From Algoriphagus pacificus (GTDB taxonomy: Bacteria; Bacteroidota; Bacteroidia; Cytophagales; Cyclobacteriaceae), in NCBI RefSeq assembly GCF_017254845.1, contig NZ_JAFKCU010000002.1, forward strand, positions 186,001-250,000: a stretch of 64,000 bases of DNA, given 5' to 3'. The position numbers were made by a program, and so were the translations under genes. Positions 1-64,000 of the stretch are shown piece by piece. How positions within the stretch are numbered: position 1 is the stretch's first letter; every line of letters starts with the position of its first letter. The notes beneath the pieces were generated by a model, which had not been told where the DNA came from, ran no database searches, and was given only the letters and a program-made list of their open reading frames with translations.

Positions 1-413
1 GAATTTGTCTGGGTTGCCGCTGCAAGAATCAGCTCATCGGGTTTTTCGGGCATTTTTGTATTCGTACTACCTCCTCCGATCCACATCATCCCAGTTTCAA
101 AAGGAGTGTCTCTTGGCACCACGATGGACACCCAGTGCCACCATTCCGTTTGATCCACTTGATCCGAGGTCAGCCAATTCTGAGAGGTCATTCTGAGCAC
201 ATGGAAATCATAATCTTCGCCTGCCACGGTTCTGACCACTTCAAAATGAAAATCAGGTGATGGACCCATTACATAGTCTTTCAAAATGGATTTTTTTCCT
301 ATTTCGGGAGGAAGGATTTTCTCATTCGATTCATTTTTACAGGAGCAGAGAATTGAAAAAACTGCCAGATTAAAAATTAGAATTTTTAAAAATCTGAAAG
401 AGGTTGGTTTCAT
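1..413 (-). CDS. PhoPQ-activated pathogenicity-related family lipoprotein (N-terminal part, cut by window edge)
   Basis: This is the first 137 codons of a leftward gene that runs off the left edge. It begins with ATG at 413-411. The N-terminus is a lipoprotein signal (MKPTSFRFLKILIF, lipobox LCSC, Cys about residue 25). It is followed by FHFEVVRTVAG, MTSQNWLTSDQVD and WWHWVSIVVP, which match the start of the PhoPQ-activated pathogenicity-related family (PqaA, PF10142), a secreted alpha/beta-hydrolase-like family of unknown substrate. The catalytic part lies outside the window. It is divergent from the PhoD-like phosphatase. The family call rests on the WxHW..VVP region only; the actual activity is unknown. 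Confidence 0.7.
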   Translation of the reverse strand, partial: MKPTSFRFLKILIFNLAVFSILCSCKNESNEKILPPEIGKKSILKDYVMGPSPDFHFEVVRTVAGEDYDFHVLRMTSQNWLTSDQVDQTEWWHWVSIVVPRDTPFETGMMWIGGGSTNTKMPEKPDELILAAATQTN

Positions 414-652
414 AGATGCTGGGTTTTTTGTTAAGGCTTTAAAAGCTAAGGATTTATATGAATTTGACCAATATGAAGGACTTTTAATCTTGATTTTATA
501 GGGTCATTCGAACACTTGTTTTTGGAGGAGTAAGTGTATAAGACAAGTTAAAACCCGCTTTTTGAATCAAATACCTACCATTTTTTAAATCAAAAAGTCC
601 GAAATTGAATCCTTTCATAGAAATCAACCTGAATGATTCCTGCTGAGTCAAA

Positions 653-666
653 ATTTGCAGGCAAAT
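653..666. promoter_or_regulatory. 14-bp perfect inverted repeat before the PhoD-like gene
   Basis: ATTTGC-AG-GCAAAT is a perfect 6-2-6 palindrome ending 12 nt before the ATG at 679. It could be an operator or a weak hairpin over the translation start. No second copy was noticed elsewhere, so any role is a guess. Confidence 0.3.
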
Positions 667-678
667 AACCCAAACACC

Positions 679-3285
679 ATGAAAAGAAGATCTGCTGTCA
701 AGGCAATGGCCCTCACTACTTTTTCTCCCTTATTCTTACCACAAGGATTTACCGGCATCAAAAAATTTCTCGGTATTCAAGAACAGGCATTTAAAAGCAA
801 TTGGGAAAACTGGCCAGATATGAAATGGGTTGGCCCTGAATTTTGGGGGAATAGATTGCAGGATTGGGAAATCATCGAAGGAAAGGCTACATGTGTTATC
901 GCTGCTCCAAATCGGTCTTTGCATATTTTGACCCATCAGCTTGGAGCTGAACTGGCCAATTTTGAGCAAACGGTGAAAATTGATTGGGCTAATTCTTCTC
1001 TCGGAGGGAATGAGAAAGTCTATGCAGGTTTTAGACTTGGAGCAAAAGGTAGGTTTGAAGATTATCGATCAGCAGCTGTTTTTGGAGAAGGGCTGGACGT
1101 TGGGATCAATGGAAAAGGACAGCTTTCTATAGGAGACAAGGTAAGTCAAGAAACCCTGGATCTCAGTAAAACAATATCTCTTGAGCTAAAAGCCAAGTAT
1201 TCAGCGGGTGCTTATGTCCTTATTTTAAATGGGAAAACAGAAGGAAATACTTCTTCAGTTTCATTGAGCCAAGAAGGAGTTGAACCCCAGACTTTGCAAG
1301 GGAATATCGCTTTGGTTTGTCACTGTCCCAACGATTCTACAGTAGATGCCCCTTTGGCTGCCTTTTCAGATTGGGTTTTCCAAGGTGAAAAAATAACTGA
1401 GCATGCAGACCAACTCTTTGGCCCGATTTGCTTTGCCCAATACACTCTGCATCGAGGAATTCTAAAAATGACTGCCCAATTGGCGCCAATTGAGGAAATC
1501 AAAGGTTTGAAGATTTCTTTGCAGCTTCAGAGAGGAAATGAGTGGGAGACTATTCAAACTGCTGATATCGATCCGTTGGGAAGAATTGCTCAGTTTAGAA
1601 TTCAAGATTGGGCAATTCAGGAAACCAAACCATATCGGGTGCATTTGGAAATTCCTTTGAAAAACAAACTTCAGGAGTTTGACTATTATGGTGAGATCGC
1701 GAAGGAGCCCGAGTCTCAGGAAGACTTGAAGGTAGCTGTTTTCAGTTGCAATGCAGATCACGGATTTCCGGATGAGGAAGTTTCCATTCATGTCAATAAG
1801 CATCAACCCGACATGGCCTTGTTTCTTGGTGATCAGTTTTATGAAGGAACAGGTGGTTTCGGCATTCAAACCGATCGAATTGAGAAATCCAGTCTGGATT
1901 ATCTGCGAAAGTGGTACATGTTCGGATGGTCTTATAGAAACATTTTCAGAACAATTCCTGCCGCTTTTATTCCCGACGATCATGATGTGTATCATGGGAA
2001 TGTCTGGGGAATGGGAGGAGAGCATGCACCAACAGATAAAGGTTGGGGTTATGTGGCCCAAGATCAAGGTGGCTACAAAATGTCCCCTCAATGGGTGAAT
2101 ATGATTCAGGCTACTCAGACAAGCCATTTGCCCGATCCTTATGATCCCCGCCCAGTCAAGCAAGGAATCAATGTGTATTACACCGATTGGAATTATGGAG
2201 GGGTGAGTTTTGCGATTTTGGAGGACAGAAAATTCAAATCAGCACCTAAGAAAGTTTTACCCGAGGAGGCGAAAGTCCAAAATGGCTTTATTCAAAACAG
2301 AGATTTTGACATCAGGAAATACTACGATATAGAAGCCGAGCTTTTAGGCGAAAGGCAAATGGAGTTTTTAACACATTGGGTTTCTCATTGGGATGATGGA
2401 ATTCAGATGAAAGCAGTTTGCTCTCAGACAAATTTCTGCACAGTTGCCACTTTGCCGGAAGGGAGCATTATCGATGAGATAGTTCCGAGTTTGGCAATTC
2501 CGGAAAAAGGAGAATATGTGCCTGGAGATGCTCCAACTTCCGATATGGATTCCAACGGTTGGCCTCAAAAAGGAAGAGATGAGGCTCTGAGAACGATAAG
2601 AAAAGCCTTTGCACTCCATATTGCCGGGGATCAGCATTTGGCGAGTACGGTGCATTATGGTGTGGATGAATTCCGTGATTCAGGATTTGCCTTTGCAGGC
2701 CCTGCCTTAAATAATTTATGGCCGAGAAGATGGTGGCCTCAGGTTCCTTCGGATCATCAGCCTATCCCAGGAAAAGCTAAGTATACGGGAGACTTTTTGG
2801 ATGGCTTCGGCAATAAAATGACTATCCATGCGGTGGCAAACCCTTACAAAACAGGTTTTGAGCCATCACGGATTTATGACAGGGGAACGGGATATGGGAT
2901 CATTACTTTTGATAAGCTAGCGAGGAAAATGAAAATCGAATGCTGGCCTAGAAATGTGGATCCGATTGCAAATCCAGCTGGGCAATATGAAGGTTGGCCG
3001 ATTGAGATAGCCCAAGAAGAGAACTATGCTAGAAAAGCGAAAGGTTTTTTACCCATGATTGAGGTCAAGGGAGCGAAAAACCCTGTTTTGGAAATCTTCA
3101 ATGAGAAAAGAAATGAATTGGAATATGCCATTCGATTGAAAGAAACAAACCATTTGGCGAAGGTCTTTTCCGAGGACACCTTTCGGGTAAACCTGATTGA
3201 TACGACTTCTGGAAAGAAGATTTCAATGGGTAATTTAAAAATCTCCAAAGAGACGGATCAACCAATAGTATTTGATTTCAGCTAA
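679..3285 (+). CDS. PhoD-like alkaline phosphatase/phosphodiesterase, exported
   Basis: A protein of 868 residues if started at ATG 679. An in-frame TTG at 655 would add 8 residues, but ATG gives a cleaner signal MKRRSAVKAMAL with a twin arginine, as expected for Tat-exported PhoD enzymes. The first ~380 residues form a non-catalytic beta-rich region. The metallophosphatase core then shows GDQFYEGTGG, IPDDHDVYHGN and HIAGDQHLAS, which are metal ligands of the PhoD/alkaline phosphatase D family. The protein should hydrolyse phosphate mono- or diesters outside the cytoplasm. It sits next to SusC/SusD and three more phosphoesterase genes, which suggests a role in scavenging organic phosphate. 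The substrate cannot be read from sequence. Confidence 0.85.
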   Translation: MKRRSAVKAMALTTFSPLFLPQGFTGIKKFLGIQEQAFKSNWENWPDMKWVGPEFWGNRLQDWEIIEGKATCVIAAPNRSLHILTHQLGAELANFEQTVKIDWANSSLGGNEKVYAGFRLGAKGRFEDYRSAAVFGEGLDVGINGKGQLSIGDKVSQETLDLSKTISLELKAKYSAGAYVLILNGKTEGNTSSVSLSQEGVEPQTLQGNIALVCHCPNDSTVDAPLAAFSDWVFQGEKITEHADQLFGPICFAQYTLHRGILKMTAQLAPIEEIKGLKISLQLQRGNEWETIQTADIDPLGRIAQFRIQDWAIQETKPYRVHLEIPLKNKLQEFDYYGEIAKEPESQEDLKVAVFSCNADHGFPDEEVSIHVNKHQPDMALFLGDQFYEGTGGFGIQTDRIEKSSLDYLRKWYMFGWSYRNIFRTIPAAFIPDDHDVYHGNVWGMGGEHAPTDKGWGYVAQDQGGYKMSPQWVNMIQATQTSHLPDPYDPRPVKQGINVYYTDWNYGGVSFAILEDRKFKSAPKKVLPEEAKVQNGFIQNRDFDIRKYYDIEAELLGERQMEFLTHWVSHWDDGIQMKAVCSQTNFCTVATLPEGSIIDEIVPSLAIPEKGEYVPGDAPTSDMDSNGWPQKGRDEALRTIRKAFALHIAGDQHLASTVHYGVDEFRDSGFAFAGPALNNLWPRRWWPQVPSDHQPIPGKAKYTGDFLDGFGNKMTIHAVANPYKTGFEPSRIYDRGTGYGIITFDKLARKMKIECWPRNVDPIANPAGQYEGWPIEIAQEENYARKAKGFLPMIEVKGAKNPVLEIFNEKRNELEYAIRLKETNHLAKVFSEDTFRVNLIDTTSGKKISMGNLKISKETDQPIVFDFS

Positions 3286-3291
3286 ATAAAT

Positions 3292-3316
3292 AAGCCCGAG
3301 TAATCGGGCTTTATTT
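3292..3316. terminator. Bidirectional rho-independent terminator
   Basis: AAGCCCGA-gtaa-TCGGGCTT followed by TATTTTTA lies just after the PhoD-like stop and directly before the stop of the convergent DoxX-like gene, so it can serve both. Confidence 0.8.
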
Positions 3317-3775
3317 TTAGGAAGCTAATTCCTTTTGAGGGTTATAGACTTTGAGAATTGGTTTTTCTTCAATTTCAGGAGCTATCTGCTCTTTGGTTTT
3401 GAAGATGAAAATCCCCAATGAAATCAGAGCTAGATTTTTGATGATGTATTGACCAACTAGAGTAGGAGTAAACCAGGTTTGCCAAATTTCATCCGTCAAT
3501 ACCAAAACTGGTAAGAATGTAGTACCCATGTGGAAAAGCATAAGGTACAATGCTGTTTTGCTGAACTTAGGAACTAGCCAAAGTAGGCCTAAGGCACATT
3601 CAAAGAGTCCAAAACCCATGCAAAAGGCTTGGAAGTCTATCCAAATCCCTAAGGTTTGATTAAATAGGTTTTCGACTAGTGTCTCAGCGGGTGAGATTCC
3701 GATTACTTTTAAAATCCCAAACCAGAAATAAATAATGAAAAGGGAGATTCGACCAAACTGAGCAGTATTTTTCAT
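3317..3775 (-). CDS. DoxX/YkgB-like small integral membrane protein
   Basis: 152 residues from ATG 3775-3773 (MKNTAQFGRISLFIIYFWFG). The frame stays open another 63 codons upstream, but that part is not membrane-like and starts in AT-rich DNA, so the shorter start is chosen. About four hydrophobic segments are visible (ISLFIIYFWFGILK, FCMGFGLFECALGLLWL, ALYLMLFHMGTTFLPVLVL, IIKNLALISLGIFIF). The layout FxRISL..FWFGxLK and the final segment resemble the DoxX/DUF417 (YkgB) group of inner-membrane proteins, whose function is poorly known. The C-terminal ~25 residues are cytosolic and charged. Confidence 0.65.
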   Translation of the reverse strand: MKNTAQFGRISLFIIYFWFGILKVIGISPAETLVENLFNQTLGIWIDFQAFCMGFGLFECALGLLWLVPKFSKTALYLMLFHMGTTFLPVLVLTDEIWQTWFTPTLVGQYIIKNLALISLGIFIFKTKEQIAPEIEEKPILKVYNPQKELAS

Positions 3776-4471
3776 GGGTGAATTGTTTAGAGAATCGAAA
3801 CCTAAACTATCCCCATTCCTCTTCCAATGATAAAAATCAGGTTTTAGAATTTTTATTACGCTCAAACCTATTTCCCAATCTGTAGACAATTTTGAGTAAT
3901 TATTTTTTTGCAGGATTTCATAAATACTGATAGATGGTTTTTTACTGGAACCAAAAACTTGCAAGAGATAGGTTAAAGTATTTTCTGTTGTTTTAATTTT
4001 ATCAAATCATTACGAATCAATATAAATCGATAGAACTGGTTTATTATAAATTAACCTTTGTATTATAGTTTAAAATAGTCCTATAGATAAAGTTATATTG
4101 TTCTATATAATTTCATGTTTTTAAAATTCTTTGAATCAATTAATGAAATAAATGAACAGCAGGTTTTTTCTTAAAAAACTCAGATCATTTTTACTTTTTA
4201 TTTTCTTGAAACTGCTCTAAAACCTCGTAATAGTCCTCTTTAGGTATTTTTTTTTGAGATTTGAAGCATTTTCATCTTTTCCGATTATTCTAAATTTTAG
4301 AGAAAAAATAGCTAAAAAATTATATTTCTTTATTTAATCTAAGCCTAAAAATTCCTTAACAGATATACATGTTTTAAAATCTACTTTTGATTTGGATTTA
4401 GAAAAGAGCTATGAAAGTTTCTTTGCTCTTAATTATATAAAAGTGTTTTTAACTATCCAACAATTATTTAT
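3776..4471. other. 696-bp AT-rich divergent intergenic region before SusC
   Basis: No convincing gene is seen on either strand. A TAnnTTTG-type -7 box (TACTTTTG, 4382-4389) lies 82 nt before the SusC ATG without a clear -33 TTTG. The predicted leader contains a hairpin with arms AAGAGC (4404-4409) and GCTCTT (4425-4430) enclosing AAAG-TTT-CTTT. This may be the SusC/SusD promoter and 5' leader. The length is unusual for this gene-dense window, so a small RNA or regulator site is possible but not shown. Confidence 0.4.
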
Positions 4472-7400
4472 ATGGTTTTAAATTTACGTTTATCTAAAAT
4501 CATGCAAGCATCTGCCTGTATGGTTATGTTGGCAGGTTTGAGTGCGAGTCCTACGCACCTGGCAGCCAAGGATTTTGGGAAGGAAGCAAAGCTAAACCTA
4601 GCTCCCAAAGGCCAGTCTATTTCCGGTACGGTGAAAGACGAAGATGGGATTCCTCTACCCGGAGCAACTATCCTGGTAAAAGGGACTACCAATGGAACGG
4701 TTACGGATCTTGAGGGTAAGTTTTCTATTGATGTCAATGAGAATGCAATTTTGCAGATTTCTTATGTGGGCTACATTCTTCAAGAGGTACCAGTAGCAGG
4801 AAAATCTGTCTTTGACATCCAACTTAAGCCTGATGCTACTCAATTAGATGAATTGGTGGTAATCGGTTATGGTACGCAAAAGCGTTCCGACGTGACAGGA
4901 GCTATTGGCTCAGTGAAAAGTGAAAACTTCAACCGTGGAGTCATCACCAATCCTGTAGATCTCCTACAGGGCAAAGTAGCCGGTGTTAACATTACCTCGA
5001 CAAGTGGCGAGCCGGGTGCCAATCAAAATGTGATCATCCGGGGTATCGGAAGTTTGCGATCTGGAACCCAGCCACTCTATGTATTGGATGGTTTTCTTTT
5101 GGACAACACCAGCACTGGGATTTCCTCCAATCCACTCACCTTCCTTAATCCAAACGACATCGAGAGCATCGATGTGTTGAAAGATGCTAGTGCAACTGCA
5201 CTGTACGGATCAAGGGCTTCAAATGGTGTGATCGTTATCACCACCAAAAAAGGCAAGTCCGGAACCTCCCAAGTCAATGTCTCCGCATCCACTGCCTGGT
5301 CTAAAATGTCAAATCAAATCGATGTGTTCAGCGCTGATGAGTTTCGTCGTCAGGTAGTTGCAGTAGGGGGTGCTTTGGAAGATTTTAATGGAAACACCAA
5401 CTGGCAGGATGAATTGACTCAGGTAGGACTTTCACAGGATTACAGCATTTCAATGAGTGGAGCTAACTCTGAGAAATTTTCCTACTTCGCCTCACTGGGA
5501 TATCAAGATCAGGAAGGTATCCTGAAAAACAGCAACCTGTCCCGCTATTCTGGAAAGCTGAATATGAACCAGAAGGCATTTGAGGGACGCTTGATTGTAG
5601 ATTACAACCTGACAGCTTCTTACACCAAAAATTTGAGACCAAGCATCGGATCTACGATTAGTGATATGCTTTACCTGAATCCTACGATTCCTGCATATAC
5701 TAACGGCGAACCTACGCTCCTAAATACCAACAACCTGAATCCGCTGAAAAGATATGAGCTATATTCAGATGATGCGGTAAACAACAGGATTTTGGGTACA
5801 ATCTCTCCCTCTTTTGAAATCTTTGACGGTCTTACCTACAAGCTAAATCTTGGTGTGGATTTCTCTAATACCAACAGATTCCAGCAGTACATCCCTTTCA
5901 CAGATGTAGTAAATGAATCCAATATTTCACTGGGTACACTAGATGAATTGATTGCATCCAACACCAACAGCTTGGTAGAAAATACCCTGACTTACAATTG
6001 GAATAATTACAAGCACAATTTTACTGCCTTGGCAGGTCACTCGTATCAGTCTTTTCTGGAGGAATTCAGAAGTACTTCTGCCACCGGTTTTGCTGCTAAC
6101 AATATCGAACCAAGATATCAGGATCATAACAGTACCAGCGAATTTCCAACTACGGTCAGTGCTTCAGCTGTGAAAAATGAACTGCAATCCTTCTTTGGTA
6201 GATTAAATTACGTGTACAACGATAAGTATTTGTTCACTGCGACAATCAGAGCTGATGGTTCATCCAAGTTTGGTGACAACAACAAGTACGGTTACTTCCC
6301 TTCCTTTGCCCTCGGATGGAATCTGAGCAAAGAAGCTTTCATGGCAAATTCAGGTATTGACAATCTGAAACTTCGATCCAGCTGGGGACAAACCGGAAAT
6401 CAGGAAATCCCTTCCAAAATCACCAAGGCTAGCTTCTCAGAAGATCGTTTGGCGACTGGATCAGGAAGCTTGAATACCTATCCAATAGATACCGATGGCA
6501 ACTCACTTGATGATTATCCTTACGGAATTGTATTCACCCGTTTGGCAAATCCGGATTTGCAGTGGGAAGTTTCTACCCAGTTTGACTTTGGGTTGGATTT
6601 TGCCTTCTTGGATTATCGCTTGACAGGTACTTTGGATTATTTCAACAAGGTGTCATCCAATATTTTGCTTGAGGTAGTTCCTGCGGATCCAGTTCAGCCT
6701 ACTTCTACCTATTGGGATAATATCGAAGACATGAAAATCCACAACAGTGGAGTGGAATTGGCTTTGAACTACAGCAACAACGCACAGTCTGCTTTTTCCT
6801 ATACCATCGGCGGTAATATCACTTATATCCAAAATGAAGTTCGGGATTCCCCTTATTCCGTCTTGACTACAGGTGCAGCGCAAGGTGCAGGGCAGACCGG
6901 CGCAACAATCAACGGGTACATCAACAACCAGCCAATCGGTGCATTCTACATGCTGCAGTTTGATGGTATTGCAGAAAATGGGCTGAACCGTTTTGTGGAT
7001 ATCAACGGTGACGGCGAAATCCTCGACAATGACCGAAGTGTGGTGGGAAGTGCGATTCCAAAGCTTATCTATGGAATCAACGCCAATATGAGCTACAAGA
7101 ATTTTGATTTGGGACTCAATTTCAATGGAGTTTCAGGAAACAAAATCTACAACCATACCACCATGTCGCTTTTCACCAAAGCTCAACTGTCACGATCCAA
7201 CAATACCACAGATTTTGCAGTGCAGTACCCGTCTGAATCTTTCAATAATTCAAACACGGTTTCCACCCGATACCTGGAAAGTGGCTCTTTCTTCAGATTG
7301 AACAATGCGACACTGGGATACAATCTAAGACCAGGCCTCATTGGAGCTGGTAATGCCTTCCAGAACATCCGTCTATCTGTCACTGGCCAAAACCTTTTCG

Positions 7401-7537
7401 TGATCACAGATTATTCAGGATTTGATCCGGAGATCAATACAGGAACAAGCTCTGGTGGTATCCAGACTTTCGGTATCGACCGATTTACCTATCCTAAAGC
7501 AAGGACATTCATGGTCAATCTGAACTTAACATTCTAA
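4472..7537 (+). CDS. SusC/RagA-family TonB-dependent outer-membrane transporter
   Basis: 1021 residues, a normal SusC length. Signal peptide about 1-32 (LSKIMQASACMVMLAGL). A carboxypeptidase-D-regulatory-like domain spans about 49-125 (SGTVKDEDGIPLPGATI). The SusC hallmark LDELVVIGYGTQKRSDVTGA opens the plug, with VLKDASATALYGSRASNGVI marking its end. A 22-stranded barrel follows, ending in aromatic F. It forms the energised pore of a SusCD pair with the SusD gene 44 nt downstream. No glycoside hydrolase, FecR or ECF sigma gene is next to it. Its neighbours are phosphoesterases, so a phosphorylated ligand (phospholipid head group, inositol phosphate or similar) is inferred rather than a glycan. 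Confidence 0.9.
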   Translation: MVLNLRLSKIMQASACMVMLAGLSASPTHLAAKDFGKEAKLNLAPKGQSISGTVKDEDGIPLPGATILVKGTTNGTVTDLEGKFSIDVNENAILQISYVGYILQEVPVAGKSVFDIQLKPDATQLDELVVIGYGTQKRSDVTGAIGSVKSENFNRGVITNPVDLLQGKVAGVNITSTSGEPGANQNVIIRGIGSLRSGTQPLYVLDGFLLDNTSTGISSNPLTFLNPNDIESIDVLKDASATALYGSRASNGVIVITTKKGKSGTSQVNVSASTAWSKMSNQIDVFSADEFRRQVVAVGGALEDFNGNTNWQDELTQVGLSQDYSISMSGANSEKFSYFASLGYQDQEGILKNSNLSRYSGKLNMNQKAFEGRLIVDYNLTASYTKNLRPSIGSTISDMLYLNPTIPAYTNGEPTLLNTNNLNPLKRYELYSDDAVNNRILGTISPSFEIFDGLTYKLNLGVDFSNTNRFQQYIPFTDVVNESNISLGTLDELIASNTNSLVENTLTYNWNNYKHNFTALAGHSYQSFLEEFRSTSATGFAANNIEPRYQDHNSTSEFPTTVSASAVKNELQSFFGRLNYVYNDKYLFTATIRADGSSKFGDNNKYGYFPSFALGWNLSKEAFMANSGIDNLKLRSSWGQTGNQEIPSKITKASFSEDRLATGSGSLNTYPIDTDGNSLDDYPYGIVFTRLANPDLQWEVSTQFDFGLDFAFLDYRLTGTLDYFNKVSSNILLEVVPADPVQPTSTYWDNIEDMKIHNSGVELALNYSNNAQSAFSYTIGGNITYIQNEVRDSPYSVLTTGAAQGAGQTGATINGYINNQPIGAFYMLQFDGIAENGLNRFVDINGDGEILDNDRSVVGSAIPKLIYGINANMSYKNFDLGLNFNGVSGNKIYNHTTMSLFTKAQLSRSNNTTDFAVQYPSESFNNSNTVSTRYLESGSFFRLNNATLGYNLRPGLIGAGNAFQNIRLSVTGQNLFVITDYSGFDPEINTGTSSGGIQTFGIDRFTYPKARTFMVNLNLTF

Positions 7538-7581
7538 AAACAAGACAGATGCTTATTCATCTTTCAGATAAAATTAAATTT

Positions 7582-9327
7582 ATGAAGACGATCAGTTTTA
7601 GAAAATTAATCCCCGCAGCTGCCTTTTTTCTGGCATTTATAAGCTGTACTACTTTAGAAGAAGAGGTGCTCGATGAGTCACTGACTGGTACAGGTCAAGC
7701 GGAAATCGTGAGCGGATCAATCGCTCCTGTGTATGGAATGCTCCGTCAGGTATGGCTTCACACAGTCAACTTTGGACTGCAAGAAGTCGCTTCTGACGAA
7801 GGTATCTTACCGTATCGTGGTGGTACGGACTGGTTTGACGGCGGTAAATTTATCGCGGTACACCAACATCTGATGACACCAAGTAATAGTTTGGTGGGAG
7901 ATGCTTGGACATATATCACGCTTACTTTGTCCCGGGCTGTTGCCGCTGAGGAGCAGTTGGGTTTGGAAGTGGAAAATGGAAATTCCAGCGCCCAAAATCC
8001 ACTTTACGAGATGGTCGCTATGAAAGCTTACCTGAATATGCTGGCTTTGGATAACTGGGGTTTGGTATTCAGAAAAGACCGCTCCGATCAGCAGTCCGAG
8101 ATTCTCAGAGGTCAGGAAGCTGTAGACTATTTGGAGACAGAGTTGCTTTCTGTTGTCGATTTGATCAGCAGCACCAGTGGTCCAGGTAGAATGAACAAGT
8201 ATGCTGTGGAGGCTCTTCTTGCACGCCTTTATCTGAATGCGGCTGTTTATCGGGATCCATACGGTACGCCAAATTTCCTTGCTGAAGACATGGATAAAGT
8301 GATTCAATACACCAATAGCATCATCAATTCCGGGTACTCCTTGTCTCCCGAATACTTTGATCTATTCAATGACAACAACAACACAAATCCAGAAATCATC
8401 TTCTCTCTGGATCAGCGTGGAGTGCTTCAGACCGAACACAGCAGATGGCAGTACTGGTCTATTTCTGGTGATCAGGTTCCAAGACCTGAGTTCCCAAGTA
8501 CTCGTGGTACGGATGCTGTAGCCGCTACTCCTGATTTTATCCAGACTTGGTATGATGCCTACGGAGATGTAGATCCAGCCGACGCTGATGCTCGTTTTTT
8601 CCAAGAGAATACTGTCATTCCGGATAATTTGAGAGACCTCACCGGAGTAAATCCTACCAATGACGAAAACCATTACTACTGTGTAGATGAGAATGACTTT
8701 GAGATGGACCGTGGAATTTTGCGTGGGATCATTTGGGGTCCAAGAAAAGACGCAAACGGTAACATTATCAGATGTGAAGATGGCAAGGTGAGAGTTTATC
8801 CGGTCATCAACAGAAGAAGTAGCGGAGCCAACATCCGATATGTAGATCATACGTTTCAGGTGGACTTCAGCAACGAAGGAAGTCTCCACAACACAGGTCA
8901 CAGATTCTCCAAGTATCAGTTTAGCCGTTCCGCCCCTAACTGCTGCAGCAACAGCAGCGTGGATATTGTGCTGATCCGTTTGGGTGAAGTGTATTTGATG
9001 CGTGCTGAAGCTAAATTGAGGAAAGGTGACAATGCCGGTGCTTTGGCTGATATCAATACGCTCAGAACGTCAAGAAACGCACGTCCTGCTCAGACACCTG
9101 CTCCATTGAATTCCATTGATTTGGATATTCTGTTCAGAGAGTCAGGCTTTGAATTGTACTGGGAAGGTTTGAGAAGAACCAATCAGATTCGATTTGGTAA
9201 ATATGAGGACAGCTGGACTGAGAAAACTGACAGCGATGTCAATAAAAGACTTTTCCCAATCCCGCAGCGAGCCATAGACGGTGCGTCTAACATTTCTGGA
9301 TTTTTGGTTCAGAATCAAGGATATTAA
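7582..9327 (+). CDS. SusD/RagB-family outer-membrane ligand-binding lipoprotein
   Basis: 581 residues from ATG 7582 (MKTISFRKLIPAAAF). An earlier in-frame ATG at 7549 adds 11 residues that would spoil the signal. Lipobox FISC puts the lipidated Cys at about residue 22. The C-terminal SusD region shows VDIVLIRLGEVYLMRAEAKL and RESGFELYWEGLRRTNQIRF, both typical of RagB/SusD. It caps the SusC transporter at the cell surface and binds the ligand. It shares an operon with SusC and ends before a strong terminator. Confidence 0.9.
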   Translation: MKTISFRKLIPAAAFFLAFISCTTLEEEVLDESLTGTGQAEIVSGSIAPVYGMLRQVWLHTVNFGLQEVASDEGILPYRGGTDWFDGGKFIAVHQHLMTPSNSLVGDAWTYITLTLSRAVAAEEQLGLEVENGNSSAQNPLYEMVAMKAYLNMLALDNWGLVFRKDRSDQQSEILRGQEAVDYLETELLSVVDLISSTSGPGRMNKYAVEALLARLYLNAAVYRDPYGTPNFLAEDMDKVIQYTNSIINSGYSLSPEYFDLFNDNNNTNPEIIFSLDQRGVLQTEHSRWQYWSISGDQVPRPEFPSTRGTDAVAATPDFIQTWYDAYGDVDPADADARFFQENTVIPDNLRDLTGVNPTNDENHYYCVDENDFEMDRGILRGIIWGPRKDANGNIIRCEDGKVRVYPVINRRSSGANIRYVDHTFQVDFSNEGSLHNTGHRFSKYQFSRSAPNCCSNSSVDIVLIRLGEVYLMRAEAKLRKGDNAGALADINTLRTSRNARPAQTPAPLNSIDLDILFRESGFELYWEGLRRTNQIRFGKYEDSWTEKTDSDVNKRLFPIPQRAIDGASNISGFLVQNQGY

Positions 9328-9350
9328 AACCTAAAAACCTATTATAAAGT

Positions 9351-9386
9351 AAAAGCCGATGAGTAATTTCTCATCGGCTTTTTTAT
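9351..9386 (+). terminator. Rho-independent terminator after SusC/SusD
   Basis: AAAAGCCGATGAG-taattt-CTCATCGGCTTTT is followed by a T run. It lies 24 nt past the SusD stop and also faces the end of the convergent phosphoesterase gene, so it may act in both directions. Confidence 0.85.
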
Positions 9387-9411
9387 TTTCTAGTCCCTAT
9401 AAAATTGAAAA

Positions 9412-11235
9412 TCAATCCTCCAGTTTTTTCAGGGTATTTTGTTTCAAATCAATGACAAAATGATCTGAGGGGTGAGAATGGTAAAACTTTTCAAAGATTC
9501 TAAAAAACTGGATCAGGTCTTTATTTGGACTTGAACCAGTTGTTATTTCCTTTTCAATGATCCTTGGGAGGAGTTCATCATAAAATTCGATTCTATCCTC
9601 AGAAATCAATCTTTTTCCCAGTTCATCACCATTTTTCAACAAGTAAAAATCATCGATGATTTTTGACGATTCGATATTTGTCAAATCGAAGTTTTTAAGT
9701 TTTTCTGATAGAAAAACAGTACCTTCCTCCGTATCCATTTTACTCCACGCGATCAGTTCGGGATTGCTTAGAGCAGAAAGAAGCGAAACTAGATTTTCTG
9801 GCCAGTCCGAAGGAATAAATCTACTTTTTGTCAATCCTTTTAAGTGATTCTGAGTGTATTCTTCATAGTTTTTGGAGGCTAGGATTGTGCTGTCCCATGT
9901 GCTGGAATTGTTATTTTGAGTCAACCAGCGATGTTCAATGCGATAGAGATCAAAGAATTCGTCAAATCGATCCACCTCTGTCAATGGAATGGTTTCGATC
10001 TCAAATTGGTCTTTCCTTTTGATCTTTGCAGTTTTATAGGCTGGAGGAAAAGCAGCCAAAGAAGGTACTTGAATGTTGTACATGGTCTTTCCTGTTTTGT
10101 CTTGAAACACTCCTGTATCGTTGATATGCATGTGCCCGGCAAAATGGATTTGGATTCCGGCAGAAGTATAAAGTTCAGTGACCTCTGAAGTAGGTACACG
10201 TTCGAGTTGGAATTTTCTTTCCCCAAACAAAGCCGCCATTTCATTCGATGCACCATCATGGAATTCTAGCAAAGGATAATGGCTAAAGGAAATCAGCGTT
10301 TTGCCTCGTTTTTCAGCTTCTTCCGTTACTTTTTTGATCCAGGCTAGTTGGTGTTCTTTCAATTTCGAAGCTTCATTAAACCCTATGGACGAACCTTTCA
10401 AATCAGTTCCAGAATGGGTGAAAACATTTCCATCCAATGCGAGTAACCAGACTCCTTCGATAGGTTCTACCACATAACTCGCATCAGGTAATTTCAAACC
10501 AGGATCTTGAAGAGAATAGGTTCTGATTTCGAGTGTTGAAGAGACTTTTGCCTGATCAAATGAATAGTTTTCATAATCCAAATCTTGGAAAGGATGTGCC
10601 CAAAAGAGATCCTTTTCACTCGGGAAAAACCCAAAATTTGCCAAGGCCTCAGTCACCTCCGTGTAGCCCCAATAATTGATTTGATCAGACTGAGCCACCT
10701 CAAGAGAAGGGAATAAATTTCGATCTCCTGCAATCGCTTGTTCTTGCCCATCATTGCCAAGAAAATCCCTTTTTCCTGCAATCCCTCCAAATGGCTTAAC
10801 CGTGTCATGATTTCCGGTGGTCAGAAAAAAACGCATCCCAAAATTGCTTGAATAGTAATCCAGAATTTTCTGAAGAGCCAGAACATTCATAGGTTGACCG
10901 TCATCGGTAAAATCGCCAGGAAGCACAACCAGATGAATCCCTTTTTTCCTCAGGTTTTCCAACGCAGCTAAAAAAGCAAAGTAGTTCTCGTTGAAAAGCC
11001 GGGTGGAATTCAGCTGACTATTCATGGTTCGGATAGTCGCAAATTCTCCGGTTTTTGGATTTAAGATTCCCTCAAAATCTGAGGATTTCAAATCCGCATA
11101 AACATCCTGAAGATGGATGTCTGCCAGAAAAGCAATTTCGATTGATGTATTCCCTTGCGCAAAAAGAGGTGGGTTTACAGTAAAGAATTGAACCGCCGCA
11201 CCAAGGATGCTGGGAAGAATGTATTTTTTATTCAA
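9412..11235 (-). CDS. Exported calcineurin-like metallophosphoesterase
   Basis: 607 residues starting with TTG at 11235; no ATG fits upstream, because the frame before it contains only ATT and ATC. The signal peptide MNKKYILPSILGAAV...FAQ supports this start. Metal-binding motifs of the calcineurin-like fold are in order: LADIHL (D39, H41), PGDFTDDG, TTGNHD, FSHYPLL and HFAGHMHIND (about 362-371). The C-terminal ~200 residues are helical with no clear domain. The gene follows the PI-PLC-like gene after only 15 nt, so both are likely co-transcribed. Phosphodiester or phosphomonoester hydrolysis in the periplasm is expected; the substrate is unknown. Confidence 0.85.
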   Translation of the reverse strand: MNKKYILPSILGAAVQFFTVNPPLFAQGNTSIEIAFLADIHLQDVYADLKSSDFEGILNPKTGEFATIRTMNSQLNSTRLFNENYFAFLAALENLRKKGIHLVVLPGDFTDDGQPMNVLALQKILDYYSSNFGMRFFLTTGNHDTVKPFGGIAGKRDFLGNDGQEQAIAGDRNLFPSLEVAQSDQINYWGYTEVTEALANFGFFPSEKDLFWAHPFQDLDYENYSFDQAKVSSTLEIRTYSLQDPGLKLPDASYVVEPIEGVWLLALDGNVFTHSGTDLKGSSIGFNEASKLKEHQLAWIKKVTEEAEKRGKTLISFSHYPLLEFHDGASNEMAALFGERKFQLERVPTSEVTELYTSAGIQIHFAGHMHINDTGVFQDKTGKTMYNIQVPSLAAFPPAYKTAKIKRKDQFEIETIPLTEVDRFDEFFDLYRIEHRWLTQNNNSSTWDSTILASKNYEEYTQNHLKGLTKSRFIPSDWPENLVSLLSALSNPELIAWSKMDTEEGTVFLSEKLKNFDLTNIESSKIIDDFYLLKNGDELGKRLISEDRIEFYDELLPRIIEKEITTGSSPNKDLIQFFRIFEKFYHSHPSDHFVIDLKQNTLKKLED

Positions 11236-11250
11236 AATGATTAGGTAAGA

Positions 11251-12324
11251 CTAGTTGTTTTGCAATACTGGATTCGGTCTTTCGAACCGGTTTCCTTCGA
11301 AATTAATTCGGTAATCTGACTTAAAGAAAGTAGAAGGATAGTAATAGTCCGTAGAAATCACCTGCGCTCCGGAAGTCTTGGCCTTTTCAAAAGTGCTGTA
11401 ATCATTCGTTCTGGCCTGTTTTGTATCAGAATCAGCCCGAGTACGGATCATGTATCCTTTTTTTACCAAGTCCCGAATGTAAGCTTCCTCTTTCTCGGCA
11501 TTGTTGATAATCCTGAAACCTGCAGTGGAATTACCTTCCTTTTTATTGACAAAAAGAACAGCATCTTTCAGCTCTGGCTTGGCAGTGAGATAGCGGTCTA
11601 TTTTCTCCTCGTTTTCGTCCAAAACAAAAAGAAATTTACCTCTGACATCTTTTAATATAGGCCAGTTACCTGCCAAAACGGCTTCTTCTAAACTGGAATA
11701 TTTCCCTCTGACCATATCTGGTGTAATCAGGTTTTCCATTCCTAAATGCGTTCTGATTTCCAGATCAATGCTATCCAAAGCAGTAGCTGTGAAAGGTAAG
11801 ACGGGACGTGTGCCCGGGATATTTCCATCTTTCGCATTGATTAAAATAAAGATTGGCGTATGATCAGGATTGTTATCACTCCAGGTTCGGAGAGCTTTTA
11901 AAGCGTCTGCAAAAAGTAAATAATGAGACTGGAAATCCAGATCTTGAATATGAAAAAGCTTTAATCCGGGTTTGGAAAGAGCATCTGTTGGATCGTAATC
12001 AGGTGTTTTTCCTCCAGCACTTTTAATAATTTCCAAGCCTTTGGGATCAGCATATCTTCCTCCTTCTGGATCATGAAAAACATCGAGTTCGAGGTTTCTT
12101 AATCCCAAATCCAATTGCTCTTCCAAAGGAATATGGGCATACTCCAAGCTTTGCGAAGCGGCAGGGTTCACCTTTGAGAGATAGGATAAAAGTTCAGGAG
12201 CCATTTGGCTTTTGTAGCTGTTATGACTTCCGATTACCTGAATTTGATTTAGTTTTTGGGCTGAAGCCTGAAGCGTGCAGCCAACAAAAATTGTGATGAG
12301 GAAGATAGAAAAGAGAGATCTCAT
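11251..12324 (-). CDS. PI-PLC-type phosphodiesterase (Ca2+-dependent phosphoinositide phospholipase C-like)
   Basis: 357 residues from ATG 12324-12322. A TTG seven codons earlier is less likely, since ATG starts a clean signal MRSLFSIFLITIFVGC..SAQ. TIM-barrel PI-PLC features: first catalytic His in QVIGSHNSYK (H34), metal ligands in GLRNLELDVFHDPEGG, and a second His in LKLFHIQDLDF. It fits the bacterial PI-PLC-C1 group (PF16670). The likely reaction is cleavage of a glycerophospho-head-group bond by an exported enzyme. It heads a two-gene operon with the metallophosphoesterase and is divergent from the GDPD/alkaline phosphatase fusion. A TAAATTTG -7-like box lies at 12357-12350 on this strand. 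Confidence 0.8.
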   Translation of the reverse strand: MRSLFSIFLITIFVGCTLQASAQKLNQIQVIGSHNSYKSQMAPELLSYLSKVNPAASQSLEYAHIPLEEQLDLGLRNLELDVFHDPEGGRYADPKGLEIIKSAGGKTPDYDPTDALSKPGLKLFHIQDLDFQSHYLLFADALKALRTWSDNNPDHTPIFILINAKDGNIPGTRPVLPFTATALDSIDLEIRTHLGMENLITPDMVRGKYSSLEEAVLAGNWPILKDVRGKFLFVLDENEEKIDRYLTAKPELKDAVLFVNKKEGNSTAGFRIINNAEKEEAYIRDLVKKGYMIRTRADSDTKQARTNDYSTFEKAKTSGAQVISTDYYYPSTFFKSDYRINFEGNRFERPNPVLQNN

Positions 12325-12576
12325 GAGGTTGATTTTAATTCGCAAGATTCAAATTTATTAGCGGTAAACCGGAGATATTTCTTCATCATTTTGTTATGAT
12401 TTATTTACAAGTTTTTGGTTTTTATTTGTGTTTAAATGGTTTTAAATGAATTAGTTATACAAGTTTCATTTTCAAATCCAATGATAATGCGAAGCGTAAG
12501 TTTATGATTTTGTTAAGCATTAGCCATTTCCTATCGGAGCTGTCTCGAATTCCCTTGGAATGAGCTATTTTTGGGT

Positions 12577-14391
12577 ATGCGTAAAATCTTTTTATTCTCT
12601 CTGGCTTTGCTTTTTTCATGGCAATTGGCAGCTCAGGAAAGCAAACAATTTAAAATCCATTCTCACAACGATTACTTGCAGAAAGCACCATTTTGGGAAG
12701 CCTATGCCGCAGGAGCCAAATCCATCGAGGTGGATGTGATTCTTCAGGATGGAAAACTCATGGCAGCTCATGAGGAAGAAAGCATCAATCCTGCGAAAAC
12801 AATCGAGAGTTTGTATTTGGATCCGATTCGGAAAGGTATCGAAAATGGACTGATTGATGGAATTGATTTCACTTTGTTGGTGGATTTAAAAACCTCCGCT
12901 TTGCCAACTTTGGATGTCCTCCAAACTGTCATGGAAGATTATCAGGATTTGGCTTATGGAAAAGCTAATCCTGAGGGTTTAAAGCTCATTATTTCTGGAA
13001 ATAGACCTGAAGTCACAGGATATGAATCATACCCTGAATGGATGTTTTTTGACTATCAAAGCAAAGATTTGAATGAGTCTCTTCCATGGGATAAAATCGG
13101 AATGGTCAGCTTGAGTTTCAGACAGTTTTCGATTTGGAATGGAAAAGGAAGGATGGTAGAAGATCAGCGGGAAAAACTTCAGCAATTCATTGATCAGGTG
13201 CATTCTTTTGACAAACCAGTCAGGTTCTGGGGAACTCCCGATTCAAAAACAGCTTGGAAAGCTTTCTATGAAATGGGAGTTGACTACATCAATACGGATA
13301 AACCCTACGAAGCCAATTCCTATTTGAAGAGTCTTCCAAATACCGTTTACCAAAACCCAGAGATTCATGAGGCCTATCAGCCAAAATTTGAGTTGGATGG
13401 GGCATCTGTACCCGTTAATCAGATTATTTTGATGATAGGAGATGGGAATGGATTGGCTCAGATCTCTGCAGGATTATTTGCAAATGGAAATGAGCTGAAT
13501 CTGACTCAATTGAAAAATATGGGGTTGATTAAGACCCAAGCTACGGATGACTTCACGACTGATTCTGCAGCTGGAGCTACAGCTTATGCTACAGGCAGGA
13601 AAACGAATAATAGAGCTTTGGGAGTAGATCCAAGCGGAAAACCACTCCAAAATCTCCCAGATATTTTGGATGGATATGGATTCCGATCTGGGATCATCAC
13701 TACAGATCAACTTACCGGGGCTACACCGTCGGCATTTTATGCACATCATGCCGAAAGGGACGATGCTTCGGAAATTGCGTCATTCCTTCCAAAAAGCAAA
13801 TTGGATCTGTTTATAGGTGGAGGTGAAGAGAAGTTTATAGAACAGAAAGAAGCCTTGGAAGATGCTGGTTTTTTGTTGAATAAACTGGATTTGGCAACTT
13901 CTAAAAAGATCGGGTATTTTGAATCGAAAGGATCCTTGCCTGCAAAATTGGGCTCAGATAGAGGAGATTTTTTAAAAGAAAGTACCCAGTTTGGATTGAA
14001 CTTTCTGGGAAAGGAACAATCTCCATTTTTCCTTATGATTGAGGCAGCCATGATTGATTCAGGAGGCCATGGGAATAACAGTAGTTTGCTGATTTCGGAA
14101 ATGCTGGATTTTGATGAGGCAATCGGTGAAGTTATCCAATATGCCGATCAACATCCGGGAACTTTGGTCATCATCACAGCCGATCATGAAACGGGCGGAG
14201 TTTCCATTCCGCAGGGGGATATTGCTTCATCAACTTTGGAACTAGCCTATCATTCTGATGACCATACCGGGATTATGGTTCCGATATTCGCTTATGGGGC
14301 TCATTCGGATGAGTTCAGAGGTGTGTATGAAAACACCGAAGTGTTCCATAAAATCATGAAATTGGTTCAAGGATATCATTCAGGAAATTAA
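12577..14391 (+). CDS. Two-domain exported enzyme: glycerophosphodiesterase-like domain fused to alkaline phosphatase
   Basis: 604 residues from ATG 12577 (an upstream TTG at 12571 is not needed). Signal peptide MRKIFLFSLALLFSWQLAAQ. Residues about 25-260 resemble the GDPD/PI-PLC-like TIM barrel: IHSHNDYLQ, SIEVDVILQDG and, at its end, GVDYINTDKP. Residues about 280-600 form a complete alkaline phosphatase: MIGDGNGLAQ, nucleophile Ser330 in TDSAAGATAYATG, EAAMIDSGGHGNN and ITADHETGGV. The pairing suggests stepwise phosphodiester cleavage and release of phosphate from the product. It is divergent from the PI-PLC operon. The TIM-barrel part keeps the first His but its activity is not certain. 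Confidence 0.85.
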   Translation: MRKIFLFSLALLFSWQLAAQESKQFKIHSHNDYLQKAPFWEAYAAGAKSIEVDVILQDGKLMAAHEEESINPAKTIESLYLDPIRKGIENGLIDGIDFTLLVDLKTSALPTLDVLQTVMEDYQDLAYGKANPEGLKLIISGNRPEVTGYESYPEWMFFDYQSKDLNESLPWDKIGMVSLSFRQFSIWNGKGRMVEDQREKLQQFIDQVHSFDKPVRFWGTPDSKTAWKAFYEMGVDYINTDKPYEANSYLKSLPNTVYQNPEIHEAYQPKFELDGASVPVNQIILMIGDGNGLAQISAGLFANGNELNLTQLKNMGLIKTQATDDFTTDSAAGATAYATGRKTNNRALGVDPSGKPLQNLPDILDGYGFRSGIITTDQLTGATPSAFYAHHAERDDASEIASFLPKSKLDLFIGGGEEKFIEQKEALEDAGFLLNKLDLATSKKIGYFESKGSLPAKLGSDRGDFLKESTQFGLNFLGKEQSPFFLMIEAAMIDSGGHGNNSSLLISEMLDFDEAIGEVIQYADQHPGTLVIITADHETGGVSIPQGDIASSTLELAYHSDDHTGIMVPIFAYGAHSDEFRGVYENTEVFHKIMKLVQGYHSGN

Positions 14392-14402
14392 TCCAGCTTG
14401 AT

Positions 14403-14594
14403 TTATCTTCTTCCTGCCAAAGTAAATGGAAGCATGAAAATATTCCGTATCAAATCGAATGAAAGGTCTACTGCAAAGCCTAATAATCTAAAAGGCAAAA
14501 GGAGTAACCAGACGATTGGATATAGGACTAATGCGATAATGGCAAGTGGCCAGCAGAGTACAAATAGAATGCACCAAAGTAAGAAGCTAAGCAT
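14403..14594 (-). CDS. Small hydrophobic membrane protein, unknown
   Basis: 63 residues from ATG 14594 (MLSFLLWCILFVLCWPLAII). Two long hydrophobic stretches cover most of the protein (1-35 and about 40-60), with a cytosolic-type RR end. The frame extends further upstream to an ATG at 14657, but that region is the terminator of the preceding sulfatase gene, so the internal ATG is preferred. It ends 11 nt from the convergent GDPD/phosphatase stop. The function is unknown. Its hydrophobic composition and independent position after a terminator support a real gene. Confidence 0.5.
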   Translation of the reverse strand: MLSFLLWCILFVLCWPLAIIALVLYPIVWLLLLPFRLLGFAVDLSFDLIRNIFMLPFTLAGRR

Positions 14595-14641
14595 GTGTTG
14601 ATCGTGTTTGGCTATTGATTTGCAAATTATGTTCCATAGAA

Positions 14642-14676
14642 AAAAAGGCCTTCCCATTTATTGAGAAGGCCTTTTT
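14642..14676 (-). terminator. Rho-independent terminator of the first sulfatase gene
   Basis: AAAAAGGCCTTC and GAAGGCCTTTTT form a perfect 12-bp stem with an 11-nt loop, 64 nt past the sulfatase stop and before the small membrane gene. Confidence 0.8.
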
Positions 14677-14739
14677 CATGAATTTGCTTGTTCAATTCCG
14701 AACAATATTTTTCTCCAAAATCGAACGAAACTTTAGCTT

Positions 14740-16212
14740 TTACTTCTGTTTTGCAGGATCTGAAAAATACCGTTTCAGGGTATAATCCGGTTGCCATTGA
14801 TCTGGCTTCCTTACCAAAGTATCGGGATCATAAGCCATTGGCTTGATCTTATCAGCAGTTAGTTTTATTTGGTCACCAGAGGACTGCTGCCATTGTTGCA
14901 TCAATAGAAGCATCTCTTCTTTTTTGCTTTTAAATGTAGGAATCTCTGCCAAGTTATAAAGTTCCAAAGGGTCATTTTCCAGATCAAATAATTGGGTATA
15001 ATCTCTTTCTGGGTATCGGATCAACTTGTATTTATTATTCCTAACCGCTCTGACGGTTTGTTTATAGGAAGTGAAAAGTGCATCTCGCACACCATCCTTT
15101 TCACCCTGAATCACTGGTACCAAACTAACTCCGTCAATATCTTTTGGATCAGGAATTCCTGCCAAATCTGCCAGCGTTGGGTATAAATCATGGATATAGG
15201 CAAAAGCATCCAATTCCTGATCTTGAGGAACACCTGGACCTTTGATGATCAAAGGCACTTTGGAGCTATGCTCATACAAACTCTGCTTGCCCAAAAGCCC
15301 ATGGCTACCCACAGCTAGCCCATTATCAGCGGCGTAAACGATAATGGTATTATCGTACTGTCCTGTTTCTTTCAAGGCTTGTAGGATCTTTGCAATTTGA
15401 GTATCCAAATGAGTAACCAGCGCATAATAATCCGACAAGATCATCTGAATGACTTCTGGTTTTCTAGGCCAGCCGGTGAGGTTTTCATCCCGTACAGTTA
15501 ATTGATCAAATTCAAAAGGATGGAAAGGCATGTAATTTCCCGGAAGCGGTAAAGCCCCATCAGGATAATGGTTGATGTAATCAGCTTCTGGGGAGTAGGG
15601 GTCATGAGGAGCTGTAAAAGCGACATAGCAGAAAAATGGCTGATCCGTATTTCGTTTGCCATGGTCTTTGATAAAGTCAACTGCCGCTTGGGCAAATTGC
15701 TCGGTAGAATATCCTTTCATGGTTGGTTCACCTAATTTTCCATCAGCTCCGAAATCCCGCAAAGGCAGATTATAGTGATTGGCCATTCCACCCAGGTAGA
15801 CGTTTTTTGCTTCTTGGAAACTCGCCTCAAACATTTCCTTCTCATTGTGCCATTTGCCAGTGCCAAAAGTCCTGTATCCTGCAGCCGCAAAACTCATCGT
15901 CATGGTATGTTGTCCGCTGAGTTTATCGGTCACTTTGTATAGATTTTTTCCGCTGAAAAGCATAGCTCGACTTGACATACAAATTGCTCCATGAACGCCA
16001 CCCATGACATAGGCATTGGAAAAGCGACTTCCTTCTCTTGCTAATTGATCAATCGCAGGAGTTTGGATATATGGATTTCCAGTAATTCCCAAAGCATCTG
16101 CTCGCTGATCATCTGCGAAAAGAAAAAGGACGTTGGGTCGAGAGTTTGACCCTTGGCCCATTGAATGGAGCGACATTAAAAGTGAGCAAATTAGAAATAG
16201 GTATTTTTTCAT
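14740..16212 (-). CDS. Exported S1-family sulfatase with an atypical C-x-S-x-R active site
   Basis: 490 residues, signal peptide MKKYLFLICSLLMSLHSMGQ. Arylsulfatase fold: NVLFLFADDQRADALG (calcium ligands), FGTGKWHNE, TAPHDPYSP, YAADNGLAVGSHGLLGK (metal Asp/Asn) and a C-terminal subdomain ending around residue 450. The residue converted to formylglycine is Cys78 in GAICMSSRAM. The common motif is C-x-P-x-R or C-x-A-x-R, so Ser at the third position is unusual, but the Cys and Arg are kept. It should remove sulfate from a sulfated organic substrate; the layout is closest to choline-sulfatase/S1 general types and the substrate is unknown. It is divergent from the FecA-like receptor gene. Confidence 0.85.
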   Translation of the reverse strand: MKKYLFLICSLLMSLHSMGQGSNSRPNVLFLFADDQRADALGITGNPYIQTPAIDQLAREGSRFSNAYVMGGVHGAICMSSRAMLFSGKNLYKVTDKLSGQHTMTMSFAAAGYRTFGTGKWHNEKEMFEASFQEAKNVYLGGMANHYNLPLRDFGADGKLGEPTMKGYSTEQFAQAAVDFIKDHGKRNTDQPFFCYVAFTAPHDPYSPEADYINHYPDGALPLPGNYMPFHPFEFDQLTVRDENLTGWPRKPEVIQMILSDYYALVTHLDTQIAKILQALKETGQYDNTIIVYAADNGLAVGSHGLLGKQSLYEHSSKVPLIIKGPGVPQDQELDAFAYIHDLYPTLADLAGIPDPKDIDGVSLVPVIQGEKDGVRDALFTSYKQTVRAVRNNKYKLIRYPERDYTQLFDLENDPLELYNLAEIPTFKSKKEEMLLLMQQWQQSSGDQIKLTADKIKPMAYDPDTLVRKPDQWQPDYTLKRYFSDPAKQK

Positions 16213-16289
16213 TGATTAATCATTTGAACCAAAATTAAACTTCTCCACAAGGGCACCCAAAAAACTATAAATCTTTCCCTAATATTTAA

Positions 16290-16369
16290 TTAGATTTTTT
16301 CTAAATAAGTCTTGTTTAGAATAGTTCTAGATAATAGATTTGCATGCTTATTTAAATCAAGTCTAAATA
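16290..16369. promoter_or_regulatory. Cluster of Fur-box-like palindromes over the receptor promoter
   Basis: Overlapping A/T-rich inverted repeats: TTAGA-N5-TCTAA (16290-16304), the 19-bp imperfect palindrome CTAAATAAGTCTTGTTTAG (16301-16319, 16 of 19 positions symmetric), TAGAA-TAG-TTCTA (16317-16329) and a weaker TATTTAAATCAAGTCTAAATA (16349-16369). Size and TAGA/TCTA content resemble Fur operators. They cover the predicted -33/-7 promoter, as expected for a repressor. Confidence 0.5.
16312..16342 (+). promoter_or_regulatory. Bacteroidota-type -33/-7 promoter of the FecA-like receptor gene
   Basis: TTG (16312-16314), 20-nt spacer, TAGATTTG (16335-16342, matching TAnnTTTG). The predicted transcript would begin about 34 nt before the ATG at 16383. 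Confidence 0.55.
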
Positions 16370-16382
16370 AATATTAGTTGTT

Positions 16383-18809
16383 ATGAGGGTATTTTACTCT
16401 GTGATATTATTGATTCTTTTTTCTTTTTCGATTGGTTTTGCGCAGCAGAATGGTATCAAAGGAAAAATTCTAGATAGCTCTGAAAATCCAGTTGCAGGAG
16501 CTTCAGTGTCTCTTGTAGGGACAGTCCGAGGTGTACAATCTGATCAAAATGGAAATTACCTACTTCAGGATATTCCTGCTGGAAAATATGATTTGAAAGT
16601 CAGTTTTATAGGTTTTGAAGCTCAGACATTTTCTTTTGAGATTAAAAAAGAGGAAATAATAAACAAAGATATCCTTTTGCAGGAAGATGAAATCTGGATG
16701 GAGTCCTTCGAATTGATGGCTAGCCGAGGAATGAATGGTCAAGGTCGCCTACCAGAAGTAGAAGATTTCAGAATCAATGCAGGGAGAAAAAATGAACTTA
16801 TAAGATTGGCAGAGATTGATGCCAATTTGGCGATGAATAACAGCCGCCAGATTTTTGGTAGAACTCCAGGTATTTCGATTTGGGAAAATGATGGTTCCGG
16901 TATCCAGTTGGGAGTAGCTTCTCGTGGCCTAAGTCCGAATCGTTCTTGGGAATTCAATGTCAGAATGAACGGATATGATATCACCCCAGATCCGATGGGC
17001 TATCCTGAAGCATATTTCACTCCTCCAATGGAAGTTGTGGAGAACATTGAAATTATCCGTGGGGCTTCCTCACTTCAGTATGGTCCCCAGTTTGGCGGCT
17101 TATTGAATTTTGTTTTGAGAAAGCCTGATCCATCCACTCGATTCACTGCTGAGACAATCAATACAGTTGGCAGTTACGGACTTTTTAGCACCTTTAATTA
17201 CATCGGAGGAACTGAAGGAAAGTGGGATTACACCGCTTATTATCAGAAAAGAAGAGGTAATGGCTGGAGAGAGAATGGCTTTTTTAATACAGATCATGCA
17301 CACTTTGAAGTGAACTATGCCGTGAATAACCGCTTGAAAATCGGCACGGAGATGACTTACATGTATACTGAGACGCAGCAACCTGGTGGATTAACAGATA
17401 CACAGTTTGCAGAAGATCCAAGTCAAAGTACTCGCTCTCGTAACTGGTTCAGTACACCTTGGTTTCTTCCTTCTTTGAATGCTGATTACATCGTCAGTCC
17501 AAAAACAAAGTTGAATTTGAAGGCTTTTGGATCGATCGCTCAGCGAAACAGCGTAGGATTTATGAAGGCAATTACAGAAGTGGATGATATGGGAAATAGG
17601 CAAGTTGACCGAGATCTCTATCATACATTTGGAACGGAATTAAGATTGAGCACTTCCTATCCACTTTTCGGAAAAGAGCATAATCTTGTCAGTGGTTATA
17701 GATTTTACAAAGGAAATATCGACAGAAATCAACGAGGTGTTGGCAATGCTGGAACGGATATGAATTTTGATTTGACGGAATCAAGCTATCCCCGTGATCT
17801 GGATTTTGATAATTTAAACCATGCCGCATTTGTTGAGAATATGTTTAATGTCACTGATAAGCTATTGTTGACAGCTGGTGTTCGATTGGAGCATATTTCA
17901 TCCCAAATGAAAGGGATTCTTAACACAGTCAATGGTGTTCCTCAGGTATTGGAGCCAGAAACCAGAACCAGAACTTTTGCCTTGCTTGGACTTGGTGGCG
18001 AATATCATTTGACCAAAACCACTGAACTCTATTCCAATTTCACTCAGGCTTACCGACCTGTATTGATTTCGGATTTGACTCCACCAGCTACAACGGATGT
18101 TATTGATCCAAATTTACAGGATGCTAGTGGCTATAATTTTGACTTTGGGTACAGAGGGAATGTAAGTTCTTTCTTGAATTTCGACGCGAGCTTTTTCTAT
18201 TTGAAATATGCGGATAGAATCGGTACGATTACTCAAACAGCTGCTGATGGCACAAGATTCCAGTACCGAACCAACCTTGGTACATCCATAAGTCAAGGAG
18301 TAGAGGCTTTTGTTGAATTTGATCCGATCACTGCATTTGTAGGAAATTCCACTTTTGGCTACATCCATCTTTTCGCCTCTTTGGCTTATGTGAATGCAGA
18401 ATATCAGGATTTTGAGAGAACAAGTGTGAGTGATGGTGAAGTTGTGAAAAGTAATCTTGCAGGAAATAGAGTGGAGAATGCACCACGTAAAATCAACCGC
18501 TATGGAGCAACTTACAGATTTAAGGATTTCTCCATGACTTGGCAGTTGAGTGATATTGGTGAAGCCTTCTCTGATGCGACCAATTCTGTGGAACCAAACG
18601 CCGCCGCAACTTCAGGATTAATCCCTGCTTATACTGTTCAGGATCTTTCGGCTTCCTACACCTACAAAAAGAAATATAGCCTCAAGTCTGGAGTCAACAA
18701 CCTTTCAAATACAGCTTACTTCACTCGGAGAGCTGGAGGTTATCCAGGGCCTGGAATTATGCCAGCTGATGGCCGCACATTCTATATGACTCTTGGGCTT
18801 AAGTTTTAA
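16383..18809 (+). CDS. FecA-like TonB-dependent outer-membrane receptor
   Basis: 808 residues, signal peptide MRVFYSVILLILFSFSIGFAQ. A carboxypeptidase-regulatory-like domain spans about 24-98 (GIKGKILDSSENPVAGASVS). The plug includes RQIFGRTPGISIWEND and VVENIEIIRGASSLQYGPQF, and the barrel ends in MTLGLKF. It lacks the SusC signature and has no SusD partner. The plug style is that of ferric-siderophore/citrate receptors (FecA group). Fur-like palindromes overlap its promoter, supporting iron control. It lies between two sulfatase genes on the other strand, which need not be functionally linked to it. The ligand is not determined. Confidence 0.85.
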   Translation: MRVFYSVILLILFSFSIGFAQQNGIKGKILDSSENPVAGASVSLVGTVRGVQSDQNGNYLLQDIPAGKYDLKVSFIGFEAQTFSFEIKKEEIINKDILLQEDEIWMESFELMASRGMNGQGRLPEVEDFRINAGRKNELIRLAEIDANLAMNNSRQIFGRTPGISIWENDGSGIQLGVASRGLSPNRSWEFNVRMNGYDITPDPMGYPEAYFTPPMEVVENIEIIRGASSLQYGPQFGGLLNFVLRKPDPSTRFTAETINTVGSYGLFSTFNYIGGTEGKWDYTAYYQKRRGNGWRENGFFNTDHAHFEVNYAVNNRLKIGTEMTYMYTETQQPGGLTDTQFAEDPSQSTRSRNWFSTPWFLPSLNADYIVSPKTKLNLKAFGSIAQRNSVGFMKAITEVDDMGNRQVDRDLYHTFGTELRLSTSYPLFGKEHNLVSGYRFYKGNIDRNQRGVGNAGTDMNFDLTESSYPRDLDFDNLNHAAFVENMFNVTDKLLLTAGVRLEHISSQMKGILNTVNGVPQVLEPETRTRTFALLGLGGEYHLTKTTELYSNFTQAYRPVLISDLTPPATTDVIDPNLQDASGYNFDFGYRGNVSSFLNFDASFFYLKYADRIGTITQTAADGTRFQYRTNLGTSISQGVEAFVEFDPITAFVGNSTFGYIHLFASLAYVNAEYQDFERTSVSDGEVVKSNLAGNRVENAPRKINRYGATYRFKDFSMTWQLSDIGEAFSDATNSVEPNAAATSGLIPAYTVQDLSASYTYKKKYSLKSGVNNLSNTAYFTRRAGGYPGPGIMPADGRTFYMTLGLKF

Positions 18810-18857
18810 TATGGCTTATAGTTCGAAGAAATAAAAAGTCAAAACTCTGTTTAATAG

Positions 18858-18909
18858 ATAAGGATCAATGGTATTGGATACCCAAATCATTGGTCCTTAT
18901 TTCTTTTAA
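18858..18909 (+). terminator. Hairpin terminator of the FecA-like gene, overlapping the sulfatase 3' end
   Basis: ATAAGGATCAATG (18858-18870) pairs with CATTGGTCCTTAT (18888-18900) with one mismatch and encloses an inner hairpin GGTAT-TGG-ATACC. TTTCTTTTAA follows on the + strand. The right arm is within the last codons of the convergent sulfatase. Confidence 0.5.
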
Positions 18910-20364
18910 TTTTTCAGTAAGCTTTATTTGCATTTCGATGACTACTTCTTGATAAGAGGATTCATCAGCAAGGTTTCTAAATTGCTTAGGATCCTTTTTC
19001 ATGTCATACAGTTCCATTCCTGAACCGGCATCCTCATCGTATTGGATAAATGCATAATTCTCGTTTCGGATCAGAAATGATTTTCCTCCTTGGGAAACTG
19101 AAAAGGCGAAATCCCGAACTGTTTCTGCTGGATTTTTCAAAATTGGAACAAGGCTTTTGCCTTGAATTGCTTTAGGGTACTCAAGCCCTGCCAATTCAGC
19201 AAGGGTAGGATAGAGGTCAAGAAGTTCAGTAAATGAATTGCTGACTGCAGGATTCATTCCCGGTACCTTAATCATCATTGGTACTTGGACTGATTCTTCA
19301 TGCAAACTCACCTTCATCCAGAACTCGTGCTCATCCAAATGAAATCCATGATCGGAAGTAAAAACCACTATAGTATTATCCGCTAGTCCTTCTTCTTCCA
19401 AAGTTTTTAGAACCTTTCCCACCTGAGCATCCATGTAGGAAACTGAAGCATAGTATGCAGCAATGGCTTTTTGCTTTTGTTCATCGTTCATTTCTCCATT
19501 GACACTGGTTACGTAGTTTATCCCACGCTCAGGAATATCATCCCAATCATTTTCAACCTGTTCGGGAAGCTTGATCCCTTCATAAGGAAATGGAGAGAAA
19601 TAGTTTGCAGGAGCTACAAAAGGAACATGAGGTCTAACAAATCCAACTGCCAAAAAGAAGGGTTCATTTTTATATTTTCGGATGAGTTCCGAGGCTTTTT
19701 CTGCTGTTTTCCCATCAGAATGAGCCAAGTCATCGCCATTTGCTTTGACTATAGTCATCACATTTCCTCCCTTTCGTTCGATACTTCCATCAGGGTTGTT
19801 TTGCACCAATTCTGCTTCTCCGGCTGCTTTCCACTCTGGTCCTTGTGAGTTGAATTTTTCTGTCCAAGAAGCTGGATCATCTTGCCCATCCGATCCGTTT
19901 TCAATGTCTATCGGAACGCCCATGTGGTAGATTTTACTTACTCTAGCAGTGTAATAGCCATTTTGTTTGAATAATTCTGCCAATGAAGGACGGTCTGAAC
20001 CTACGTTTTCCCTTCCACTCACATAGCCATAAGTTTGGGTTGCATTGGGATAGTAGCCAAACATAAAAGACGCTCTTGAAGGGCCACAAACTGGATATTG
20101 TGTGTAGGCTCGGGTAAAAACAGTGCTTTCTTTTGCGAGTGCATCAATTGCTGGGGTCTTTGCAATTTCATTTCCATAAGCACCCAAAGCAGTAGTGGTC
20201 AAATCATCGGAAATGATAAAAAGTACATTTGGTTTCTTTAGCTCCTGAGCAAAAGTTTGGGAAAACAGAGCGATAAATAGAAGGAAAGAAAAACTCCATT
20301 TAGAATTTTTTTTAGTCCAAAAATCAAGGAATCTATGAGCTGAAAATCTTAAGCAGGTTATCAT
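18865..20364 (-). CDS. Exported S1 sulfatase, iduronate-2-sulfatase-like
   Basis: 499 residues. ATG 20364 gives a long n-region before the hydrophobic segment WSFSFLLFIALFSQTFAQ, and no better internal ATG exists. Canonical formylglycine motif PVCGPSRASFMFG (Cys93). Other motifs: PNVLFIISDDLTTTALG, GFVRPHVPFVAP, VSYMDAQVGKVL and FTSDHGFHLDEHEFWMK. The combination RPHVPFVAP, YMDAQVG and DHGFHLDEH is typical of the iduronate-2-sulfatase-like subgroup (S1_7). It would remove O-sulfate from a uronic acid or similar sugar in a sulfated polysaccharide. Activation needs a formylglycine-generating enzyme that is not in the window. Confidence 0.85.
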   Translation of the reverse strand: MITCLRFSAHRFLDFWTKKNSKWSFSFLLFIALFSQTFAQELKKPNVLFIISDDLTTTALGAYGNEIAKTPAIDALAKESTVFTRAYTQYPVCGPSRASFMFGYYPNATQTYGYVSGRENVGSDRPSLAELFKQNGYYTARVSKIYHMGVPIDIENGSDGQDDPASWTEKFNSQGPEWKAAGEAELVQNNPDGSIERKGGNVMTIVKANGDDLAHSDGKTAEKASELIRKYKNEPFFLAVGFVRPHVPFVAPANYFSPFPYEGIKLPEQVENDWDDIPERGINYVTSVNGEMNDEQKQKAIAAYYASVSYMDAQVGKVLKTLEEEGLADNTIVVFTSDHGFHLDEHEFWMKVSLHEESVQVPMMIKVPGMNPAVSNSFTELLDLYPTLAELAGLEYPKAIQGKSLVPILKNPAETVRDFAFSVSQGGKSFLIRNENYAFIQYDEDAGSGMELYDMKKDPKQFRNLADESSYQEVVIEMQIKLTEKLKEIRTNDLGIQYH

Positions 20365-20558
20365 AAAAGGGGCTGGGTTCTACCTTTTGAGATAGCTAAA
20401 ATAGCATTTTGAACGAAAGAAAGGTTTGATATTTCCCGCCACTCCAAAAGTTGATCGTTAATTGATTTATTCTTTGAAAAATGAATTTTCATTGTTTCAT
20501 TTTGAATCAATAAATTTTCATCTTTAGTTTTCTCCTGAATCTCTTTAAGCCCAAAACT

Positions 20559-22115
20559 ATGCGAAGCCTGTTTTTTTGTACCCTTTTGATTGTATTCATC
20601 TCTTGCCAAAAAGAAGAGGCCAAAAATCAGATTGATTTCAATCACCTCAGCATTTCTGATGGGATTATTTCCGGCAAATTGGTTGGAGAGGACTCTATCA
20701 AAACTTTTATGGGGATTCCATTTGCCGCACCTCCAGTGGGAGATTTGCGCTGGAAAGCGCCTCAACCAGTTCAACCCTGGGAAGGAGTGAAGGAAACAGT
20801 TGAAAATCCGGCGTCATCCATTCAGAATCCGCCGGTACCCTTTTTCGCTTGGTCAGAGGAATTCTTGATTCCCCCAACGCCGATTTCCGAAGATTGCCTT
20901 TACCTCAATGTTTGGACAGACGCTGAAAGCCCTGAAGAAAAAAGACCCGTGATGGTCTGGATTCATGGAGGTGGATTTTCTGGCGGTTCAGGGACAGTTC
21001 CCTTGTATGATGGAGAGGAATTAGCCAAAAAGGGAATCGTGGTTGTGACGATCAACTACAGGTTGGGAGCCTTGGGGTATTTGGCACATCCTGAGCTATC
21101 CAAGGAATCTGAGTCTGGAACCTCCGGAAATTATGGTGTTTTGGATCAAATCGCTGCCTTGAAATGGGTAAATAAAAACATAGCAGCATTTGGTGGAGAT
21201 CCTGATAATGTGACGATTGCCGGTCAATCCGCAGGTTCCATGAGTGTGAATGTTTTGGTCGGATCGCCATTAGCAAAAGGGCTTTTTAATAAAGCTATTG
21301 CGCAAAGTGGAGCTATGTTCAATTATGACGGAGGAAGAGCCAGTAGAAATAAAGAACTCGCTGAATCTGCAGGTTTGGCCTTCATGGAAAAAATGGGAGC
21401 TGCCTCTGTCGAGGAATTAAGAAATATGCCTGCAGATAGTATTCTGGCTGCAGGCGGAGGTTTTTGGCCATACAAAGATGATCATGTCATTCCAGTCAAT
21501 TTTGATGAAAGTTTCAAATCTGGAACAGCCAACTCCATCAAACTAATGACAGGATGGAATGCAGATGACAATGTATCTTTTGGTCCTGCTATGACACCTG
21601 CTGAATTTAAATCACAGGCAAAGGAAAAATATCAAGACAAGGCAGAACGCTATCTTGAATTATTTCCCGCCAACAGCCCTGAGGAATTAGAAGTGACGAG
21701 GTCAACTCTTGGCGAATTGATGTTTGGATACCAAAGTTATACTTGGGCTAGAATTCAATCGGAGCTTAGTCCAAATTCGGCTTATGTCTATCATTTCACA
21801 AGGATTCCACCCGGCGAACCCAATTATGGCGCTTTTCACTCGGCTGAATTCAGCTATGCTTTTCATACTCTAAACAAATGGAATAGACCATTCGAATCAG
21901 TAGATTATCGCATAGAAGATATCATGTCTCAATACTGGGCGAACTTTGTGAAAACCGGAAACCCGAATGGGGAAGGCCTGCCTACTTGGCCCGCTTATGA
22001 TCCTGCGAACCCAAAAGTAATGGAGCTTGGGACTGAAATAAAACCAATGGAACCACCCCATTTCGAGCAGGTTCAGTTTCTTCAAGGGGTTTATTTTGAC
22101 GGTTCAAAAAATTGA
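20559..22115 (+). CDS. Type B carboxylesterase lipoprotein
   Basis: 518 residues, lipoprotein signal MRSLFFCTLLIVFISC (Cys16). Complete carboxylesterase family fold: FMGIPFAAPPVGDLRWK, EDCLYLNVWT, oxyanion loop WIHGGGF (about 134-140), nucleophile Ser224 in AGQSAGS, FNKAIAQSG and His in YGAFHSAEF. It hydrolyses carboxylic esters; the substrate is unknown, but deacylation of esterified polysaccharide or small esters is plausible. It starts 194 nt from the divergent sulfatase gene and is convergent with the ABC permease gene. It is a single gene. Confidence 0.85.
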   Translation: MRSLFFCTLLIVFISCQKEEAKNQIDFNHLSISDGIISGKLVGEDSIKTFMGIPFAAPPVGDLRWKAPQPVQPWEGVKETVENPASSIQNPPVPFFAWSEEFLIPPTPISEDCLYLNVWTDAESPEEKRPVMVWIHGGGFSGGSGTVPLYDGEELAKKGIVVVTINYRLGALGYLAHPELSKESESGTSGNYGVLDQIAALKWVNKNIAAFGGDPDNVTIAGQSAGSMSVNVLVGSPLAKGLFNKAIAQSGAMFNYDGGRASRNKELAESAGLAFMEKMGAASVEELRNMPADSILAAGGGFWPYKDDHVIPVNFDESFKSGTANSIKLMTGWNADDNVSFGPAMTPAEFKSQAKEKYQDKAERYLELFPANSPEELEVTRSTLGELMFGYQSYTWARIQSELSPNSAYVYHFTRIPPGEPNYGAFHSAEFSYAFHTLNKWNRPFESVDYRIEDIMSQYWANFVKTGNPNGEGLPTWPAYDPANPKVMELGTEIKPMEPPHFEQVQFLQGVYFDGSKN

Positions 22116-22151
22116 AATGAGGGAGAATAAGTCCTAAGTATCTGTTCTCAT

Positions 22152-23213
22152 TTATTTCAAAAAGGGACTTTTCAATTGGAATAGGTAAAAAATCAAGGGG
22201 ACTGAAGCTACTGCCAAGGCAGGAATCCCATAAATAATGGCAAAAAATGACCCGAAAAAGCACCAGATGGGAAGTAATTGAAACTGGGAATTATGAAATC
22301 TAAGACTACTTAGACTGATAATTCCAAGGTTCAATCCCAGCCATAAAATGGATAAGACAAAGCCGTTGACAAGTCCAAATGAACCGGTTCCTTGGTAAAA
22401 AATCAGGAGGATCTCAGGGAAAGAAAGTAATAGAGTTGTTCCTAATTCCTTTTTGAGTTTGAAACCAAAAGTCAAGGGTAAATTATTGAAAATACTGAGC
22501 TTTTGGGCACTGAATTCTGCTTTTTCTAACCAAAGAGTAAAGTGTAAAAAAGCTATTATTAAAAGCCCAAAAAGAAGCCATCTCTGATCATAACTTCCAC
22601 TTTGATAGGTGTAAAAAAAGCCGTTTAGAATAAAAATGCTCAGTAGTTTGCTTAGAATCAAAAGCAAAGGTCTTTGCTCCTTGAGATGAAAGTAAAACCA
22701 AAAGACAAAGGACCGATTTCGATTGATTCTCTTGGAACTGAATTCAGATTTCTGTTTGAATTTTTTGATTTCAAAATAGCTCAGGACCAGATAGCTAAAG
22801 CTTAAAATACTGACGAAACTGACCAAAATACTCAAATGTAACCAAGCCCCTAATAGTACCCCTTTGTATAAAATAAGGATTACATAAAGCAATGGGAACA
22901 GATGGTTAGCCAACCAAACAGGAAAAAGTTTTTTGGAATAGGAAGGAAAAGAGAGAAAGGCCAGTTTCGAGAAGATCCAATATTTGGATCTTTGCAGCAG
23001 CCGGGCCTGAAAACGAAACTGAACAATCGAATAACCTAAGAACAGACCTAAATAGGATATAAACCAATTTGGTTTCTCCAGGATTTTTTCAGCAATCATC
23101 AAGTGTTGCTTCATCTCCATAAATACCCCAAAAACCAGAGTAATAAGGATGAAAAATCCCATATATGCCTTGTAAAATGGCAGAGAAAAGGATTTTTGAT
23201 AGAGATTAGTCAT
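22152..23213 (-). CDS. ABC-2-like multispanning permease, partner of the adjacent ATPase
   Basis: 353 residues, almost entirely hydrophobic with about 9-10 membrane spans (FFILITLVFGVFMEM, HLFPLLYVILILYKGVLLG, WLHLSILVSFVSILSFSYL, WLLFGLLIIAFLHFTLWL and others) and basic loops in between. No family motif is recognised. The assignment as permease rests on its ATG lying inside the end of the ABC ATPase gene (8-nt overlap, ATGACTAA), a sign of coupled translation and a shared complex. The substrate is unknown. Confidence 0.65.
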   Translation of the reverse strand: MTNLYQKSFSLPFYKAYMGFFILITLVFGVFMEMKQHLMIAEKILEKPNWFISYLGLFLGYSIVQFRFQARLLQRSKYWIFSKLAFLSFPSYSKKLFPVWLANHLFPLLYVILILYKGVLLGAWLHLSILVSFVSILSFSYLVLSYFEIKKFKQKSEFSSKRINRNRSFVFWFYFHLKEQRPLLLILSKLLSIFILNGFFYTYQSGSYDQRWLLFGLLIIAFLHFTLWLEKAEFSAQKLSIFNNLPLTFGFKLKKELGTTLLLSFPEILLIFYQGTGSFGLVNGFVLSILWLGLNLGIISLSSLRFHNSQFQLLPIWCFFGSFFAIIYGIPALAVASVPLIFYLFQLKSPFLK

Positions 23214-23838
23214 GATGCAACATCAGTTTTCCTGCTTCTATACTAGTCTTCGAAGAGTACTCAAAAAAATCCTCAAAATCGGCGAGATGAGAGGTGATCA
23301 GAAAATTGCAACCCTGATTTAATTGATATGTGATTAGATTCTTAAGATGTCTTTGGGTGTCTAGATCAATAGTAGTAAAGGGTTCATCAAGAATAATCAG
23401 CTTGGGATCTCCAAGAAAGGCCAAAAGCAATCCGGTTTTTTTGAGCATTCCTGAGGAATAGGAAGCAATTGGTTGACTGGAATACTCTCCAATGCCAAGG
23501 ATCTCTTTTAAACTTTCTACTTGCTTTGATTCAAAAGGAACTACTTCTGAAATGAATTGAATCAATTCATCCATACTTAAGAACTCCGGGAATTGTGGTT
23601 CTGCCTCGGAATAATTAACCAATTTTCGATAAGCGATGGGTTCCTTTTTTTGGGAGATACCATTCAGGATCATATCTCCTTCAAACCCATGAATTCCTGC
23701 AATAGCCTTTAATAAAGTTGACTTGCCGGAACCGTTTTTTCCTTTGATTAAATGAATGCCTTCCTTAAAAGATAACTGATCGATAATCAGTTTAAAGCCT
23801 GAATCATAGGTTTTCTGAAAGTTTTGAATGGAAAGCAT
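23206..23838 (-). CDS. ABC transporter ATP-binding protein
   Basis: 210 residues from ATG 23838 (MLSIQNFQKTYDSGF). An upstream in-frame TTG is not used. Walker A KGKNGSGKST, signature region IASYSSGMLKKTG (SSGM instead of SGGQ), Walker B KLIILDEPFTTID and H-loop LITSHL are all present. It energises the permease encoded directly downstream with overlapping ends. The atypical SSGM signature is common in small ABC-2 exporters of Bacteroidota. It may export a lipid, peptide or drug, but nothing here decides this. Confidence 0.85.
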   Translation of the reverse strand: MLSIQNFQKTYDSGFKLIIDQLSFKEGIHLIKGKNGSGKSTLLKAIAGIHGFEGDMILNGISQKKEPIAYRKLVNYSEAEPQFPEFLSMDELIQFISEVVPFESKQVESLKEILGIGEYSSQPIASYSSGMLKKTGLLLAFLGDPKLIILDEPFTTIDLDTQRHLKNLITYQLNQGCNFLITSHLADFEDFFEYSSKTSIEAGKLMLHHD

Positions 23839-24077
23839 TTGCTGGATTTCTATCAAAGTATAACCCTTAAAAATAAAGCTTAATCCAATTTGACTGCTCG
23901 TAAAAGAAGTTAAAAATCAAAAAGTTCTAAGAATTGGTACCCGAAAGAGTTATAGATTGATTTTAAATTCTTTGCTGAATGAGTTTATTACACATTGGCA
24001 CAAATGGCGATGATTTTATACTTTTAGCTACTGTGGGAAAATACTATCCCCACTAATGCAATAAACCCGATACCAAA

Positions 24078-25769
24078 ATGAGCAAGTTTTCTTTGCCGTT
24101 TGTATTCTTGATTCTACTGGGAGTCATTGGATGCAGCAAAGCTCCCGAGAAAGTGGAGAGACCCAATATTGTTTTTATCATGTCAGATGATCATGCCTAT
24201 CAGGCGATTTCTGCCTATGATAATACCCTGATAGAAACTCCAAATATCGATCGAATTGCAAAAATGGGGATGTTGTTTACCAATGCTTCCGTGACCAATT
24301 CCATTTGTGCTCCTTCCCGGGCCACTATTTTGACAGGAAAGCATTCCCACATCAATGGTAAAGTGGACAATCATTTTCCTTTCGATACCACCAATGTGAC
24401 TTTCCCACAGATTCTTCACGATGCTGGCTATCAAACAGCCATGTTTGGGAAACTGCATTTCGGAAACAATCCAAAAGGCTTTGATCAGTTCAAAATCCTT
24501 CCCGGTCAAGGGAAATATTACAACCCAGATTTTATCACCAAAAACGAGGGAAATGTCCAAGTGGAAGGCTATGTCACAGATATAATCACAGACATGACTT
24601 TGGATTGGTTGGCAAATGAAAGAAAAGCAGATCAGCCGTTTATGCTGATGTATCTTCACAAAGCTCCGCATAGAGAGTGGCTACCTGCAGGTAGACATGT
24701 GGAGGAGTTTACCAATCGAACCTTTAAAGAGCCGGCAACGCTTTTTGACGATTATTCAGGTAGAGGAAGAGCAGCTCATGAAGCTGAAATGAATTTGTTG
24801 AAAGACATGCATTGGGCTGGGGATTCCAAGCTTCCTCCGGAAGTGTTGGATGAACTGGGAATCGAGCCAACTTCAGGTTGGGACAAAGCAGCTTTTGAGG
24901 GTGAGGTAGGAAGAATGAATCCTGAGCAGCGGGCAGTGTGGGATAAGTCCTATAATAAGATGATTGAGGATTTCAAAAAGGCCTATCCAAACATGACGGA
25001 AGAGGATAAGATGAAATGGAGATATCAGCGGTACATGCAGGATTACTTGGGAACCATCAAAGCGGTAGACGAGAATGTAGGCCGGGTTTTAGACTATTTG
25101 GAAGCAAATGGATTGATGGAAAACACCATTATCGTTTATACTTCTGATCAGGGATTTTATCTGGGAGAACATGGTTGGTTTGACAAGCGATTTGTCTACA
25201 ATGAGTCCTTCAAAACCCCTTTGATTATGGCCTGGCCAGGAAAAACCCAAGCTGGTGTGAAGTCCGATGCAATGGTACAAAACTTGGATTTTGCTCAGAC
25301 ATTTTTGGAAGCAGCTGGGGTAGAGGCACCAGCAGATATGCAAGGCGAAAGTTTGATTCCTCTTTTGACAGGAAAGGGTGAGTGGGCTAGGGATGCGGTT
25401 TATTACCATTATTACGAGTATCCATCAGTACATATGGTGAAGCGTCACTATGCCATCATTACCAAAGATTATAAGCTGGTTCATTATTATTTTGACGTGG
25501 ATGAGTGGGAGTTGATTGATAGAAAAAATGATCCATATGAACTCAAAAATGTCTACGGTGATCCAGCATATTCTGAGGTTCAAGCCGATTTACATAAGCA
25601 ATTGGATGGCTTAAGAGAGAAATACGGTGACAATTCCCAGATCTCTCAGCGATACATTGATGAGTATTTGGACTATTTGCAAAAGAATAATTCCTATGCA
25701 GGCGGAAAGAATACAGAGTTGCTGAACAAGATCTTTAAGGATAGAAAGATTTCTACAGAAAAAGAGTAG
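24078..25769 (+). CDS. S1_11-type sulfatase lipoprotein (N-acetylglucosamine-6-sulfatase-like), copy 1
   Basis: 563 residues, lipoprotein signal MSKFSLPFVFLILLGVIGC (Cys19). Formylglycine motif NSICAPSRATILTG (Cys77). Characteristic stretches IFIMSDDHAYQAISAYDN-type start, GYQTAMFGKLHFG, LMYLHKAPHREWLPA, FDDYSGRGRAAHEAEMN, YTSDQGFYLGEHGWFDKRF and YYHYYEYPSVHMVKRHY match the S1_11 group, which includes bacterial N-acetylglucosamine-6-O-sulfatases acting on mucin or glycosaminoglycan sugars. Surface or periplasmic location is expected. It is followed by a second, closely related gene of identical length. Confidence 0.85.
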   Translation: MSKFSLPFVFLILLGVIGCSKAPEKVERPNIVFIMSDDHAYQAISAYDNTLIETPNIDRIAKMGMLFTNASVTNSICAPSRATILTGKHSHINGKVDNHFPFDTTNVTFPQILHDAGYQTAMFGKLHFGNNPKGFDQFKILPGQGKYYNPDFITKNEGNVQVEGYVTDIITDMTLDWLANERKADQPFMLMYLHKAPHREWLPAGRHVEEFTNRTFKEPATLFDDYSGRGRAAHEAEMNLLKDMHWAGDSKLPPEVLDELGIEPTSGWDKAAFEGEVGRMNPEQRAVWDKSYNKMIEDFKKAYPNMTEEDKMKWRYQRYMQDYLGTIKAVDENVGRVLDYLEANGLMENTIIVYTSDQGFYLGEHGWFDKRFVYNESFKTPLIMAWPGKTQAGVKSDAMVQNLDFAQTFLEAAGVEAPADMQGESLIPLLTGKGEWARDAVYYHYYEYPSVHMVKRHYAIITKDYKLVHYYFDVDEWELIDRKNDPYELKNVYGDPAYSEVQADLHKQLDGLREKYGDNSQISQRYIDEYLDYLQKNNSYAGGKNTELLNKIFKDRKISTEKE

Positions 25770-25784
25770 GCAGTCGCTTTTCCT

Positions 25785-25813
25785 GTCAACGGTTGACTGT
25801 CGACCATGGTCAA
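25785..25813. repeat. Nested palindromes between the twin sulfatase genes
   Basis: GTCAACGGTTGAC (25785-25797), GGTTGACTGTCGACC (25791-25805) and GACCATGGTC (25802-25811) overlap, and TTGAC/GTCAA (25793-25797 and 25809-25813) bracket the last part. Density and GC content are unlike the flanks. This could be a short interspersed intergenic repeat or an operator. Confidence 0.45.
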
Positions 25814-25902
25814 TCTTTTCATTTCTACCTAAGGCTGAAAAGAGAAATCTCATTGACCCGATATTAAAAGTGATCTAGAATTAAAAAAATCCACCCAACC
25901 CT

Positions 25903-27594
25903 ATGAAATACATCCATTCAATTTTAGCATTCTCACTTGGAATCACTCTTTTGGCAGGATGTCAAAAAGCGGAAGAGGAAAAGCCTCAGAGGCCCAATAT
26001 TATTTTTATCATGTCGGATGATCATGCCTACCAGGCAATTTCGGCTTATGATAACACATTGATCGAGACTCCAAATATTGATCGGATTGCAGAAATGGGG
26101 ATGTTGTTTACACAGGCATCTGTGACCAATTCCATTTGTGCACCTTCCCGAGCGACAATTTTGACAGGAAAGCATTCTCACATGAATGGGAAAGTTGATA
26201 ATCATTTTCCTTTTGATACCACCAATGTGACATTCCCTCAATTGCTGCAAAAAGCCGGTTATCAGACCGCCATGTTTGGGAAATTGCATTTCGGAAATAA
26301 CCCGAAAGGCTTTGATCAATTTAAAATCCTTCCTGGACAGGGTAATTATTACAATCCTGAATTCATTACCAAAGACGAAGGAAATATTAAAGTATCTGGA
26401 TATGTCACGGATATTATCACCGATTTTACTTTGGACTGGCTAAGCAAGGAGAGAAAGAAAGAAGATCCTTTCTTGTTGATGTATTTGCACAAGGCCCCGC
26501 ATAGAGCCTGGTATATGGCAGAAAGACATTTGGATGAATTCACTAACAAAACTTTCCCTGAGCCTGCAACTTTGTTTGATGATTATTCAGGAAGAACTCC
26601 TCCTGCTGCAGAAGCTGAAATGAATATTCTGAAACATATGGGTTGGTCGGGAGACAACAAGGTGTTCCCAGAAGTGATGGATGAATTGGGTATTGAAGAA
26701 ATCGGTCCAGATAAAGTAAGGTTTGTCAATCAATGGAACCGTTTTGATCCTGCCCAAAAGGCAAATTTTGATAGAGCTTATGGGAAGGTAAATGAGGAAT
26801 TCAAAAAGCTTTACCCAAGCATGAGCGAAGAGGATAAAATGAAGTGGAAATACAATCGCTACATGCAGGATTATCTGGGTTCGATTAAGTCTGTAGACGA
26901 AAATGTGGGAAGACTACTGGATTATTTGGAAGCAAATGATTTGATGGAAAATACCATCATCGTGTATACTTCTGATCAAGGCTTTTATTTGGGAGAACAC
27001 GGTTGGTTTGATAAGCGATTTGTTTACGATGAATCTTTTAAAACCCCACTTTTGGTGGCTTGGCCAGGGAAAGTAAAACCGGGTACTAAATCAGATGAGT
27101 TGGTTCAGAATCTGGATTTCGCTCAGACTTTCCTAGATATTGCCGGAGTAGATGCACCTGCTGATATGCAAGGAGAAAGCATCGTTCCGGTTTTGACTGG
27201 CAATTTGGAAAACTGGAATCGGGATGCGGTCTATTATCACTATTATGAATATCCAGCAGAACATATGGTCAATCGCCATTATGCCATTGTGACCAAAGAT
27301 TACAAATTGATCCACTACTACTATGTAAATGATGTATGGGAATTGATTGATCGGAAAAAGGATCCTAAGGAACTCAAAAATGTCTACAACGATCCGGCTT
27401 ATGCAGAAATCAGAGCCGAACTTCATGCGAAGCTGGATGAGCTGAGAAAAAAATATAAAGACAGCAATGAAATCAGCCAGGGTTATATCGATCAACTCCT
27501 AAATGATGCTGATGAAGGTAGAGTTTATGGGATCAATAAAGAAGGTGTGGAGGAGATCAAAGCAAGAAGGGAAAAGATCCTAGAAAATAACTGA
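25903..27594 (+). CDS. S1_11-type sulfatase lipoprotein, copy 2
   Basis: 563 residues, lipoprotein signal MKYIHSILAFSLGITLLAGC (Cys20), formylglycine motif NSICAPSRATILTG (Cys79). It aligns along its whole length with the preceding sulfatase and keeps the same S1_11 landmarks (YLHKAPHRAWYMAERHL, FDDYSGRTPPAAEAEMN, YTSDQGFYLGEHGWFDKRF). The middle section (about residues 225-290) and the C-terminus differ most, so the two enzymes may have different preferences for the sugar next to the sulfated residue. Probably a tandem duplication. Confidence 0.85.
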   Translation: MKYIHSILAFSLGITLLAGCQKAEEEKPQRPNIIFIMSDDHAYQAISAYDNTLIETPNIDRIAEMGMLFTQASVTNSICAPSRATILTGKHSHMNGKVDNHFPFDTTNVTFPQLLQKAGYQTAMFGKLHFGNNPKGFDQFKILPGQGNYYNPEFITKDEGNIKVSGYVTDIITDFTLDWLSKERKKEDPFLLMYLHKAPHRAWYMAERHLDEFTNKTFPEPATLFDDYSGRTPPAAEAEMNILKHMGWSGDNKVFPEVMDELGIEEIGPDKVRFVNQWNRFDPAQKANFDRAYGKVNEEFKKLYPSMSEEDKMKWKYNRYMQDYLGSIKSVDENVGRLLDYLEANDLMENTIIVYTSDQGFYLGEHGWFDKRFVYDESFKTPLLVAWPGKVKPGTKSDELVQNLDFAQTFLDIAGVDAPADMQGESIVPVLTGNLENWNRDAVYYHYYEYPAEHMVNRHYAIVTKDYKLIHYYYVNDVWELIDRKKDPKELKNVYNDPAYAEIRAELHAKLDELRKKYKDSNEISQGYIDQLLNDADEGRVYGINKEGVEEIKARREKILENN

Positions 27595-27616
27595 TCACTG
27601 ATATTTGATAAAAAAT

Positions 27617-27645
27617 AAAACCATCTGAAAGGGTGGTTTTTTTAT
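27617..27645 (+). terminator. Rho-independent terminator after the twin sulfatases
   Basis: AAAACCATC-tgaaa-GGGTGGTTTT followed by a T run, 22 nt after the stop codon. The stem has one bulge. Confidence 0.65.
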
Positions 27646-27698
27646 TGGTTTAAGTCATTGATTAGGCTTTAGAAAAAAAAATATTAAAATCTAGAACT

Positions 27699-28436
27699 TC
27701 ATAATGTTTCTATTTCTTTCTTTCCAAAAACTCCACTTGCACATCCGAAAAAATAATTTTTAAATGTAGAGTTTAAGTTTTGCTCCAATAAGCAAGAATG
27801 AAAAAATTGACTGATTTTAAAGTTTTGGCAATACATTCCTAGCATCCTGTAGTCATCAGTATTTCCTAAAAATATTTTCCCAATCAAGGGAATTATGTAT
27901 TTCAAATAAAACATGTAAAACCATTTGAGGACAAGAATCTTTGGTTCAGAAATTTCAATTAATGAAAATGAACCTCCTGGTTTTAGTATTCTCGAAATTT
28001 CTATTGCAAGCTTTTTTTGTTGATCCTTATCAAAGGTTTTTAAACCAAAAGTTGAAATAATAAAATCTGCTGAATCAGAAGGAATGTCATTCTTTAAGAC
28101 ATTTTTTTGCTCGATTCGTATTTTTTTGACTTTTAATCGCTTTAGATGTTCGCCAGCTTTTTTATTCATTTCATCTGAAATATCAACAGCGATAATGAGT
28201 CCTTCAGGCTTTAATCTTGTTTGAATATCGGTCCATGCTTCCCCCATTCCAGACATTAAATCATATCCATAAGCCGATTCTTTGATTTTTGGAAGCTGTT
28301 GAATGCATTGCTTTCTCCACCGAGAGGTAAACCCAAACGAAGTGATCAGGTTTGCAAAACCATAAGTTTTGGACATTCTATCAAACATTCCACTGACAAA
28401 TTCCGGGTCATATAAATCATTAATTGACTTCCGCAT
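27699..28436 (-). CDS. UbiE/MenG-like class I SAM-dependent methyltransferase
   Basis: 245 residues from ATG 28436, which shares its A with the TGA stop of the upstream gene (TGATG), so translation is coupled. Start MRKSINDLYDPEFVSGMFDRMSK resembles the UbiE/COQ5 N-terminus (xxFDRMSxxYGFAN). SAM-binding region YDLMSGMGEAW (motif I), IIAVDISDEM, and IISTFGLKTFDKDQQK followed by ILKPGGSFSLIEIS. The C-terminal cap contains a hydrophobic stretch FYMFYLKYIIPLIGKIF. Substrate unknown: quinone methylation is possible, but the pairing with an acetyltransferase suggests a private pathway. Confidence 0.75.
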   Translation of the reverse strand: MRKSINDLYDPEFVSGMFDRMSKTYGFANLITSFGFTSRWRKQCIQQLPKIKESAYGYDLMSGMGEAWTDIQTRLKPEGLIIAVDISDEMNKKAGEHLKRLKVKKIRIEQKNVLKNDIPSDSADFIISTFGLKTFDKDQQKKLAIEISRILKPGGSFSLIEISEPKILVLKWFYMFYLKYIIPLIGKIFLGNTDDYRMLGMYCQNFKISQFFHSCLLEQNLNSTFKNYFFGCASGVFGKKEIETL

Positions 28437-29176
28437 CAATGATAATCCGAAAAACTCTCGTTTTCGAGTACGTTTTCTTTTCTGGAAAAAAGGTAAAAAG
28501 TAATCTCCTTTCTCAATTCAAACCCTAGCCTTTTGTAAACTTCAATTGCCCGGACATTATCAATCCGTGCATGTAGAAAAGGTGTTTTACCTTTTGAAAA
28601 AACCGATTCTGCCAAAAAATATGTGATCTGTCCAGCTAGTCCCAAACCTTGAAAATCAGGATGGGTACAAATCGCCGAAAGCTCGCAAAATTCTCCAACA
28701 TGAAAACGCTCGCCTCCCATAGCTGCCAATCTCCCATCGATAAAAATCCCATGATAATTCCCAAAATTTATCGTTTTTGAAGTAAAGGGTCCCGGTTTGG
28801 TCAGGGCTGTCAAAGCCAGCATTTCAGGTACATGTGAATCGTTTAAAGGAACGATTTCAGCGCTTACTTTGCTTTTGGGTTTTGCTCCTAGTTGATGACA
28901 AACAAACTGTAAAACAGGAACAGTAAACAACAAGTCAAACTCTTCGATAAAGTCTATCTCAGCAGAAACAAGCAAAAACCAAAAACGATCATCAGGAGCA
29001 TATTTCAAAATATGCTTTTGCTCGGTTGCACTCCAGTTTTTTAAACCTATAAAGGGAGCCATTTCTTTGTCAAAAAATGCACAGGATTCATTTCCCAGAT
29101 TGAATTGGGAATCTACTTCTATGAGGGCGTTATGAATCGGATTGTCTAGGAGGGAGGTTATTGTCTGGGTTGGCAT
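28436..29176 (-). CDS. GNAT-family N-acetyltransferase (FR47-like)
   Basis: 246 residues from ATG 29176. The C-terminal half has the acetyl-CoA-binding GNAT core: GIFIDGRLAAMGGERFHV, ELSAICTHPDFQGLGLAGQI (pyrophosphate loop QGLGLA) and FLHARIDNVRAIEVYKRLGF. This arrangement is that of the FR47-like subgroup. The N-terminal 110 residues are family-specific. It is co-translated with the methyltransferase. The acceptor substrate is unknown. Confidence 0.8.
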   Translation of the reverse strand: MPTQTITSLLDNPIHNALIEVDSQFNLGNESCAFFDKEMAPFIGLKNWSATEQKHILKYAPDDRFWFLLVSAEIDFIEEFDLLFTVPVLQFVCHQLGAKPKSKVSAEIVPLNDSHVPEMLALTALTKPGPFTSKTINFGNYHGIFIDGRLAAMGGERFHVGEFCELSAICTHPDFQGLGLAGQITYFLAESVFSKGKTPFLHARIDNVRAIEVYKRLGFELRKEITFYLFSRKENVLENESFSDYH

Positions 29177-29241
29177 GCTCTAATTTAGGATTTTTGTTAA
29201 ATACTAGACTAAAGATTAAGAACTTAATTGTGAGAGGCTTT

Positions 29242-29272
29242 TTTGGCAATTATTGTGAGTAAAAGAAATTTG
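29242..29272 (+). promoter_or_regulatory. Candidate -33/-7 promoter for the small exported protein gene
   Basis: TTTG (29242-29245), exactly 19 nt, then GAAATTTG (29265-29272), seven of eight matches to TAnnTTTG. It lies about 57 nt before the ATG at 29329. Confidence 0.45.
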
Positions 29273-29328
29273 AAAAAAGAGAAACTTCGAGCCGACTCTT
29301 ACGTCTTAAATCCAGCTTATCCAGCCTA

Positions 29329-29706
29329 ATGAAAATTTTCTATTCCATTTCCCTGCTTGTTATTTACCTTTTTACTTGGGTAAGTCTGCCTTTGGCGGGT
29401 ATTGGTCAGGAAAAGTCGTTTAATACAAACTCCACATACTCGCTTCAAAAACAGGTTAAGCTTACCTCCAATAAGTACAATTTTAAAATTGCTGGAATCC
29501 ACGAATTAGGAGTTAATCAATTGGATAATTCCTATTCCAGGGCGGCAAAGGATACCGGTTTCTACAAGATATTTTTTGAAATTCCATCCAGAAGGTCTTT
29601 TACTGAATTATTAAAACCAGTAGGAAATTCTGCATTTTTCAGCAAAGCGATTCTTGGAGCACTTACTGTTTCTCAGATTATTTTTCCTTTCCATTACTTC
29701 TGGTAA
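29329..29706 (+). CDS. Small exported protein, unknown function
   Basis: 125 residues from ATG 29329 with a signal peptide (MKIFYSISLLVIYLFTWVSL..AGIGQ). The mature part is basic and polar, then ends in a hydrophobic stretch FFSKAILGALTVSQIIFPFHYFW that could be a membrane anchor. No family is recognised. A plausible promoter lies upstream, and the next gene in the same direction starts 71 nt downstream. Confidence 0.5.
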   Translation: MKIFYSISLLVIYLFTWVSLPLAGIGQEKSFNTNSTYSLQKQVKLTSNKYNFKIAGIHELGVNQLDNSYSRAAKDTGFYKIFFEIPSRRSFTELLKPVGNSAFFSKAILGALTVSQIIFPFHYFW

Positions 29707-29777
29707 TTAGATGCTGTATTTCAGTTTTTTTAGGCTAAAAATAATAGCTATTTATTAAAATCTTATCAGCATTTATC

Positions 29778-30266
29778 ATGGAAGAAATAACCATTTCATT
29801 GATCGCATCAGCGATTATTGGGCTTTTTTGCGTGCCCTTTCTTTTGAACTCAATGAACCAAAAGAAAAAAAGCAAATCATTGATCAATACCTTAAAAACC
29901 AAAACCCAAACAGGGGGACTAACTAATGGGCAGTTTGAAACTTGGAGATCAAACTATTGCCTTGGACTGGATAAAGAAAGGAAAAAAGTTCTCTTTTTAG
30001 AAAAGGAGAATGGGCAGGATTTTATTCAGACAATTGATTTGGCACAAGTGAAAATCTGTAAAGCCTTGTTGGGTTATAGAAGTTTCAAAGGTGAAAAGTC
30101 TCAGCAGAAAATAATAGAAAAGGTTCAATTGGCTTTTATGCCAATAAATGATTCAAAGGCTTCTCAATTCCTTGAACTCTACACAGAATCCAAGCAAGAT
30201 TACCTGGTTAATGAATGGGAAATTGCCCAAAAATGGGAAAGTGAGATCAATAAATTATTGAATTAA
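29778..30266 (+). CDS. Single-span membrane protein with cytosolic domain, unknown
   Basis: 162 residues from ATG 29778. One N-terminal membrane span (ISLIASAIIGLFCVPFLL) is followed by a basic linker NQKKKSKS. The soluble domain has alternating strands (LGLDKERKKVLFLEKE, IQTIDLAQVKICKALLG) and a final helix. No family is recognised with confidence. It may be an operon partner of the exported protein upstream and is closed by a strong terminator. Confidence 0.6.
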   Translation: MEEITISLIASAIIGLFCVPFLLNSMNQKKKSKSLINTLKTKTQTGGLTNGQFETWRSNYCLGLDKERKKVLFLEKENGQDFIQTIDLAQVKICKALLGYRSFKGEKSQQKIIEKVQLAFMPINDSKASQFLELYTESKQDYLVNEWEIAQKWESEINKLLN

Positions 30267-30294
30267 AAAAAGGGACTTCGGTCCCCTTTTTTTA
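30265..30294 (+). terminator. Rho-independent terminator with UUCG loop
   Basis: AAAAGGGAC-ttcg-GTCCCCTTTT then a T run, overlapping the stop of the single-span membrane protein gene. Confidence 0.85.
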
Positions 30295-30339
30295 TAAGTA
30301 CTGGTTTATTTTCTCATAGTATATTTTCAGTGTATTTTT

Positions 30340-32514
30340 TTACAATATCCGGAATTTGATTCCTCCATTGATGACGAATCCATCCACAGGGGCGTAAATA
30401 TCCCTGAATTCAGGATTAGAAATACTGCCTGTATAAATGGTGTCAAACCGGGTTTGGCGGGTATCCAGAAAATTTTCAAAATTCAGGAATATGGAAAAAG
30501 ATTCTCCAAATTTCTTCTCACTCATCAATCCCATAATCCAATAGGATTTTCCTTCCACCCCATCATTCAGTTGCTGAGGACTGAAATAATATGCTTCCAG
30601 ACCGATCCAAAAATTCTCATGCTTTTCATACATCAACACATTGTTGATGCGGTGTTTTGCCACCAAAGGATAAGTTGATTTTATATCATTGTATTGTTGA
30701 TGAACATCGGCAAGAGTATATCCTACAAACAGTTTGAAATCCTTGTAATTCCATTTCATGTTAAGCTCCAGACCTTTCGTCTCCAAGTTTCCTGTGGGCT
30801 GTTGAAATTCATAATTATTCCCTGTTGGAGTAAGTAAGAATGGGTTTTGAATGCTGGTATAAAATAAAAGGGTATTGGCTACCAAAGACAGTTCCTCTCC
30901 AAATGCGACTTTGTAATTGAGGTCTAGGTTCGCTCCAGATGATTTTTCTGCCTCAAAAAGGTCGGGATTTATAGGCGAAATATATTGGAAATGAATCCGC
31001 TCGGCATCTTCTGTAAATACGGTTGGGGATTTATATCCCAATCCGCCGCCAAGTCGAAATGTGAGTGCATCGGTAGGTTTGTACATGGCTGAGAGCTTCG
31101 GCAAGGGAAATACTCCATACTCTTTCTGATAATCCAGCCTGAATCCTGTTTCAAAAGTCCATTGCTCGGATGCATTCCATAGGTTTTGGACAAATGCTCC
31201 ATAGGTGTTCAGATTGTAATCAAGAGGAGAGTTTTCATTTCCTTCTTTTTGGACGAATTGATCTGTCCATAAATTCAGTCCACCAATCCATTCTGATTGA
31301 TTTCCTTTGCTGCTGATGTTCACTTCAGAGAAAGAAGAATATTGCTTTCCGGAAAACAGGAAATCAGGGATTTCTATGCTTCTGTCATAATAGCTGTAAC
31401 TGTTTTTTACTTGAAATTGAGTTGCTTCATTTAGTTGAAGATCATAGTTCAGGCTAGTGGAAATACGATTCGTGGTATTTTTTTCAAAATAAGGGCTTGA
31501 TACTTCCTCGCCTTGGATAAAATCTAAATTTCCTCCCAATCTATCCTCCTTCATTAAGTTCAACCCGAGGATTAAACTTGAATTGGGATGAATGTCCCAG
31601 AAAAGTTTTGGGTTGATGGTCCATCGGTCGAATTTTGGGATGGCAGTCAATCCGATATCTGCAGGGTCATAAGCAGTTCCTTTGTTGTAGGATGTGAAAA
31701 TGGTTGTTCCTATTTTTCCTTTTTTTGCAGAGTAAAAGGCACTTGCGTCTAATCCCAAAGCGGAAGTTCCATTGAGCATTACGGATAATTCGGGTTCTTC
31801 TTGAGGGCTTTTGGAAATCAAATTAACCAATCCAGCGATGGCTCCTCCTCCATATAGGGTAGAGGAGGCTCCTTTGATTACTTCCACTTGAGCTAAGTCC
31901 ATAGGTGCGATTTGCATCAGGCTCAACCCAGAAGAATACCCTGCATATAAGGGAAGCCCATCTCTCAATAGTTGGGTGTATTTTCCATCCAAACCTTGGA
32001 TTCTAATGCTGGAGTTGTAACTCGTAGCGGAGGTCTGCTGAGTTTGAATTCCCGTACTTTCATTGAGAAGCATCCGGATATCTCCTGGTTTCATGTTTCC
32101 TTTTTCTGAGAGTTCCTCTCCTGCAATGATTTCTACCCTTGTCGGAACATCCTCTATGACTCTGGAACTCCGATTGGATTGAACAATCAGTTCTTCCATC
32201 TCTTCCTCAGAATGATCAAGAGAAAATTCCTCTGGCATCTCAGAATTGCTTACAGGAAAAGTCCTTTTGATTCGCAGGGTTTCATAGCCCAGATACCGAA
32301 TTTCCAGGGTAAAAGTGCCATCTGGTACTTGCTCAAGGACTGCCAAACCATTTACATCAGAAACAGCTCCGAGAGATATTTCTTTTAACAAAACAGTAGC
32401 TCCAACCAAAGGATCTCCCGAGTCTTTGTCAATGATTATAGCTTGGTAGTCGGTTTGGGAATAGGCAAGGTGACAGATAAATAGGGAAATGCCTACTAAT
32501 AAATATTTTAGCAT
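30340..32514 (-). CDS. TonB-dependent outer-membrane receptor, probably metal or metal-chelate
   Basis: 724 residues, signal MLKYLLVGISLFICHLAYSQ. Carboxypeptidase-regulatory-like domain about 22-105. A TonB-box-like region EELIVQSNRSSRVIEDVP leads into the plug (PGDIRMLLNESTGI, LRDGLPLYAGYS, QVEVIKGASSTLYGGGAIAG). The barrel ends in INGGIKFRIL. The style is that of ferric-siderophore/vitamin B12-type receptors. The gene directly upstream encodes a small cysteine-rich exported protein 45 nt away, a pairing consistent with metal uptake or metal handling. The ligand is unknown. Confidence 0.8.
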   Translation of the reverse strand: MLKYLLVGISLFICHLAYSQTDYQAIIIDKDSGDPLVGATVLLKEISLGAVSDVNGLAVLEQVPDGTFTLEIRYLGYETLRIKRTFPVSNSEMPEEFSLDHSEEEMEELIVQSNRSSRVIEDVPTRVEIIAGEELSEKGNMKPGDIRMLLNESTGIQTQQTSATSYNSSIRIQGLDGKYTQLLRDGLPLYAGYSSGLSLMQIAPMDLAQVEVIKGASSTLYGGGAIAGLVNLISKSPQEEPELSVMLNGTSALGLDASAFYSAKKGKIGTTIFTSYNKGTAYDPADIGLTAIPKFDRWTINPKLFWDIHPNSSLILGLNLMKEDRLGGNLDFIQGEEVSSPYFEKNTTNRISTSLNYDLQLNEATQFQVKNSYSYYDRSIEIPDFLFSGKQYSSFSEVNISSKGNQSEWIGGLNLWTDQFVQKEGNENSPLDYNLNTYGAFVQNLWNASEQWTFETGFRLDYQKEYGVFPLPKLSAMYKPTDALTFRLGGGLGYKSPTVFTEDAERIHFQYISPINPDLFEAEKSSGANLDLNYKVAFGEELSLVANTLLFYTSIQNPFLLTPTGNNYEFQQPTGNLETKGLELNMKWNYKDFKLFVGYTLADVHQQYNDIKSTYPLVAKHRINNVLMYEKHENFWIGLEAYYFSPQQLNDGVEGKSYWIMGLMSEKKFGESFSIFLNFENFLDTRQTRFDTIYTGSISNPEFRDIYAPVDGFVINGGIKFRIL

Positions 32515-32559
32515 GATTGATTGATCGAATGAAAACTAGATGAAAAAGCTCAATTTGAG

Positions 32560-32892
32560 CTAGGCCAAAAAAGAATCAGTTTTGCCCGGGGGCTTTACAA
32601 GTCTCATGCTATGTTGCTCCGAATGAGGCGCTTTCCAAAAAAGTATAGGTTCAGATTTAATTTCTTCGGAAACGGAAAGAAGAGGGAAAGAGAATTTCTC
32701 TGTAGAAAACCCTATACAGCTACCACAGGAATAAAATGGGGAACAAGGCAAATGGTCATCACAATCTTCCTCAGATCCTAAATCTGTTTCTTGGATAACT
32801 TCGGTATTATCACAGCTATTTTCCGCGCTACAACAAGGCATGCTTGTCAGCCAAAAAGAGAATAATGCCATGAAAACCGAGAATACTTTCAT
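32560..32892 (-). CDS. Small cysteine-rich exported protein (DUF6660-like)
   Basis: 110 residues from ATG 32892 with a signal-like N-terminus (MKVFSVFMALFSFWL). Seven cysteines at 20, 21, 27, 44, 50, 56 and 59 include CxxxxxC and CxxC spacings (PCSPFYSCGSCIGF) among acidic residues, which suggests metal binding or disulfides. Such short Cys-rich proteins are common next to TonB receptors in Bacteroidota. It heads the two-gene unit with the receptor. A TACATTTG box sits 4 nt before its ATG. Confidence 0.6.
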   Translation of the reverse strand: MKVFSVFMALFSFWLTSMPCCSAENSCDNTEVIQETDLGSEEDCDDHLPCSPFYSCGSCIGFSTEKFSFPLLSVSEEIKSEPILFWKAPHSEQHSMRLVKPPGKTDSFLA

Positions 32893-32941
32893 TCCTCAAA
32901 TGTAAAAATCAATCAATAGATAAAAGAATCATAAGTCAATT

Positions 32942-32972
32942 AAAAAAGCCTCGTGATTTACGAAGCTTTAGA
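32942..32972 (-). terminator. Terminator after the interrupted phospholipase C gene
   Basis: On the minus strand AAAGCTTCGTA-aat-CACGAGGCTTTTTTAA forms a stem with one mismatch followed by a U tract, about 25 nt after the stop. Confidence 0.6.
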
Positions 32973-32994
32973 GTTATGAATTATGATTTTAATA

Positions 32995-35502
32995 TCAGGA
33001 AAGCAATGGATCCGATATACTTTCTTCACCATTTTCGAGTCTTCCTGCAAAAGTGGTTTCATATCCTTCAGTTTTAACCGTGAAATCATACCATCCCTGA
33101 GAAGATTCAAAATCCAGTTCTTTGAGGATTGACTTTCCAGTTGCCAAAGGGATTGAATATTCTCCTTCTCGATAATTATTTTCTACGATTTGAATAGCAG
33201 AAGGTCCTAAGTGACTGGTCAATTTTAAGTTTACAGATCTACTGATAGAACCACCCATTTGCACAGGCCACAACTCAATGTCGAGAATTGATGAGGATGA
33301 GAATCCTTTGTATTCTCTGTAAAAGCCATTGGGTCCGTAGACTCTGAGGTGGACTTTTCCATCCTCAAAATCTGCCAATGGCCATGCATATTCCAACTTG
33401 TCCCCGGCTTTCACCGCAAACTGCCAAACTCTTGCCTCCTCCCATTTTTTGGAATCCATACTTCTGAATTTTCCAGGAGCGTATACCTGGAATGGTGCTC
33501 CCAAGGATTCTTCTCCAAATAATTCCTTGGATGCTTCAAAGCTGATTTGGAATGTCTTTTTATCATCTTTGAGCTTACCATTTACCCGAAGATCGTAATT
33601 CAGAGGATTAGAAGGTCTGCTACCTTTTTCCTGTACTGGAAGACTTCCTTCTTTTTGTAAACGAGCGGTACTCCAATTTTTCGCTTCAGAAGTAGGAATA
33701 GCCATAAAATTATCCGGCAAAGCTTTAAACTGGGCTTTATGGATTTGAGTCATAAACTCATTTCGGTTGATTGGCTTTAGCTTTTCCAAAGGTTCCCCAT
33801 TGTATGGCCTAAAAGCAGAAGTTAAGTCCCCGGAAACCATTCGTCTCCACTCGGAAATATTCGGTTCCTCGACTTTTTTGCCAGTCTTTTTACTTAAGAA
33901 ATTTTCTAAAAACTGAATGGTTGAAGTGATGTCTGTAACTTGAGAATTGACATATCCGCCTCGAGTCCAAGGAGATGCGACTATCAAAGGAACCCGATAC
34001 CCTAATCCAACAGGGCTGGTTCTACAATCTTTTTCTTTAAATCCTTCCTTTTTTTCGTCCTCACTGTACACATATTCCCCATCTGTATCCACTCCTTTGG
34101 AAATTAATCCTTCGGCAGGATTTCTCGGGTCAGGAACGACAAATGGAGGTTGATGATCAAAATACCCGTCATTCTCATCATAGTTCAAGATGAAAATGCT
34201 TTTTTTCCAAACCTCTGGATTTTTTGTCAGGATATCCAAAACCTCAGAAACAAACCATGCACCATACCAAGGGGCACTCGGGTGATCGGAGAATTTCTGG
34301 GGAGCCACCAACCATGTCACAGCTGGTAAATTGCCTTCGTCCACATCTTTTCGGAACTGGTATAATATATCTCCTTTTGGAACTTCAACGCTTCTTTCTT
34401 CTCCGTCTTCTGAATAGTTTATTTTTTCGGTTTTTTGAAAATCCTTGTCCCCTGTGTTTCTGACAAAGGCCTTTCTGTGGATGCTTTTTTCAAATTCAGG
34501 AAGCTTTTCAAAATTATCAAGATGGTATTTAATCAGATGTTCAGTCACCATCTTCAGTTCTTCTCGCTTCTTTTCGATTTCTTTTAAATAACCATCTCCT
34601 GCACCCTCAGGCATTCCATTTTGATCGAATTCTGCCAACTCAGCTTCAATAACTGGTTTTTGCTTCTCTAAAAATTCATAATAGCCAGGACTGAAAAATA
34701 CATGGTATTGAGAAAACCACTCTAAGTTGTTGTCCGAGAAATTTGCCAGCAAAGAAGAGTCTTGCACTAAAGAAGGAAGGTTGATTTCATTTTGATAGAC
34801 TTTCCAAGAAATGCCTAATTGTTCTAACCTTTCCGGAAAAGTCGTCCACTGAGCTTCATTTTGGTAGTTGACTTCCCCATTTCTAACTTTCGCCTTTGCC
34901 CCTTTTTCGCCATGGGTTTTACCTGTCCAGAAATAACTTCTATTGGTAGTTGTCCCTGTCAAAGCAGCACAAAAGTGCTGGTCAAAAACAGTAAAGGCAT
35001 CAGCCAATGCATAGTAAAAAGGGATGTCCTCTCTGGTATAATAGCCCATTGTCAATGGGACGTCTTTAAATTCTTCTCTTCCCGGTCTTTTGGCCTCAAT
35101 CCATCCATTGTATTTGCCTTGGTTTCTGGCATCTACTTGGTTTTCCCAAGAATGGGGAATGTCACGCATCCAAGTGGCTTTCGTAGCTTGAATATCCAGT
35201 CGGAAAGGAGGGAAGTGGGTGCCTTGATTATCGGCCTGCATCCAAACCGGGAGGTTGCCAGGAATAGTTATAGCCCTTGGGTCATTATAGCCGCGTACTC
35301 CTCGGAGAGTTCCAAAACAATGATCAAAAGATCTGTTTTCTTACATCAGCATAATGACATGCTTCGCATTTTCGTACGTAGTACCCGGATCAGGACTAAT
35401 GGCCATTGCCTTTTCAATAGAACTTGGTAATACCTGCCAGAGCCCAGCTGCTCCGGTTAAAAGTGCTGATTTTTTGAGAAATTCTCTCCTGGATTCATTC
35501 AT
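32995..35502 (-). pseudogene. Phosphocholine-type phospholipase C, interrupted by one in-frame TAA at codon 54
   Basis: A full-length frame of 835 codons starts at ATG 35502 (MNESRREFLKKSALLTGAAG, a Tat signal). It is broken only by TAA at 35343-35341, inside KHVIMLM*ENRSFDHCFG, where the family has Q-E-N-R-S-F-D-H. CAA to TAA is a single C-to-T change. After it the frame is intact for 782 codons, with TGYYTREDIPFYYALADAFT, TTTNRSYFWTG, WLVAPQKFSDHPSAPWYGAW, LNYDENDGYFDH and two C-terminal beta-sandwich domains (DUF756-like), as in non-haemolytic phospholipase C/phosphoesterase (PF04185). An ATG at 35241 could yield a product, but it would lack the ENRSFDH active-site motif. Recent inactivation, sequencing error or phase-variable point mutation are possible. 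Confidence 0.85.
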
Positions 35503-35591
35503 ATTTGAAAATTAACTTCTGCGAGGGATTTAGGCCAATATCCCCGGGTTAATTTTGCTTTAGTTTATTATTACCAAAAATAATCCGATGA

Positions 35592-36935
35592 TTAAATAGA
35601 CTCTCCATGTTGAGAAATATCCAGTCCGATTTCCTCGTATTCTTCTCTGACACGAAGCGTGACGAATTTGTTGAGGATAAAGAAAATCAGGTATCCCATA
35701 CCAAAGGAGAAAATACATACGCCAATCAATACAACCATATGGGATGCAAACACTCCGATTCCTCCATGCAGTAGACTAGAACCTTCTTTCCCTGCAAAAA
35801 TGGCCGTAAGGATCATCCCCATAATTCCTCCGATCCCATGGCAGGCAAAGACATCCAAAGTGTCGTCTATTTTCTTTAGGAATTTGGCATTCATAGCTAG
35901 GTTTGAAACAATTGCACCTACCGCTCCAAAAAAGAAGCTTTCCGGAACGGTGATATATCCAGCAGCAGGGGTGATAACTACCAAACCTACCACAGCTCCG
36001 ATACAAGCCTGTAGAGCAGAAATTTTTCTTCCCTGAATTCTGTCAAATAAGACCCAAGTCATCATGGCTGTGGCGGAACTGATAGTCGTTGTAGCGAAGG
36101 CAAGTGCGGCAGTTCCATTCGCTCCGAATGAAGAACCAGCATTGAATCCAAACCAACCAAACCAAAGCATTCCGGTGCCAAGCAATACATAAGTAATGTT
36201 GGAAGGTTCGTGGTGAGGTTTATTCCTTTTGCCTAAGAATAAGGCTCCAGCTAATGAAGCCATCCCGGCACTGATATGTACGACTGTTCCTCCGGCAAAA
36301 TCCAGAACGCCAAAGAAAGAGCCGATTAGTCCGTTCGGATGCCAAACCATATGGCAAAGTGGAGCATAAACGAAAAGGCAGAAAATGCCAATGAAGAATA
36401 GGTAGCCGATAAACCTTACTCGTTCCGCAAAAGATCCTGTGATGATGGCAGGGGTGATCACAGCAAATTTCATCTGAAATAAAGCAAAAAGGATAAAAGG
36501 AATGGTGGTTCCTAATGCTTTATGAGGCAATTCGGCCACTTGATCAAAGAATAAATATTGGAAGGGATTCCCAATGATTCCATAGGTATTTCCATCAATA
36601 GTAATTCCGATTGGGTCTCCAAAAGCAAGGCTAAAACCTACGACTACCCAGAGCATTGTTACGACACCTAAAGAAATGAAGCTTTGAAGCATGGTAGAAA
36701 TCAGGTTTTTCTTACCTACCATTCCCCCATAAAACAAGGAAAGACCTGGCGTCATCAATAGTACCAGACAGGAAGCTGTGAGAAGCCAGGCGATGTCTGC
36801 AAATACCAAGTCATCTACTGTTCCGAAATTTTCTAAAACCGGACTGGCGTGTTTCCAAAATAAGCCCAGTACCGGTGCTGCAATTGTAATCAAGAAGGCA
36901 AGTTTCCACTTGAACTTCATACTCGTTTTATTCAT
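35592..36935 (-). CDS. amt: Ammonium transporter, Amt/MEP family
   Basis: 447 residues, eleven membrane spans expected. Family motifs: LTASCLVLLMTPGLSLFYGGMV, TVVHISAGMASLAGALFLG (first pore His), WFGWFGFNAGSSFGANG and DVFACHGIGGIMG (second pore His). It imports ammonium/ammonia. No PII (glnK) gene is adjacent, unlike many amt loci. Start ATG 36935 is used, but MKFKWK at 36920 is also possible. A TATTTTTG box lies 4 nt before the first ATG. The region 36936-37174 upstream shows no other recognisable element. Confidence 0.92.
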   Translation of the reverse strand: MNKTSMKFKWKLAFLITIAAPVLGLFWKHASPVLENFGTVDDLVFADIAWLLTASCLVLLMTPGLSLFYGGMVGKKNLISTMLQSFISLGVVTMLWVVVGFSLAFGDPIGITIDGNTYGIIGNPFQYLFFDQVAELPHKALGTTIPFILFALFQMKFAVITPAIITGSFAERVRFIGYLFFIGIFCLFVYAPLCHMVWHPNGLIGSFFGVLDFAGGTVVHISAGMASLAGALFLGKRNKPHHEPSNITYVLLGTGMLWFGWFGFNAGSSFGANGTAALAFATTTISSATAMMTWVLFDRIQGRKISALQACIGAVVGLVVITPAAGYITVPESFFFGAVGAIVSNLAMNAKFLKKIDDTLDVFACHGIGGIMGMILTAIFAGKEGSSLLHGGIGVFASHMVVLIGVCIFSFGMGYLIFFILNKFVTLRVREEYEEIGLDISQHGESI

Positions 36936-37174
36936 GGTCCAAAAATAATGGATTTAATTTTTTATTCTGAATAATTTGCTGATTGCAGAATTAAAAATCA
37001 TTATTTACTGAATCACCCCTATAAAGTAATGAAAAGAACCGAATGGTAATACGTTTATAATTAAGAGGTTATCTCTGATTTTAGTCTTTGATCACAAAGG
37101 ATTAATTTTTTTAAGATCGAGATAAAATTCTTTTTACGGATTTCTGAAAAGGCTTTCTCTTGGATAAAAACCAT

Positions 37175-39394
37175 TTATTGAAGCAGTAATTTTGAGGTCA
37201 GGAATTCCAGATTGGAAGAGATTTTTATAACATAAACACCTTTTTTCATACCCCTTCCAAACTCAAGTTGTTGTTGGTTCTGGCCAGCTTTCGTCTCAAT
37301 AATGTGACTTTCCACCAGGCTTCCAGTGTCAATTTGGTATATGCCCAATTCCATTTGACCACCAAATTGAGATTCGAAGAGAATGTTCGTCTGTTCCTGA
37401 AAAGGATTTGGGAACACTTTTATTTCACGATTTTCTGAGAGGGTCAATTCCTTTTCATTTGAGAAACGGATGTTGTTAAGGTTGATCTCAATATCGCGTT
37501 GACTAGCCCCAGTAAAAGAAAGGATTACCAGGTCATTTAGATTTACTTTCTCTTTTAATTCCTTGGAACTAAAGTGATCCAATGGGATGCTATAAGCCTT
37601 GGATTCTTGTTGTAAATCAAACGTGTAGCTATAATGGGCATCGAAATTTTGGACCGAGGCTTTAACAAGTCGAATAGTTAATTTCCCAACCCCTGAAGCA
37701 TTGAAATTCAAATAGGAATAATTGCTTAAATCTGCAGGGATGGCTCCTCCTTTGATGGTTTTGTAAACGGTAGCATATTCTGAACCTGAGGCAGCAAAGT
37801 CTACATTTCTGAATATTGGATATTCTCCAGCTTTGATTTCTGGGTTGTTAGCATTCTGGACTTGGTAGCGAATAAGTTGTCCTCCTTCTGGCAGGTAATG
37901 TGCCCAGATTCCATCACTTTGATAGAGATAATCAGTTTTATTTCCTTGATCCAATAAGTCAATAGCTACCTCTGCAAAATCCTGTACATCCAAGGTTAAG
38001 TTTGTAGAGCCAAGAGGATTCAAAGAAACTTCAAGGGTTTTAAGCTCAGTTGTTTCGGTATTTTCATTGATCTTGGAGGTGAGTTGGATTTTGGCAGAGT
38101 TTTGCAAAGTCCTGTTCCATATACTGAGATGTACTTTGCTGGGATCCGATAGGTCTCTTTCTGTTTTACTTACAAATAGAGCTGGATTGGTTTTGGAGAC
38201 GGTCTGGTTTAGCCTTCCAAAAGATGTCAACTGAGAAAGTACGTTTTCGATCATGGCTTGAAGGAGTTTCCCATCAGCACTCCAAAACTGAAAATTATAA
38301 AAGCTTTCTTCTGTCCTATAATCCTCTAATAACCAAGCGGATTGTAAATGGAATTCGTCGGAGTTGGCATTCATTCCAACCGAAAAGGAAACCGCATATT
38401 CATTCAATCCTGATTCAGGTTTTAAGAGACTTCGGATTAAATTGAATTTACCTACCTGCACACTGTCTATGGAGAGTATCTCGGCACCTTTGAGCCTATC
38501 GCAAACATATTTGGAATGCTCGTAGACTTTGTTGGAAGTTTTTGTGGCAAAAAAAGTAGCAAGGTTGTTTCCTTGGGTTAAATAATCAACAGAGATTACT
38601 TCTTCAGCATTCGTTATATCCAATAATTCTGATGGACTGGTGATGTAACCTTTGTAATCTGATCCTAAAACTTGCTCATCAGGAATAAATGCAGAGAGCT
38701 GCATCCCATTGATTTTAGCTTTTTTGAAATTTTGGAGATTTTCTTTTTTACGATAGTCCAAAGGAATATTTCCATCGGTAAATCTTTCAAAGACTTGATT
38801 TACGACTGCAGTTCCCAAGCTTTTACTTTCCAATCCGCCGTCGCTTCCAGAACTGACACGTAGGTTGTCTTGATTGACTATGGATACCTCTGTGGAGGTA
38901 CCAGAAGTCAGAGCATAGGTACAGGTACATAGTGGTAACCCGTCTTGAGGATCCGAAAATTCAATTGTGATTAAGCCAGCGGTAGGAAGGTTATTGTTGT
39001 AAAATGTGTATTGAACTTCATTTCCTGAAGGAATTCCTGGAGGGTTGAATGGGCTACCTGTGGAATTATTCCCAAATGCCCAGTCTAAATATTTGTCGCC
39101 TGCCGTGGTAGTAATCCAGTATTTAGTTACTACTGGTGGGAAAAGAATTGATTCTCCCCATCCAAAAGTGAAGTTGCCTTGACTAAATTTTGAAAGCGCA
39201 CTTAGGTAATAAATGCTTGCCGGACTGATATTGGAAGCAAAAACAGTGACCTGTTGCCCATTTCCATTATTTCTTTTATAAATCTGTGGACATCTCTTAT
39301 TATCGACTTCCTGACTGAATACATAATGACTGAAACAGACCAAAAATGTCCAGATGACAAGGAAGCGTAGGAGAGAAAGGATCTTTTTTACCAT
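37175..39394 (-). CDS. Large secreted protein with type IX secretion C-terminal sorting domain, unknown function
   Basis: 739 residues, signal peptide (VIWTFLVCFSHYVFSQ). The C-terminal ~75 residues are a type A T9SS sorting domain: KVFPNPFQEQTNILFES, MELGIYQIDTGSLV, GVYVIKIS. Three other regions can be seen: an N-terminal Cys-containing beta domain (about 25-165), a middle alpha/beta region with many Asn/Ser, and a beta-sandwich around 520-660 (YLNFNASGVGKLTIRLV). No catalytic family is recognised. Its promoter region carries the same inverted-repeat pair and sigma-54-like element as the NO/mannose operons, so it is probably co-regulated surface or matrix material. Confidence 0.75.
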   Translation of the reverse strand: MVKKILSLLRFLVIWTFLVCFSHYVFSQEVDNKRCPQIYKRNNGNGQQVTVFASNISPASIYYLSALSKFSQGNFTFGWGESILFPPVVTKYWITTTAGDKYLDWAFGNNSTGSPFNPPGIPSGNEVQYTFYNNNLPTAGLITIEFSDPQDGLPLCTCTYALTSGTSTEVSIVNQDNLRVSSGSDGGLESKSLGTAVVNQVFERFTDGNIPLDYRKKENLQNFKKAKINGMQLSAFIPDEQVLGSDYKGYITSPSELLDITNAEEVISVDYLTQGNNLATFFATKTSNKVYEHSKYVCDRLKGAEILSIDSVQVGKFNLIRSLLKPESGLNEYAVSFSVGMNANSDEFHLQSAWLLEDYRTEESFYNFQFWSADGKLLQAMIENVLSQLTSFGRLNQTVSKTNPALFVSKTERDLSDPSKVHLSIWNRTLQNSAKIQLTSKINENTETTELKTLEVSLNPLGSTNLTLDVQDFAEVAIDLLDQGNKTDYLYQSDGIWAHYLPEGGQLIRYQVQNANNPEIKAGEYPIFRNVDFAASGSEYATVYKTIKGGAIPADLSNYSYLNFNASGVGKLTIRLVKASVQNFDAHYSYTFDLQQESKAYSIPLDHFSSKELKEKVNLNDLVILSFTGASQRDIEINLNNIRFSNEKELTLSENREIKVFPNPFQEQTNILFESQFGGQMELGIYQIDTGSLVESHIIETKAGQNQQQLEFGRGMKKGVYVIKISSNLEFLTSKLLLQ

Positions 39395-39422
39395 GATTTT
39401 GACAATTAATCAGATAGAATAT

Positions 39423-39439
39423 GCCAATTCATTTGCCAA
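39423..39439 (-). promoter_or_regulatory. Sigma-54-like -24/-12 promoter of the T9SS protein gene
   Basis: On the minus strand TTGGCAAATGAATTGGC: TTGGCA at -24, ten bases between the two G pairs, TTGG at -12 (consensus TTGC). The first G pair lies 43 nt before the ATG, a spacing shared with three other promoters in the window. Confidence 0.5.
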
Positions 39440-39480
39440 ATTATAAGTAACTGAAAACCAGCTATTTAAATTTCTATTGA

Positions 39481-39524
39481 TTCCGTATTTGGGAATAGGT
39501 GGTTTGATATTCCAGATTTTGGAA
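39481..39524. promoter_or_regulatory. Pair of TTCC-N7-GGAA inverted repeats upstream of the T9SS gene
   Basis: TTCCA-GATTT-TGGAA (39510-39524) is identical to the copy at 49116-49130. A second repeat TTCCG-TATTT-GGGAA (39481-39495) lies 29 bp away centre to centre. They are 52 and 81 bp upstream of the -24 element, the usual range for enhancer-binding protein sites. Confidence 0.6.
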
Positions 39525-39525
39525 A

Positions 39526-40023
39526 TTAAGCCTCAGATTTTTTAAATGTAAAGTACTTTTGAAGCAGGTAATTGAAAGTCAGAACAATTACAGTAGAGAA
39601 GATTTTAGCAAGGGTTGGTTCCATATTTAAAAACAGAATCAATCCCTTTAAAATCAGGTAATCACTGCCTAAACCTTGTCCCACGACCAACATGTATTTC
39701 AGGAGTTGTTTGCCTGTTTTTTTGGTTCCAGTGGCCGCATTTCGGAATGCAAAATTCTTACTGAGCCAGAACCCTGTTGGTATGGTTGCAAAGAATGCAA
39801 CTAGTAAAGCCACTGTATAAGATGCTATTGAATATCCTGAAAAGATCCAGCCTTCTTTAGGAAGGATAAATTCGTATAGGATGGCAAACAAGAAGATGTT
39901 TAAAGCAGTGTTGATCGCTCCAACAGCTAGGTATGCATAGATATCAAAGGCCAACCATTTTCTGAAGATGGGGTAGAAAAGCTGTAAGAAGCCTTCAATC
40001 CCTCGGTTCAATCGTAAGATCAT
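39526..40023 (-). CDS. GtrA-like membrane protein
   Basis: 165 residues from ATG 40023, two nt after the stop of the glycosyltransferase gene; a longer frame to 40065 would overlap that gene. Four membrane spans (YLAVGAINTALNIFLFAIL, YTVALLVAFFATIPTGFWL, MLVVGQGLGSDYLILKGLI, FSTVIVLTFNYLLQKYF) and the terminal YFTFK are typical of GtrA (PF04138). GtrA proteins are thought to help flip or use polyprenyl-phosphate-linked sugars together with a GT2 synthase, here encoded at the head of the same operon. Confidence 0.85.
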   Translation of the reverse strand: MILRLNRGIEGFLQLFYPIFRKWLAFDIYAYLAVGAINTALNIFLFAILYEFILPKEGWIFSGYSIASYTVALLVAFFATIPTGFWLSKNFAFRNAATGTKKTGKQLLKYMLVVGQGLGSDYLILKGLILFLNMEPTLAKIFSTVIVLTFNYLLQKYFTFKKSEA

Positions 40024-40025
40024 GA

Positions 40026-41201
40026 TTAATTGGTGATAAGTTGGTTGATATGACTTAAATACCATTGAGCAAGCTCACTCATAGGGAGACCTTTGGCAGC
40101 TTTGTAGTTCTGATCCTCGATCTTCTTTCTTTCTTCAGGGTTTTCTACCAAAAAGGAAACCGCATTGGCCAAGCTTTCGGCATTGTCTGTTTCGAAGTAA
40201 GCTCCACCATAGCCTTCTTCCTCTACCACTCGCTCCAAGTCATCTATTTTCGGCAAAATGCAAGCTCTTCCATAGCTTCCCGCCTGATGCAAAATCCCTG
40301 AACTCCCGGTAGTCGTGGTGTAAGGGAAAATCACAAAAGAACTGTCCCAGAAGATTTGAGATACTTTTTCCTCAGGGATATAGCCTGTGTACTCCACATT
40401 TGGCAAGTGAGCATATTTGCTTTTTAAGCTATCGATGTATCCTTTTACATTCGGATTATCTGTCCCTGCCACGGTAGAGGTGAATTTCAGGTGAGGGTAT
40501 TTTTCCTGCAAAATTTCCATCGCATCAATCATCACTTCAGCTTTCTTGTAGGTACCGAATTTTCCAAATGCCATCAGATTGATTTCCTTGGAATCCTCAG
40601 GGACATAATTCCGCTCAGGAAGCTCAAAATTGCCGTGAGGAAGCAGAATCACGTTATTCGCTTTGTATTTGTCTTTTAGGATTGTGACATACTGGGAAAT
40701 GGTCACTCCCACTAAATCCGATTTCAAAATGAATTTGGTCAATTGCTCACCGATCCATAAGAAAAGCTTTCCCTTAAATTTGCTATTTGCCATACCAATC
40801 GTCTCCAGATTCACTGTTTCGGTGATGTTATGAAGAATGGTCACGGAAGGGATGCCGAGCATTTTGCACATCCAAGGAGTCAAGAGTCCCAAAGCTGCAG
40901 GGATTTTACCAGCTCCAAACGTCATGAACTGGAGATTTAAAATCACAGCATCTGGCTGCAGTTCTTTCAGTTTTTTGCGAAGGTTTAATACTGTAAACCA
41001 ACTGTCGAAATCCCAGCAAGGAATGATTTCTAAACCTTCAGTGGCATAGCGAGAATAGTCAGAGTTATCTTCTAGGTTATTGGTGAGAATGTAGATTTTC
41101 TCGATTCCGTTTTTGCCCAAAAAGCTTCTGGTTAAATGGTATCCGTACTCGTTTAAAGTTACCTGACTTGGAGGGTAGGGAGTGATAAATGCTAATTTCA
41201 T
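40026..41201 (-). CDS. Glycosyltransferase family 4 (GT-B fold)
   Basis: 391 residues. The N-terminal Rossmann half starts with MKLAFITPYPP and contains PDAVILNLQFMTFGAG. The C-terminal half has NLMAFGKFGTYKKAEVMIDA (donor-binding start), NVEYTGYIPEEKVSQIFWDS and FPYTTTTGSSGILHQAGSYG (nucleotide-sugar loop), as in GT4 retaining transferases. It would add a sugar, plausibly mannose from GDP-mannose made by the same operon, to a lipid-linked or polysaccharide acceptor in the cytosol. 21 nt separate it from the gene before and 2 nt from GtrA. Confidence 0.85.
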   Translation of the reverse strand: MKLAFITPYPPSQVTLNEYGYHLTRSFLGKNGIEKIYILTNNLEDNSDYSRYATEGLEIIPCWDFDSWFTVLNLRKKLKELQPDAVILNLQFMTFGAGKIPAALGLLTPWMCKMLGIPSVTILHNITETVNLETIGMANSKFKGKLFLWIGEQLTKFILKSDLVGVTISQYVTILKDKYKANNVILLPHGNFELPERNYVPEDSKEINLMAFGKFGTYKKAEVMIDAMEILQEKYPHLKFTSTVAGTDNPNVKGYIDSLKSKYAHLPNVEYTGYIPEEKVSQIFWDSSFVIFPYTTTTGSSGILHQAGSYGRACILPKIDDLERVVEEEGYGGAYFETDNAESLANAVSFLVENPEERKKIEDQNYKAAKGLPMSELAQWYLSHINQLITN

Positions 41202-41222
41202 GATTGTATTTTTTTAAATTTT

Positions 41223-41759
41223 TTAGTCTATAAATCGGATGGCATCCAGTCTCCAATTGTCGCCTTGGAATAAAAGGCTCAAAGCAATTTTGGAGGTTTG
41301 AGTCTCTGTCGAGCCATCAGGAAATGTTAAGTTGAATTCGGCTCTTTGGTCCAGAATATTGCAAGAGAGTCCATCTCTAGACCAAGTTTGTACTTGAATT
41401 GAGTGACTTACATCTTTTCTTTGGATAGAGCCTGAGGCACCTTCTTGGTAGTTTTTTGCAAGATGTAGGTAGAATCGCTCAGTAAATCTTTCCTTGCTTG
41501 GTTTTGGATTGGGATACTGATAAAGCTGATTTAAATGTGCCCAGATCGCAGCATAGTCCTTTTTTAATTTCTCCAATTGCTCTTCCGTAGGCACCTGAGT
41601 AGAAACCACCTCTAGCTCAATAATTGGATTGGAGTTGGCTGCCAAAGAATCATAGCGGAGAAAATAAGGGATGTCATCATTCTTTTCCTGTAACCTGGCC
41701 ATAGAGGCAAGAAGGATTCCCACTATCATCAAAAAGCCTAAGAATATCCATCTAGTCAT
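41223..41759 (-). CDS. Membrane-anchored or exported protein of the mannose operon, unknown
   Basis: 178 residues from ATG 41759. One N-terminal hydrophobic helix (WIFLGFLMIVGILLASMA) is followed by a soluble domain with a helical first half and a beta-rich second half (SHSIQVQTWSRDG, AEFNLTFPDGSTETQTSKIAL truncated here). It starts 2 nt after the lipoprotein gene and so belongs to the same transcript. No family recognised. The N-terminal part (LYQYPNPKPSKERFTERFYL) resembles no catalytic motif. Likely a periplasmic accessory factor. Confidence 0.6.
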   Translation of the reverse strand: MTRWIFLGFLMIVGILLASMARLQEKNDDIPYFLRYDSLAANSNPIIELEVVSTQVPTEEQLEKLKKDYAAIWAHLNQLYQYPNPKPSKERFTERFYLHLAKNYQEGASGSIQRKDVSHSIQVQTWSRDGLSCNILDQRAEFNLTFPDGSTETQTSKIALSLLFQGDNWRLDAIRFID

Positions 41760-41761
41760 GA

Positions 41762-42580
41762 TTACTTGAGAGTTAAAGTTTGAGATGTGATATGGGCAAT
41801 TCTTGCAGTGATACTGGTATTTTTGACCTCCGAAACCGGAAGAGTGAACTGACTATAAGCATCTTGCACGACTGCTTCTATTAGTTTCTTTTCTCCTGCT
41901 TTTTCCATGGAGAAAAGGACTAGCGTGCCATTGGAAACTGTGTTTTCAAATTGATCCAGTAGAGGGCCAGCCTTAATAGTTACAGTTTGGTTTATCGGAT
42001 CTGTGGAATAGGTCAAAGGAATAGTTTTTACTGTTCCCGGATCCACATAAAAGCTGGAAACTGCAGTGCCGGTAATGCCTTTGAAGGTGCCCGTTTTCGG
42101 AGCCAATTCCAGGTAGTTTTCTAGGAAATACTTACCATTTTCCAATTCTGTCAAATTCCCGAATTCGTCAAAAGCATACAGAATTTGTTGCTGAACCATG
42201 GATGAATCTGTGTTAACAGTCTTAGGGCTTCTCAAGTCTTCTAGTTGAATTTTGGAATCTGGGTTTTTTAGATAAATCGGGAAATTAAACTGCTGCTCTC
42301 CTGCCTGAAGTGTGATAAAAGCCGGACCTTCGATAACTCCTTCTTTTGAAGTTAGAGTAATGGTTAACTGGTTATTTTGCTGAGTCAATTCAGGATTGAT
42401 CAATTGAACAGAAGTTTGAATCCAAGCAGTCCAGTTTTTACCCTCAACTTCAAAGGTCAAACTGTCTTGATTGACCACAAAGAAGGAGGCGGAGTTTATG
42501 AATTTTGGTTGGCTGACTGGTTCTTGTTGACAAGCGAAAAGAACCAAAACCAAGAAGAGGAAATAAGATGTTCTTTTCAT
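41762..42580 (-). CDS. Lipoprotein of the mannose operon, unknown
   Basis: 272 residues from ATG 42580, whose ATGA overlaps the stop of the large membrane protein gene. Lipobox LFAC gives Cys17 (MKRTSYFLFLVLVLFAC). The mature part is beta-rich and looks like two or three Ig-like sandwich units (WTAWIQTSVQLINPEL, GPAFITLQAGEQQFNFPIYL, IPLTYSTDPINQTVTIKAG). Tight coupling with the GT-C-like protein suggests that it works with it at the periplasmic face. No enzyme motif is visible. Confidence 0.65.
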   Translation of the reverse strand: MKRTSYFLFLVLVLFACQQEPVSQPKFINSASFFVVNQDSLTFEVEGKNWTAWIQTSVQLINPELTQQNNQLTITLTSKEGVIEGPAFITLQAGEQQFNFPIYLKNPDSKIQLEDLRSPKTVNTDSSMVQQQILYAFDEFGNLTELENGKYFLENYLELAPKTGTFKGITGTAVSSFYVDPGTVKTIPLTYSTDPINQTVTIKAGPLLDQFENTVSNGTLVLFSMEKAGEKKLIEAVVQDAYSQFTLPVSEVKNTSITARIAHITSQTLTLK

Positions 42581-45570
42581 TGTAAATAGATTTCTTGTGA
42601 CAAAAAGCAATGCGGTAAGAAGCTGATGCTTTCTTTGGATGTTGGTTGGTTTTCAAGCAATTGACGCTCTTGACCATTTATTTTTAACTGAATTGGGATC
42701 TGGTTTAAGACTTTCGATTTACCTGCGATTTTTTGGAAAGGAATCTCAAAAGTTGCTTCCAGACCGCTTCTGATAGATTTTGGATAAGTCCAAAGGTCTA
42801 CTTGGATAATTTTTCCATCTGAATCCTTTTCTGAAATCAAGACTCCGGGAATAGTGATTTCATTTGTAAATGGATTTTTCATAGCCGCTTCGAAAAGGGA
42901 AGTTTGAGAGCCTTCTGACAGAACTTTATAAGTAAGTTCTCCTCCTCTGATATAGCCTCGCTCGCTAATGTCAGTTTCCAATTCCAATGAAATGGATTTG
43001 ATTTTTGCGTCTCCTTTTAGTGCTTGAATTCCCAAAGGGATTTCAAACCAAGTGGAAGCTTTTGGAGCTAGGTTGTAATGGATTTTTCGTTGTGGGAAAA
43101 AGCTAACCGTGCTGTCATTTTCATAAGTGACAATAGCTTTCAAAGCAAGTGTAATCGGAATGTTATCTGCATTGATTAATTCTCCGGTCAGGTTCAATTC
43201 TTCGCCTACCTGAACCAGGTTGGCTTGATAAAAACCTGCAAATGGTTTTTTGATCCGATCGTCTTTTACCGTTGGGAAGCTGCTGACTACTCGTTTCCCC
43301 ATTTTCTTGAAAAGGGTATAAGTGTAAGTGATAACCTGCTCCTCAGGGATTTCGAGTTCAAACTGTGGAGGAAGGATAAACCATTTGTTTTCGATCTTTT
43401 CTAAGTTCATTTCTTCCTCCTTTTCTCTTGGCCCCAATGATGTTCTCCACGTGCTGTGAATTCTCATTTTTGCCGAATTCTCTTTCAACTCCAAAGTGTC
43501 GATCTCTAAATGATCCAGTTTCGCAAAAGAAGGCAGAAGACCTCCGTCACTTACTGATTTCTCAAGTAGGTATTGATCCAAACTGTAGGCAGGTCCAGGT
43601 TTGAAAAACTGGAATGCGTCCTCAAATCGCTGGAAATCCAAATGGTTGAAATGAGAATAAATGGTAGTTGCTGGATCTTTTTGCTCATCGATCAACAGCA
43701 ATTCGTAGATCTGGTAGATCAAAAAGCTGCTGAAAAGGATAAATGGAATCCATGCAGAAGTATGAATTATCGTTTTTGGATAGTTAGAAACTTCCTCCTC
43801 TGAGATCAATTCTTTTTGGGTTTTCTTGAAGTAGAATAAGTAAATCAAGGTCATGCCCATTGCCACCATCAGCGTACTGACTGGCAATATTCCCCAAAGC
43901 TTTTTAAGCATTGGATTTAGCTCAGTTGGTTTGATGGGTTGAATAGTGGAAATATTTCCCTTTTCCCAAACCATGATTCCGTTTTCCAATCGGATAGTTC
44001 GATTCCATCCGGAATAAAACAGCAGTGGATCATAGTAGCGGTCGTTGCTGAACACATATTTGAGTTGGTATTTTTCTGCCAGGGTAAGGAAATCATTCAA
44101 AGAAGCCATACCATCTTCCATCAAGTATTTCGCATTTTCCAATCGCTCTACAGCTCTGGAGGTCATTTCAGGAAGTCTTCTTGCTGAGTGGTAATTGCCA
44201 TCGATTGTCGCTGCCAAGGTATTGGAAGAAAGCCAGGCCATCTGATCTCCAAAACCTAAAGTCAGGTATCTCCAACGCATGTGGTCATCTCTGTTCAAGA
44301 AGTTGATGATAGGCTCGATTTCAACCGCTTTAGGCTGCAAAGGACGGAAACTTGCCAAGTGAAAGATGTAAATGATAAAGAGCAAGTAGGAGAATCCGCT
44401 CAATCCGGAAATCAGGAAATGGGAAGTTTCTCCATATTTTTCAGTCCAATAATTTTTAATGGATCCTCCGATGAAGGAAACCAAGAAATGGCTGATATAA
44501 GGAATCGCTATGATGGATGCCCAGAATCCGAATCGGTCGAGAGTCAGGATATTGAAGGCATTTTCTCCCAAAAGCATTTTCGGCAAAGGAGTGGTGCCAC
44601 CGCTACCCAAAAGCAAACAGGTGAAGAATGAAACTGCCCAGCCCAAATGCCTTTTCTTCTTAGTGATCAAGAAAGAAATTGCAGGTAATAACGCGAAGAT
44701 TAGCAAAAGGGGAATGATGTAAAATACCAATCCAGAGCTGGTTTCCTCCAGGAAATTGTCTCTTGATCCATGAGGAATAGAAACCTGTGTAATTGGATCT
44801 GTGCGGCTCCAATACCAGTAAGGAAAGATCAGCGAAATAGCCAAGAAGATGGTGGAGAACCCAAAAAGCAGGATTTCCTTCTTTTTCTTCCAAGCTAGGA
44901 TGATTAGCCCGGCAAGGAATCTTCCAAATAGATTCTTTTTACCTAATTCAGGATTGCCATCTACTAAAGCCATCAGCATAGCTGGAGCAATAAAGAAGAC
45001 CATTCCGAAAATGGCGGTAACATGATGAGAACTTACAGTTACGGCAATAAATGCAAGCGCCATGATCAAATACCTCCAGTCTGAAGTTTTGATGTATTGG
45101 TATAAGAATGGAAGTGCATTCAGCAAAAAGGCAAGACCTGTAAGGGTTGGAACTTGCCCGTAAACGTGAAGAGTTTCTACCAAGGAGCTCAATACTACCG
45201 CCAAGATTGCAGCTACTCCCGCAGTTTGCTTGGAGTAAAACATCTTGGTAAATCGATATACTCCTAAAATCAGCGCTTCGAATACTGTGATGGCATAGAT
45301 GGCAAAAGCGATTTTAAGCGGGAAGATTTTACTGATCAGCGCAATCAACTGGTGAACCAAAGGAGGGTAGCTGATGGTCAGAAAACCAGTGTACCAGCGG
45401 TATTCCCAAGGCTCAAACCAGAATCTGGAATAATGATCCGCAAAAAACATATGCACATAGGCATCATAAGTTTGCGGCAAAGTGAAATACACAATGATGC
45501 CATGAGTCAGGAGCCCTAGGGATAAGGCTACCAAAAGAAGCCTTTTCCCTAGAAATTCACTCCAAAGCAT
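42577..45570 (-). CDS. Large polytopic membrane protein, GT-C / 6-pyruvoyl-tetrahydropterin synthase-related type
   Basis: 997 residues from ATG 45570; a GTG at 45588 would add six residues. The first ~560 residues hold about 12 membrane spans. After the first span comes YDAYVHMFFADHYS and YRWYTGFLTISYPPL, a pattern shared by PTPS-related membrane proteins (PF10131) and GT-C glycosyltransferases with an acidic pair in the first periplasmic loop. One more span lies around 595-615. The last ~370 residues form a periplasmic beta-rich region. Its place between ManC/GT2 and a lipoprotein suggests that it transfers a polyprenyl-phosphate sugar outside the membrane. This role is inferred. Confidence 0.7.
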   Translation of the reverse strand: MLWSEFLGKRLLLVALSLGLLTHGIIVYFTLPQTYDAYVHMFFADHYSRFWFEPWEYRWYTGFLTISYPPLVHQLIALISKIFPLKIAFAIYAITVFEALILGVYRFTKMFYSKQTAGVAAILAVVLSSLVETLHVYGQVPTLTGLAFLLNALPFLYQYIKTSDWRYLIMALAFIAVTVSSHHVTAIFGMVFFIAPAMLMALVDGNPELGKKNLFGRFLAGLIILAWKKKKEILLFGFSTIFLAISLIFPYWYWSRTDPITQVSIPHGSRDNFLEETSSGLVFYIIPLLLIFALLPAISFLITKKKRHLGWAVSFFTCLLLGSGGTTPLPKMLLGENAFNILTLDRFGFWASIIAIPYISHFLVSFIGGSIKNYWTEKYGETSHFLISGLSGFSYLLFIIYIFHLASFRPLQPKAVEIEPIINFLNRDDHMRWRYLTLGFGDQMAWLSSNTLAATIDGNYHSARRLPEMTSRAVERLENAKYLMEDGMASLNDFLTLAEKYQLKYVFSNDRYYDPLLFYSGWNRTIRLENGIMVWEKGNISTIQPIKPTELNPMLKKLWGILPVSTLMVAMGMTLIYLFYFKKTQKELISEEEVSNYPKTIIHTSAWIPFILFSSFLIYQIYELLLIDEQKDPATTIYSHFNHLDFQRFEDAFQFFKPGPAYSLDQYLLEKSVSDGGLLPSFAKLDHLEIDTLELKENSAKMRIHSTWRTSLGPREKEEEMNLEKIENKWFILPPQFELEIPEEQVITYTYTLFKKMGKRVVSSFPTVKDDRIKKPFAGFYQANLVQVGEELNLTGELINADNIPITLALKAIVTYENDSTVSFFPQRKIHYNLAPKASTWFEIPLGIQALKGDAKIKSISLELETDISERGYIRGGELTYKVLSEGSQTSLFEAAMKNPFTNEITIPGVLISEKDSDGKIIQVDLWTYPKSIRSGLEATFEIPFQKIAGKSKVLNQIPIQLKINGQERQLLENQPTSKESISFLPHCFLSQEIYLQ

Positions 45571-45606
45571 GTGATCTTGATTTTTCACTTTTTTAATTCG
45601 GTTTGA

Positions 45607-46692
45607 TTAGATGTATAAAACTCCTTTGACTTCTTTCACCTTAGCGACATATTCTTTGATCTGCTGCTCGTTTTCTTTTTTGCAGATCAAAAGCGCTTCC
45701 GGCGTATTCACAATGATCAGATCTTCCAATCCTCCAATGACCATCAGCTTCTGTTCGTTGGAGTGAACCAAGCAACCTTTGCTGTCTACCAGAATGGCGC
45801 TTTTGCTATTGCTGGCGTTCATTTCTTCGTCTTTTTGGAAATTGTCATAAGCGCTGTTCCAAGTGCCTAGATCATTCCAGGTGAAATCAGAAGGGATCAA
45901 AAACACATTGTTTGCTTTTTCCATGATGGCATAGTCGATGGAAGTGGAAGGACATTTCTCATAAATTTCAAGGATTGCCTCAGATTCATCTGAAGTATTC
46001 AGTTCGGCATTTTTCTCTTGAAATAAATCATACATGAATTTGAAGTGCTCCCAAAATGCACCCACGATATCCTCTGCTTTCCAGATGAAGATCCCTGAGT
46101 TCCATAAGTAATTGCCTTCTGAAAGGAATTCCTTGGCTGTGGCTAAATCAGGTTTTTCTGTGAATCTGTTGACTTTGAAAACTCCAGAATTGCTCTTTTC
46201 TTGATCATATTGGATATAGCCATAGCCAGTGTTAGGGTGATTTGGTTTGATACCGAGTGTCACAAATGCATAATGATTGGCAGTGTATTCCAAGGCTTTT
46301 TTGCAGGTGTCTGTAAACAATTCCAGATCTCCGATCAGGTGATCGCTAGGAGCCACAATCATGTTGGCATTTGGATTCATTTTCTTCAGTTTGAAGGAAA
46401 TGTAAGCCACACAGGCAGCCGTATTTTTTCTTTCTGGTTCCGCTACAATATTGGCTTCTGGCAACTGAGGAAGTTGAGCTTTTACGATTTCAACATACTC
46501 GGATGAGGTAACCACAAAAATGTTTTCTTCAGGGATGAAAGTAGAGAAGCGATCATAAGTAGATTGGATCAAGGTTCTGCCAGTATTCAAAATATCCAAA
46601 AACTGCTTTGGATAGCTGGTTTTACTCATTGGCCAGAATCTGCTTCCGACTCCTCCTGCCATGATGGCTACGTAGTTATTTTGATTTTTCAT
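45607..46692 (-). CDS. manC: Mannose-1-phosphate guanylyltransferase, single-domain
   Basis: 361 residues. Nucleotidyltransferase signature MAGGVGSRFWPMSKTSYPKQ, then NTAACVAYI, APSDHLIGD, NTGYGYIQYD, FTEKPD, LWNSGIFIWK and STSIDYAIMEK, all diagnostic for GDP-mannose pyrophosphorylases. The reaction is mannose-1-phosphate + GTP to GDP-mannose. The C-terminal cupin isomerase domain of bifunctional ManC/AlgA enzymes is missing; a separate cupin isomerase gene is at 53863-54357. It is 15 nt after the GT2 gene. Confidence 0.92.
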   Translation of the reverse strand: MKNQNNYVAIMAGGVGSRFWPMSKTSYPKQFLDILNTGRTLIQSTYDRFSTFIPEENIFVVTSSEYVEIVKAQLPQLPEANIVAEPERKNTAACVAYISFKLKKMNPNANMIVAPSDHLIGDLELFTDTCKKALEYTANHYAFVTLGIKPNHPNTGYGYIQYDQEKSNSGVFKVNRFTEKPDLATAKEFLSEGNYLWNSGIFIWKAEDIVGAFWEHFKFMYDLFQEKNAELNTSDESEAILEIYEKCPSTSIDYAIMEKANNVFLIPSDFTWNDLGTWNSAYDNFQKDEEMNASNSKSAILVDSKGCLVHSNEQKLMVIGGLEDLIIVNTPEALLICKKENEQQIKEYVAKVKEVKGVLYI

Positions 46693-46707
46693 AGGTTGTG
46701 TGATTTA

Positions 46708-47586
46708 TTAATTGGATGATAGAGCTACTTTGAATTGTTTGGATTTCAGGATGCTCTTTGGTTTTCTTTTTACTTGATAGTGATAATAAAGTCCGAGTAT
46801 TTGAAGTGGGATTTTGATGGTGTCTTTCAACTTTAATCTAGAGTCCCCGATCTCTGACCACTGAAGGAGTGGGTATTCCAATACTCCTTTTTGAAGGGTG
46901 GTTTTTCCGAACTTCTGCTGAAGTCTCAAGAAGATCTCTACATCGAAAAGCCAGGGAGTTTCAAACTGATTTTTGAATAGGAAAGGAACAAGGTTGCGTT
47001 GGAAGATTTTAGCGCCACACTGGGTGTCTTGGAAGTTTGCCTTTAGGATGGCTTTGATGATTTTTTTGATCATTTTACTTGCAAATGATCTGCTGTCATC
47101 GCGATTGATATCTGCTCCCAAACGCTGAATTCTACTTCCTACAATCGCACCATATTTTGGATAAGCTTCTTTGTATTTGGCCATCTGTAGCCATTCCTCA
47201 GGATGTGTTGCTAGATCAGCATCCAAAAATCCGATCAACTTAGAATCATAATTCTTGTGGACGAAAAGCATTCCTTGTCTTACAGCTTCAGATTTTCCGC
47301 CATTTTGAGGCATATCAAAAACCACAATGTTACTAGGGCTTTCTGTCTGGATGCCTTTAAGCACTGCCAGCGTTCTATCTTTGCTTCCGTCATTTACCAG
47401 GCAGAGTAAAACCTCTGGATGCTCTTGAGCAAAGGATTTGAATTCCTGGTAGGCAAACCTTTTTTCTTCATTGTAGCAAGGAACTACAATAGCATATTGG
47501 TGCTGAATCTCTGGATCATAATTCAATGCACTCTGGAGCATTTCGCTGATCTCGTTTTTCTGATTTTGATTCTGTAAAGTTTTCAT
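46708..47586 (-). CDS. Family 2 glycosyltransferase, polyprenyl-phosphate mannose synthase-like
   Basis: 292 residues from ATG 47586; an upstream TTG is unnecessary. GT-A fold: YAIVVPCYNEEKRF, LVNDGSKDRT, DxD region IGFLDADLATHPEEW, and GAIVGSRIQRLGADINRD, followed by DTQCGAKIFQR and FETPWLFDVEIFLRL. These are typical of DPM1-like enzymes that make polyprenyl-phosphate-mannose (or glucose) from a nucleotide sugar. It is the first gene of the operon with manC, the GT-C-like protein and GtrA. Its upstream region has a sigma-54-like promoter and shared inverted repeats. Confidence 0.85.
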   Translation of the reverse strand: MKTLQNQNQKNEISEMLQSALNYDPEIQHQYAIVVPCYNEEKRFAYQEFKSFAQEHPEVLLCLVNDGSKDRTLAVLKGIQTESPSNIVVFDMPQNGGKSEAVRQGMLFVHKNYDSKLIGFLDADLATHPEEWLQMAKYKEAYPKYGAIVGSRIQRLGADINRDDSRSFASKMIKKIIKAILKANFQDTQCGAKIFQRNLVPFLFKNQFETPWLFDVEIFLRLQQKFGKTTLQKGVLEYPLLQWSEIGDSRLKLKDTIKIPLQILGLYYHYQVKRKPKSILKSKQFKVALSSN

Positions 47587-47611
47587 CCTTGTTGTTTTTC
47601 GGTGTGCCAAC

Positions 47612-47632
47612 AATTATTCAAACCTCAAACCA
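47612..47632 (-). promoter_or_regulatory. Sigma-54-like promoter of the mannose operon
   Basis: Minus-strand TGGTTTGAGGTTTGAATAAT: G pair, ten bases, GA. It matches the element before the H-NOX gene at 16 of 21 positions and ends in the same GAATAATT. The first G pair is 45 nt before the GT2 ATG. Confidence 0.5.
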
Positions 47633-47685
47633 TAATATTAAAACATTGAAAATCAGATGATTATATGTTGTGTTAATTCTCGTTT

Positions 47686-47719
47686 TTCCAAAAAATGGAA
47701 TAAATTCCAAATATTGTAT
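47686..47719. promoter_or_regulatory. Inverted repeats between the mannose operon and the NtrC-type regulator gene
   Basis: TTCCA-AAAAA-TGGAA (47686-47700) and a degenerate second copy TTCCA-AATAT-TGTAT (47705-47719), 19 bp apart centre to centre. The first centre lies 62 bp upstream of the mannose operon -24 element. The divergent regulator gene starts 44 nt away on the other side, so autoregulation is possible. Confidence 0.6.
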
Positions 47720-47762
47720 TCTTCCCAAACCTTTTTGTAACTTATAGAACTAATGAAATGCT

Positions 47763-49115
47763 ATGAGTCAGTTTAAAATATTTATCGTAGAAGATGATCC
47801 TTGGTATGGTCAGATTTTGGAGTATCATTTAAGTCTGAACCCGGATTACGAAGTACATCTATTTTCAACCGCCAAGGCTTGTTTATTGAAGCTCCAGGAA
47901 AAGCCTGATTTGATCACGGTGGACTTTTCTTTACCGGATTTATCAGGAGATAAACTTTTTCAAAAAATCAAAGAGTATAACCCAACTATCCCGGTTGTGG
48001 TGATCAGCTCCCAAGAAGATATCAGTGTGGCGGTTGGCTTATTAAAAGCAGGGGTTAGTGATTATCTGGTAAAAGACGATGCGACAAAGGACTTGCTTTG
48101 GAACAGTGTGATCAAGATCAGGGAAAATCAATCCTTAAAGAAAGAAGTAGAGACACTAAAAGAAGAATTGGGTCAGAAGTATACTTTTGAAAAGACCATT
48201 TTGGGAAATAGCCCTGTTCTCAAAAGTGTATTTGCTCTAATCGAAAAGGCAATCAAGACTAATATCAATGTTTCTATTACAGGAGAGACAGGAACTGGAA
48301 AGGAAGTAGTGGCCAAAGCGATTCATTATAATAGTGAGCGTAAAAAGAAAAACTTTGTAGCCGTTAATATGGCTGCCATTCCAAAAGACCTGATAGAAAG
48401 TGAACTTTTTGGATATGAAAAAGGAGCTTTTACCGGTGCTGTGAGTCGGAAAATCGGAAAGTTTGAAGAGGCGAGTGGAGGAACCATCTTTTTGGATGAA
48501 ATCGCGGAGATGGATCTCAATCTCCAATCCAAATTACTTCGGGTTCTTCAGGAGCGAGAGCTAAACAGAGTGGGAGGGAATGAGGCAGTGAAATTAGATG
48601 TCAGAGTGATTACGGCTACGCATAAGAATCTCTCCGAGGAAGTCCGAAAAGGGAATTTCAGGGAAGACTTATTTTTTAGGGTAATGGGATTGCCGATTGA
48701 ATTACCGCCTTTGCGGGATAGGGGTTCTGATGTATTGATTTTGGCCAAGCATTTCATTGATGAATTTGTCAAAACAAACAAGATTTCTTCGCTTTCTCTT
48801 TCGGCTGATGCCAAAGAAAAACTCCTGAAGTATCCTTTTCCGGGTAATATCAGAGAGCTAAAAGCTGTCATTGAGTTGGCTGCGGTAATGGCTGACGGGC
48901 AAGAAATCAAGGCTAAAGATATCAGCTTCTTTTCTCTTCAAAAGGAAAACATCTTTCTCATGGAGAATAAGACTTTGCGACAGCATACCTGTGATATAGT
49001 CAATCATTATTTGAAGAAACATCAAGGAGATGTCATCGAAACTGCCAAAGCTTTGGACATAGGGAAAAGTACAATCTATAAAATGATACAGGAAGGGGAA
49101 ATAATCCCGGAATAA
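47763..49115 (+). CDS. NtrC-family sigma-54-dependent response regulator
   Basis: 450 residues. Receiver domain 1-120 with acidic pocket E10-D11-D12, phospho-acceptor Asp54 (ITVDFSLPD) and Lys104. AAA+ domain about 145-385: Walker A GETGTGKE (174-181), sigma-54 contact loop GAFTGA (221-226), Walker [13 protein letters not shown] and arginine fingers in [10 protein letters not shown]-terminal helix-turn-helix of Fis type ([20 protein letters not shown], about 425-446). All parts look functional. It should activate sigma-54 promoters when phosphorylated. It lies next to the H-NOX/kinase operon, and the inverted repeats upstream of four transcription units are its likely binding sites. Confidence 0.92.
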
Positions 49116-49150
49116 TTCCAGATTTTGGAATTTTATTCCGGATATTGGAA
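49116..49150. promoter_or_regulatory. Tandem TTCC-N7-GGAA repeats upstream of the H-NOX operon
   Basis: TTCCA-GATTT-TGGAA (49116-49130) and TTCCG-GATAT-TGGAA (49136-49150), centres exactly 20 bp apart, on one face of the helix. They begin directly after the regulator stop codon. The second centre is 70 bp upstream of the -24 element. Confidence 0.7.
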
Positions 49151-49211
49151 TGAAAAAGAATTTATTAGGTTAAAATAAGTTGTTTTTGATGATTTAAGAG
49201 GGTTTTTGAGT

Positions 49212-49232
49212 TGGCTTGGTTTTAGAATAATT
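49212..49232 (+). promoter_or_regulatory. Sigma-54-like promoter of the H-NOX operon
   Basis: TGGCTTGGTTTTAGAATAAT: GG at 49213-49214, ten bases, GA at 49225-49226 where the consensus has GC. It lies 44 nt before the H-NOX ATG. Confidence 0.5.
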
Positions 49233-49256
49233 AGAGCGACTACTAAATATCACAAT

Positions 49257-49799
49257 ATGTACGGACTGGTAAACAAGTCGATTCAGGAACTCATCACGAC
49301 CAATTTTGGAGAGGAAAAATGGGAGATCATTAAGGCTAATAGTGAAATAGAAATTGATTATTTTATCAGTACGGAACCCTATGATGATTCAATTACCTAT
49401 AAACTTGCTCAGGCAGCATCGATAGAATTGGGGATCTCGGTGGATGAAGTATTATTTGCTTTTGGTGAGTGGTGGGTCTTGAAAACCGGGAATGAAAAAT
49501 ATGGAGGACTGATGAAAGCCGGCGGAAGTAATCTCAAGGAATTTTTGATCAATCTGCCCCTCTTTCATGACAGAATCATGTTGATTTATCCCAAATTGAC
49601 TCCGCCTGAATTTAAAATAGATGAAATCGAAGACCGTTCTCTAGTGGTTCATTACTATTCCAAAAGAGAGGGATTGGTAGGTTTTATGAAGGGGTTATTA
49701 TCAGGTTTGGGAAAACTATTCGAATCACCTGTGGAAATTTTCCATCTTTTTGGAAGAGAAAATGGAGATGATCATGAAGCATTTAAAGTAAGCTGGTGA
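49257..49799 (+). CDS. H-NOX haem-based nitric oxide sensor
   Basis: 180 residues from ATG 49257 (MYGLVNKSIQELI), the standard start of the H-NOX/HNOB family; an in-frame TTG at 49206 would place the promoter inside the gene. Landmarks: EPYDDSITYKLAQAAS, FGEWWVLKTG, proximal haem ligand His104 in LFHDRIMLIYPKL, Pro116, and the haem-propionate motif Y-x-S-x-R (Y133, S135, R137). No Tyr occurs in residues 138-152, where O2-binding members carry one, which fits an NO-selective sensor. It is co-translated with the hybrid kinase (GTGA overlap), its obvious signalling partner. Confidence 0.93.
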   Translation: MYGLVNKSIQELITTNFGEEKWEIIKANSEIEIDYFISTEPYDDSITYKLAQAASIELGISVDEVLFAFGEWWVLKTGNEKYGGLMKAGGSNLKEFLINLPLFHDRIMLIYPKLTPPEFKIDEIEDRSLVVHYYSKREGLVGFMKGLLSGLGKLFESPVEIFHLFGRENGDDHEAFKVSW

Positions 49800-52700
49800 G
49801 CAAAAATGATTTACATATTGCCCTTAAAAAAAGTCATTTAGACAGGACTTTTCCATTTCATTTTGCCATATCGAAAGATGGGAAAATAGAATTTATTGGT
49901 CCGAGTCTATTTAAAATGATGGGGAATTTGGTAGGTCAATATATCGAAAATCTTTTCGGGGTCGAAAGGCCCGTAAATACTACCCTAAATTTTGATTTTT
50001 TATCTCAAAGCCCTTCGAAAACATTCTTACTCAAGCAAAAGTCTGAAAAGGCAACCTTGTTCCGTGGGCAGTTTGAATATTTTGAGGAGCAGGGAATTAT
50101 TATGTTTCTCGGTTCTCCTTGGTTTAGCTCCATCGAGGAATTGGTTTCCAACGAATTGTCAATTTCAGATTTTGCAGCTCTCGATCCTATGGTGGATCTA
50201 CTGCATTTGATCAAAAATCAAGAATTGGTTTCAGCAGACCTTAAGGAATTGGTGGAGACCATTTCCCATCAAAAAGGAAGCTTGGAAAACCTCTCTTATG
50301 TGGCCAGTGCCAATCTCGACGGGATTATATTTACTGATGAGGAAGGGATAATTACCTACGCAAATGAAGGATATCTCAGACAGACGAAATATGAGCTCTC
50401 AGAAATGCTCGGTAAAAACCCAATTGAAATTGGGAGGGGAGAAGAGACCCAAAAGCAAGAATTAAAGAAAATGATTGATTCCTTTTTTAAAAAGGAACCT
50501 TATAAAGTTGAGTTAAAGCATTACAGAAAAGATGGTACTTGGTTTTGGGCAAGGGTAAATGGGCAGGTAGTTTTAGATAAAAAGGGAAATTTTCTTCATT
50601 ATTTCACTTTGGTAGAAGATGTGACCGAAGAGAAAAATTCAAAAAATAGAATTCAGGAATTCGAACAGACTTTTAGACAAGTGCTTGAGTTTTCAGGTGA
50701 CAATGTCTGGGAGCATGATTTTAAAACTGGAAAAACAATTTTTTCAAACAAGGCCAAAAACTTCCTGGGACTCAAATTTGATCAATCAACCAATTTGGAA
50801 GACGTTTGGTATTCTCATATTTATAAAGATGATCTTCAACTGCTTGTTGAAAACGATAAAAAATACAGAGGAGGTGAGATTTCTTCCCACCAATTGGAAT
50901 ACCGGATGCTTCATGAAAATGGAAGCATCAAATGGGTAAAAGATAGAGGAATCGTAATCGAAAAAGATTCCAAAGGATTACCACTGAAAATCATCGGTAC
51001 ACACTCGGATATTACTGACCAAAAAGACGCGGAAAAAGAGCTGATCAATCTCAATAAAAAATTGGGAAGTGTTTTGAACGAGCTCAGGGATGTGATTTGG
51101 TCGGTTTCTTATCCAGACTTTAATGCTGTTTTCTTCACTCCTTCAGCAGAGGATCTTTTTGAATTGGACATGGACACTATCATGGATGGTAAATCCTGGT
51201 GGGAAAAAACAATCCATCCTGAAGATCAACACATGTTAGATGAAATTCATCGGGAATTACATCAACAAAAAGAATACGCTAAAGAATACAGAATCCGAAC
51301 AAAAAGTAATACTGTTAGATGGGTTCAGAACAAAGGAAAATTGATTTTCGAGGATGGTGAACCAGTGCGAATCAATGGGATTTTGGTGGATATCACAGAA
51401 CGGAAGAAAACCGAAACGCTTTTGGAGAATCAGGAGAAGCTAAAAAATATCCTGATCGACATTTCTTCCACTTATATCAATATTGATCTGGATGAAGTTG
51501 ATTCGAATATTAATGCTTCATTGGAAAAGATAGGGGATTTTGTCAATGCAGACCGAGCCTATATTTTTTCTTACGACCTCGCCGCATTTACCTGTTCCTG
51601 TACCCATGAATGGTGCGCTCCAGGCATTTCCCAGGAAATCGAAAACACCCAAAATGTGCCATTGAAATATGTGCCACAGTGGTTTGAAAACCATACAAAA
51701 GGAAAGCCTTTTTCCGTGGAAGATGTATCCCATCTTAAGGAAAATGGCATGGAGGCACTTTATGAGATCTTGGAACCACAACAGATAAAAAGTCTGATTG
51801 CTATTCCTATGATGTTTAAGGATGAGTTGTTGGGATTTGTGGGATTTGATTCTGTGAAAAAGCAACATACCTACTCTCAAAAGGAGATTGATCTCTTGTT
51901 CGTTTTTGCACAAATGCTTGTCAATGTCCAGAAGAGAAAGCAATCAGAAATGAGGCTTTTTCAGCAAGAAGAGAAATTTAGAAACATCATTTCCAATATG
52001 AATTTGGGTTTACTTGAAGTAGATCTTGAGGAAAATGTGCTCCATGCCAACCAGACATTTTGTGAAATGGCAGGCTGGGGATTTGATGAGTTGATTGGGA
52101 AAAAGGCTACCGATTTATTGTTGAATGAGGAGGATAAAGAAAAGCTCCATAAAAAATCTGAAAGTAGGAAAATAGGCGTTTCTGATTCCTATGAACTGAA
52201 ATACAAAAGGCCAAATGGTGAGTATCGCTGGTGGTTTATCAGTGGCGCTCCTAATTACAATGATAAAAATGAATTGATAGGATCTATCGGAATTCATCTC
52301 GATATCACTGATCAGAAAAGACTGGAAGAGGAATTGATTCGCCAGCGCGAGGATGCTGAAAAATCTAAACGGGCAAAGGAAATATTCTTTGCCAATATGA
52401 GTCATGAAATCCGAACTCCAATGAATGCCATTGTGGGTATGGGTGAGCAATTGGCTAAAACAGATCTTTCAAATCAACAGGTAAAATACATCAAAGCCAT
52501 TCAGGATTCAGCGAGCCATTTGATGGTAATTATCAAGGATATTTTGGATTTATCAAAACTTGAAGCAGGCAAAATGACAATAGAATCCATTGGGTTTAAG
52601 CCAAAAAACATTGTGGAGCATGCATTCGGAATTATGAATGCCAAAGCTGAAAGTAAAGGGCTGGATTATTCCATTCTGAATTTTGATGAAAGAATCAGAG

Positions 52701-53866
52701 AAGTATTGATTGGTGACCCGATTCGGATTAGCCAGATATTGTTAAATCTGTTATCGAATGCAATCAAGTTTACTGAAAAAGGGAAAGTGATGTTACAGTG
52801 CCACTTAGTCTCTGAAACTGCAAAGGAACAGGAAATCAAGTTTACTGTCGTGGACACAGGGATCGGTATGGATGATGCTTTTGTCAAAAGTAATTTTGAA
52901 AAGTATGTACAAGAAGATACTACGATTACCAGAAAATACGGCGGAACGGGCTTGGGATTAAGTATCACCAAAGAACTGATCCAGCTGATGGGTGGTTCCA
53001 TGCAGATTGAATCCCAAAAAGGAATCGGAACCATCATTTCCGTCAAGTTAAAGTTCAAAAAAGGGAAAGAAAGTGATCTTCCGAAAGATCTTCCAATCTC
53101 GATAGATTATAATTTCTTGAAAGGGAAAAGAATCCTGATAGTCGATGATAATGAGTTTAATAGGCTTGTGGCATCTACAATTTTGGAGCAGCATGACATG
53201 ATTACCGGCGTTGCTATCAATGGAGAAGATGCTGTAAAGGCAATGAAAACTGAAATTTATGATTTAGTTTTGATGGATGTTCAGATGCCAGTATTGGATG
53301 GAATGATGGCTACTAAGGTCATTCGGGAAGAATTAAATTCATCTATTCCTATTGTCGCATTGACCGCCTTTGCCATGAAGGGAGATCGTGAAAAGTATCT
53401 TTCACATGGTATGAATGATTTTCTGGCGAAACCTTTTCAGGAAAAAGAATTACTGCATCTCATTTCTCGATTGCTGCTGGGTAAACCCTTGGAAGAAGAA
53501 TCAGCTCCTGAAAAAGGTCAGGAAAGTGCGGCCTTATATTCTCTCGAGGAACTGGAAGGGATCGCCAAAGGAAATCAGGAATTCATGGATAAAATGATGC
53601 ATTTATTTCATAGCAGCGTCATGGAATCCGCAGAGCAAGCGGTAGAAGAATTCGAGAAGGGCAATTTTGAGCAAGTAAAGAAGTTGGTACATAAAATAAA
53701 ACCCTCCATCAAAATGATGAGAATTCATCAGATCAGTGAGGAAGTAGTAGAAATAGAAAAAGAAATAGAAGAACAAAAGAAGTCAGATAGGATGATTTAT
53801 TTGATGAATCATTTAGATGAGGTCCTTCATTTAGTCGCCAAGGATTTGAAATCAAAAAACAAATGA
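49796..53866 (+). CDS. HNOBA-containing hybrid histidine kinase with Hpt domain
   Basis: 1356 residues. The GTG start at 49796 overlaps the H-NOX TGA; it is supported because the HNOBA domain begins right after it (FPFHFAISKDGKIEFIGPSL, LFGVERPV, FRGQFEYFEEQGIIMFLGSP, LSISDFAALD; about 18-155). Then come three PAS domains (about 165-280, 285-415, 420-540), a GAF domain (545-715), a fourth PAS (722-845), HisKA with His870 in ANMSHEIRTPMNAIVG, an HATPase with GTGLGLSITKELIQLMGG, a receiver (1111-1230, Asp1161) and an Hpt domain with His1299 (LVHKIKPSIK). No membrane span is seen, so it is cytosolic. HNOBA is the domain that links H-NOX to the cyclase in soluble guanylate cyclase. It probably phosphorylates the NtrC-type regulator and/or the single receiver. 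Confidence 0.92.
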   Translation: MSKNDLHIALKKSHLDRTFPFHFAISKDGKIEFIGPSLFKMMGNLVGQYIENLFGVERPVNTTLNFDFLSQSPSKTFLLKQKSEKATLFRGQFEYFEEQGIIMFLGSPWFSSIEELVSNELSISDFAALDPMVDLLHLIKNQELVSADLKELVETISHQKGSLENLSYVASANLDGIIFTDEEGIITYANEGYLRQTKYELSEMLGKNPIEIGRGEETQKQELKKMIDSFFKKEPYKVELKHYRKDGTWFWARVNGQVVLDKKGNFLHYFTLVEDVTEEKNSKNRIQEFEQTFRQVLEFSGDNVWEHDFKTGKTIFSNKAKNFLGLKFDQSTNLEDVWYSHIYKDDLQLLVENDKKYRGGEISSHQLEYRMLHENGSIKWVKDRGIVIEKDSKGLPLKIIGTHSDITDQKDAEKELINLNKKLGSVLNELRDVIWSVSYPDFNAVFFTPSAEDLFELDMDTIMDGKSWWEKTIHPEDQHMLDEIHRELHQQKEYAKEYRIRTKSNTVRWVQNKGKLIFEDGEPVRINGILVDITERKKTETLLENQEKLKNILIDISSTYINIDLDEVDSNINASLEKIGDFVNADRAYIFSYDLAAFTCSCTHEWCAPGISQEIENTQNVPLKYVPQWFENHTKGKPFSVEDVSHLKENGMEALYEILEPQQIKSLIAIPMMFKDELLGFVGFDSVKKQHTYSQKEIDLLFVFAQMLVNVQKRKQSEMRLFQQEEKFRNIISNMNLGLLEVDLEENVLHANQTFCEMAGWGFDELIGKKATDLLLNEEDKEKLHKKSESRKIGVSDSYELKYKRPNGEYRWWFISGAPNYNDKNELIGSIGIHLDITDQKRLEEELIRQREDAEKSKRAKEIFFANMSHEIRTPMNAIVGMGEQLAKTDLSNQQVKYIKAIQDSASHLMVIIKDILDLSKLEAGKMTIESIGFKPKNIVEHAFGIMNAKAESKGLDYSILNFDERIREVLIGDPIRISQILLNLLSNAIKFTEKGKVMLQCHLVSETAKEQEIKFTVVDTGIGMDDAFVKSNFEKYVQEDTTITRKYGGTGLGLSITKELIQLMGGSMQIESQKGIGTIISVKLKFKKGKESDLPKDLPISIDYNFLKGKRILIVDDNEFNRLVASTILEQHDMITGVAINGEDAVKAMKTEIYDLVLMDVQMPVLDGMMATKVIREELNSSIPIVALTAFAMKGDREKYLSHGMNDFLAKPFQEKELLHLISRLLLGKPLEEESAPEKGQESAALYSLEELEGIAKGNQEFMDKMMHLFHSSVMESAEQAVEEFEKGNFEQVKKLVHKIKPSIKMMRIHQISEEVVEIEKEIEEQKKSDRMIYLMNHLDEVLHLVAKDLKSKNK

Positions 53867-54357
53867 AAACAAAAGCGGAAATATTTGAATTTGCAGAGTC
53901 CCTAGTAGATAAGCTGGGATTCAAAGTAGTAAAACAAGACCGGGAGCGTCCTTGGGGAGGTTTCTTGGTATTGGATGAGAGTCACGCAGCAGAGTTTGCC
54001 CAGGAGTTTTTTCCTGAAGAAGATTTCGAAGCTTTAAAAATCTCTGAAAAGCTAAGCCCAAAGATATTGTTGGTTGCTCCAACTAAGCGATTGAGCTGGC
54101 AATATCATTTTAGAAGAGCCGAAATCTGGAGATGCATTGCTGGAAATGTCGCTGTAGCCACCAGTGATGACGATACAGAAAAGGAAATCAAAACGCTTAG
54201 CAAAGGTGATAAAATCAAATTGAAGCAAGGAGAAAGACATCGATTGATCGGATTGGATGATTGGGGAGTTGTGGCTGAGATTTGGCAGCATACAGATGCG
54301 GCGAATCCTTCTGATGAAGAGGATATCGTCCGCTTGCAAGATGATTTTGGAAGATGA
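53863..54357 (+). CDS. Cupin-type mannose-6-phosphate isomerase-like protein
   Basis: 164 residues, ATG overlapping the kinase stop (ATGA). Cupin core with RPWGGFLVLDE, LSWQYHFRRAEIW (metal His/Glu), KGDKIKLKQGERHRL and VVAEIWQH, matching the type II phosphomannose isomerase fold found as the C-terminal half of bifunctional ManC/AlgA. Expected reaction: fructose-6-phosphate to mannose-6-phosphate. The manC gene 8 kb away lacks this domain, so the two are likely complementary. Its place as third gene of the H-NOX operon ties mannose supply to NO signalling. Confidence 0.75.
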   Translation: MKTKAEIFEFAESLVDKLGFKVVKQDRERPWGGFLVLDESHAAEFAQEFFPEEDFEALKISEKLSPKILLVAPTKRLSWQYHFRRAEIWRCIAGNVAVATSDDDTEKEIKTLSKGDKIKLKQGERHRLIGLDDWGVVAEIWQHTDAANPSDEEDIVRLQDDFGR

Positions 54358-54373
54358 TAATGAAATAAATCTA

Positions 54374-54408
54374 TTCCGTATTCTAGAATAGTTTTCCAGA
54401 TTCTGGAA
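54374..54408. promoter_or_regulatory. Tandem inverted repeats upstream of the receiver/TPR operon
   Basis: TTCCG-TATTC-TAGAA (54374-54388) and TTCCA-GATTC-TGGAA (54394-54408), centres exactly 20 bp apart as before the H-NOX operon. The second centre is 60 bp upstream of the GG element. They lie between the isomerase stop and the terminator of that operon. Confidence 0.7.
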
Positions 54409-54420
54409 AATGAATTTACA

Positions 54421-54459
54421 AAAAGTGCCTTAGAGTCATTCTAAGGCACTTTTTTATTT
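54421..54459 (+). terminator. Strong terminator of the H-NOX/kinase/isomerase operon
   Basis: AAAAGTGCCTTAGA-gtcat-TCTAAGGCACTTTT, a perfect 14-bp stem with 5-nt loop followed by TTTATTTT. Confidence 0.9.
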
Positions 54460-54480
54460 TGGTCTCATATGTGAAATAGG
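54460..54480 (+). promoter_or_regulatory. Sigma-54-like promoter of the receiver/TPR operon
   Basis: TGGTCTCATATGTGAAATAG: GG at 54461-54462, ten bases, GA. It lies 38 nt before the ATG at 54499, just after the upstream terminator. Confidence 0.4.
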
Positions 54481-54498
54481 AGGTTGAAAAATAATTCT

Positions 54499-54885
54499 AT
54501 GAAAAATCTCAAAACATTACCAGCCTTTATTGTAGATGATGATCCCTTCTGGACAGAGGTGCTAAAACAGATCCTTTTGAAAATCGGCTTCCAAAAAATC
54601 CACACATTCGAAGATGGTGAATCATGTCTGAAGCACATCCACCTTAATCCGGCAATTGTCTTTTTGGACTATCAAATGGAGCATAGCAATGGTTTGGAAA
54701 TCCTTCAGGAAGTAAAAGGGTATTATCCCGGAATCGAAGTAGTGTTCTGTACTGCTTTGGAAAATCTGGAAGTAGCTATTGCAGCTATGGAATATGGTTC
54801 GGTAGAATATCTATTGAAAAGTAATGTCACAGAAGAACTTGTAGCAGAAATCGTCTCCAACTACCAATCAGTCAACCTAGCCTAA
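54499..54885 (+). CDS. Single-domain response regulator (receiver only)
   Basis: 128 residues from ATG 54499. AGGAGG at 54479-54484 lies 14 nt upstream, a rare visible Shine-Dalgarno, though somewhat distant. Receiver fold: acidic pocket FIVDDDPFW, phospho-acceptor Asp57 (IVFLDYQMEH), FCTALEN and Lys107 (YLLKSN). No output domain. It resembles the receiver half of the NtrC-type protein in sequence style (VDDDPFWTEVL versus [11 protein letters not shown]), suggesting common origin. It may act as a phosphate sink, a shuttle, or a regulator of the next protein, which starts 10 nt downstream. Confidence 0.88.
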   Translation: MKNLKTLPAFIVDDDPFWTEVLKQILLKIGFQKIHTFEDGESCLKHIHLNPAIVFLDYQMEHSNGLEILQEVKGYYPGIEVVFCTALENLEVAIAAMEYGSVEYLLKSNVTEELVAEIVSNYQSVNLA

Positions 54886-54895
54886 TCCCTTTGTC

Positions 54896-57595
54896 ATGCC
54901 TTTTACATTTTCACATCCAGCAGCAATTTTACCTTTTTCTAAGACCAGAAACCTTTCTCAGACAGGTTTGGTCATAGGAAGTGTAGTTCCTGATTTGGAA
55001 TTCTATTTCCAGTTGAAATTGAATGAAAATATAGGGCATACAATTCCAGGGATTTTGCTCTTCGATTTGCCGATAGCATTTCTGGTCACTTTGATCTTTC
55101 ATTGCCTGATCAAGAATCCCTTGTATCAAGCTAGCCCCTCTTGGATCCAATCCAGAATGGTCAAGTATTTGAATTTTGACTGGATTAAGCCTCTCCGAAA
55201 TAATTGGGGTACGATTTTGATCTCAATTTTATTGGGGATTTTCACTCACTTGCTTTTGGATGGAATGACCCATTTTGATGGCTGGGTGGTGGATCTGGCC
55301 CCGTTTCTTAGCGCAAACCTTGGGTTCAACGCTACCGTTTTACCGGTTTATGATGCGCTTCAGTATGGATTAAGTCTAATCGGGCTGATTATGGTAATAA
55401 GAGCCTTAATCAATCTGAAAAAAGAAACTGTTTCCAGAGCAGTAGAATCTTCAAAAATCAGGTTTTGGTTTCTGACAGCTTTGGGAGCTGGTTTGGCTGT
55501 GCTGTTCAGATCGTATTTCTACCCTGAGTTTATTTCCTTTTGGGATGTATTTATGATGGCTGTTGGAGCAAGCTGCTATGGAGTTCTCTTAGCTGCTGTA
55601 GTAGAAAACCTCGCTAGAAAGGGATCAAACAGTGATAGCCAGCTCAACGAATTTGTCGATGCCGGAAGTGTTGATCCAAGTTTCAAAAGCAGAACCTTTC
55701 TGATACAACAAAATCAGCTTTTTGGATTGCTCGGCAAGCGTGTAATGCATGTGAATGATCTCGTTGACAAACCCGAGATCGTTTTCAGTCAATCCACGGA
55801 TATCCAAATAGACAAGTTCAGCTTCATTCTCAAGTATTTCAGGCAATTTACCTCTAAGAATTTCGATGGAGCTTCCCTTCGCTTCTCCGATTACTTCCAC
55901 TTTCAGAGCAGGTTTATCCTGTCCTGTTATCAAAAAATCGCTGATTCGTATTTCCATGCTTGCAAGAGTTTAAAGAAATATATCAATAGTCCTGTTAAAC
56001 TTATAGGCTTTTTGGGATTAATTTTCATTCCTCTTGCAGCAAATGGCCAAGAAGAAAGCTTAGATCCTGCTCAAAGAGAGCGTTATATTCAGAAAGCCAG
56101 TGAATTAAGAGCGGAGGAAAAATATGGAGAGGCTATCAATCAGCTTGACAGTATTTTAATCCAGAATCCGGCAGACGCGCAGATCCTGTTATTCAAAGGA
56201 GATCTTTGTTTGCAAAATCAGGATTTCTCCCAAGCGGTGGAAGTGTTCCATCAATTGATTCCTTTGGAATACGAATCTACCATTGTCAAGATCAACCTTT
56301 CTTATGCCTTGTTTATGAGTAAAAAGCCTTCCAAAGCTTTGGAAGCAGCATTTACCGCATGGAGCCAGGATTCACAAAACAAAAGTGCCACTGTCAATTA
56401 TTTCAATGCCATGCTTTGGAACATCAAAACCAAAGAGGCTGAGTCTTTCCTATCAGAACATATTGGATTGGTAGATTCTGATCAGGCGCTGGTCATGAAT
56501 GCCAGGCTTTATTCCACGGCAGGTAATTATTCCAAAGGGCTGTCCTATTACGATTCTCTGGTTCGGGAATTTCCAAAATCTTATTACATCCAGGAATATG
56601 TGGAGGTTTTGATTGGAAAGAAACAGTGGAAAAAAGCAGAATCAATTATCCAGCAATACGAGACAGAACTTTCAGCTTCTCAGCTTCAAAAACTGAATGG
56701 ATTGATCAGTGATCGTTCAGTTCAAACTGCAGGAATTGCCATAGGTTATTTTGCCGATATCGCGAAAAATACCAGAATAGAGCAATCAGTCTTCTGGCAA
56801 AACCAGAGAAATGCACCAGTTCTCTTGGGATTCCGTGCCGGATCCAGTCAAGTGAAAGCTCCTGAAGATCAGGTGACCAAATCCAATTTTTTAGCTGGAA
56901 GTGCAAGTGTGAATTGGAATCAGGCTTGGCAAAGTAGTGCAGAAATAATGGCCCAACAGGTGAAGCCAGGCAATGGAGATTCCTTTATGGGGCTTACTGG
57001 AAAATTTGAAACCAAATTTCAACCCAATGATAGAAGGATGTTTGGGATTAGTTATGGCTCTGACTTGCTGAACTTTACAGCAGATCTATTGGGAAAGAAT
57101 ATCAGGAGTCAAAACCTAGGTTATTTAACTCATATTATGTTTGGAGGGAAGACTGGGTTTTATTCCCAGGGAAGTTATGGAATGCTCAATGATCAAAATA
57201 CAAGGTTCCAGTTTTTCGGTTCAGTCTATCGCTTGTTGAGAACTGAGCCAACCTTAAAAACGGGTCTGAACTTCTCTGCATTGAGCTATAGCAATTCTGA
57301 AACAAGCTTGTATTTCGCTCCGAAGCGGTTTATGAGTGGGGAAGTATTTGTGGATTATAGTACGCCGATGCCTTTGGTGTCAAAAATGGCATTCAAGCTT
57401 CAGGCAGCTGGGGGTTTTCAGCAAATCGAAAAACAGCGATTAGATCCTTCATTCAGAGCTCAAGTAGAATGGAATTACAGAGTCAATGGGTTTGATTTTG
57501 GCCTGAATGGTCAATTCTCCAATGTGGCTGCCGCTTCTGGGACAGGATATAAATTCCAATACTTCACGTTCAAAGTCTTAAAAAATTTCAAGTAA
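54896..57595 (+). CDS. Continuous frame: DUF4184-like membrane domain, then TPR and outer-membrane beta-barrel region
   Basis: 899 residues in one open frame. Residues 1-240 look like a DUF4184 membrane protein (MPFTFSHPAAILPFSKTRN, GSVVPDLEFYFQ, HLLLDGMTHFDGW, several spans). Residues about 244-354 are the antisense of a probable STAS gene and look like non-protein sequence. Residues 366-384 form a signal-peptide-like stretch (VKLIGFLGLIFIPLAANG), followed by TPR-like repeats to about 600 and a beta-barrel region ending in FKVLKNFK. The second half resembles TPR-porins used in exopolysaccharide export (BcsC/PgaA/YaiO style). Either a genuine fusion or two genes whose boundary was lost; no ATG/GTG exists for a separate second gene near the signal-like stretch. 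Confidence 0.6.
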   Translation: MPFTFSHPAAILPFSKTRNLSQTGLVIGSVVPDLEFYFQLKLNENIGHTIPGILLFDLPIAFLVTLIFHCLIKNPLYQASPSWIQSRMVKYLNFDWIKPLRNNWGTILISILLGIFTHLLLDGMTHFDGWVVDLAPFLSANLGFNATVLPVYDALQYGLSLIGLIMVIRALINLKKETVSRAVESSKIRFWFLTALGAGLAVLFRSYFYPEFISFWDVFMMAVGASCYGVLLAAVVENLARKGSNSDSQLNEFVDAGSVDPSFKSRTFLIQQNQLFGLLGKRVMHVNDLVDKPEIVFSQSTDIQIDKFSFILKYFRQFTSKNFDGASLRFSDYFHFQSRFILSCYQKIADSYFHACKSLKKYINSPVKLIGFLGLIFIPLAANGQEESLDPAQRERYIQKASELRAEEKYGEAINQLDSILIQNPADAQILLFKGDLCLQNQDFSQAVEVFHQLIPLEYESTIVKINLSYALFMSKKPSKALEAAFTAWSQDSQNKSATVNYFNAMLWNIKTKEAESFLSEHIGLVDSDQALVMNARLYSTAGNYSKGLSYYDSLVREFPKSYYIQEYVEVLIGKKQWKKAESIIQQYETELSASQLQKLNGLISDRSVQTAGIAIGYFADIAKNTRIEQSVFWQNQRNAPVLLGFRAGSSQVKAPEDQVTKSNFLAGSASVNWNQAWQSSAEIMAQQVKPGNGDSFMGLTGKFETKFQPNDRRMFGISYGSDLLNFTADLLGKNIRSQNLGYLTHIMFGGKTGFYSQGSYGMLNDQNTRFQFFGSVYRLLRTEPTLKTGLNFSALSYSNSETSLYFAPKRFMSGEVFVDYSTPMPLVSKMAFKLQAAGGFQQIEKQRLDPSFRAQVEWNYRVNGFDFGLNGQFSNVAAASGTGYKFQYFTFKVLKNFK
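55625..55957 (-). CDS. STAS-domain protein, antisense within the 899-codon frame
   Basis: 110 residues from ATG 55957. It reads as a well-formed small alpha/beta protein: KPALKVEVIGEAKG, ELVYLDIRGLTENDLGFVNE, KKLILLYQKGSAFETWINTS and GIDKFVELAITV follow the strand/helix order of STAS (SpoIIAA-like) domains, with the conserved loop before the first long helix changed to RGLTENDLG. Composition is more protein-like than the opposite strand. It overlaps codons 244-354 of the + strand frame in exact register. STAS proteins are often parts of signalling or partner-switch systems; a role here is unproven. Confidence 0.55.
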   Translation of the reverse strand: MEIRISDFLITGQDKPALKVEVIGEAKGSSIEILRGKLPEILENEAELVYLDIRGLTENDLGFVNEIIHMHYTLAEQSKKLILLYQKGSAFETWINTSGIDKFVELAITV

Positions 57596-57621
57596 AATCA
57601 GAAAGTTGTTCTGATCACCCG

Positions 57622-57667
57622 CCCTTCCTGCCTGGGATTTATCCCATAGGGGAGGGCTTAAATTTTT
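57622..57667. terminator. Hairpin between convergent genes
   Basis: GCCCTTCC and GGGAGGGC arms enclose an inner hairpin TGGGA-ttta-TCCCA, followed by TTAAATTTTT. It can end both the TPR/barrel gene and the convergent DUF1460 gene. Confidence 0.6.
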
Positions 57668-58511
57668 ACTTTTTCATCAACCTTGCTACCATGATTCCTG
57701 ACTGAGACTTGTTTCCTGCCAAGTAATCGCTTAGAGGTTTTTCAGAAATTTCAACTTCTTTGTTTTTGGAGCTTGCATGAAGCAGATGGATTCTTCCATT
57801 TTTCTCAATGGCAAAACCTGTATGGACAATATCCAAGTTGGACATAGAGGTAGTTATTGCGATCAGGTCACCGGATTGAATGTTCTTTTCCAGTTTGCTG
57901 ATTTCGGTCTTGGGTATATAGAAATAGCCTCTTTTTTGAATAATACCTTCGGTTGTTTTGATCTCTTTTAAATTTTCCGAATTACTTAATTGCGGGTAAA
58001 ATTGAGGGTTTTCAGACATAAAGGTCGGCTTATTGGGATATGGAACACCGCCCACTTCTTCAGTCACATCGGTGATAATTCCCTTTTGCTCATTTTCAAA
58101 AATCCAATCAGAAAAATAATGAAGACGGGAAGGATAACCTTGGTTTTTGCCAGCTCGGTAACGGAGTTCCTCCAGTTTTTGCTCAAAAAGTTCAAAGGTA
58201 AAATCTCCATTTTCAGCCAAGCGGGTCAAGGTGACCACCGTCTCCAGAAAGGTGGTGCAATCAAGACCAGTAAGATTTACAACAAGCTTCTCACTTCCGG
58301 GTAATTCCAAAGTTTTCTCAACGTAAGGAGTTTCCAAAAACCATTGACCAATTTCAATATTGAGCTCATTTGGAGACTGATCAGAATAATTACCTTCCGA
58401 AAGCTTAGCCAAGAACCCTTCTAATTTCTCTCGGCTTTCAAGGGTACAAACGGTTTGGGCTTGAGTGAATAGTGGGAAGACCAGTAATAGAACTAGAAGG
58501 TATCTTCGCAT
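57666..58511 (-). CDS. DUF1460 family exported amidase/peptidase-like protein
   Basis: 281 residues from ATG 58511 with signal MRRYLLVLLLVFPLFTQAQ; a TTG further upstream is not used. NlpC/P60-like catalytic Cys85 in TGLDCTTFLETVVTLTRLA and His230 in DIVHTGFAIEKNGRIHLLHA match the DUF1460 (PF07313) family, cell-wall peptide amidases of the papain-like fold. RYRAGKNQGYPSRLHYFSDW (about 118-137) is the other family-specific segment. It probably cleaves peptidoglycan peptides in the periplasm. Single gene, 102 nt downstream of the ABC permease/peptidase gene. Confidence 0.82.
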   Translation of the reverse strand: MRRYLLVLLLVFPLFTQAQTVCTLESREKLEGFLAKLSEGNYSDQSPNELNIEIGQWFLETPYVEKTLELPGSEKLVVNLTGLDCTTFLETVVTLTRLAENGDFTFELFEQKLEELRYRAGKNQGYPSRLHYFSDWIFENEQKGIITDVTEEVGGVPYPNKPTFMSENPQFYPQLSNSENLKEIKTTEGIIQKRGYFYIPKTEISKLEKNIQSGDLIAITTSMSNLDIVHTGFAIEKNGRIHLLHASSKNKEVEISEKPLSDYLAGNKSQSGIMVARLMKK

Positions 58512-58613
58512 AATCAAGTCTGAATTAATAATTAGGTGAATATAATTGATTTGCAAGGATCAGACCATTACTTGAAATAAGGAATTTAGAGCTTTAAATT
58601 AAATATTCGGCAA

Positions 58614-61600
58614 CTAATCAATTTTTGCAAAATTATCCTCCCTATTCTGATCAGGCCTTGTGCCCCATGGATCAATTGCTATCCATGTTGGTTTGACTTT
58701 GGAATGGAGAACAAGCTCCTGCCTACCATCCTTTATCTGTAATAATTCTGATTGAATCAGCTCCTCATCGGAATGAATTTTCCGAGGATGGTTTTGCAAT
58801 AGTGAAACAGTGATCGGTTCATTCATTTCAATTTCACGAAGAGATCCATCAGTAAGGGTTTCTAGTTTTTTGGCTTCGTAAATCAATTTGATTTCGAAAT
58901 CCCCATCTGGAAGAGGATTGATTTTAACAGTTTCGATTTTGATATCGTAATGGATCACTTTTTCAAACCAATCCTGAATAAGCTTTCTTCCAGTTGAATC
59001 ACATTTGGCCTTTAAATCATCTAGAAAATCCTGGAAACCAATACTGGGAAGGCTGCTTTTCATGCTTTCATCTACCAGTTTTTGGATGGTGGAGTTCAGT
59101 TTCTCAGATCCAATGAGTTCTTCAATTGCCAATAAACTCTGAACGCTTTTTCCATAGGAAAGGTATCCTTGCCCTCTCATCTTACTTAAGGGAGGTTCGG
59201 CCTCATTAGCAAATGCTCTTCCATAAAAGTAATTCCGATTTGAATTGTCGGTCACCTGCCAAATGGCTGATTTTCCTATTGTTTTTTCCATCACCATAGC
59301 TTCTGAATACTTTGCCAATCCCTCGACAAAAAAGGAAGCTCCAGGAATATTTCTGGGTGCCAAAAGATGCCCAAACCATTGATGCGCAACTTCATGAATC
59401 ACCCTTTTACGTTGCAAGTCGAATTGATTTATGTCTTCTGGCTTGACCAGGAAATAATTATCTTCCACCATGCTGATCATGCCAGGATGAGCAAAGCCAC
59501 CAAATCCCCAATGGGAAGGTATCTCCACAATTCTCAATTTTTTAAAAGGATATGATCCGAATGTCTCGGATAAAATTTGGAGACTTTGATTCATGGTTTC
59601 CAAAGTGCTCTTTGAGTCAAACTGATGCGATAGATGAGAATATACCTCGAGTTGAACCGAATTGGAAAGTAGAATATCCTTCTGATAAATTCCTGAAAAA
59701 ATAGCAATTGAGGGAAGTATCTTTTCACTGCTTTTGTAATGGAACCAAGTTCGGTTTCCGTCTGTACTTTGCTCTAGCAATTCACCGGAGGTGAAAGCCA
59801 TCTGGTCTGCCTCTGTACTGATCTCAGCTTCAAAATCCACTTTCATCAAATTGACTTCTTGAAATTCCTCATGGTCCAGACGGCTAAATTTGTCTGGTTT
59901 GAGAGGCAAGTCTCTCTTTTTTCTTTCTTGATTATTGCTGATTTCCTTTCTCTCCGAATAACCAAAGTAGGGGGCGAAATCCCGTAAATTCAAATAGGAT
60001 CCGTTTTGGATGATTGCAGGATCCTTTTTGAAAAGTGCCGGCGTGGTTTTTACTTCAAATGAGAATGAAACTTCTTCTTGGGGTAAAACAGGATTTTCAA
60101 ATTCAATTTCATATACATCCAACAGGTCATTTTTGGCTAATTTAGAAGTCTGCTCGATCCAGAGATTTTTCAATTTTTCTTTCTCAGTCAGCAGCATTTT
60201 ACTGATAGCTACATCTGAATTATTCTTCAATTTACCTTTCACCTGAGCTTGGTAAGTGCCTTTAGAAGGGAAAAGGTCAATTTTCAATTGTAGAGAGGAA
60301 TAAGTCAAAACCGCTTCCTTTTCAAATTGCTTGTATTTCAACTCATAGGCCTCTTTTTGATCCAGTATTTGATCTACGGTTTGGTATCCCTCGATGATGT
60401 TGATTTGATAAAAACAGAAGCCAGATAATAGAATAAACCCTAGCAAACTCAAAGTTCCTGCAATTGTGGATTTATTCCAGCTGAAACTCAATCGGATTCT
60501 AGTGATACCTCCGGTCCAGTGCTTGGCTCGGAAAAAGATTGCTGCCAATACCAGAAGTGTCCAAAGTATTGCCAACAGTAAAAAACCGGGACTATTCATT
60601 TCCCAACCTGCTTGCTGGCTATAGTTAAGTGGAGGCAGAACTCCGATTCTCCAAAGGGGATGATTTAGGCCAATTGCTGTTCCTAAGGGACCCGAAAATA
60701 AAGCAAAAGCTATTGCTGAGAAGCCCATTCCCAGGTAGTTGTGTTTGAAGAAATCCTGAATCAGGAGAAATATGCTTGCGTAAAAAAGCAAAGGGATTCC
60801 TGGATAAACTAGGAGGCTGAAAATTGCAATACTATACAAACTCAAATAGGTTTGTTGCAGTTGGAAGCCCAAACAAATGATTATTGTAGCTCCAATCAAT
60901 AACAACATCAGGATAACAAGTGTGGCAAGTTTTGAAAGGAAAAAAGAGGCATTTGAGGATGGAGTTGCCCCAATGATCTCGTGAAATTTCTCGCTTTTAG
61001 CCCTCCATGACAATTCACCGCAGAAAAAAACCAGCAGTAATATTCCAAACAAATACAAAGGTTGTTGCACCTGTTCTAAAAGGATTTGACTGGCAGGAAA
61101 ATAAGTTTCATCATAGGCCCCGCCCGAATAGATTTTGGAATAAATTTCTGTAACAGCTAGGACTATCCAGGCACCCATTACCGTCCAAAAAGGAATGCTT
61201 TGAAAGATAAATTTCAAGTCCATTCTTATAAGGGAGTTGAGGATTGGGAAGACTTTGCGTAAAGAGATGGATACGCTCTTTGGTTTAGCTAAAGTACTTG
61301 GGATTGCCTCTTCGAAAGGAAGGAGGAGTTTCGTTTTTCGGGGTTTATGACTTGATGTTCTGAAAGAAAATTTGCGGTAGCTTATCGCCAAGAGTAAAGC
61401 ACAGATTACAAACCAAATCAGGCGGTTCAAACCTAGTAAGCTGATAAAGGATATATGCTCATGATTTTTCTGGAAGGGTGTCCAGAGATTGCTTTGCTCG
61501 AAGAAAGCCGACAATCCAAATGGATCTGCCAAAGCTGCTAAAAATAGGCTTTCACTGGAGACAGGAGCAGCATTTGCCAAAAGAGGTGAGTTTAAAAAGA

Positions 61601-62177
61601 TGGCAGAAATAAAATACAGGGCATAAATAAAAACTGCCATAGCATAAGTTGCCAAGGAGTTTTTGGTCAGGAGGCAAACAGAATACAAGAGGACGGTGCA
61701 AATACTAACAGAAGGAATCAACAGCTTCCAAGCAACTGAAAAAGTGTCATCCCAATGAAAGGAGGTGATTCGATTGGGGTCCAGGTCAGAAAAATATAGC
61801 CCTGCATAAAATCCGGGAAGGGCCATTAGAATCACTAGAATCCCAACAAGCCAGGCTCCGGTAAAACGACTCCAGAAAAACTGGGATTTATTAAGTGAGG
61901 TCGAAAAAATAAGAGGTTCCATTCCATACTTAGTGTCTCTTTGAATGGCTGTTACCACAAAAAACATAATGGAAAAGACTGACCCTAAACTCAATAATCC
62001 CATTTTAAAAAACAGCACATATTCTGAGTTGAAATTGACTCCAGCAGGAATGGCCCCTTGGGTCCCCATTAAATAGGAAAATCCGAAGTAAATCAAAGAA
62101 AATAAGTATACCGATTTGGTTTTTAGCTGGTATCTCAATTCAAATGATAGGAGTGAGAAAAATCGTGTAGTTTTCAT
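58614..62177 (-). CDS. ABC-2 permease fused to an M1-family metallopeptidase domain
   Basis: 1187 residues. The first ~570 residues contain two blocks of about six membrane spans typical of ABC-2 permeases. A further span near 580-600 (LSLLGFILLSGFCFYQINII) leads to a large extracytoplasmic part (about 610-1187) with an aminopeptidase M1 catalytic domain: HEVAHQWFGH (zinc His pair and Glu, about 925-935), then EGLAKYSEAM (third zinc ligand). The GAMEN-type exopeptidase loop is replaced by WGFGGFAHPGM. Its ATG overlaps the ATPase gene stop (ATGA). Such fusions with an ABC ATPase are frequent in Bacteroidota and of unknown substrate. Confidence 0.87.
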   Translation of the reverse strand: MKTTRFFSLLSFELRYQLKTKSVYLFSLIYFGFSYLMGTQGAIPAGVNFNSEYVLFFKMGLLSLGSVFSIMFFVVTAIQRDTKYGMEPLIFSTSLNKSQFFWSRFTGAWLVGILVILMALPGFYAGLYFSDLDPNRITSFHWDDTFSVAWKLLIPSVSICTVLLYSVCLLTKNSLATYAMAVFIYALYFISAIFLNSPLLANAAPVSSESLFLAALADPFGLSAFFEQSNLWTPFQKNHEHISFISLLGLNRLIWFVICALLLAISYRKFSFRTSSHKPRKTKLLLPFEEAIPSTLAKPKSVSISLRKVFPILNSLIRMDLKFIFQSIPFWTVMGAWIVLAVTEIYSKIYSGGAYDETYFPASQILLEQVQQPLYLFGILLLVFFCGELSWRAKSEKFHEIIGATPSSNASFFLSKLATLVILMLLLIGATIIICLGFQLQQTYLSLYSIAIFSLLVYPGIPLLFYASIFLLIQDFFKHNYLGMGFSAIAFALFSGPLGTAIGLNHPLWRIGVLPPLNYSQQAGWEMNSPGFLLLAILWTLLVLAAIFFRAKHWTGGITRIRLSFSWNKSTIAGTLSLLGFILLSGFCFYQINIIEGYQTVDQILDQKEAYELKYKQFEKEAVLTYSSLQLKIDLFPSKGTYQAQVKGKLKNNSDVAISKMLLTEKEKLKNLWIEQTSKLAKNDLLDVYEIEFENPVLPQEEVSFSFEVKTTPALFKKDPAIIQNGSYLNLRDFAPYFGYSERKEISNNQERKKRDLPLKPDKFSRLDHEEFQEVNLMKVDFEAEISTEADQMAFTSGELLEQSTDGNRTWFHYKSSEKILPSIAIFSGIYQKDILLSNSVQLEVYSHLSHQFDSKSTLETMNQSLQILSETFGSYPFKKLRIVEIPSHWGFGGFAHPGMISMVEDNYFLVKPEDINQFDLQRKRVIHEVAHQWFGHLLAPRNIPGASFFVEGLAKYSEAMVMEKTIGKSAIWQVTDNSNRNYFYGRAFANEAEPPLSKMRGQGYLSYGKSVQSLLAIEELIGSEKLNSTIQKLVDESMKSSLPSIGFQDFLDDLKAKCDSTGRKLIQDWFEKVIHYDIKIETVKINPLPDGDFEIKLIYEAKKLETLTDGSLREIEMNEPITVSLLQNHPRKIHSDEELIQSELLQIKDGRQELVLHSKVKPTWIAIDPWGTRPDQNREDNFAKID

Positions 62178-63052
62178 TTCTGGGCAGAAGTCAAGGTTGA
62201 AAAATAGAAATCTTCCAAACTTGGTTGGATTAGCTCAAAGCCTGCTTCTGGTAAGTGTTCTGACTGAACATGAATTAAAGTTTCTCCTGCGATCAACTTG
62301 GAAGAAATGACCTGAAGCTGCCTTTGATACTCGCCCAATTCTGATTTTTTGATCTTTTTGGACCAGATTTTACCATCAAGTCTTGAAGTGAGAGTGGTTG
62401 GGTTTCCTTGAATTAAGATTTGTCCTTTATTCATGATGGCCATTTGAGAGCAAAGCTCAAAGACATCATCTACCAAATGTGTGGAAAGGATGACGATGAT
62501 ATTTTCTCCTACCTCGCTTAAGAGGTTCAAAAATCGATTTCTTTCTTCTGGGTCCAGACCTGCTGTTGGTTCATCCACGAAAATTAGTTTCGGGTTTCCA
62601 AGTAGCGCCTGAGCAATCCCGAATCGCTGTTTCATCCCTCCGGAATAGGAATGCACTGCTTTTTTTCGATGTTCATAGAGATTGGTTTGTCGCAAAAGAA
62701 ATTGGACTTGTTCTCTCCGTTGCCCTGAATCAGTTATCCCTTTTAGAACTGCAATATGATCCAATAAGTCCAATGCGGAAACTTTTGGATAGACTCCAAA
62801 TTCCTGGGGTAAATAGCCCAGTACGGATCGGATTTTCTCAGGTTTTTTTTGGACTTCTTGACCGTTGAAAAGAATTTCCCCCGAACCAGCATCCTGAAGC
62901 ATGGCAAGAGTTCTCATCAAACTGGATTTTCCAGCACCATTAGGACCCAAAAGGCCAAACATTCCATTTTTGATGATGATGGAGATATCATTTAATGCTT
63001 TTACACCATTAGGGTAGGTTTTGCTGAGATTTCGAATTTCAAGTTGGTTCAT
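62174..63052 (-). CDS. ABC transporter ATP-binding protein (ABC-2 type)
   Basis: 292 residues from ATG 63052 (MNQLEIRNLSKTYPNGVKAL); ATG 63061 or an upstream TTG would only extend the N-terminus. Walker A GLLGPNGAGKSS, Q-loop GYLPQEFGVYP, signature SYSGGMKQRFGIAQAL, Walker B KLIFVDEPTAGLDPEERNR and H-loop ILSTHLVDD are all canonical. The C-terminal 90 residues form a DUF4162-like tail. It pairs with the permease/M1 fusion, with overlapping ends. Confidence 0.9.
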   Translation of the reverse strand: MNQLEIRNLSKTYPNGVKALNDISIIIKNGMFGLLGPNGAGKSSLMRTLAMLQDAGSGEILFNGQEVQKKPEKIRSVLGYLPQEFGVYPKVSALDLLDHIAVLKGITDSGQRREQVQFLLRQTNLYEHRKKAVHSYSGGMKQRFGIAQALLGNPKLIFVDEPTAGLDPEERNRFLNLLSEVGENIIVILSTHLVDDVFELCSQMAIMNKGQILIQGNPTTLTSRLDGKIWSKKIKKSELGEYQRQLQVISSKLIAGETLIHVQSEHLPEAGFELIQPSLEDFYFSTLTSAQK

Positions 63053-63112
63053 GGCTGGCATTTTTTGCTTCACCAAAACTTGGAATTCAAAATGATCTGA
63101 TCTAATTAATAT

Positions 63113-63151
63113 GTCGAACAGGCCAGAATTGAGGATGAACAAGCCACAATG
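63113..63151. promoter_or_regulatory. Direct repeats with 21-bp period between the ABC operon and the LytS-type kinase
   Basis: GTCGAACAGGCCAGAATT (63113-63130) and GATGAACAAGCCACAATG (63134-63151) match at 13 of 18 positions with starts 21 bp apart. ATGTCGAA also occurs twice (63111-63118 and 63149-63156). Two direct repeats two helical turns apart are the classic arrangement for LytTR-type response regulators. Confidence 0.4.
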
Positions 63152-63253
63152 TCGAATTCTTTCAGTTGAGACTATTTTAAAGTGTTCATCATGAAAAAGG
63201 CACTGTTGGTCATCTTTATTTTCTAAAAATCATGGCTTGGCTATCTTAGAAGG

Positions 63254-64000
63254 ATGTTTCCAAAAGTTTCTTTTTTTAAGGCCCTAGGATGGGGATTAGG
63301 GCTGACGATACTCGTTACATTTTTGCTCCAACGTATGGGGTTTATTCGCATTGATTTTGACGAATACCTTGAAAACACCCTGATACTAGGATCCTGGTGG
63401 ATTTTGTGCAGTTTGGTGTTTTATTACAGTCGAAGTATCCGACTTAGAAAGAAGAGTTTACTCAGGATTCTTTACTTGGTACTTTTCCTGACAGGCATTT
63501 TGCTTTTAGATCAATGGATGGACATTCCTGATAATCCTGTTTCCATATTTTTACTCATTCTATTTTGGATGGGGATTGCTCAATTTGTGGCTCCCGTGTT
63601 TTTCAAAAAATTCCAAAAGTCCATTTTCTTAGTATATGGCTTGGTTTGGATTGCTTTTACGCTGCTTCGGTGGAATGAAGCCTATTTGAAGGAACATCAT
63701 CAACTGGCTATCCTTATGTTGTTGATTCCTATTCCTTTTTTTCTAATAATTTGGGTTTTTGAGCAGTGGAAAAGGATCAAAGATCTAGAGAGTCAGAAAA
63801 ACCAAGCGGAGCTGGCCATGCTGAAAAATCAGATCAATCCGCATTTTCTTTTCAATACTTTGAATAACCTCTATGGACTCTGTGTAGAAAAGTCCGATAC
63901 GGCACCAGAAGTGGTACTGAAGCTTTCGGATATGATGCGCTACACAATTTATGAGGGTAAGAAGCAAGAGGTATTGTTGAGTAAAGAGGTAGATTATATC
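63254..64000 (+). CDS. LytS/YehU-type sensor histidine kinase (N-terminal part, cut by window edge)
   Basis: 249 codons from ATG 63254 with no stop before the right edge. Four to five membrane spans occupy residues 1-165 (ILVTFLLQRMGF, WWILCSLVFYYS, LYLVLFLTGILLL, SIFLLILFWMGIAQFV, LLIPIPFFLIIWVF). A short coiled linker KRIKDLESQKNQAELAMLKN comes next, then the kinase H-box QINPHFLFNTLNNLYGL and LKLSDMMRYTIYEGKKQEV, diagnostic for the His_kinase (PF06580) family. The ATPase domain lies beyond the edge. The partner is normally a LytTR response regulator encoded downstream. AGAAGG directly before the ATG may be a ribosome binding site. Confidence 0.88.
   Translation, partial: MFPKVSFFKALGWGLGLTILVTFLLQRMGFIRIDFDEYLENTLILGSWWILCSLVFYYSRSIRLRKKSLLRILYLVLFLTGILLLDQWMDIPDNPVSIFLLILFWMGIAQFVAPVFFKKFQKSIFLVYGLVWIAFTLLRWNEAYLKEHHQLAILMLLIPIPFFLIIWVFEQWKRIKDLESQKNQAELAMLKNQINPHFLFNTLNNLYGLCVEKSDTAPEVVLKLSDMMRYTIYEGKKQEVLLSKEVDYI

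Follow-up and report, generated by a model that had tools for sequence, protein, structure and literature searches.

Conserved tandem TTCC-N7-GGAA palindromes in an Algoriphagus H-NOX/mannose gene island as candidate upstream activating sites of an NtrC-family regulator

In a 64,000-nucleotide stretch of the Algoriphagus pacificus genome (assembly GCF_017254845.1, contig NZ_JAFKCU010000002.1, positions 186,001 to 250,000; hereafter the window), short inverted repeats stand in front of four gene units in the neighborhood of an NtrC-family regulator. An initial annotation had assigned them to that regulator. Do these repeats mark a regulon, and what kind of control would they exert? The genes concerned are the following.

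37175..39394, minus strand: T9SS-sorted secreted protein of 739 aa, C-terminal sorting domain (PF18962, TIGR04183)
39526..47586, minus strand: mannose operon, from GT2 to GtrA
39526-40065, minus strand: GtrA of the mannose operon
40026-41201, minus strand: GT4 of the mannose operon
42577-45588, minus strand: 1003-aa membrane protein of the mannose operon
45607-46692, minus strand: ManC of the mannose operon
ATG near 47586, minus strand: GT2 (gt2) of the mannose operon
47763..49115, plus strand: NtrC-family regulator (EBP) with receiver, AAA+ domain and C-terminal GKSTIYK helix
49257..49799, plus strand: H-NOX NO/O2 haem sensor (MYGLVNKS...; PF07700, E=6e-48)
49796..53866, plus strand: hybrid kinase with HNOBA, PAS, GAF, HisKA, HATPase, receiver and Hpt (Hpt below cut-off)
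53863..54357, plus strand: mannose-6-phosphate isomerase C-terminal-type protein (PF01050; TIGR01479 positions 357-466, below the model cut-off)
54420..54454, plus strand: terminator-like hairpin belonging to the H-NOX unit, located after the tandem sites and before the rec promoter
54484..57595, plus strand: stand-alone receiver (rec; ATG likely 54499) and 899-aa DUF4184/Zn-PLC-like plus TPR protein

The regulator joins a receiver (PF00072, E=1e-19), with the phosphoacceptor Asp54 in its translation, to an AAA+ domain (PF00158, E=2e-70) in which Walker A (GETGTGKE) and the sigma54 loop GAFTGA are intact. Its C-terminus, where NtrC-family activators have a Fis-type HTH, matches only HTH_17, at 19.9 bits against a cut-off of 27, and includes a 16-residue sequence that is HTH-like by eye. 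The H-NOX gene adjoins and overlaps the HNOBA/HisKA/HATPase kinase gene, and alignment and translation place its start at ATG 49257, not TTG 49206. The mannose operon also encodes two proteins without a Pfam family, and a sequence search reaching E = 1 found no solved relative of its 1003-aa membrane protein. Two parts of the GMP/PMI family are split over two of the four units.

Eight repeats had been named, and all their coordinates proved correct when re-read from the window sequence (no strand is assigned to them).

39481..39495: palindrome 1 of the T9SS-gene pair, TTCCGTATTTGGGAA
39510..39524: palindrome 2 of the T9SS-gene pair, TTCCAGATTTTGGAA
47686..47700: palindrome in the divergent gt2/EBP region, TTCCAAAAAATGGAA
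47705..47719: half-site TTCCA in the gt2/EBP region, right half not GGAA
49116..49130: palindrome 1 of the H-NOX pair, exact, TTCCAGATTTTGGAA
49136..49150: palindrome 2 of the H-NOX pair, exact
54374..54388: palindrome 1 of the rec pair, one mismatch (TTCC-N7-AGAA), TTCCGTATTCTAGAA
54394..54408: palindrome 2 of the rec pair, exact, TTCCAGATTCTGGAA

Six of them are exact TTCC-N7-GGAA (39481, 39510, 47686, 49116, 49136 and 54394), while 54374 carries one mismatch and 47705 is a half-site only; one of the four tandem places is therefore palindrome plus half-site. The TTCCA-N5-TGGAA form in which the repeats had been described is strict in four (39510, 47686, 49116, 54394) and does not hold for the other four. 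The window contains no further exact copy, all six exact matches lying at the named places, and one 15-mer, TTCCAGATTTTGGAA, recurs unchanged at 39510 and 49116 as claimed. The center-to-center spacings of 29, 19, 20 and 20 bp also agree with the initial annotation; its helix phasing fits 19-20 bp and does not fit 29 bp, which is equally conserved.

How unusual is this arrangement? Single palindromes are unremarkable in the window (6 against a shuffle mean of 2.81, with 6 reached by 4 of 100 shuffles), and the genome total of exact sites is 231, against 116 for the pattern read backward. The genome scan that the initial annotation had called for found exact tandem pairs (gap 1-25) not scattered but present only twice, both times in this window, and not once in the backward control. 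When one mismatch is tolerated, the genome holds three pairs in the 20-bp register, two of them in this window and the third (C1:268756) within a 444-aa ORF. Allowing up to three mismatches gives 69 pairs against 24 in the control, so that pairs loosened this far are not specific. A palindrome combined with TGG-N10-GA at 39-67 bp occurs at 19 places in the genome (4 in the backward control), of which only three, those at gt2, hnox and rec, fall outside all ORFs of at least 100 aa. Elsewhere in the same genome, the six other strong EBPs lack an exact site for 1.5 kb around their AAA+ domains, and 13 kb at the second H-NOX locus contain none either.

The regulator is present in 10 of the 73 genomes of the genus, and the H-NOX protein and the membrane protein of the mannose operon are found in the same ten. 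An exact pair occurs in nine of these ten genomes compared to 7 of the 63 others (Fisher 1e-6). Among the regulator bearers, 17 of 18 exact pairs lie inside the module, ten spaced 20 bp and seven 29 bp; the eight other exact pairs of the genus, and with them those of the seven regulator-less genomes, never show either spacing. Conservation in relatives, the second check that had been proposed, thus turned out in favor of the sites: related Algoriphagus keep the pairs at unchanged spacing, and alignments show the inter-copy distance maintained while the flanks vary. Unit by unit, the exact 29-bp pair accompanies the T9SS gene in 7/7 genomes and is found in 0/3 without it. The 20-bp H-NOX pair is present in 9/9 genomes (exact in eight), and the receiver-unit pair in 8/9 when up to two mismatches are allowed, the degenerate pair of G028 being left out. 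In the gt2/regulator region all ten genomes have palindrome plus half-site, the palindrome exact and the half-site at 47705 with its left half kept and its right half missing. One assembly, G048, is split over contigs; it enters the counts only for the regions it contains, and its H-NOX fragment is unplaced. The isomerase of G013 is located separately and has no exact site in the 1.6 kb examined upstream of it, and the examined stretch of G069 yielded no isomerase.

Downstream of the sites, each unit has a putative sigma54-like -24/-12 element.

39422..39440, minus strand: putative element of the T9SS gene, TTTGG-N10-GG; GG-N10-GA in 5/7 genomes
47617..47634, minus strand: putative promoter of the mannose operon, TATGG-N10-GAA; TGG and TTTGA in 10/10
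49211..49227, plus strand: putative promoter of the H-NOX unit, TTGGC...TAGAA; TGGC kept in 9/9
54458..54476, plus strand: putative promoter of the rec/TPR unit, TTTGG-N10-GAA

Their distances from the proximal palindrome are conserved and stepped, at 43-45, 52-54, 54-55 and 62-65 bp. GG and the spacing are conserved in these rows, where GG appears in 34/34 by construction, since the GG of each row was picked by pattern. The -12 G is found in 27/34 rows and is followed by A in 25/34, so that most copies have GA where the GG-N10-GC form of the promoter has GC; the -12 half of the H-NOX unit is weak, with GA or GC in only two of nine rows. Before gt2, a conserved TTGGCAC was tried as a -24 box and rejected, as by eye there is no -12 at the right distance. 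A scan for sigma70-type promoters found 30, below the shuffle mean of 37.5. The genome has one match to the sigma54 gene rpoN (PF04552, at C48:68699).

From this arrangement we infer that the repeats probably serve the regulator at 47763-49115 as upstream activating sites and delimit a compact sigma54 regulon, which an H-NOX/kinase phosphorelay would gate. A dimer of the regulator would sit on each TTCC-N7-GGAA palindrome, and the presence of two copies at a promoter would favor assembly of the AAA+ hexamer; the hexamer would then open sigma54-RNA polymerase at the TTGG-N10-GA-like promoters, which lie 43-65 bp further downstream. The regulon would comprise four units: the T9SS-sorted protein, the mannose/glycosyltransferase operon, the H-NOX/kinase/isomerase unit and the receiver/TPR protein. 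H-NOX and the HNOBA-bearing hybrid kinase most likely adjust regulator phosphorylation to NO and would thereby feed back on their own operon. The half-site beside the regulator gene suggests some autoregulation, which may make this gene a further target.

Does the motif follow the regulator beyond the genus? Upstream of 138 Bacteroidota relatives (146 minus seven near-duplicates gives 139, minus the window itself), TTCC-N7-GGAA ranks first of 2816 palindromes, a ranking made without L016, L028, L055 and L061. A site lies within 500 bp upstream in 34 of these 138 non-redundant relatives, where base composition predicts 0.75 loci; the other 104, including L022 at 75% identity, have no exact site there. 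Five of the 139 upstream regions were shorter than 500 bp, and the loci comprise the best 80 of 587 plus a further 100 taken among the listed regulator matches. In 31 non-Bacteroidota relatives no palindrome occurs within 500 bp on either side, although some of these matches start inside the protein, which offsets the upstream 500 bp by up to ~150 bp; L016 and L055, of the same genus, were left out of this comparison. Sites near the regulator are also seen in another family (Sediminibacterium, Ferruginibacter). Class-wide, exact 18-21-bp pairs are not enriched with the regulator (8/127 versus 15/268 genomes); in six of those eight genomes the pair lies within ~10 kb of it. Among the relatives, a recognition-helix residue is associated with a site base (17/23 versus 2/18, Fisher p=1e-4), which is not independent evidence because the tree has only two residue changes. 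A wider proposal, which we put forward tentatively and with slightly more doubt than belief, is that TTCC-N7-GGAA would be the operator code of a Bacteroidota-wide sigma54 activator subfamily, its fifth base recognized by whichever residue follows GKSTIY (A or G by K/N/Q, C by R). One H-NOX-gated activator of this kind might then, in Algoriphagus and some Chitinophagaceae, run an all-or-none NO-responsive glycan/T9SS island, in which shared tandem sites would keep the split guanylyltransferase/isomerase parts in step.

Could the regulator act on these sites mainly as a repressor, so that the module is derepressed rather than activated? There is a precedent in Shewanella HnoC, which is described as repressing the hno regulon until phosphorylation relieves the repression (PMC8738867). 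Nineteen of the 42 sites of the relatives sit within 70 bp of the regulator start, a position suited to autorepression, the half-site here begins 58 bp ahead of that start, and the poorly kept -12 half at hnox would be in line with the same idea. We nevertheless consider it unlikely, given that GAFTGA and Walker A are intact, that the genome possesses rpoN, and that the pairs at the four units lie upstream of the sigma54-like elements and not over them.

Much less probable is that the palindromes belong to some other DNA-binding protein, with the regulator playing no part. Genes sharing an island would co-occur in the same way even then, and CueR-type boxes of other bacteria share the core, in the form ACCTTCC-N7-GGAAGGT (PMC10187127). 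However, a Pfam scan of 17 products found no other DNA-binding domain, with two of them having no family at 0.001 and one only a below-cut-off match, and the motif also follows relatives that have no H-NOX or mannose-operon match in the examined flanks at 1e-8 (for example L019, L024, L025 and L043). CueR-type boxes are single sites inside the promoter spacer; the pairs here are tandem and upstream, and a CueR-like reading was set aside on this ground. That the pairs act at the RNA level as 3'-UTR hairpins is the least credible reading of all, for although three of the four (39481-39524, 49116-49150, 54374-54408) begin at a stop codon or within 20 bp after it, the fourth lies in a divergent upstream region, the arms are short with A/T-rich centers, the copy-to-copy distance is kept while the flanks vary, and a separate terminator-like hairpin exists at 54420-54454, seen by eye in 8/9 alignment rows.

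What would the sites, read as activating sites of the regulator, mean for further work? Everything from sensor, kinase and regulator to operator pairs, promoter-like elements and output genes is contained in ~20 kb and co-occurs, so that the whole putative NO-to-glycan circuit could be tested with few probes or knock-outs. With an upstream site in 34 of 138 relatives, the motif offers a starting operator for the regulator family. In the titles and abstract openings of the open-access literature, we found neither an H-NOX target regulon nor a TTCC-N7-GGAA enhancer described for Bacteroidota.

Three known systems invite comparison. NtrC1-type AAA+ response regulators (PDB 4l4u, 1ny5) share the receiver-AAA+-C-terminal layout over residues 3-443 (E=2e-84); they belong to a different organism and regulon. 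Shewanella oneidensis HnoC is likewise a response regulator tied to an H-NOX protein and acting back on its own regulon (PMC8738867, PMC6335343), but is described there as a repressor beside the c-di-GMP-related HnoB and HnoD; Pfam scans of 17 window proteins found no GGDEF, EAL or HD-GYP family. The third is the HnoX-HahK-SypG-syp pathway of Vibrio fischeri, in which an H-NOX/kinase operon feeds an NtrC-type regulator that depends on sigma54 and controls a polysaccharide locus, with two upstream sites for SypG at its qrr1 target (PMC12369376, PMC10162802). The reported SypG site TTCTCANNNTGMDWN has no exact match in the window, and the LuxO site TTGCAWWWTGCAA, which overlaps it, has none at up to one mismatch. 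An H-NOX and kinase that feed, or here would feed, an NtrC-type regulator of polysaccharide genes are common to both; V. fischeri belongs to a different phylum, and several kinases and SypE are described as acting there. In Algoriphagus, by contrast, a single island combines the glycan genes with H-NOX, the hybrid kinase and the regulator, and the sites are present at the sensor's own operon as well.

Six exact copies of the palindrome TTCC-N7-GGAA occur in the window. The initial annotation had claimed eight copies at four places and none elsewhere: all exact copies do fall at those places, and six of the eight are exact, but the one at 54374 carries one mismatch and the one at 47705 is a half-site only.

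39481-39524, at the gene of a T9SS-sorted protein
47686-47719, between gt2 (first gene of the mannose operon) and the NtrC-family regulator (47763-49115)
49116-49150, at hnox (H-NOX/kinase/isomerase unit)
54374-54408, at rec (receiver/TPR unit)

Lone palindromes mean little: the shuffle mean for the window is 2.81, six or more arise in 4 of 100 shuffles, and the 5.28-Mb genome holds 231, compared with 116 for the backward version of the pattern. Exact tandem pairs (gap 1-25) mean a lot. The whole genome contains two, both at the named places in the window, and the control none; the genome scan proposed earlier thus finds strict pairs anything but scattered. Only these are informative, because loosening to a 20-bp register with up to three mismatches gives 69 pairs versus 24 in the control. 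A palindrome followed 39-67 bp on by TGG-N10-GA is found at 19 places (4 for the backward pattern); 15 of these palindromes lie within ORFs of at least 150 aa and one within a 145-aa ORF, and the other three are the window's gt2, hnox and rec sites.

Across the genus the regulator is present in 10 of 73 genomes, and so, in the same ten, are H-NOX (G048 has an unplaced fragment of it at the end of a contig) and a 1003-aa membrane protein, which makes this an all-or-none module. Exact pairs are seen in 9/10 regulator-bearing genomes versus 7/63 others (Fisher p=1e-6). Seventeen of the 18 pairs in bearers sit inside the module: hnox has 8, the T9SS gene 7 and rec 2. Ten of these are spaced at 20 bp and seven at 29 bp. 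The other eight pairs in all 73 genomes have different spacings and are at chance level, since the backward pattern also yields eight. The sole bearer without an exact pair, G069, has one-mismatch 20-bp pairs at hnox and rec, and the gt2/regulator region keeps an exact palindrome plus half-site in 10/10 genomes. Nature has also provided a deletion test: the T9SS gene (tblastn, 1e-10) and the exact 29-bp pair occur in the same seven bearers, and in the remaining three neither was found, which ties the pair to that gene. Conservation at orthologous units, suggested earlier as a check, is therefore borne out, for example in 7/7 cases at the T9SS gene.

Does the regulator itself go with the site? 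Among the matches listed, its nearest named relatives belong to Algoriphagus: it is 81% identical to the protein of A. mannitolivorans and 94% over a fragment to that of Algoriphagus sp. Ww129. It is the only DNA-binding protein recognised in 17 products scanned, two of which have no family. Among loci of its relatives (best 80 of 587), 16 of 47 from Bacteroidota carry 19 exact upstream palindromes (shuffle mean 0.38, maximum 4; backward control 1), and 31 from elsewhere carry none. With 100 further class regulators added, taken among the matches listed, TTCC-N7-GGAA ranks top of 2816 arm/spacer combinations, occurring in 34 of 138 upstream regions versus 0.75 expected from base composition; the other 104 lack an exact copy in the 500 bp upstream. 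For 23 regulators whose R-type helix lacks GKS, it is outside the eight best combinations. No exact site lies within 1.5 kb of the AAA+ domain of the genome's six other strong enhancer-binding proteins, or in 13 kb at its second H-NOX locus. The site is therefore a trait of this regulator lineage. Two results weigh against this: the 104 relatives that lack an exact upstream copy, and the class-wide pair counts per genome, which fail to separate bearers (8/127) from non-bearers (15/268), although in six of those eight bearers the regulator has a pair no more than about 10 kb away. The residue after GKSTIY in the C-terminal helix may track the fifth half-site base (17/23 against 2/18), an attractive link, but the tree behind it shows just two changes. 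Family-wide, 19 of 42 upstream sites are no more than 70 bp away from the regulator start codon, which suggests autorepression as a family habit.

The second H-NOX of this genome (L295:6456-10489, on G000:C47) belongs to a receiver/H-NOX/PAS-kinase/FIST gene row, where the palindrome is absent; no other genome among the 73 has a second H-NOX match.

When the intergenic regions of 7-10 genomes are aligned, each pair is seen to be followed downstream by a conserved TGG and, ten bases on, by GA or a less strict version of it. The GG lies 43-45 bp (T9SS), 52-54 (rec), 54-55 (gt2) and 62-65 (hnox) from the proximal palindrome, so that the distances step by roughly one helical turn. In 34 promoter rows, where GG is present by construction, T precedes it in 32, and the -12 G is found in 27, with an A after it in 25. 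For hnox, all 9 rows retain TGGC, but only 2 of the 9 have GA or GC at -12. Compared with the sigma54 consensus TGGCACN5-7TTGCT, as quoted in PMC12316311, the -24 half agrees, and the -12 half shows a GA variant or, at hnox, is weak. The genome has one rpoN match. Elements nearer to the consensus than those of Algoriphagus are found in two related loci, L017 (a MAG) and L018 (Sediminibacterium, placed in Chitinophagaceae):

L017, gt2: TTGGCACCTGCTTTGAAA
L018, after the regulator: TTGGTAAAACTTTTGCTG
L018, before gt1: CTGGCAGCTTAATTGAAA

At rec, a further element separates sites and promoter:

54420-54454, terminator-like hairpin of the preceding operon, between the rec tandem sites and the putative rec promoter

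Judged by eye, it is kept in 8/9 aligned species, an insulating layout.

Just upstream of the gt2 start, TTGGCAC (47600-47611, minus strand) is conserved in 9/10 Algoriphagus genomes, with TTGGCAT in the tenth, and coincides with the predicted transcription start; TTTGAA-N7-TGGCAC is found again in L017. Both related loci have a 28-bp pair (L017:3342-3384 and L018:3384-3426; 1 and 2 mismatches) ahead of the gt1/gtrA sub-operon, which in Algoriphagus has no room for its own site.

HNOBA domains are named after their association with haem-NO-binding domains, and such a domain forms the N-terminus of the hybrid kinase, whose gene is overlapped by that of H-NOX (start MYGLVNKS). The kinase includes a receiver and, slightly under the cut-off, a match to Hpt, which makes a phosphorelay to the regulator likely. 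Signals would pass from kinase to regulator and on to glycosyltransferases, GtrA, ManC, a large membrane protein, the T9SS-sorted protein and a TPR protein. Two outputs are parts of one bifunctional GMP/PMI family (TIGR01479), both below its whole-protein cut-off:

45607-46692, ManC, TIGR01479 positions 4-347
53863-54357, isomerase-type protein, TIGR01479 positions 357-466

They lie in two separate units about 7 kb apart, and shared sites would keep them in step. This arrangement is not universal, because in G013 the isomerase stands apart, without an exact site in 1.6 kb upstream, and in the G069 stretch examined it was not found. The predicted outcome is a mannose-containing surface glycan under NO-dependent control.

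Among top-ranked open-access literature we found neither this regulon nor its operator family nor the latter's H-NOX tie in Bacteroidota. One literature match to the site string, a CueR box at copper genes of Haemophilus (PMC10187127), looks unrelated. The HnoX-HahK-SypG pathway of V. fischeri (PMC12369376, PMC10162802) works alike and Shewanella HnoC (PMC8738867, PMC6335343) is partly alike. The window lacks the SypG site that has been reported, and no c-di-GMP family occurs in the scanned window proteins, which argues for membership in neither system. We therefore file the regulon as new and its kind, an NtrC-family activator, as known.
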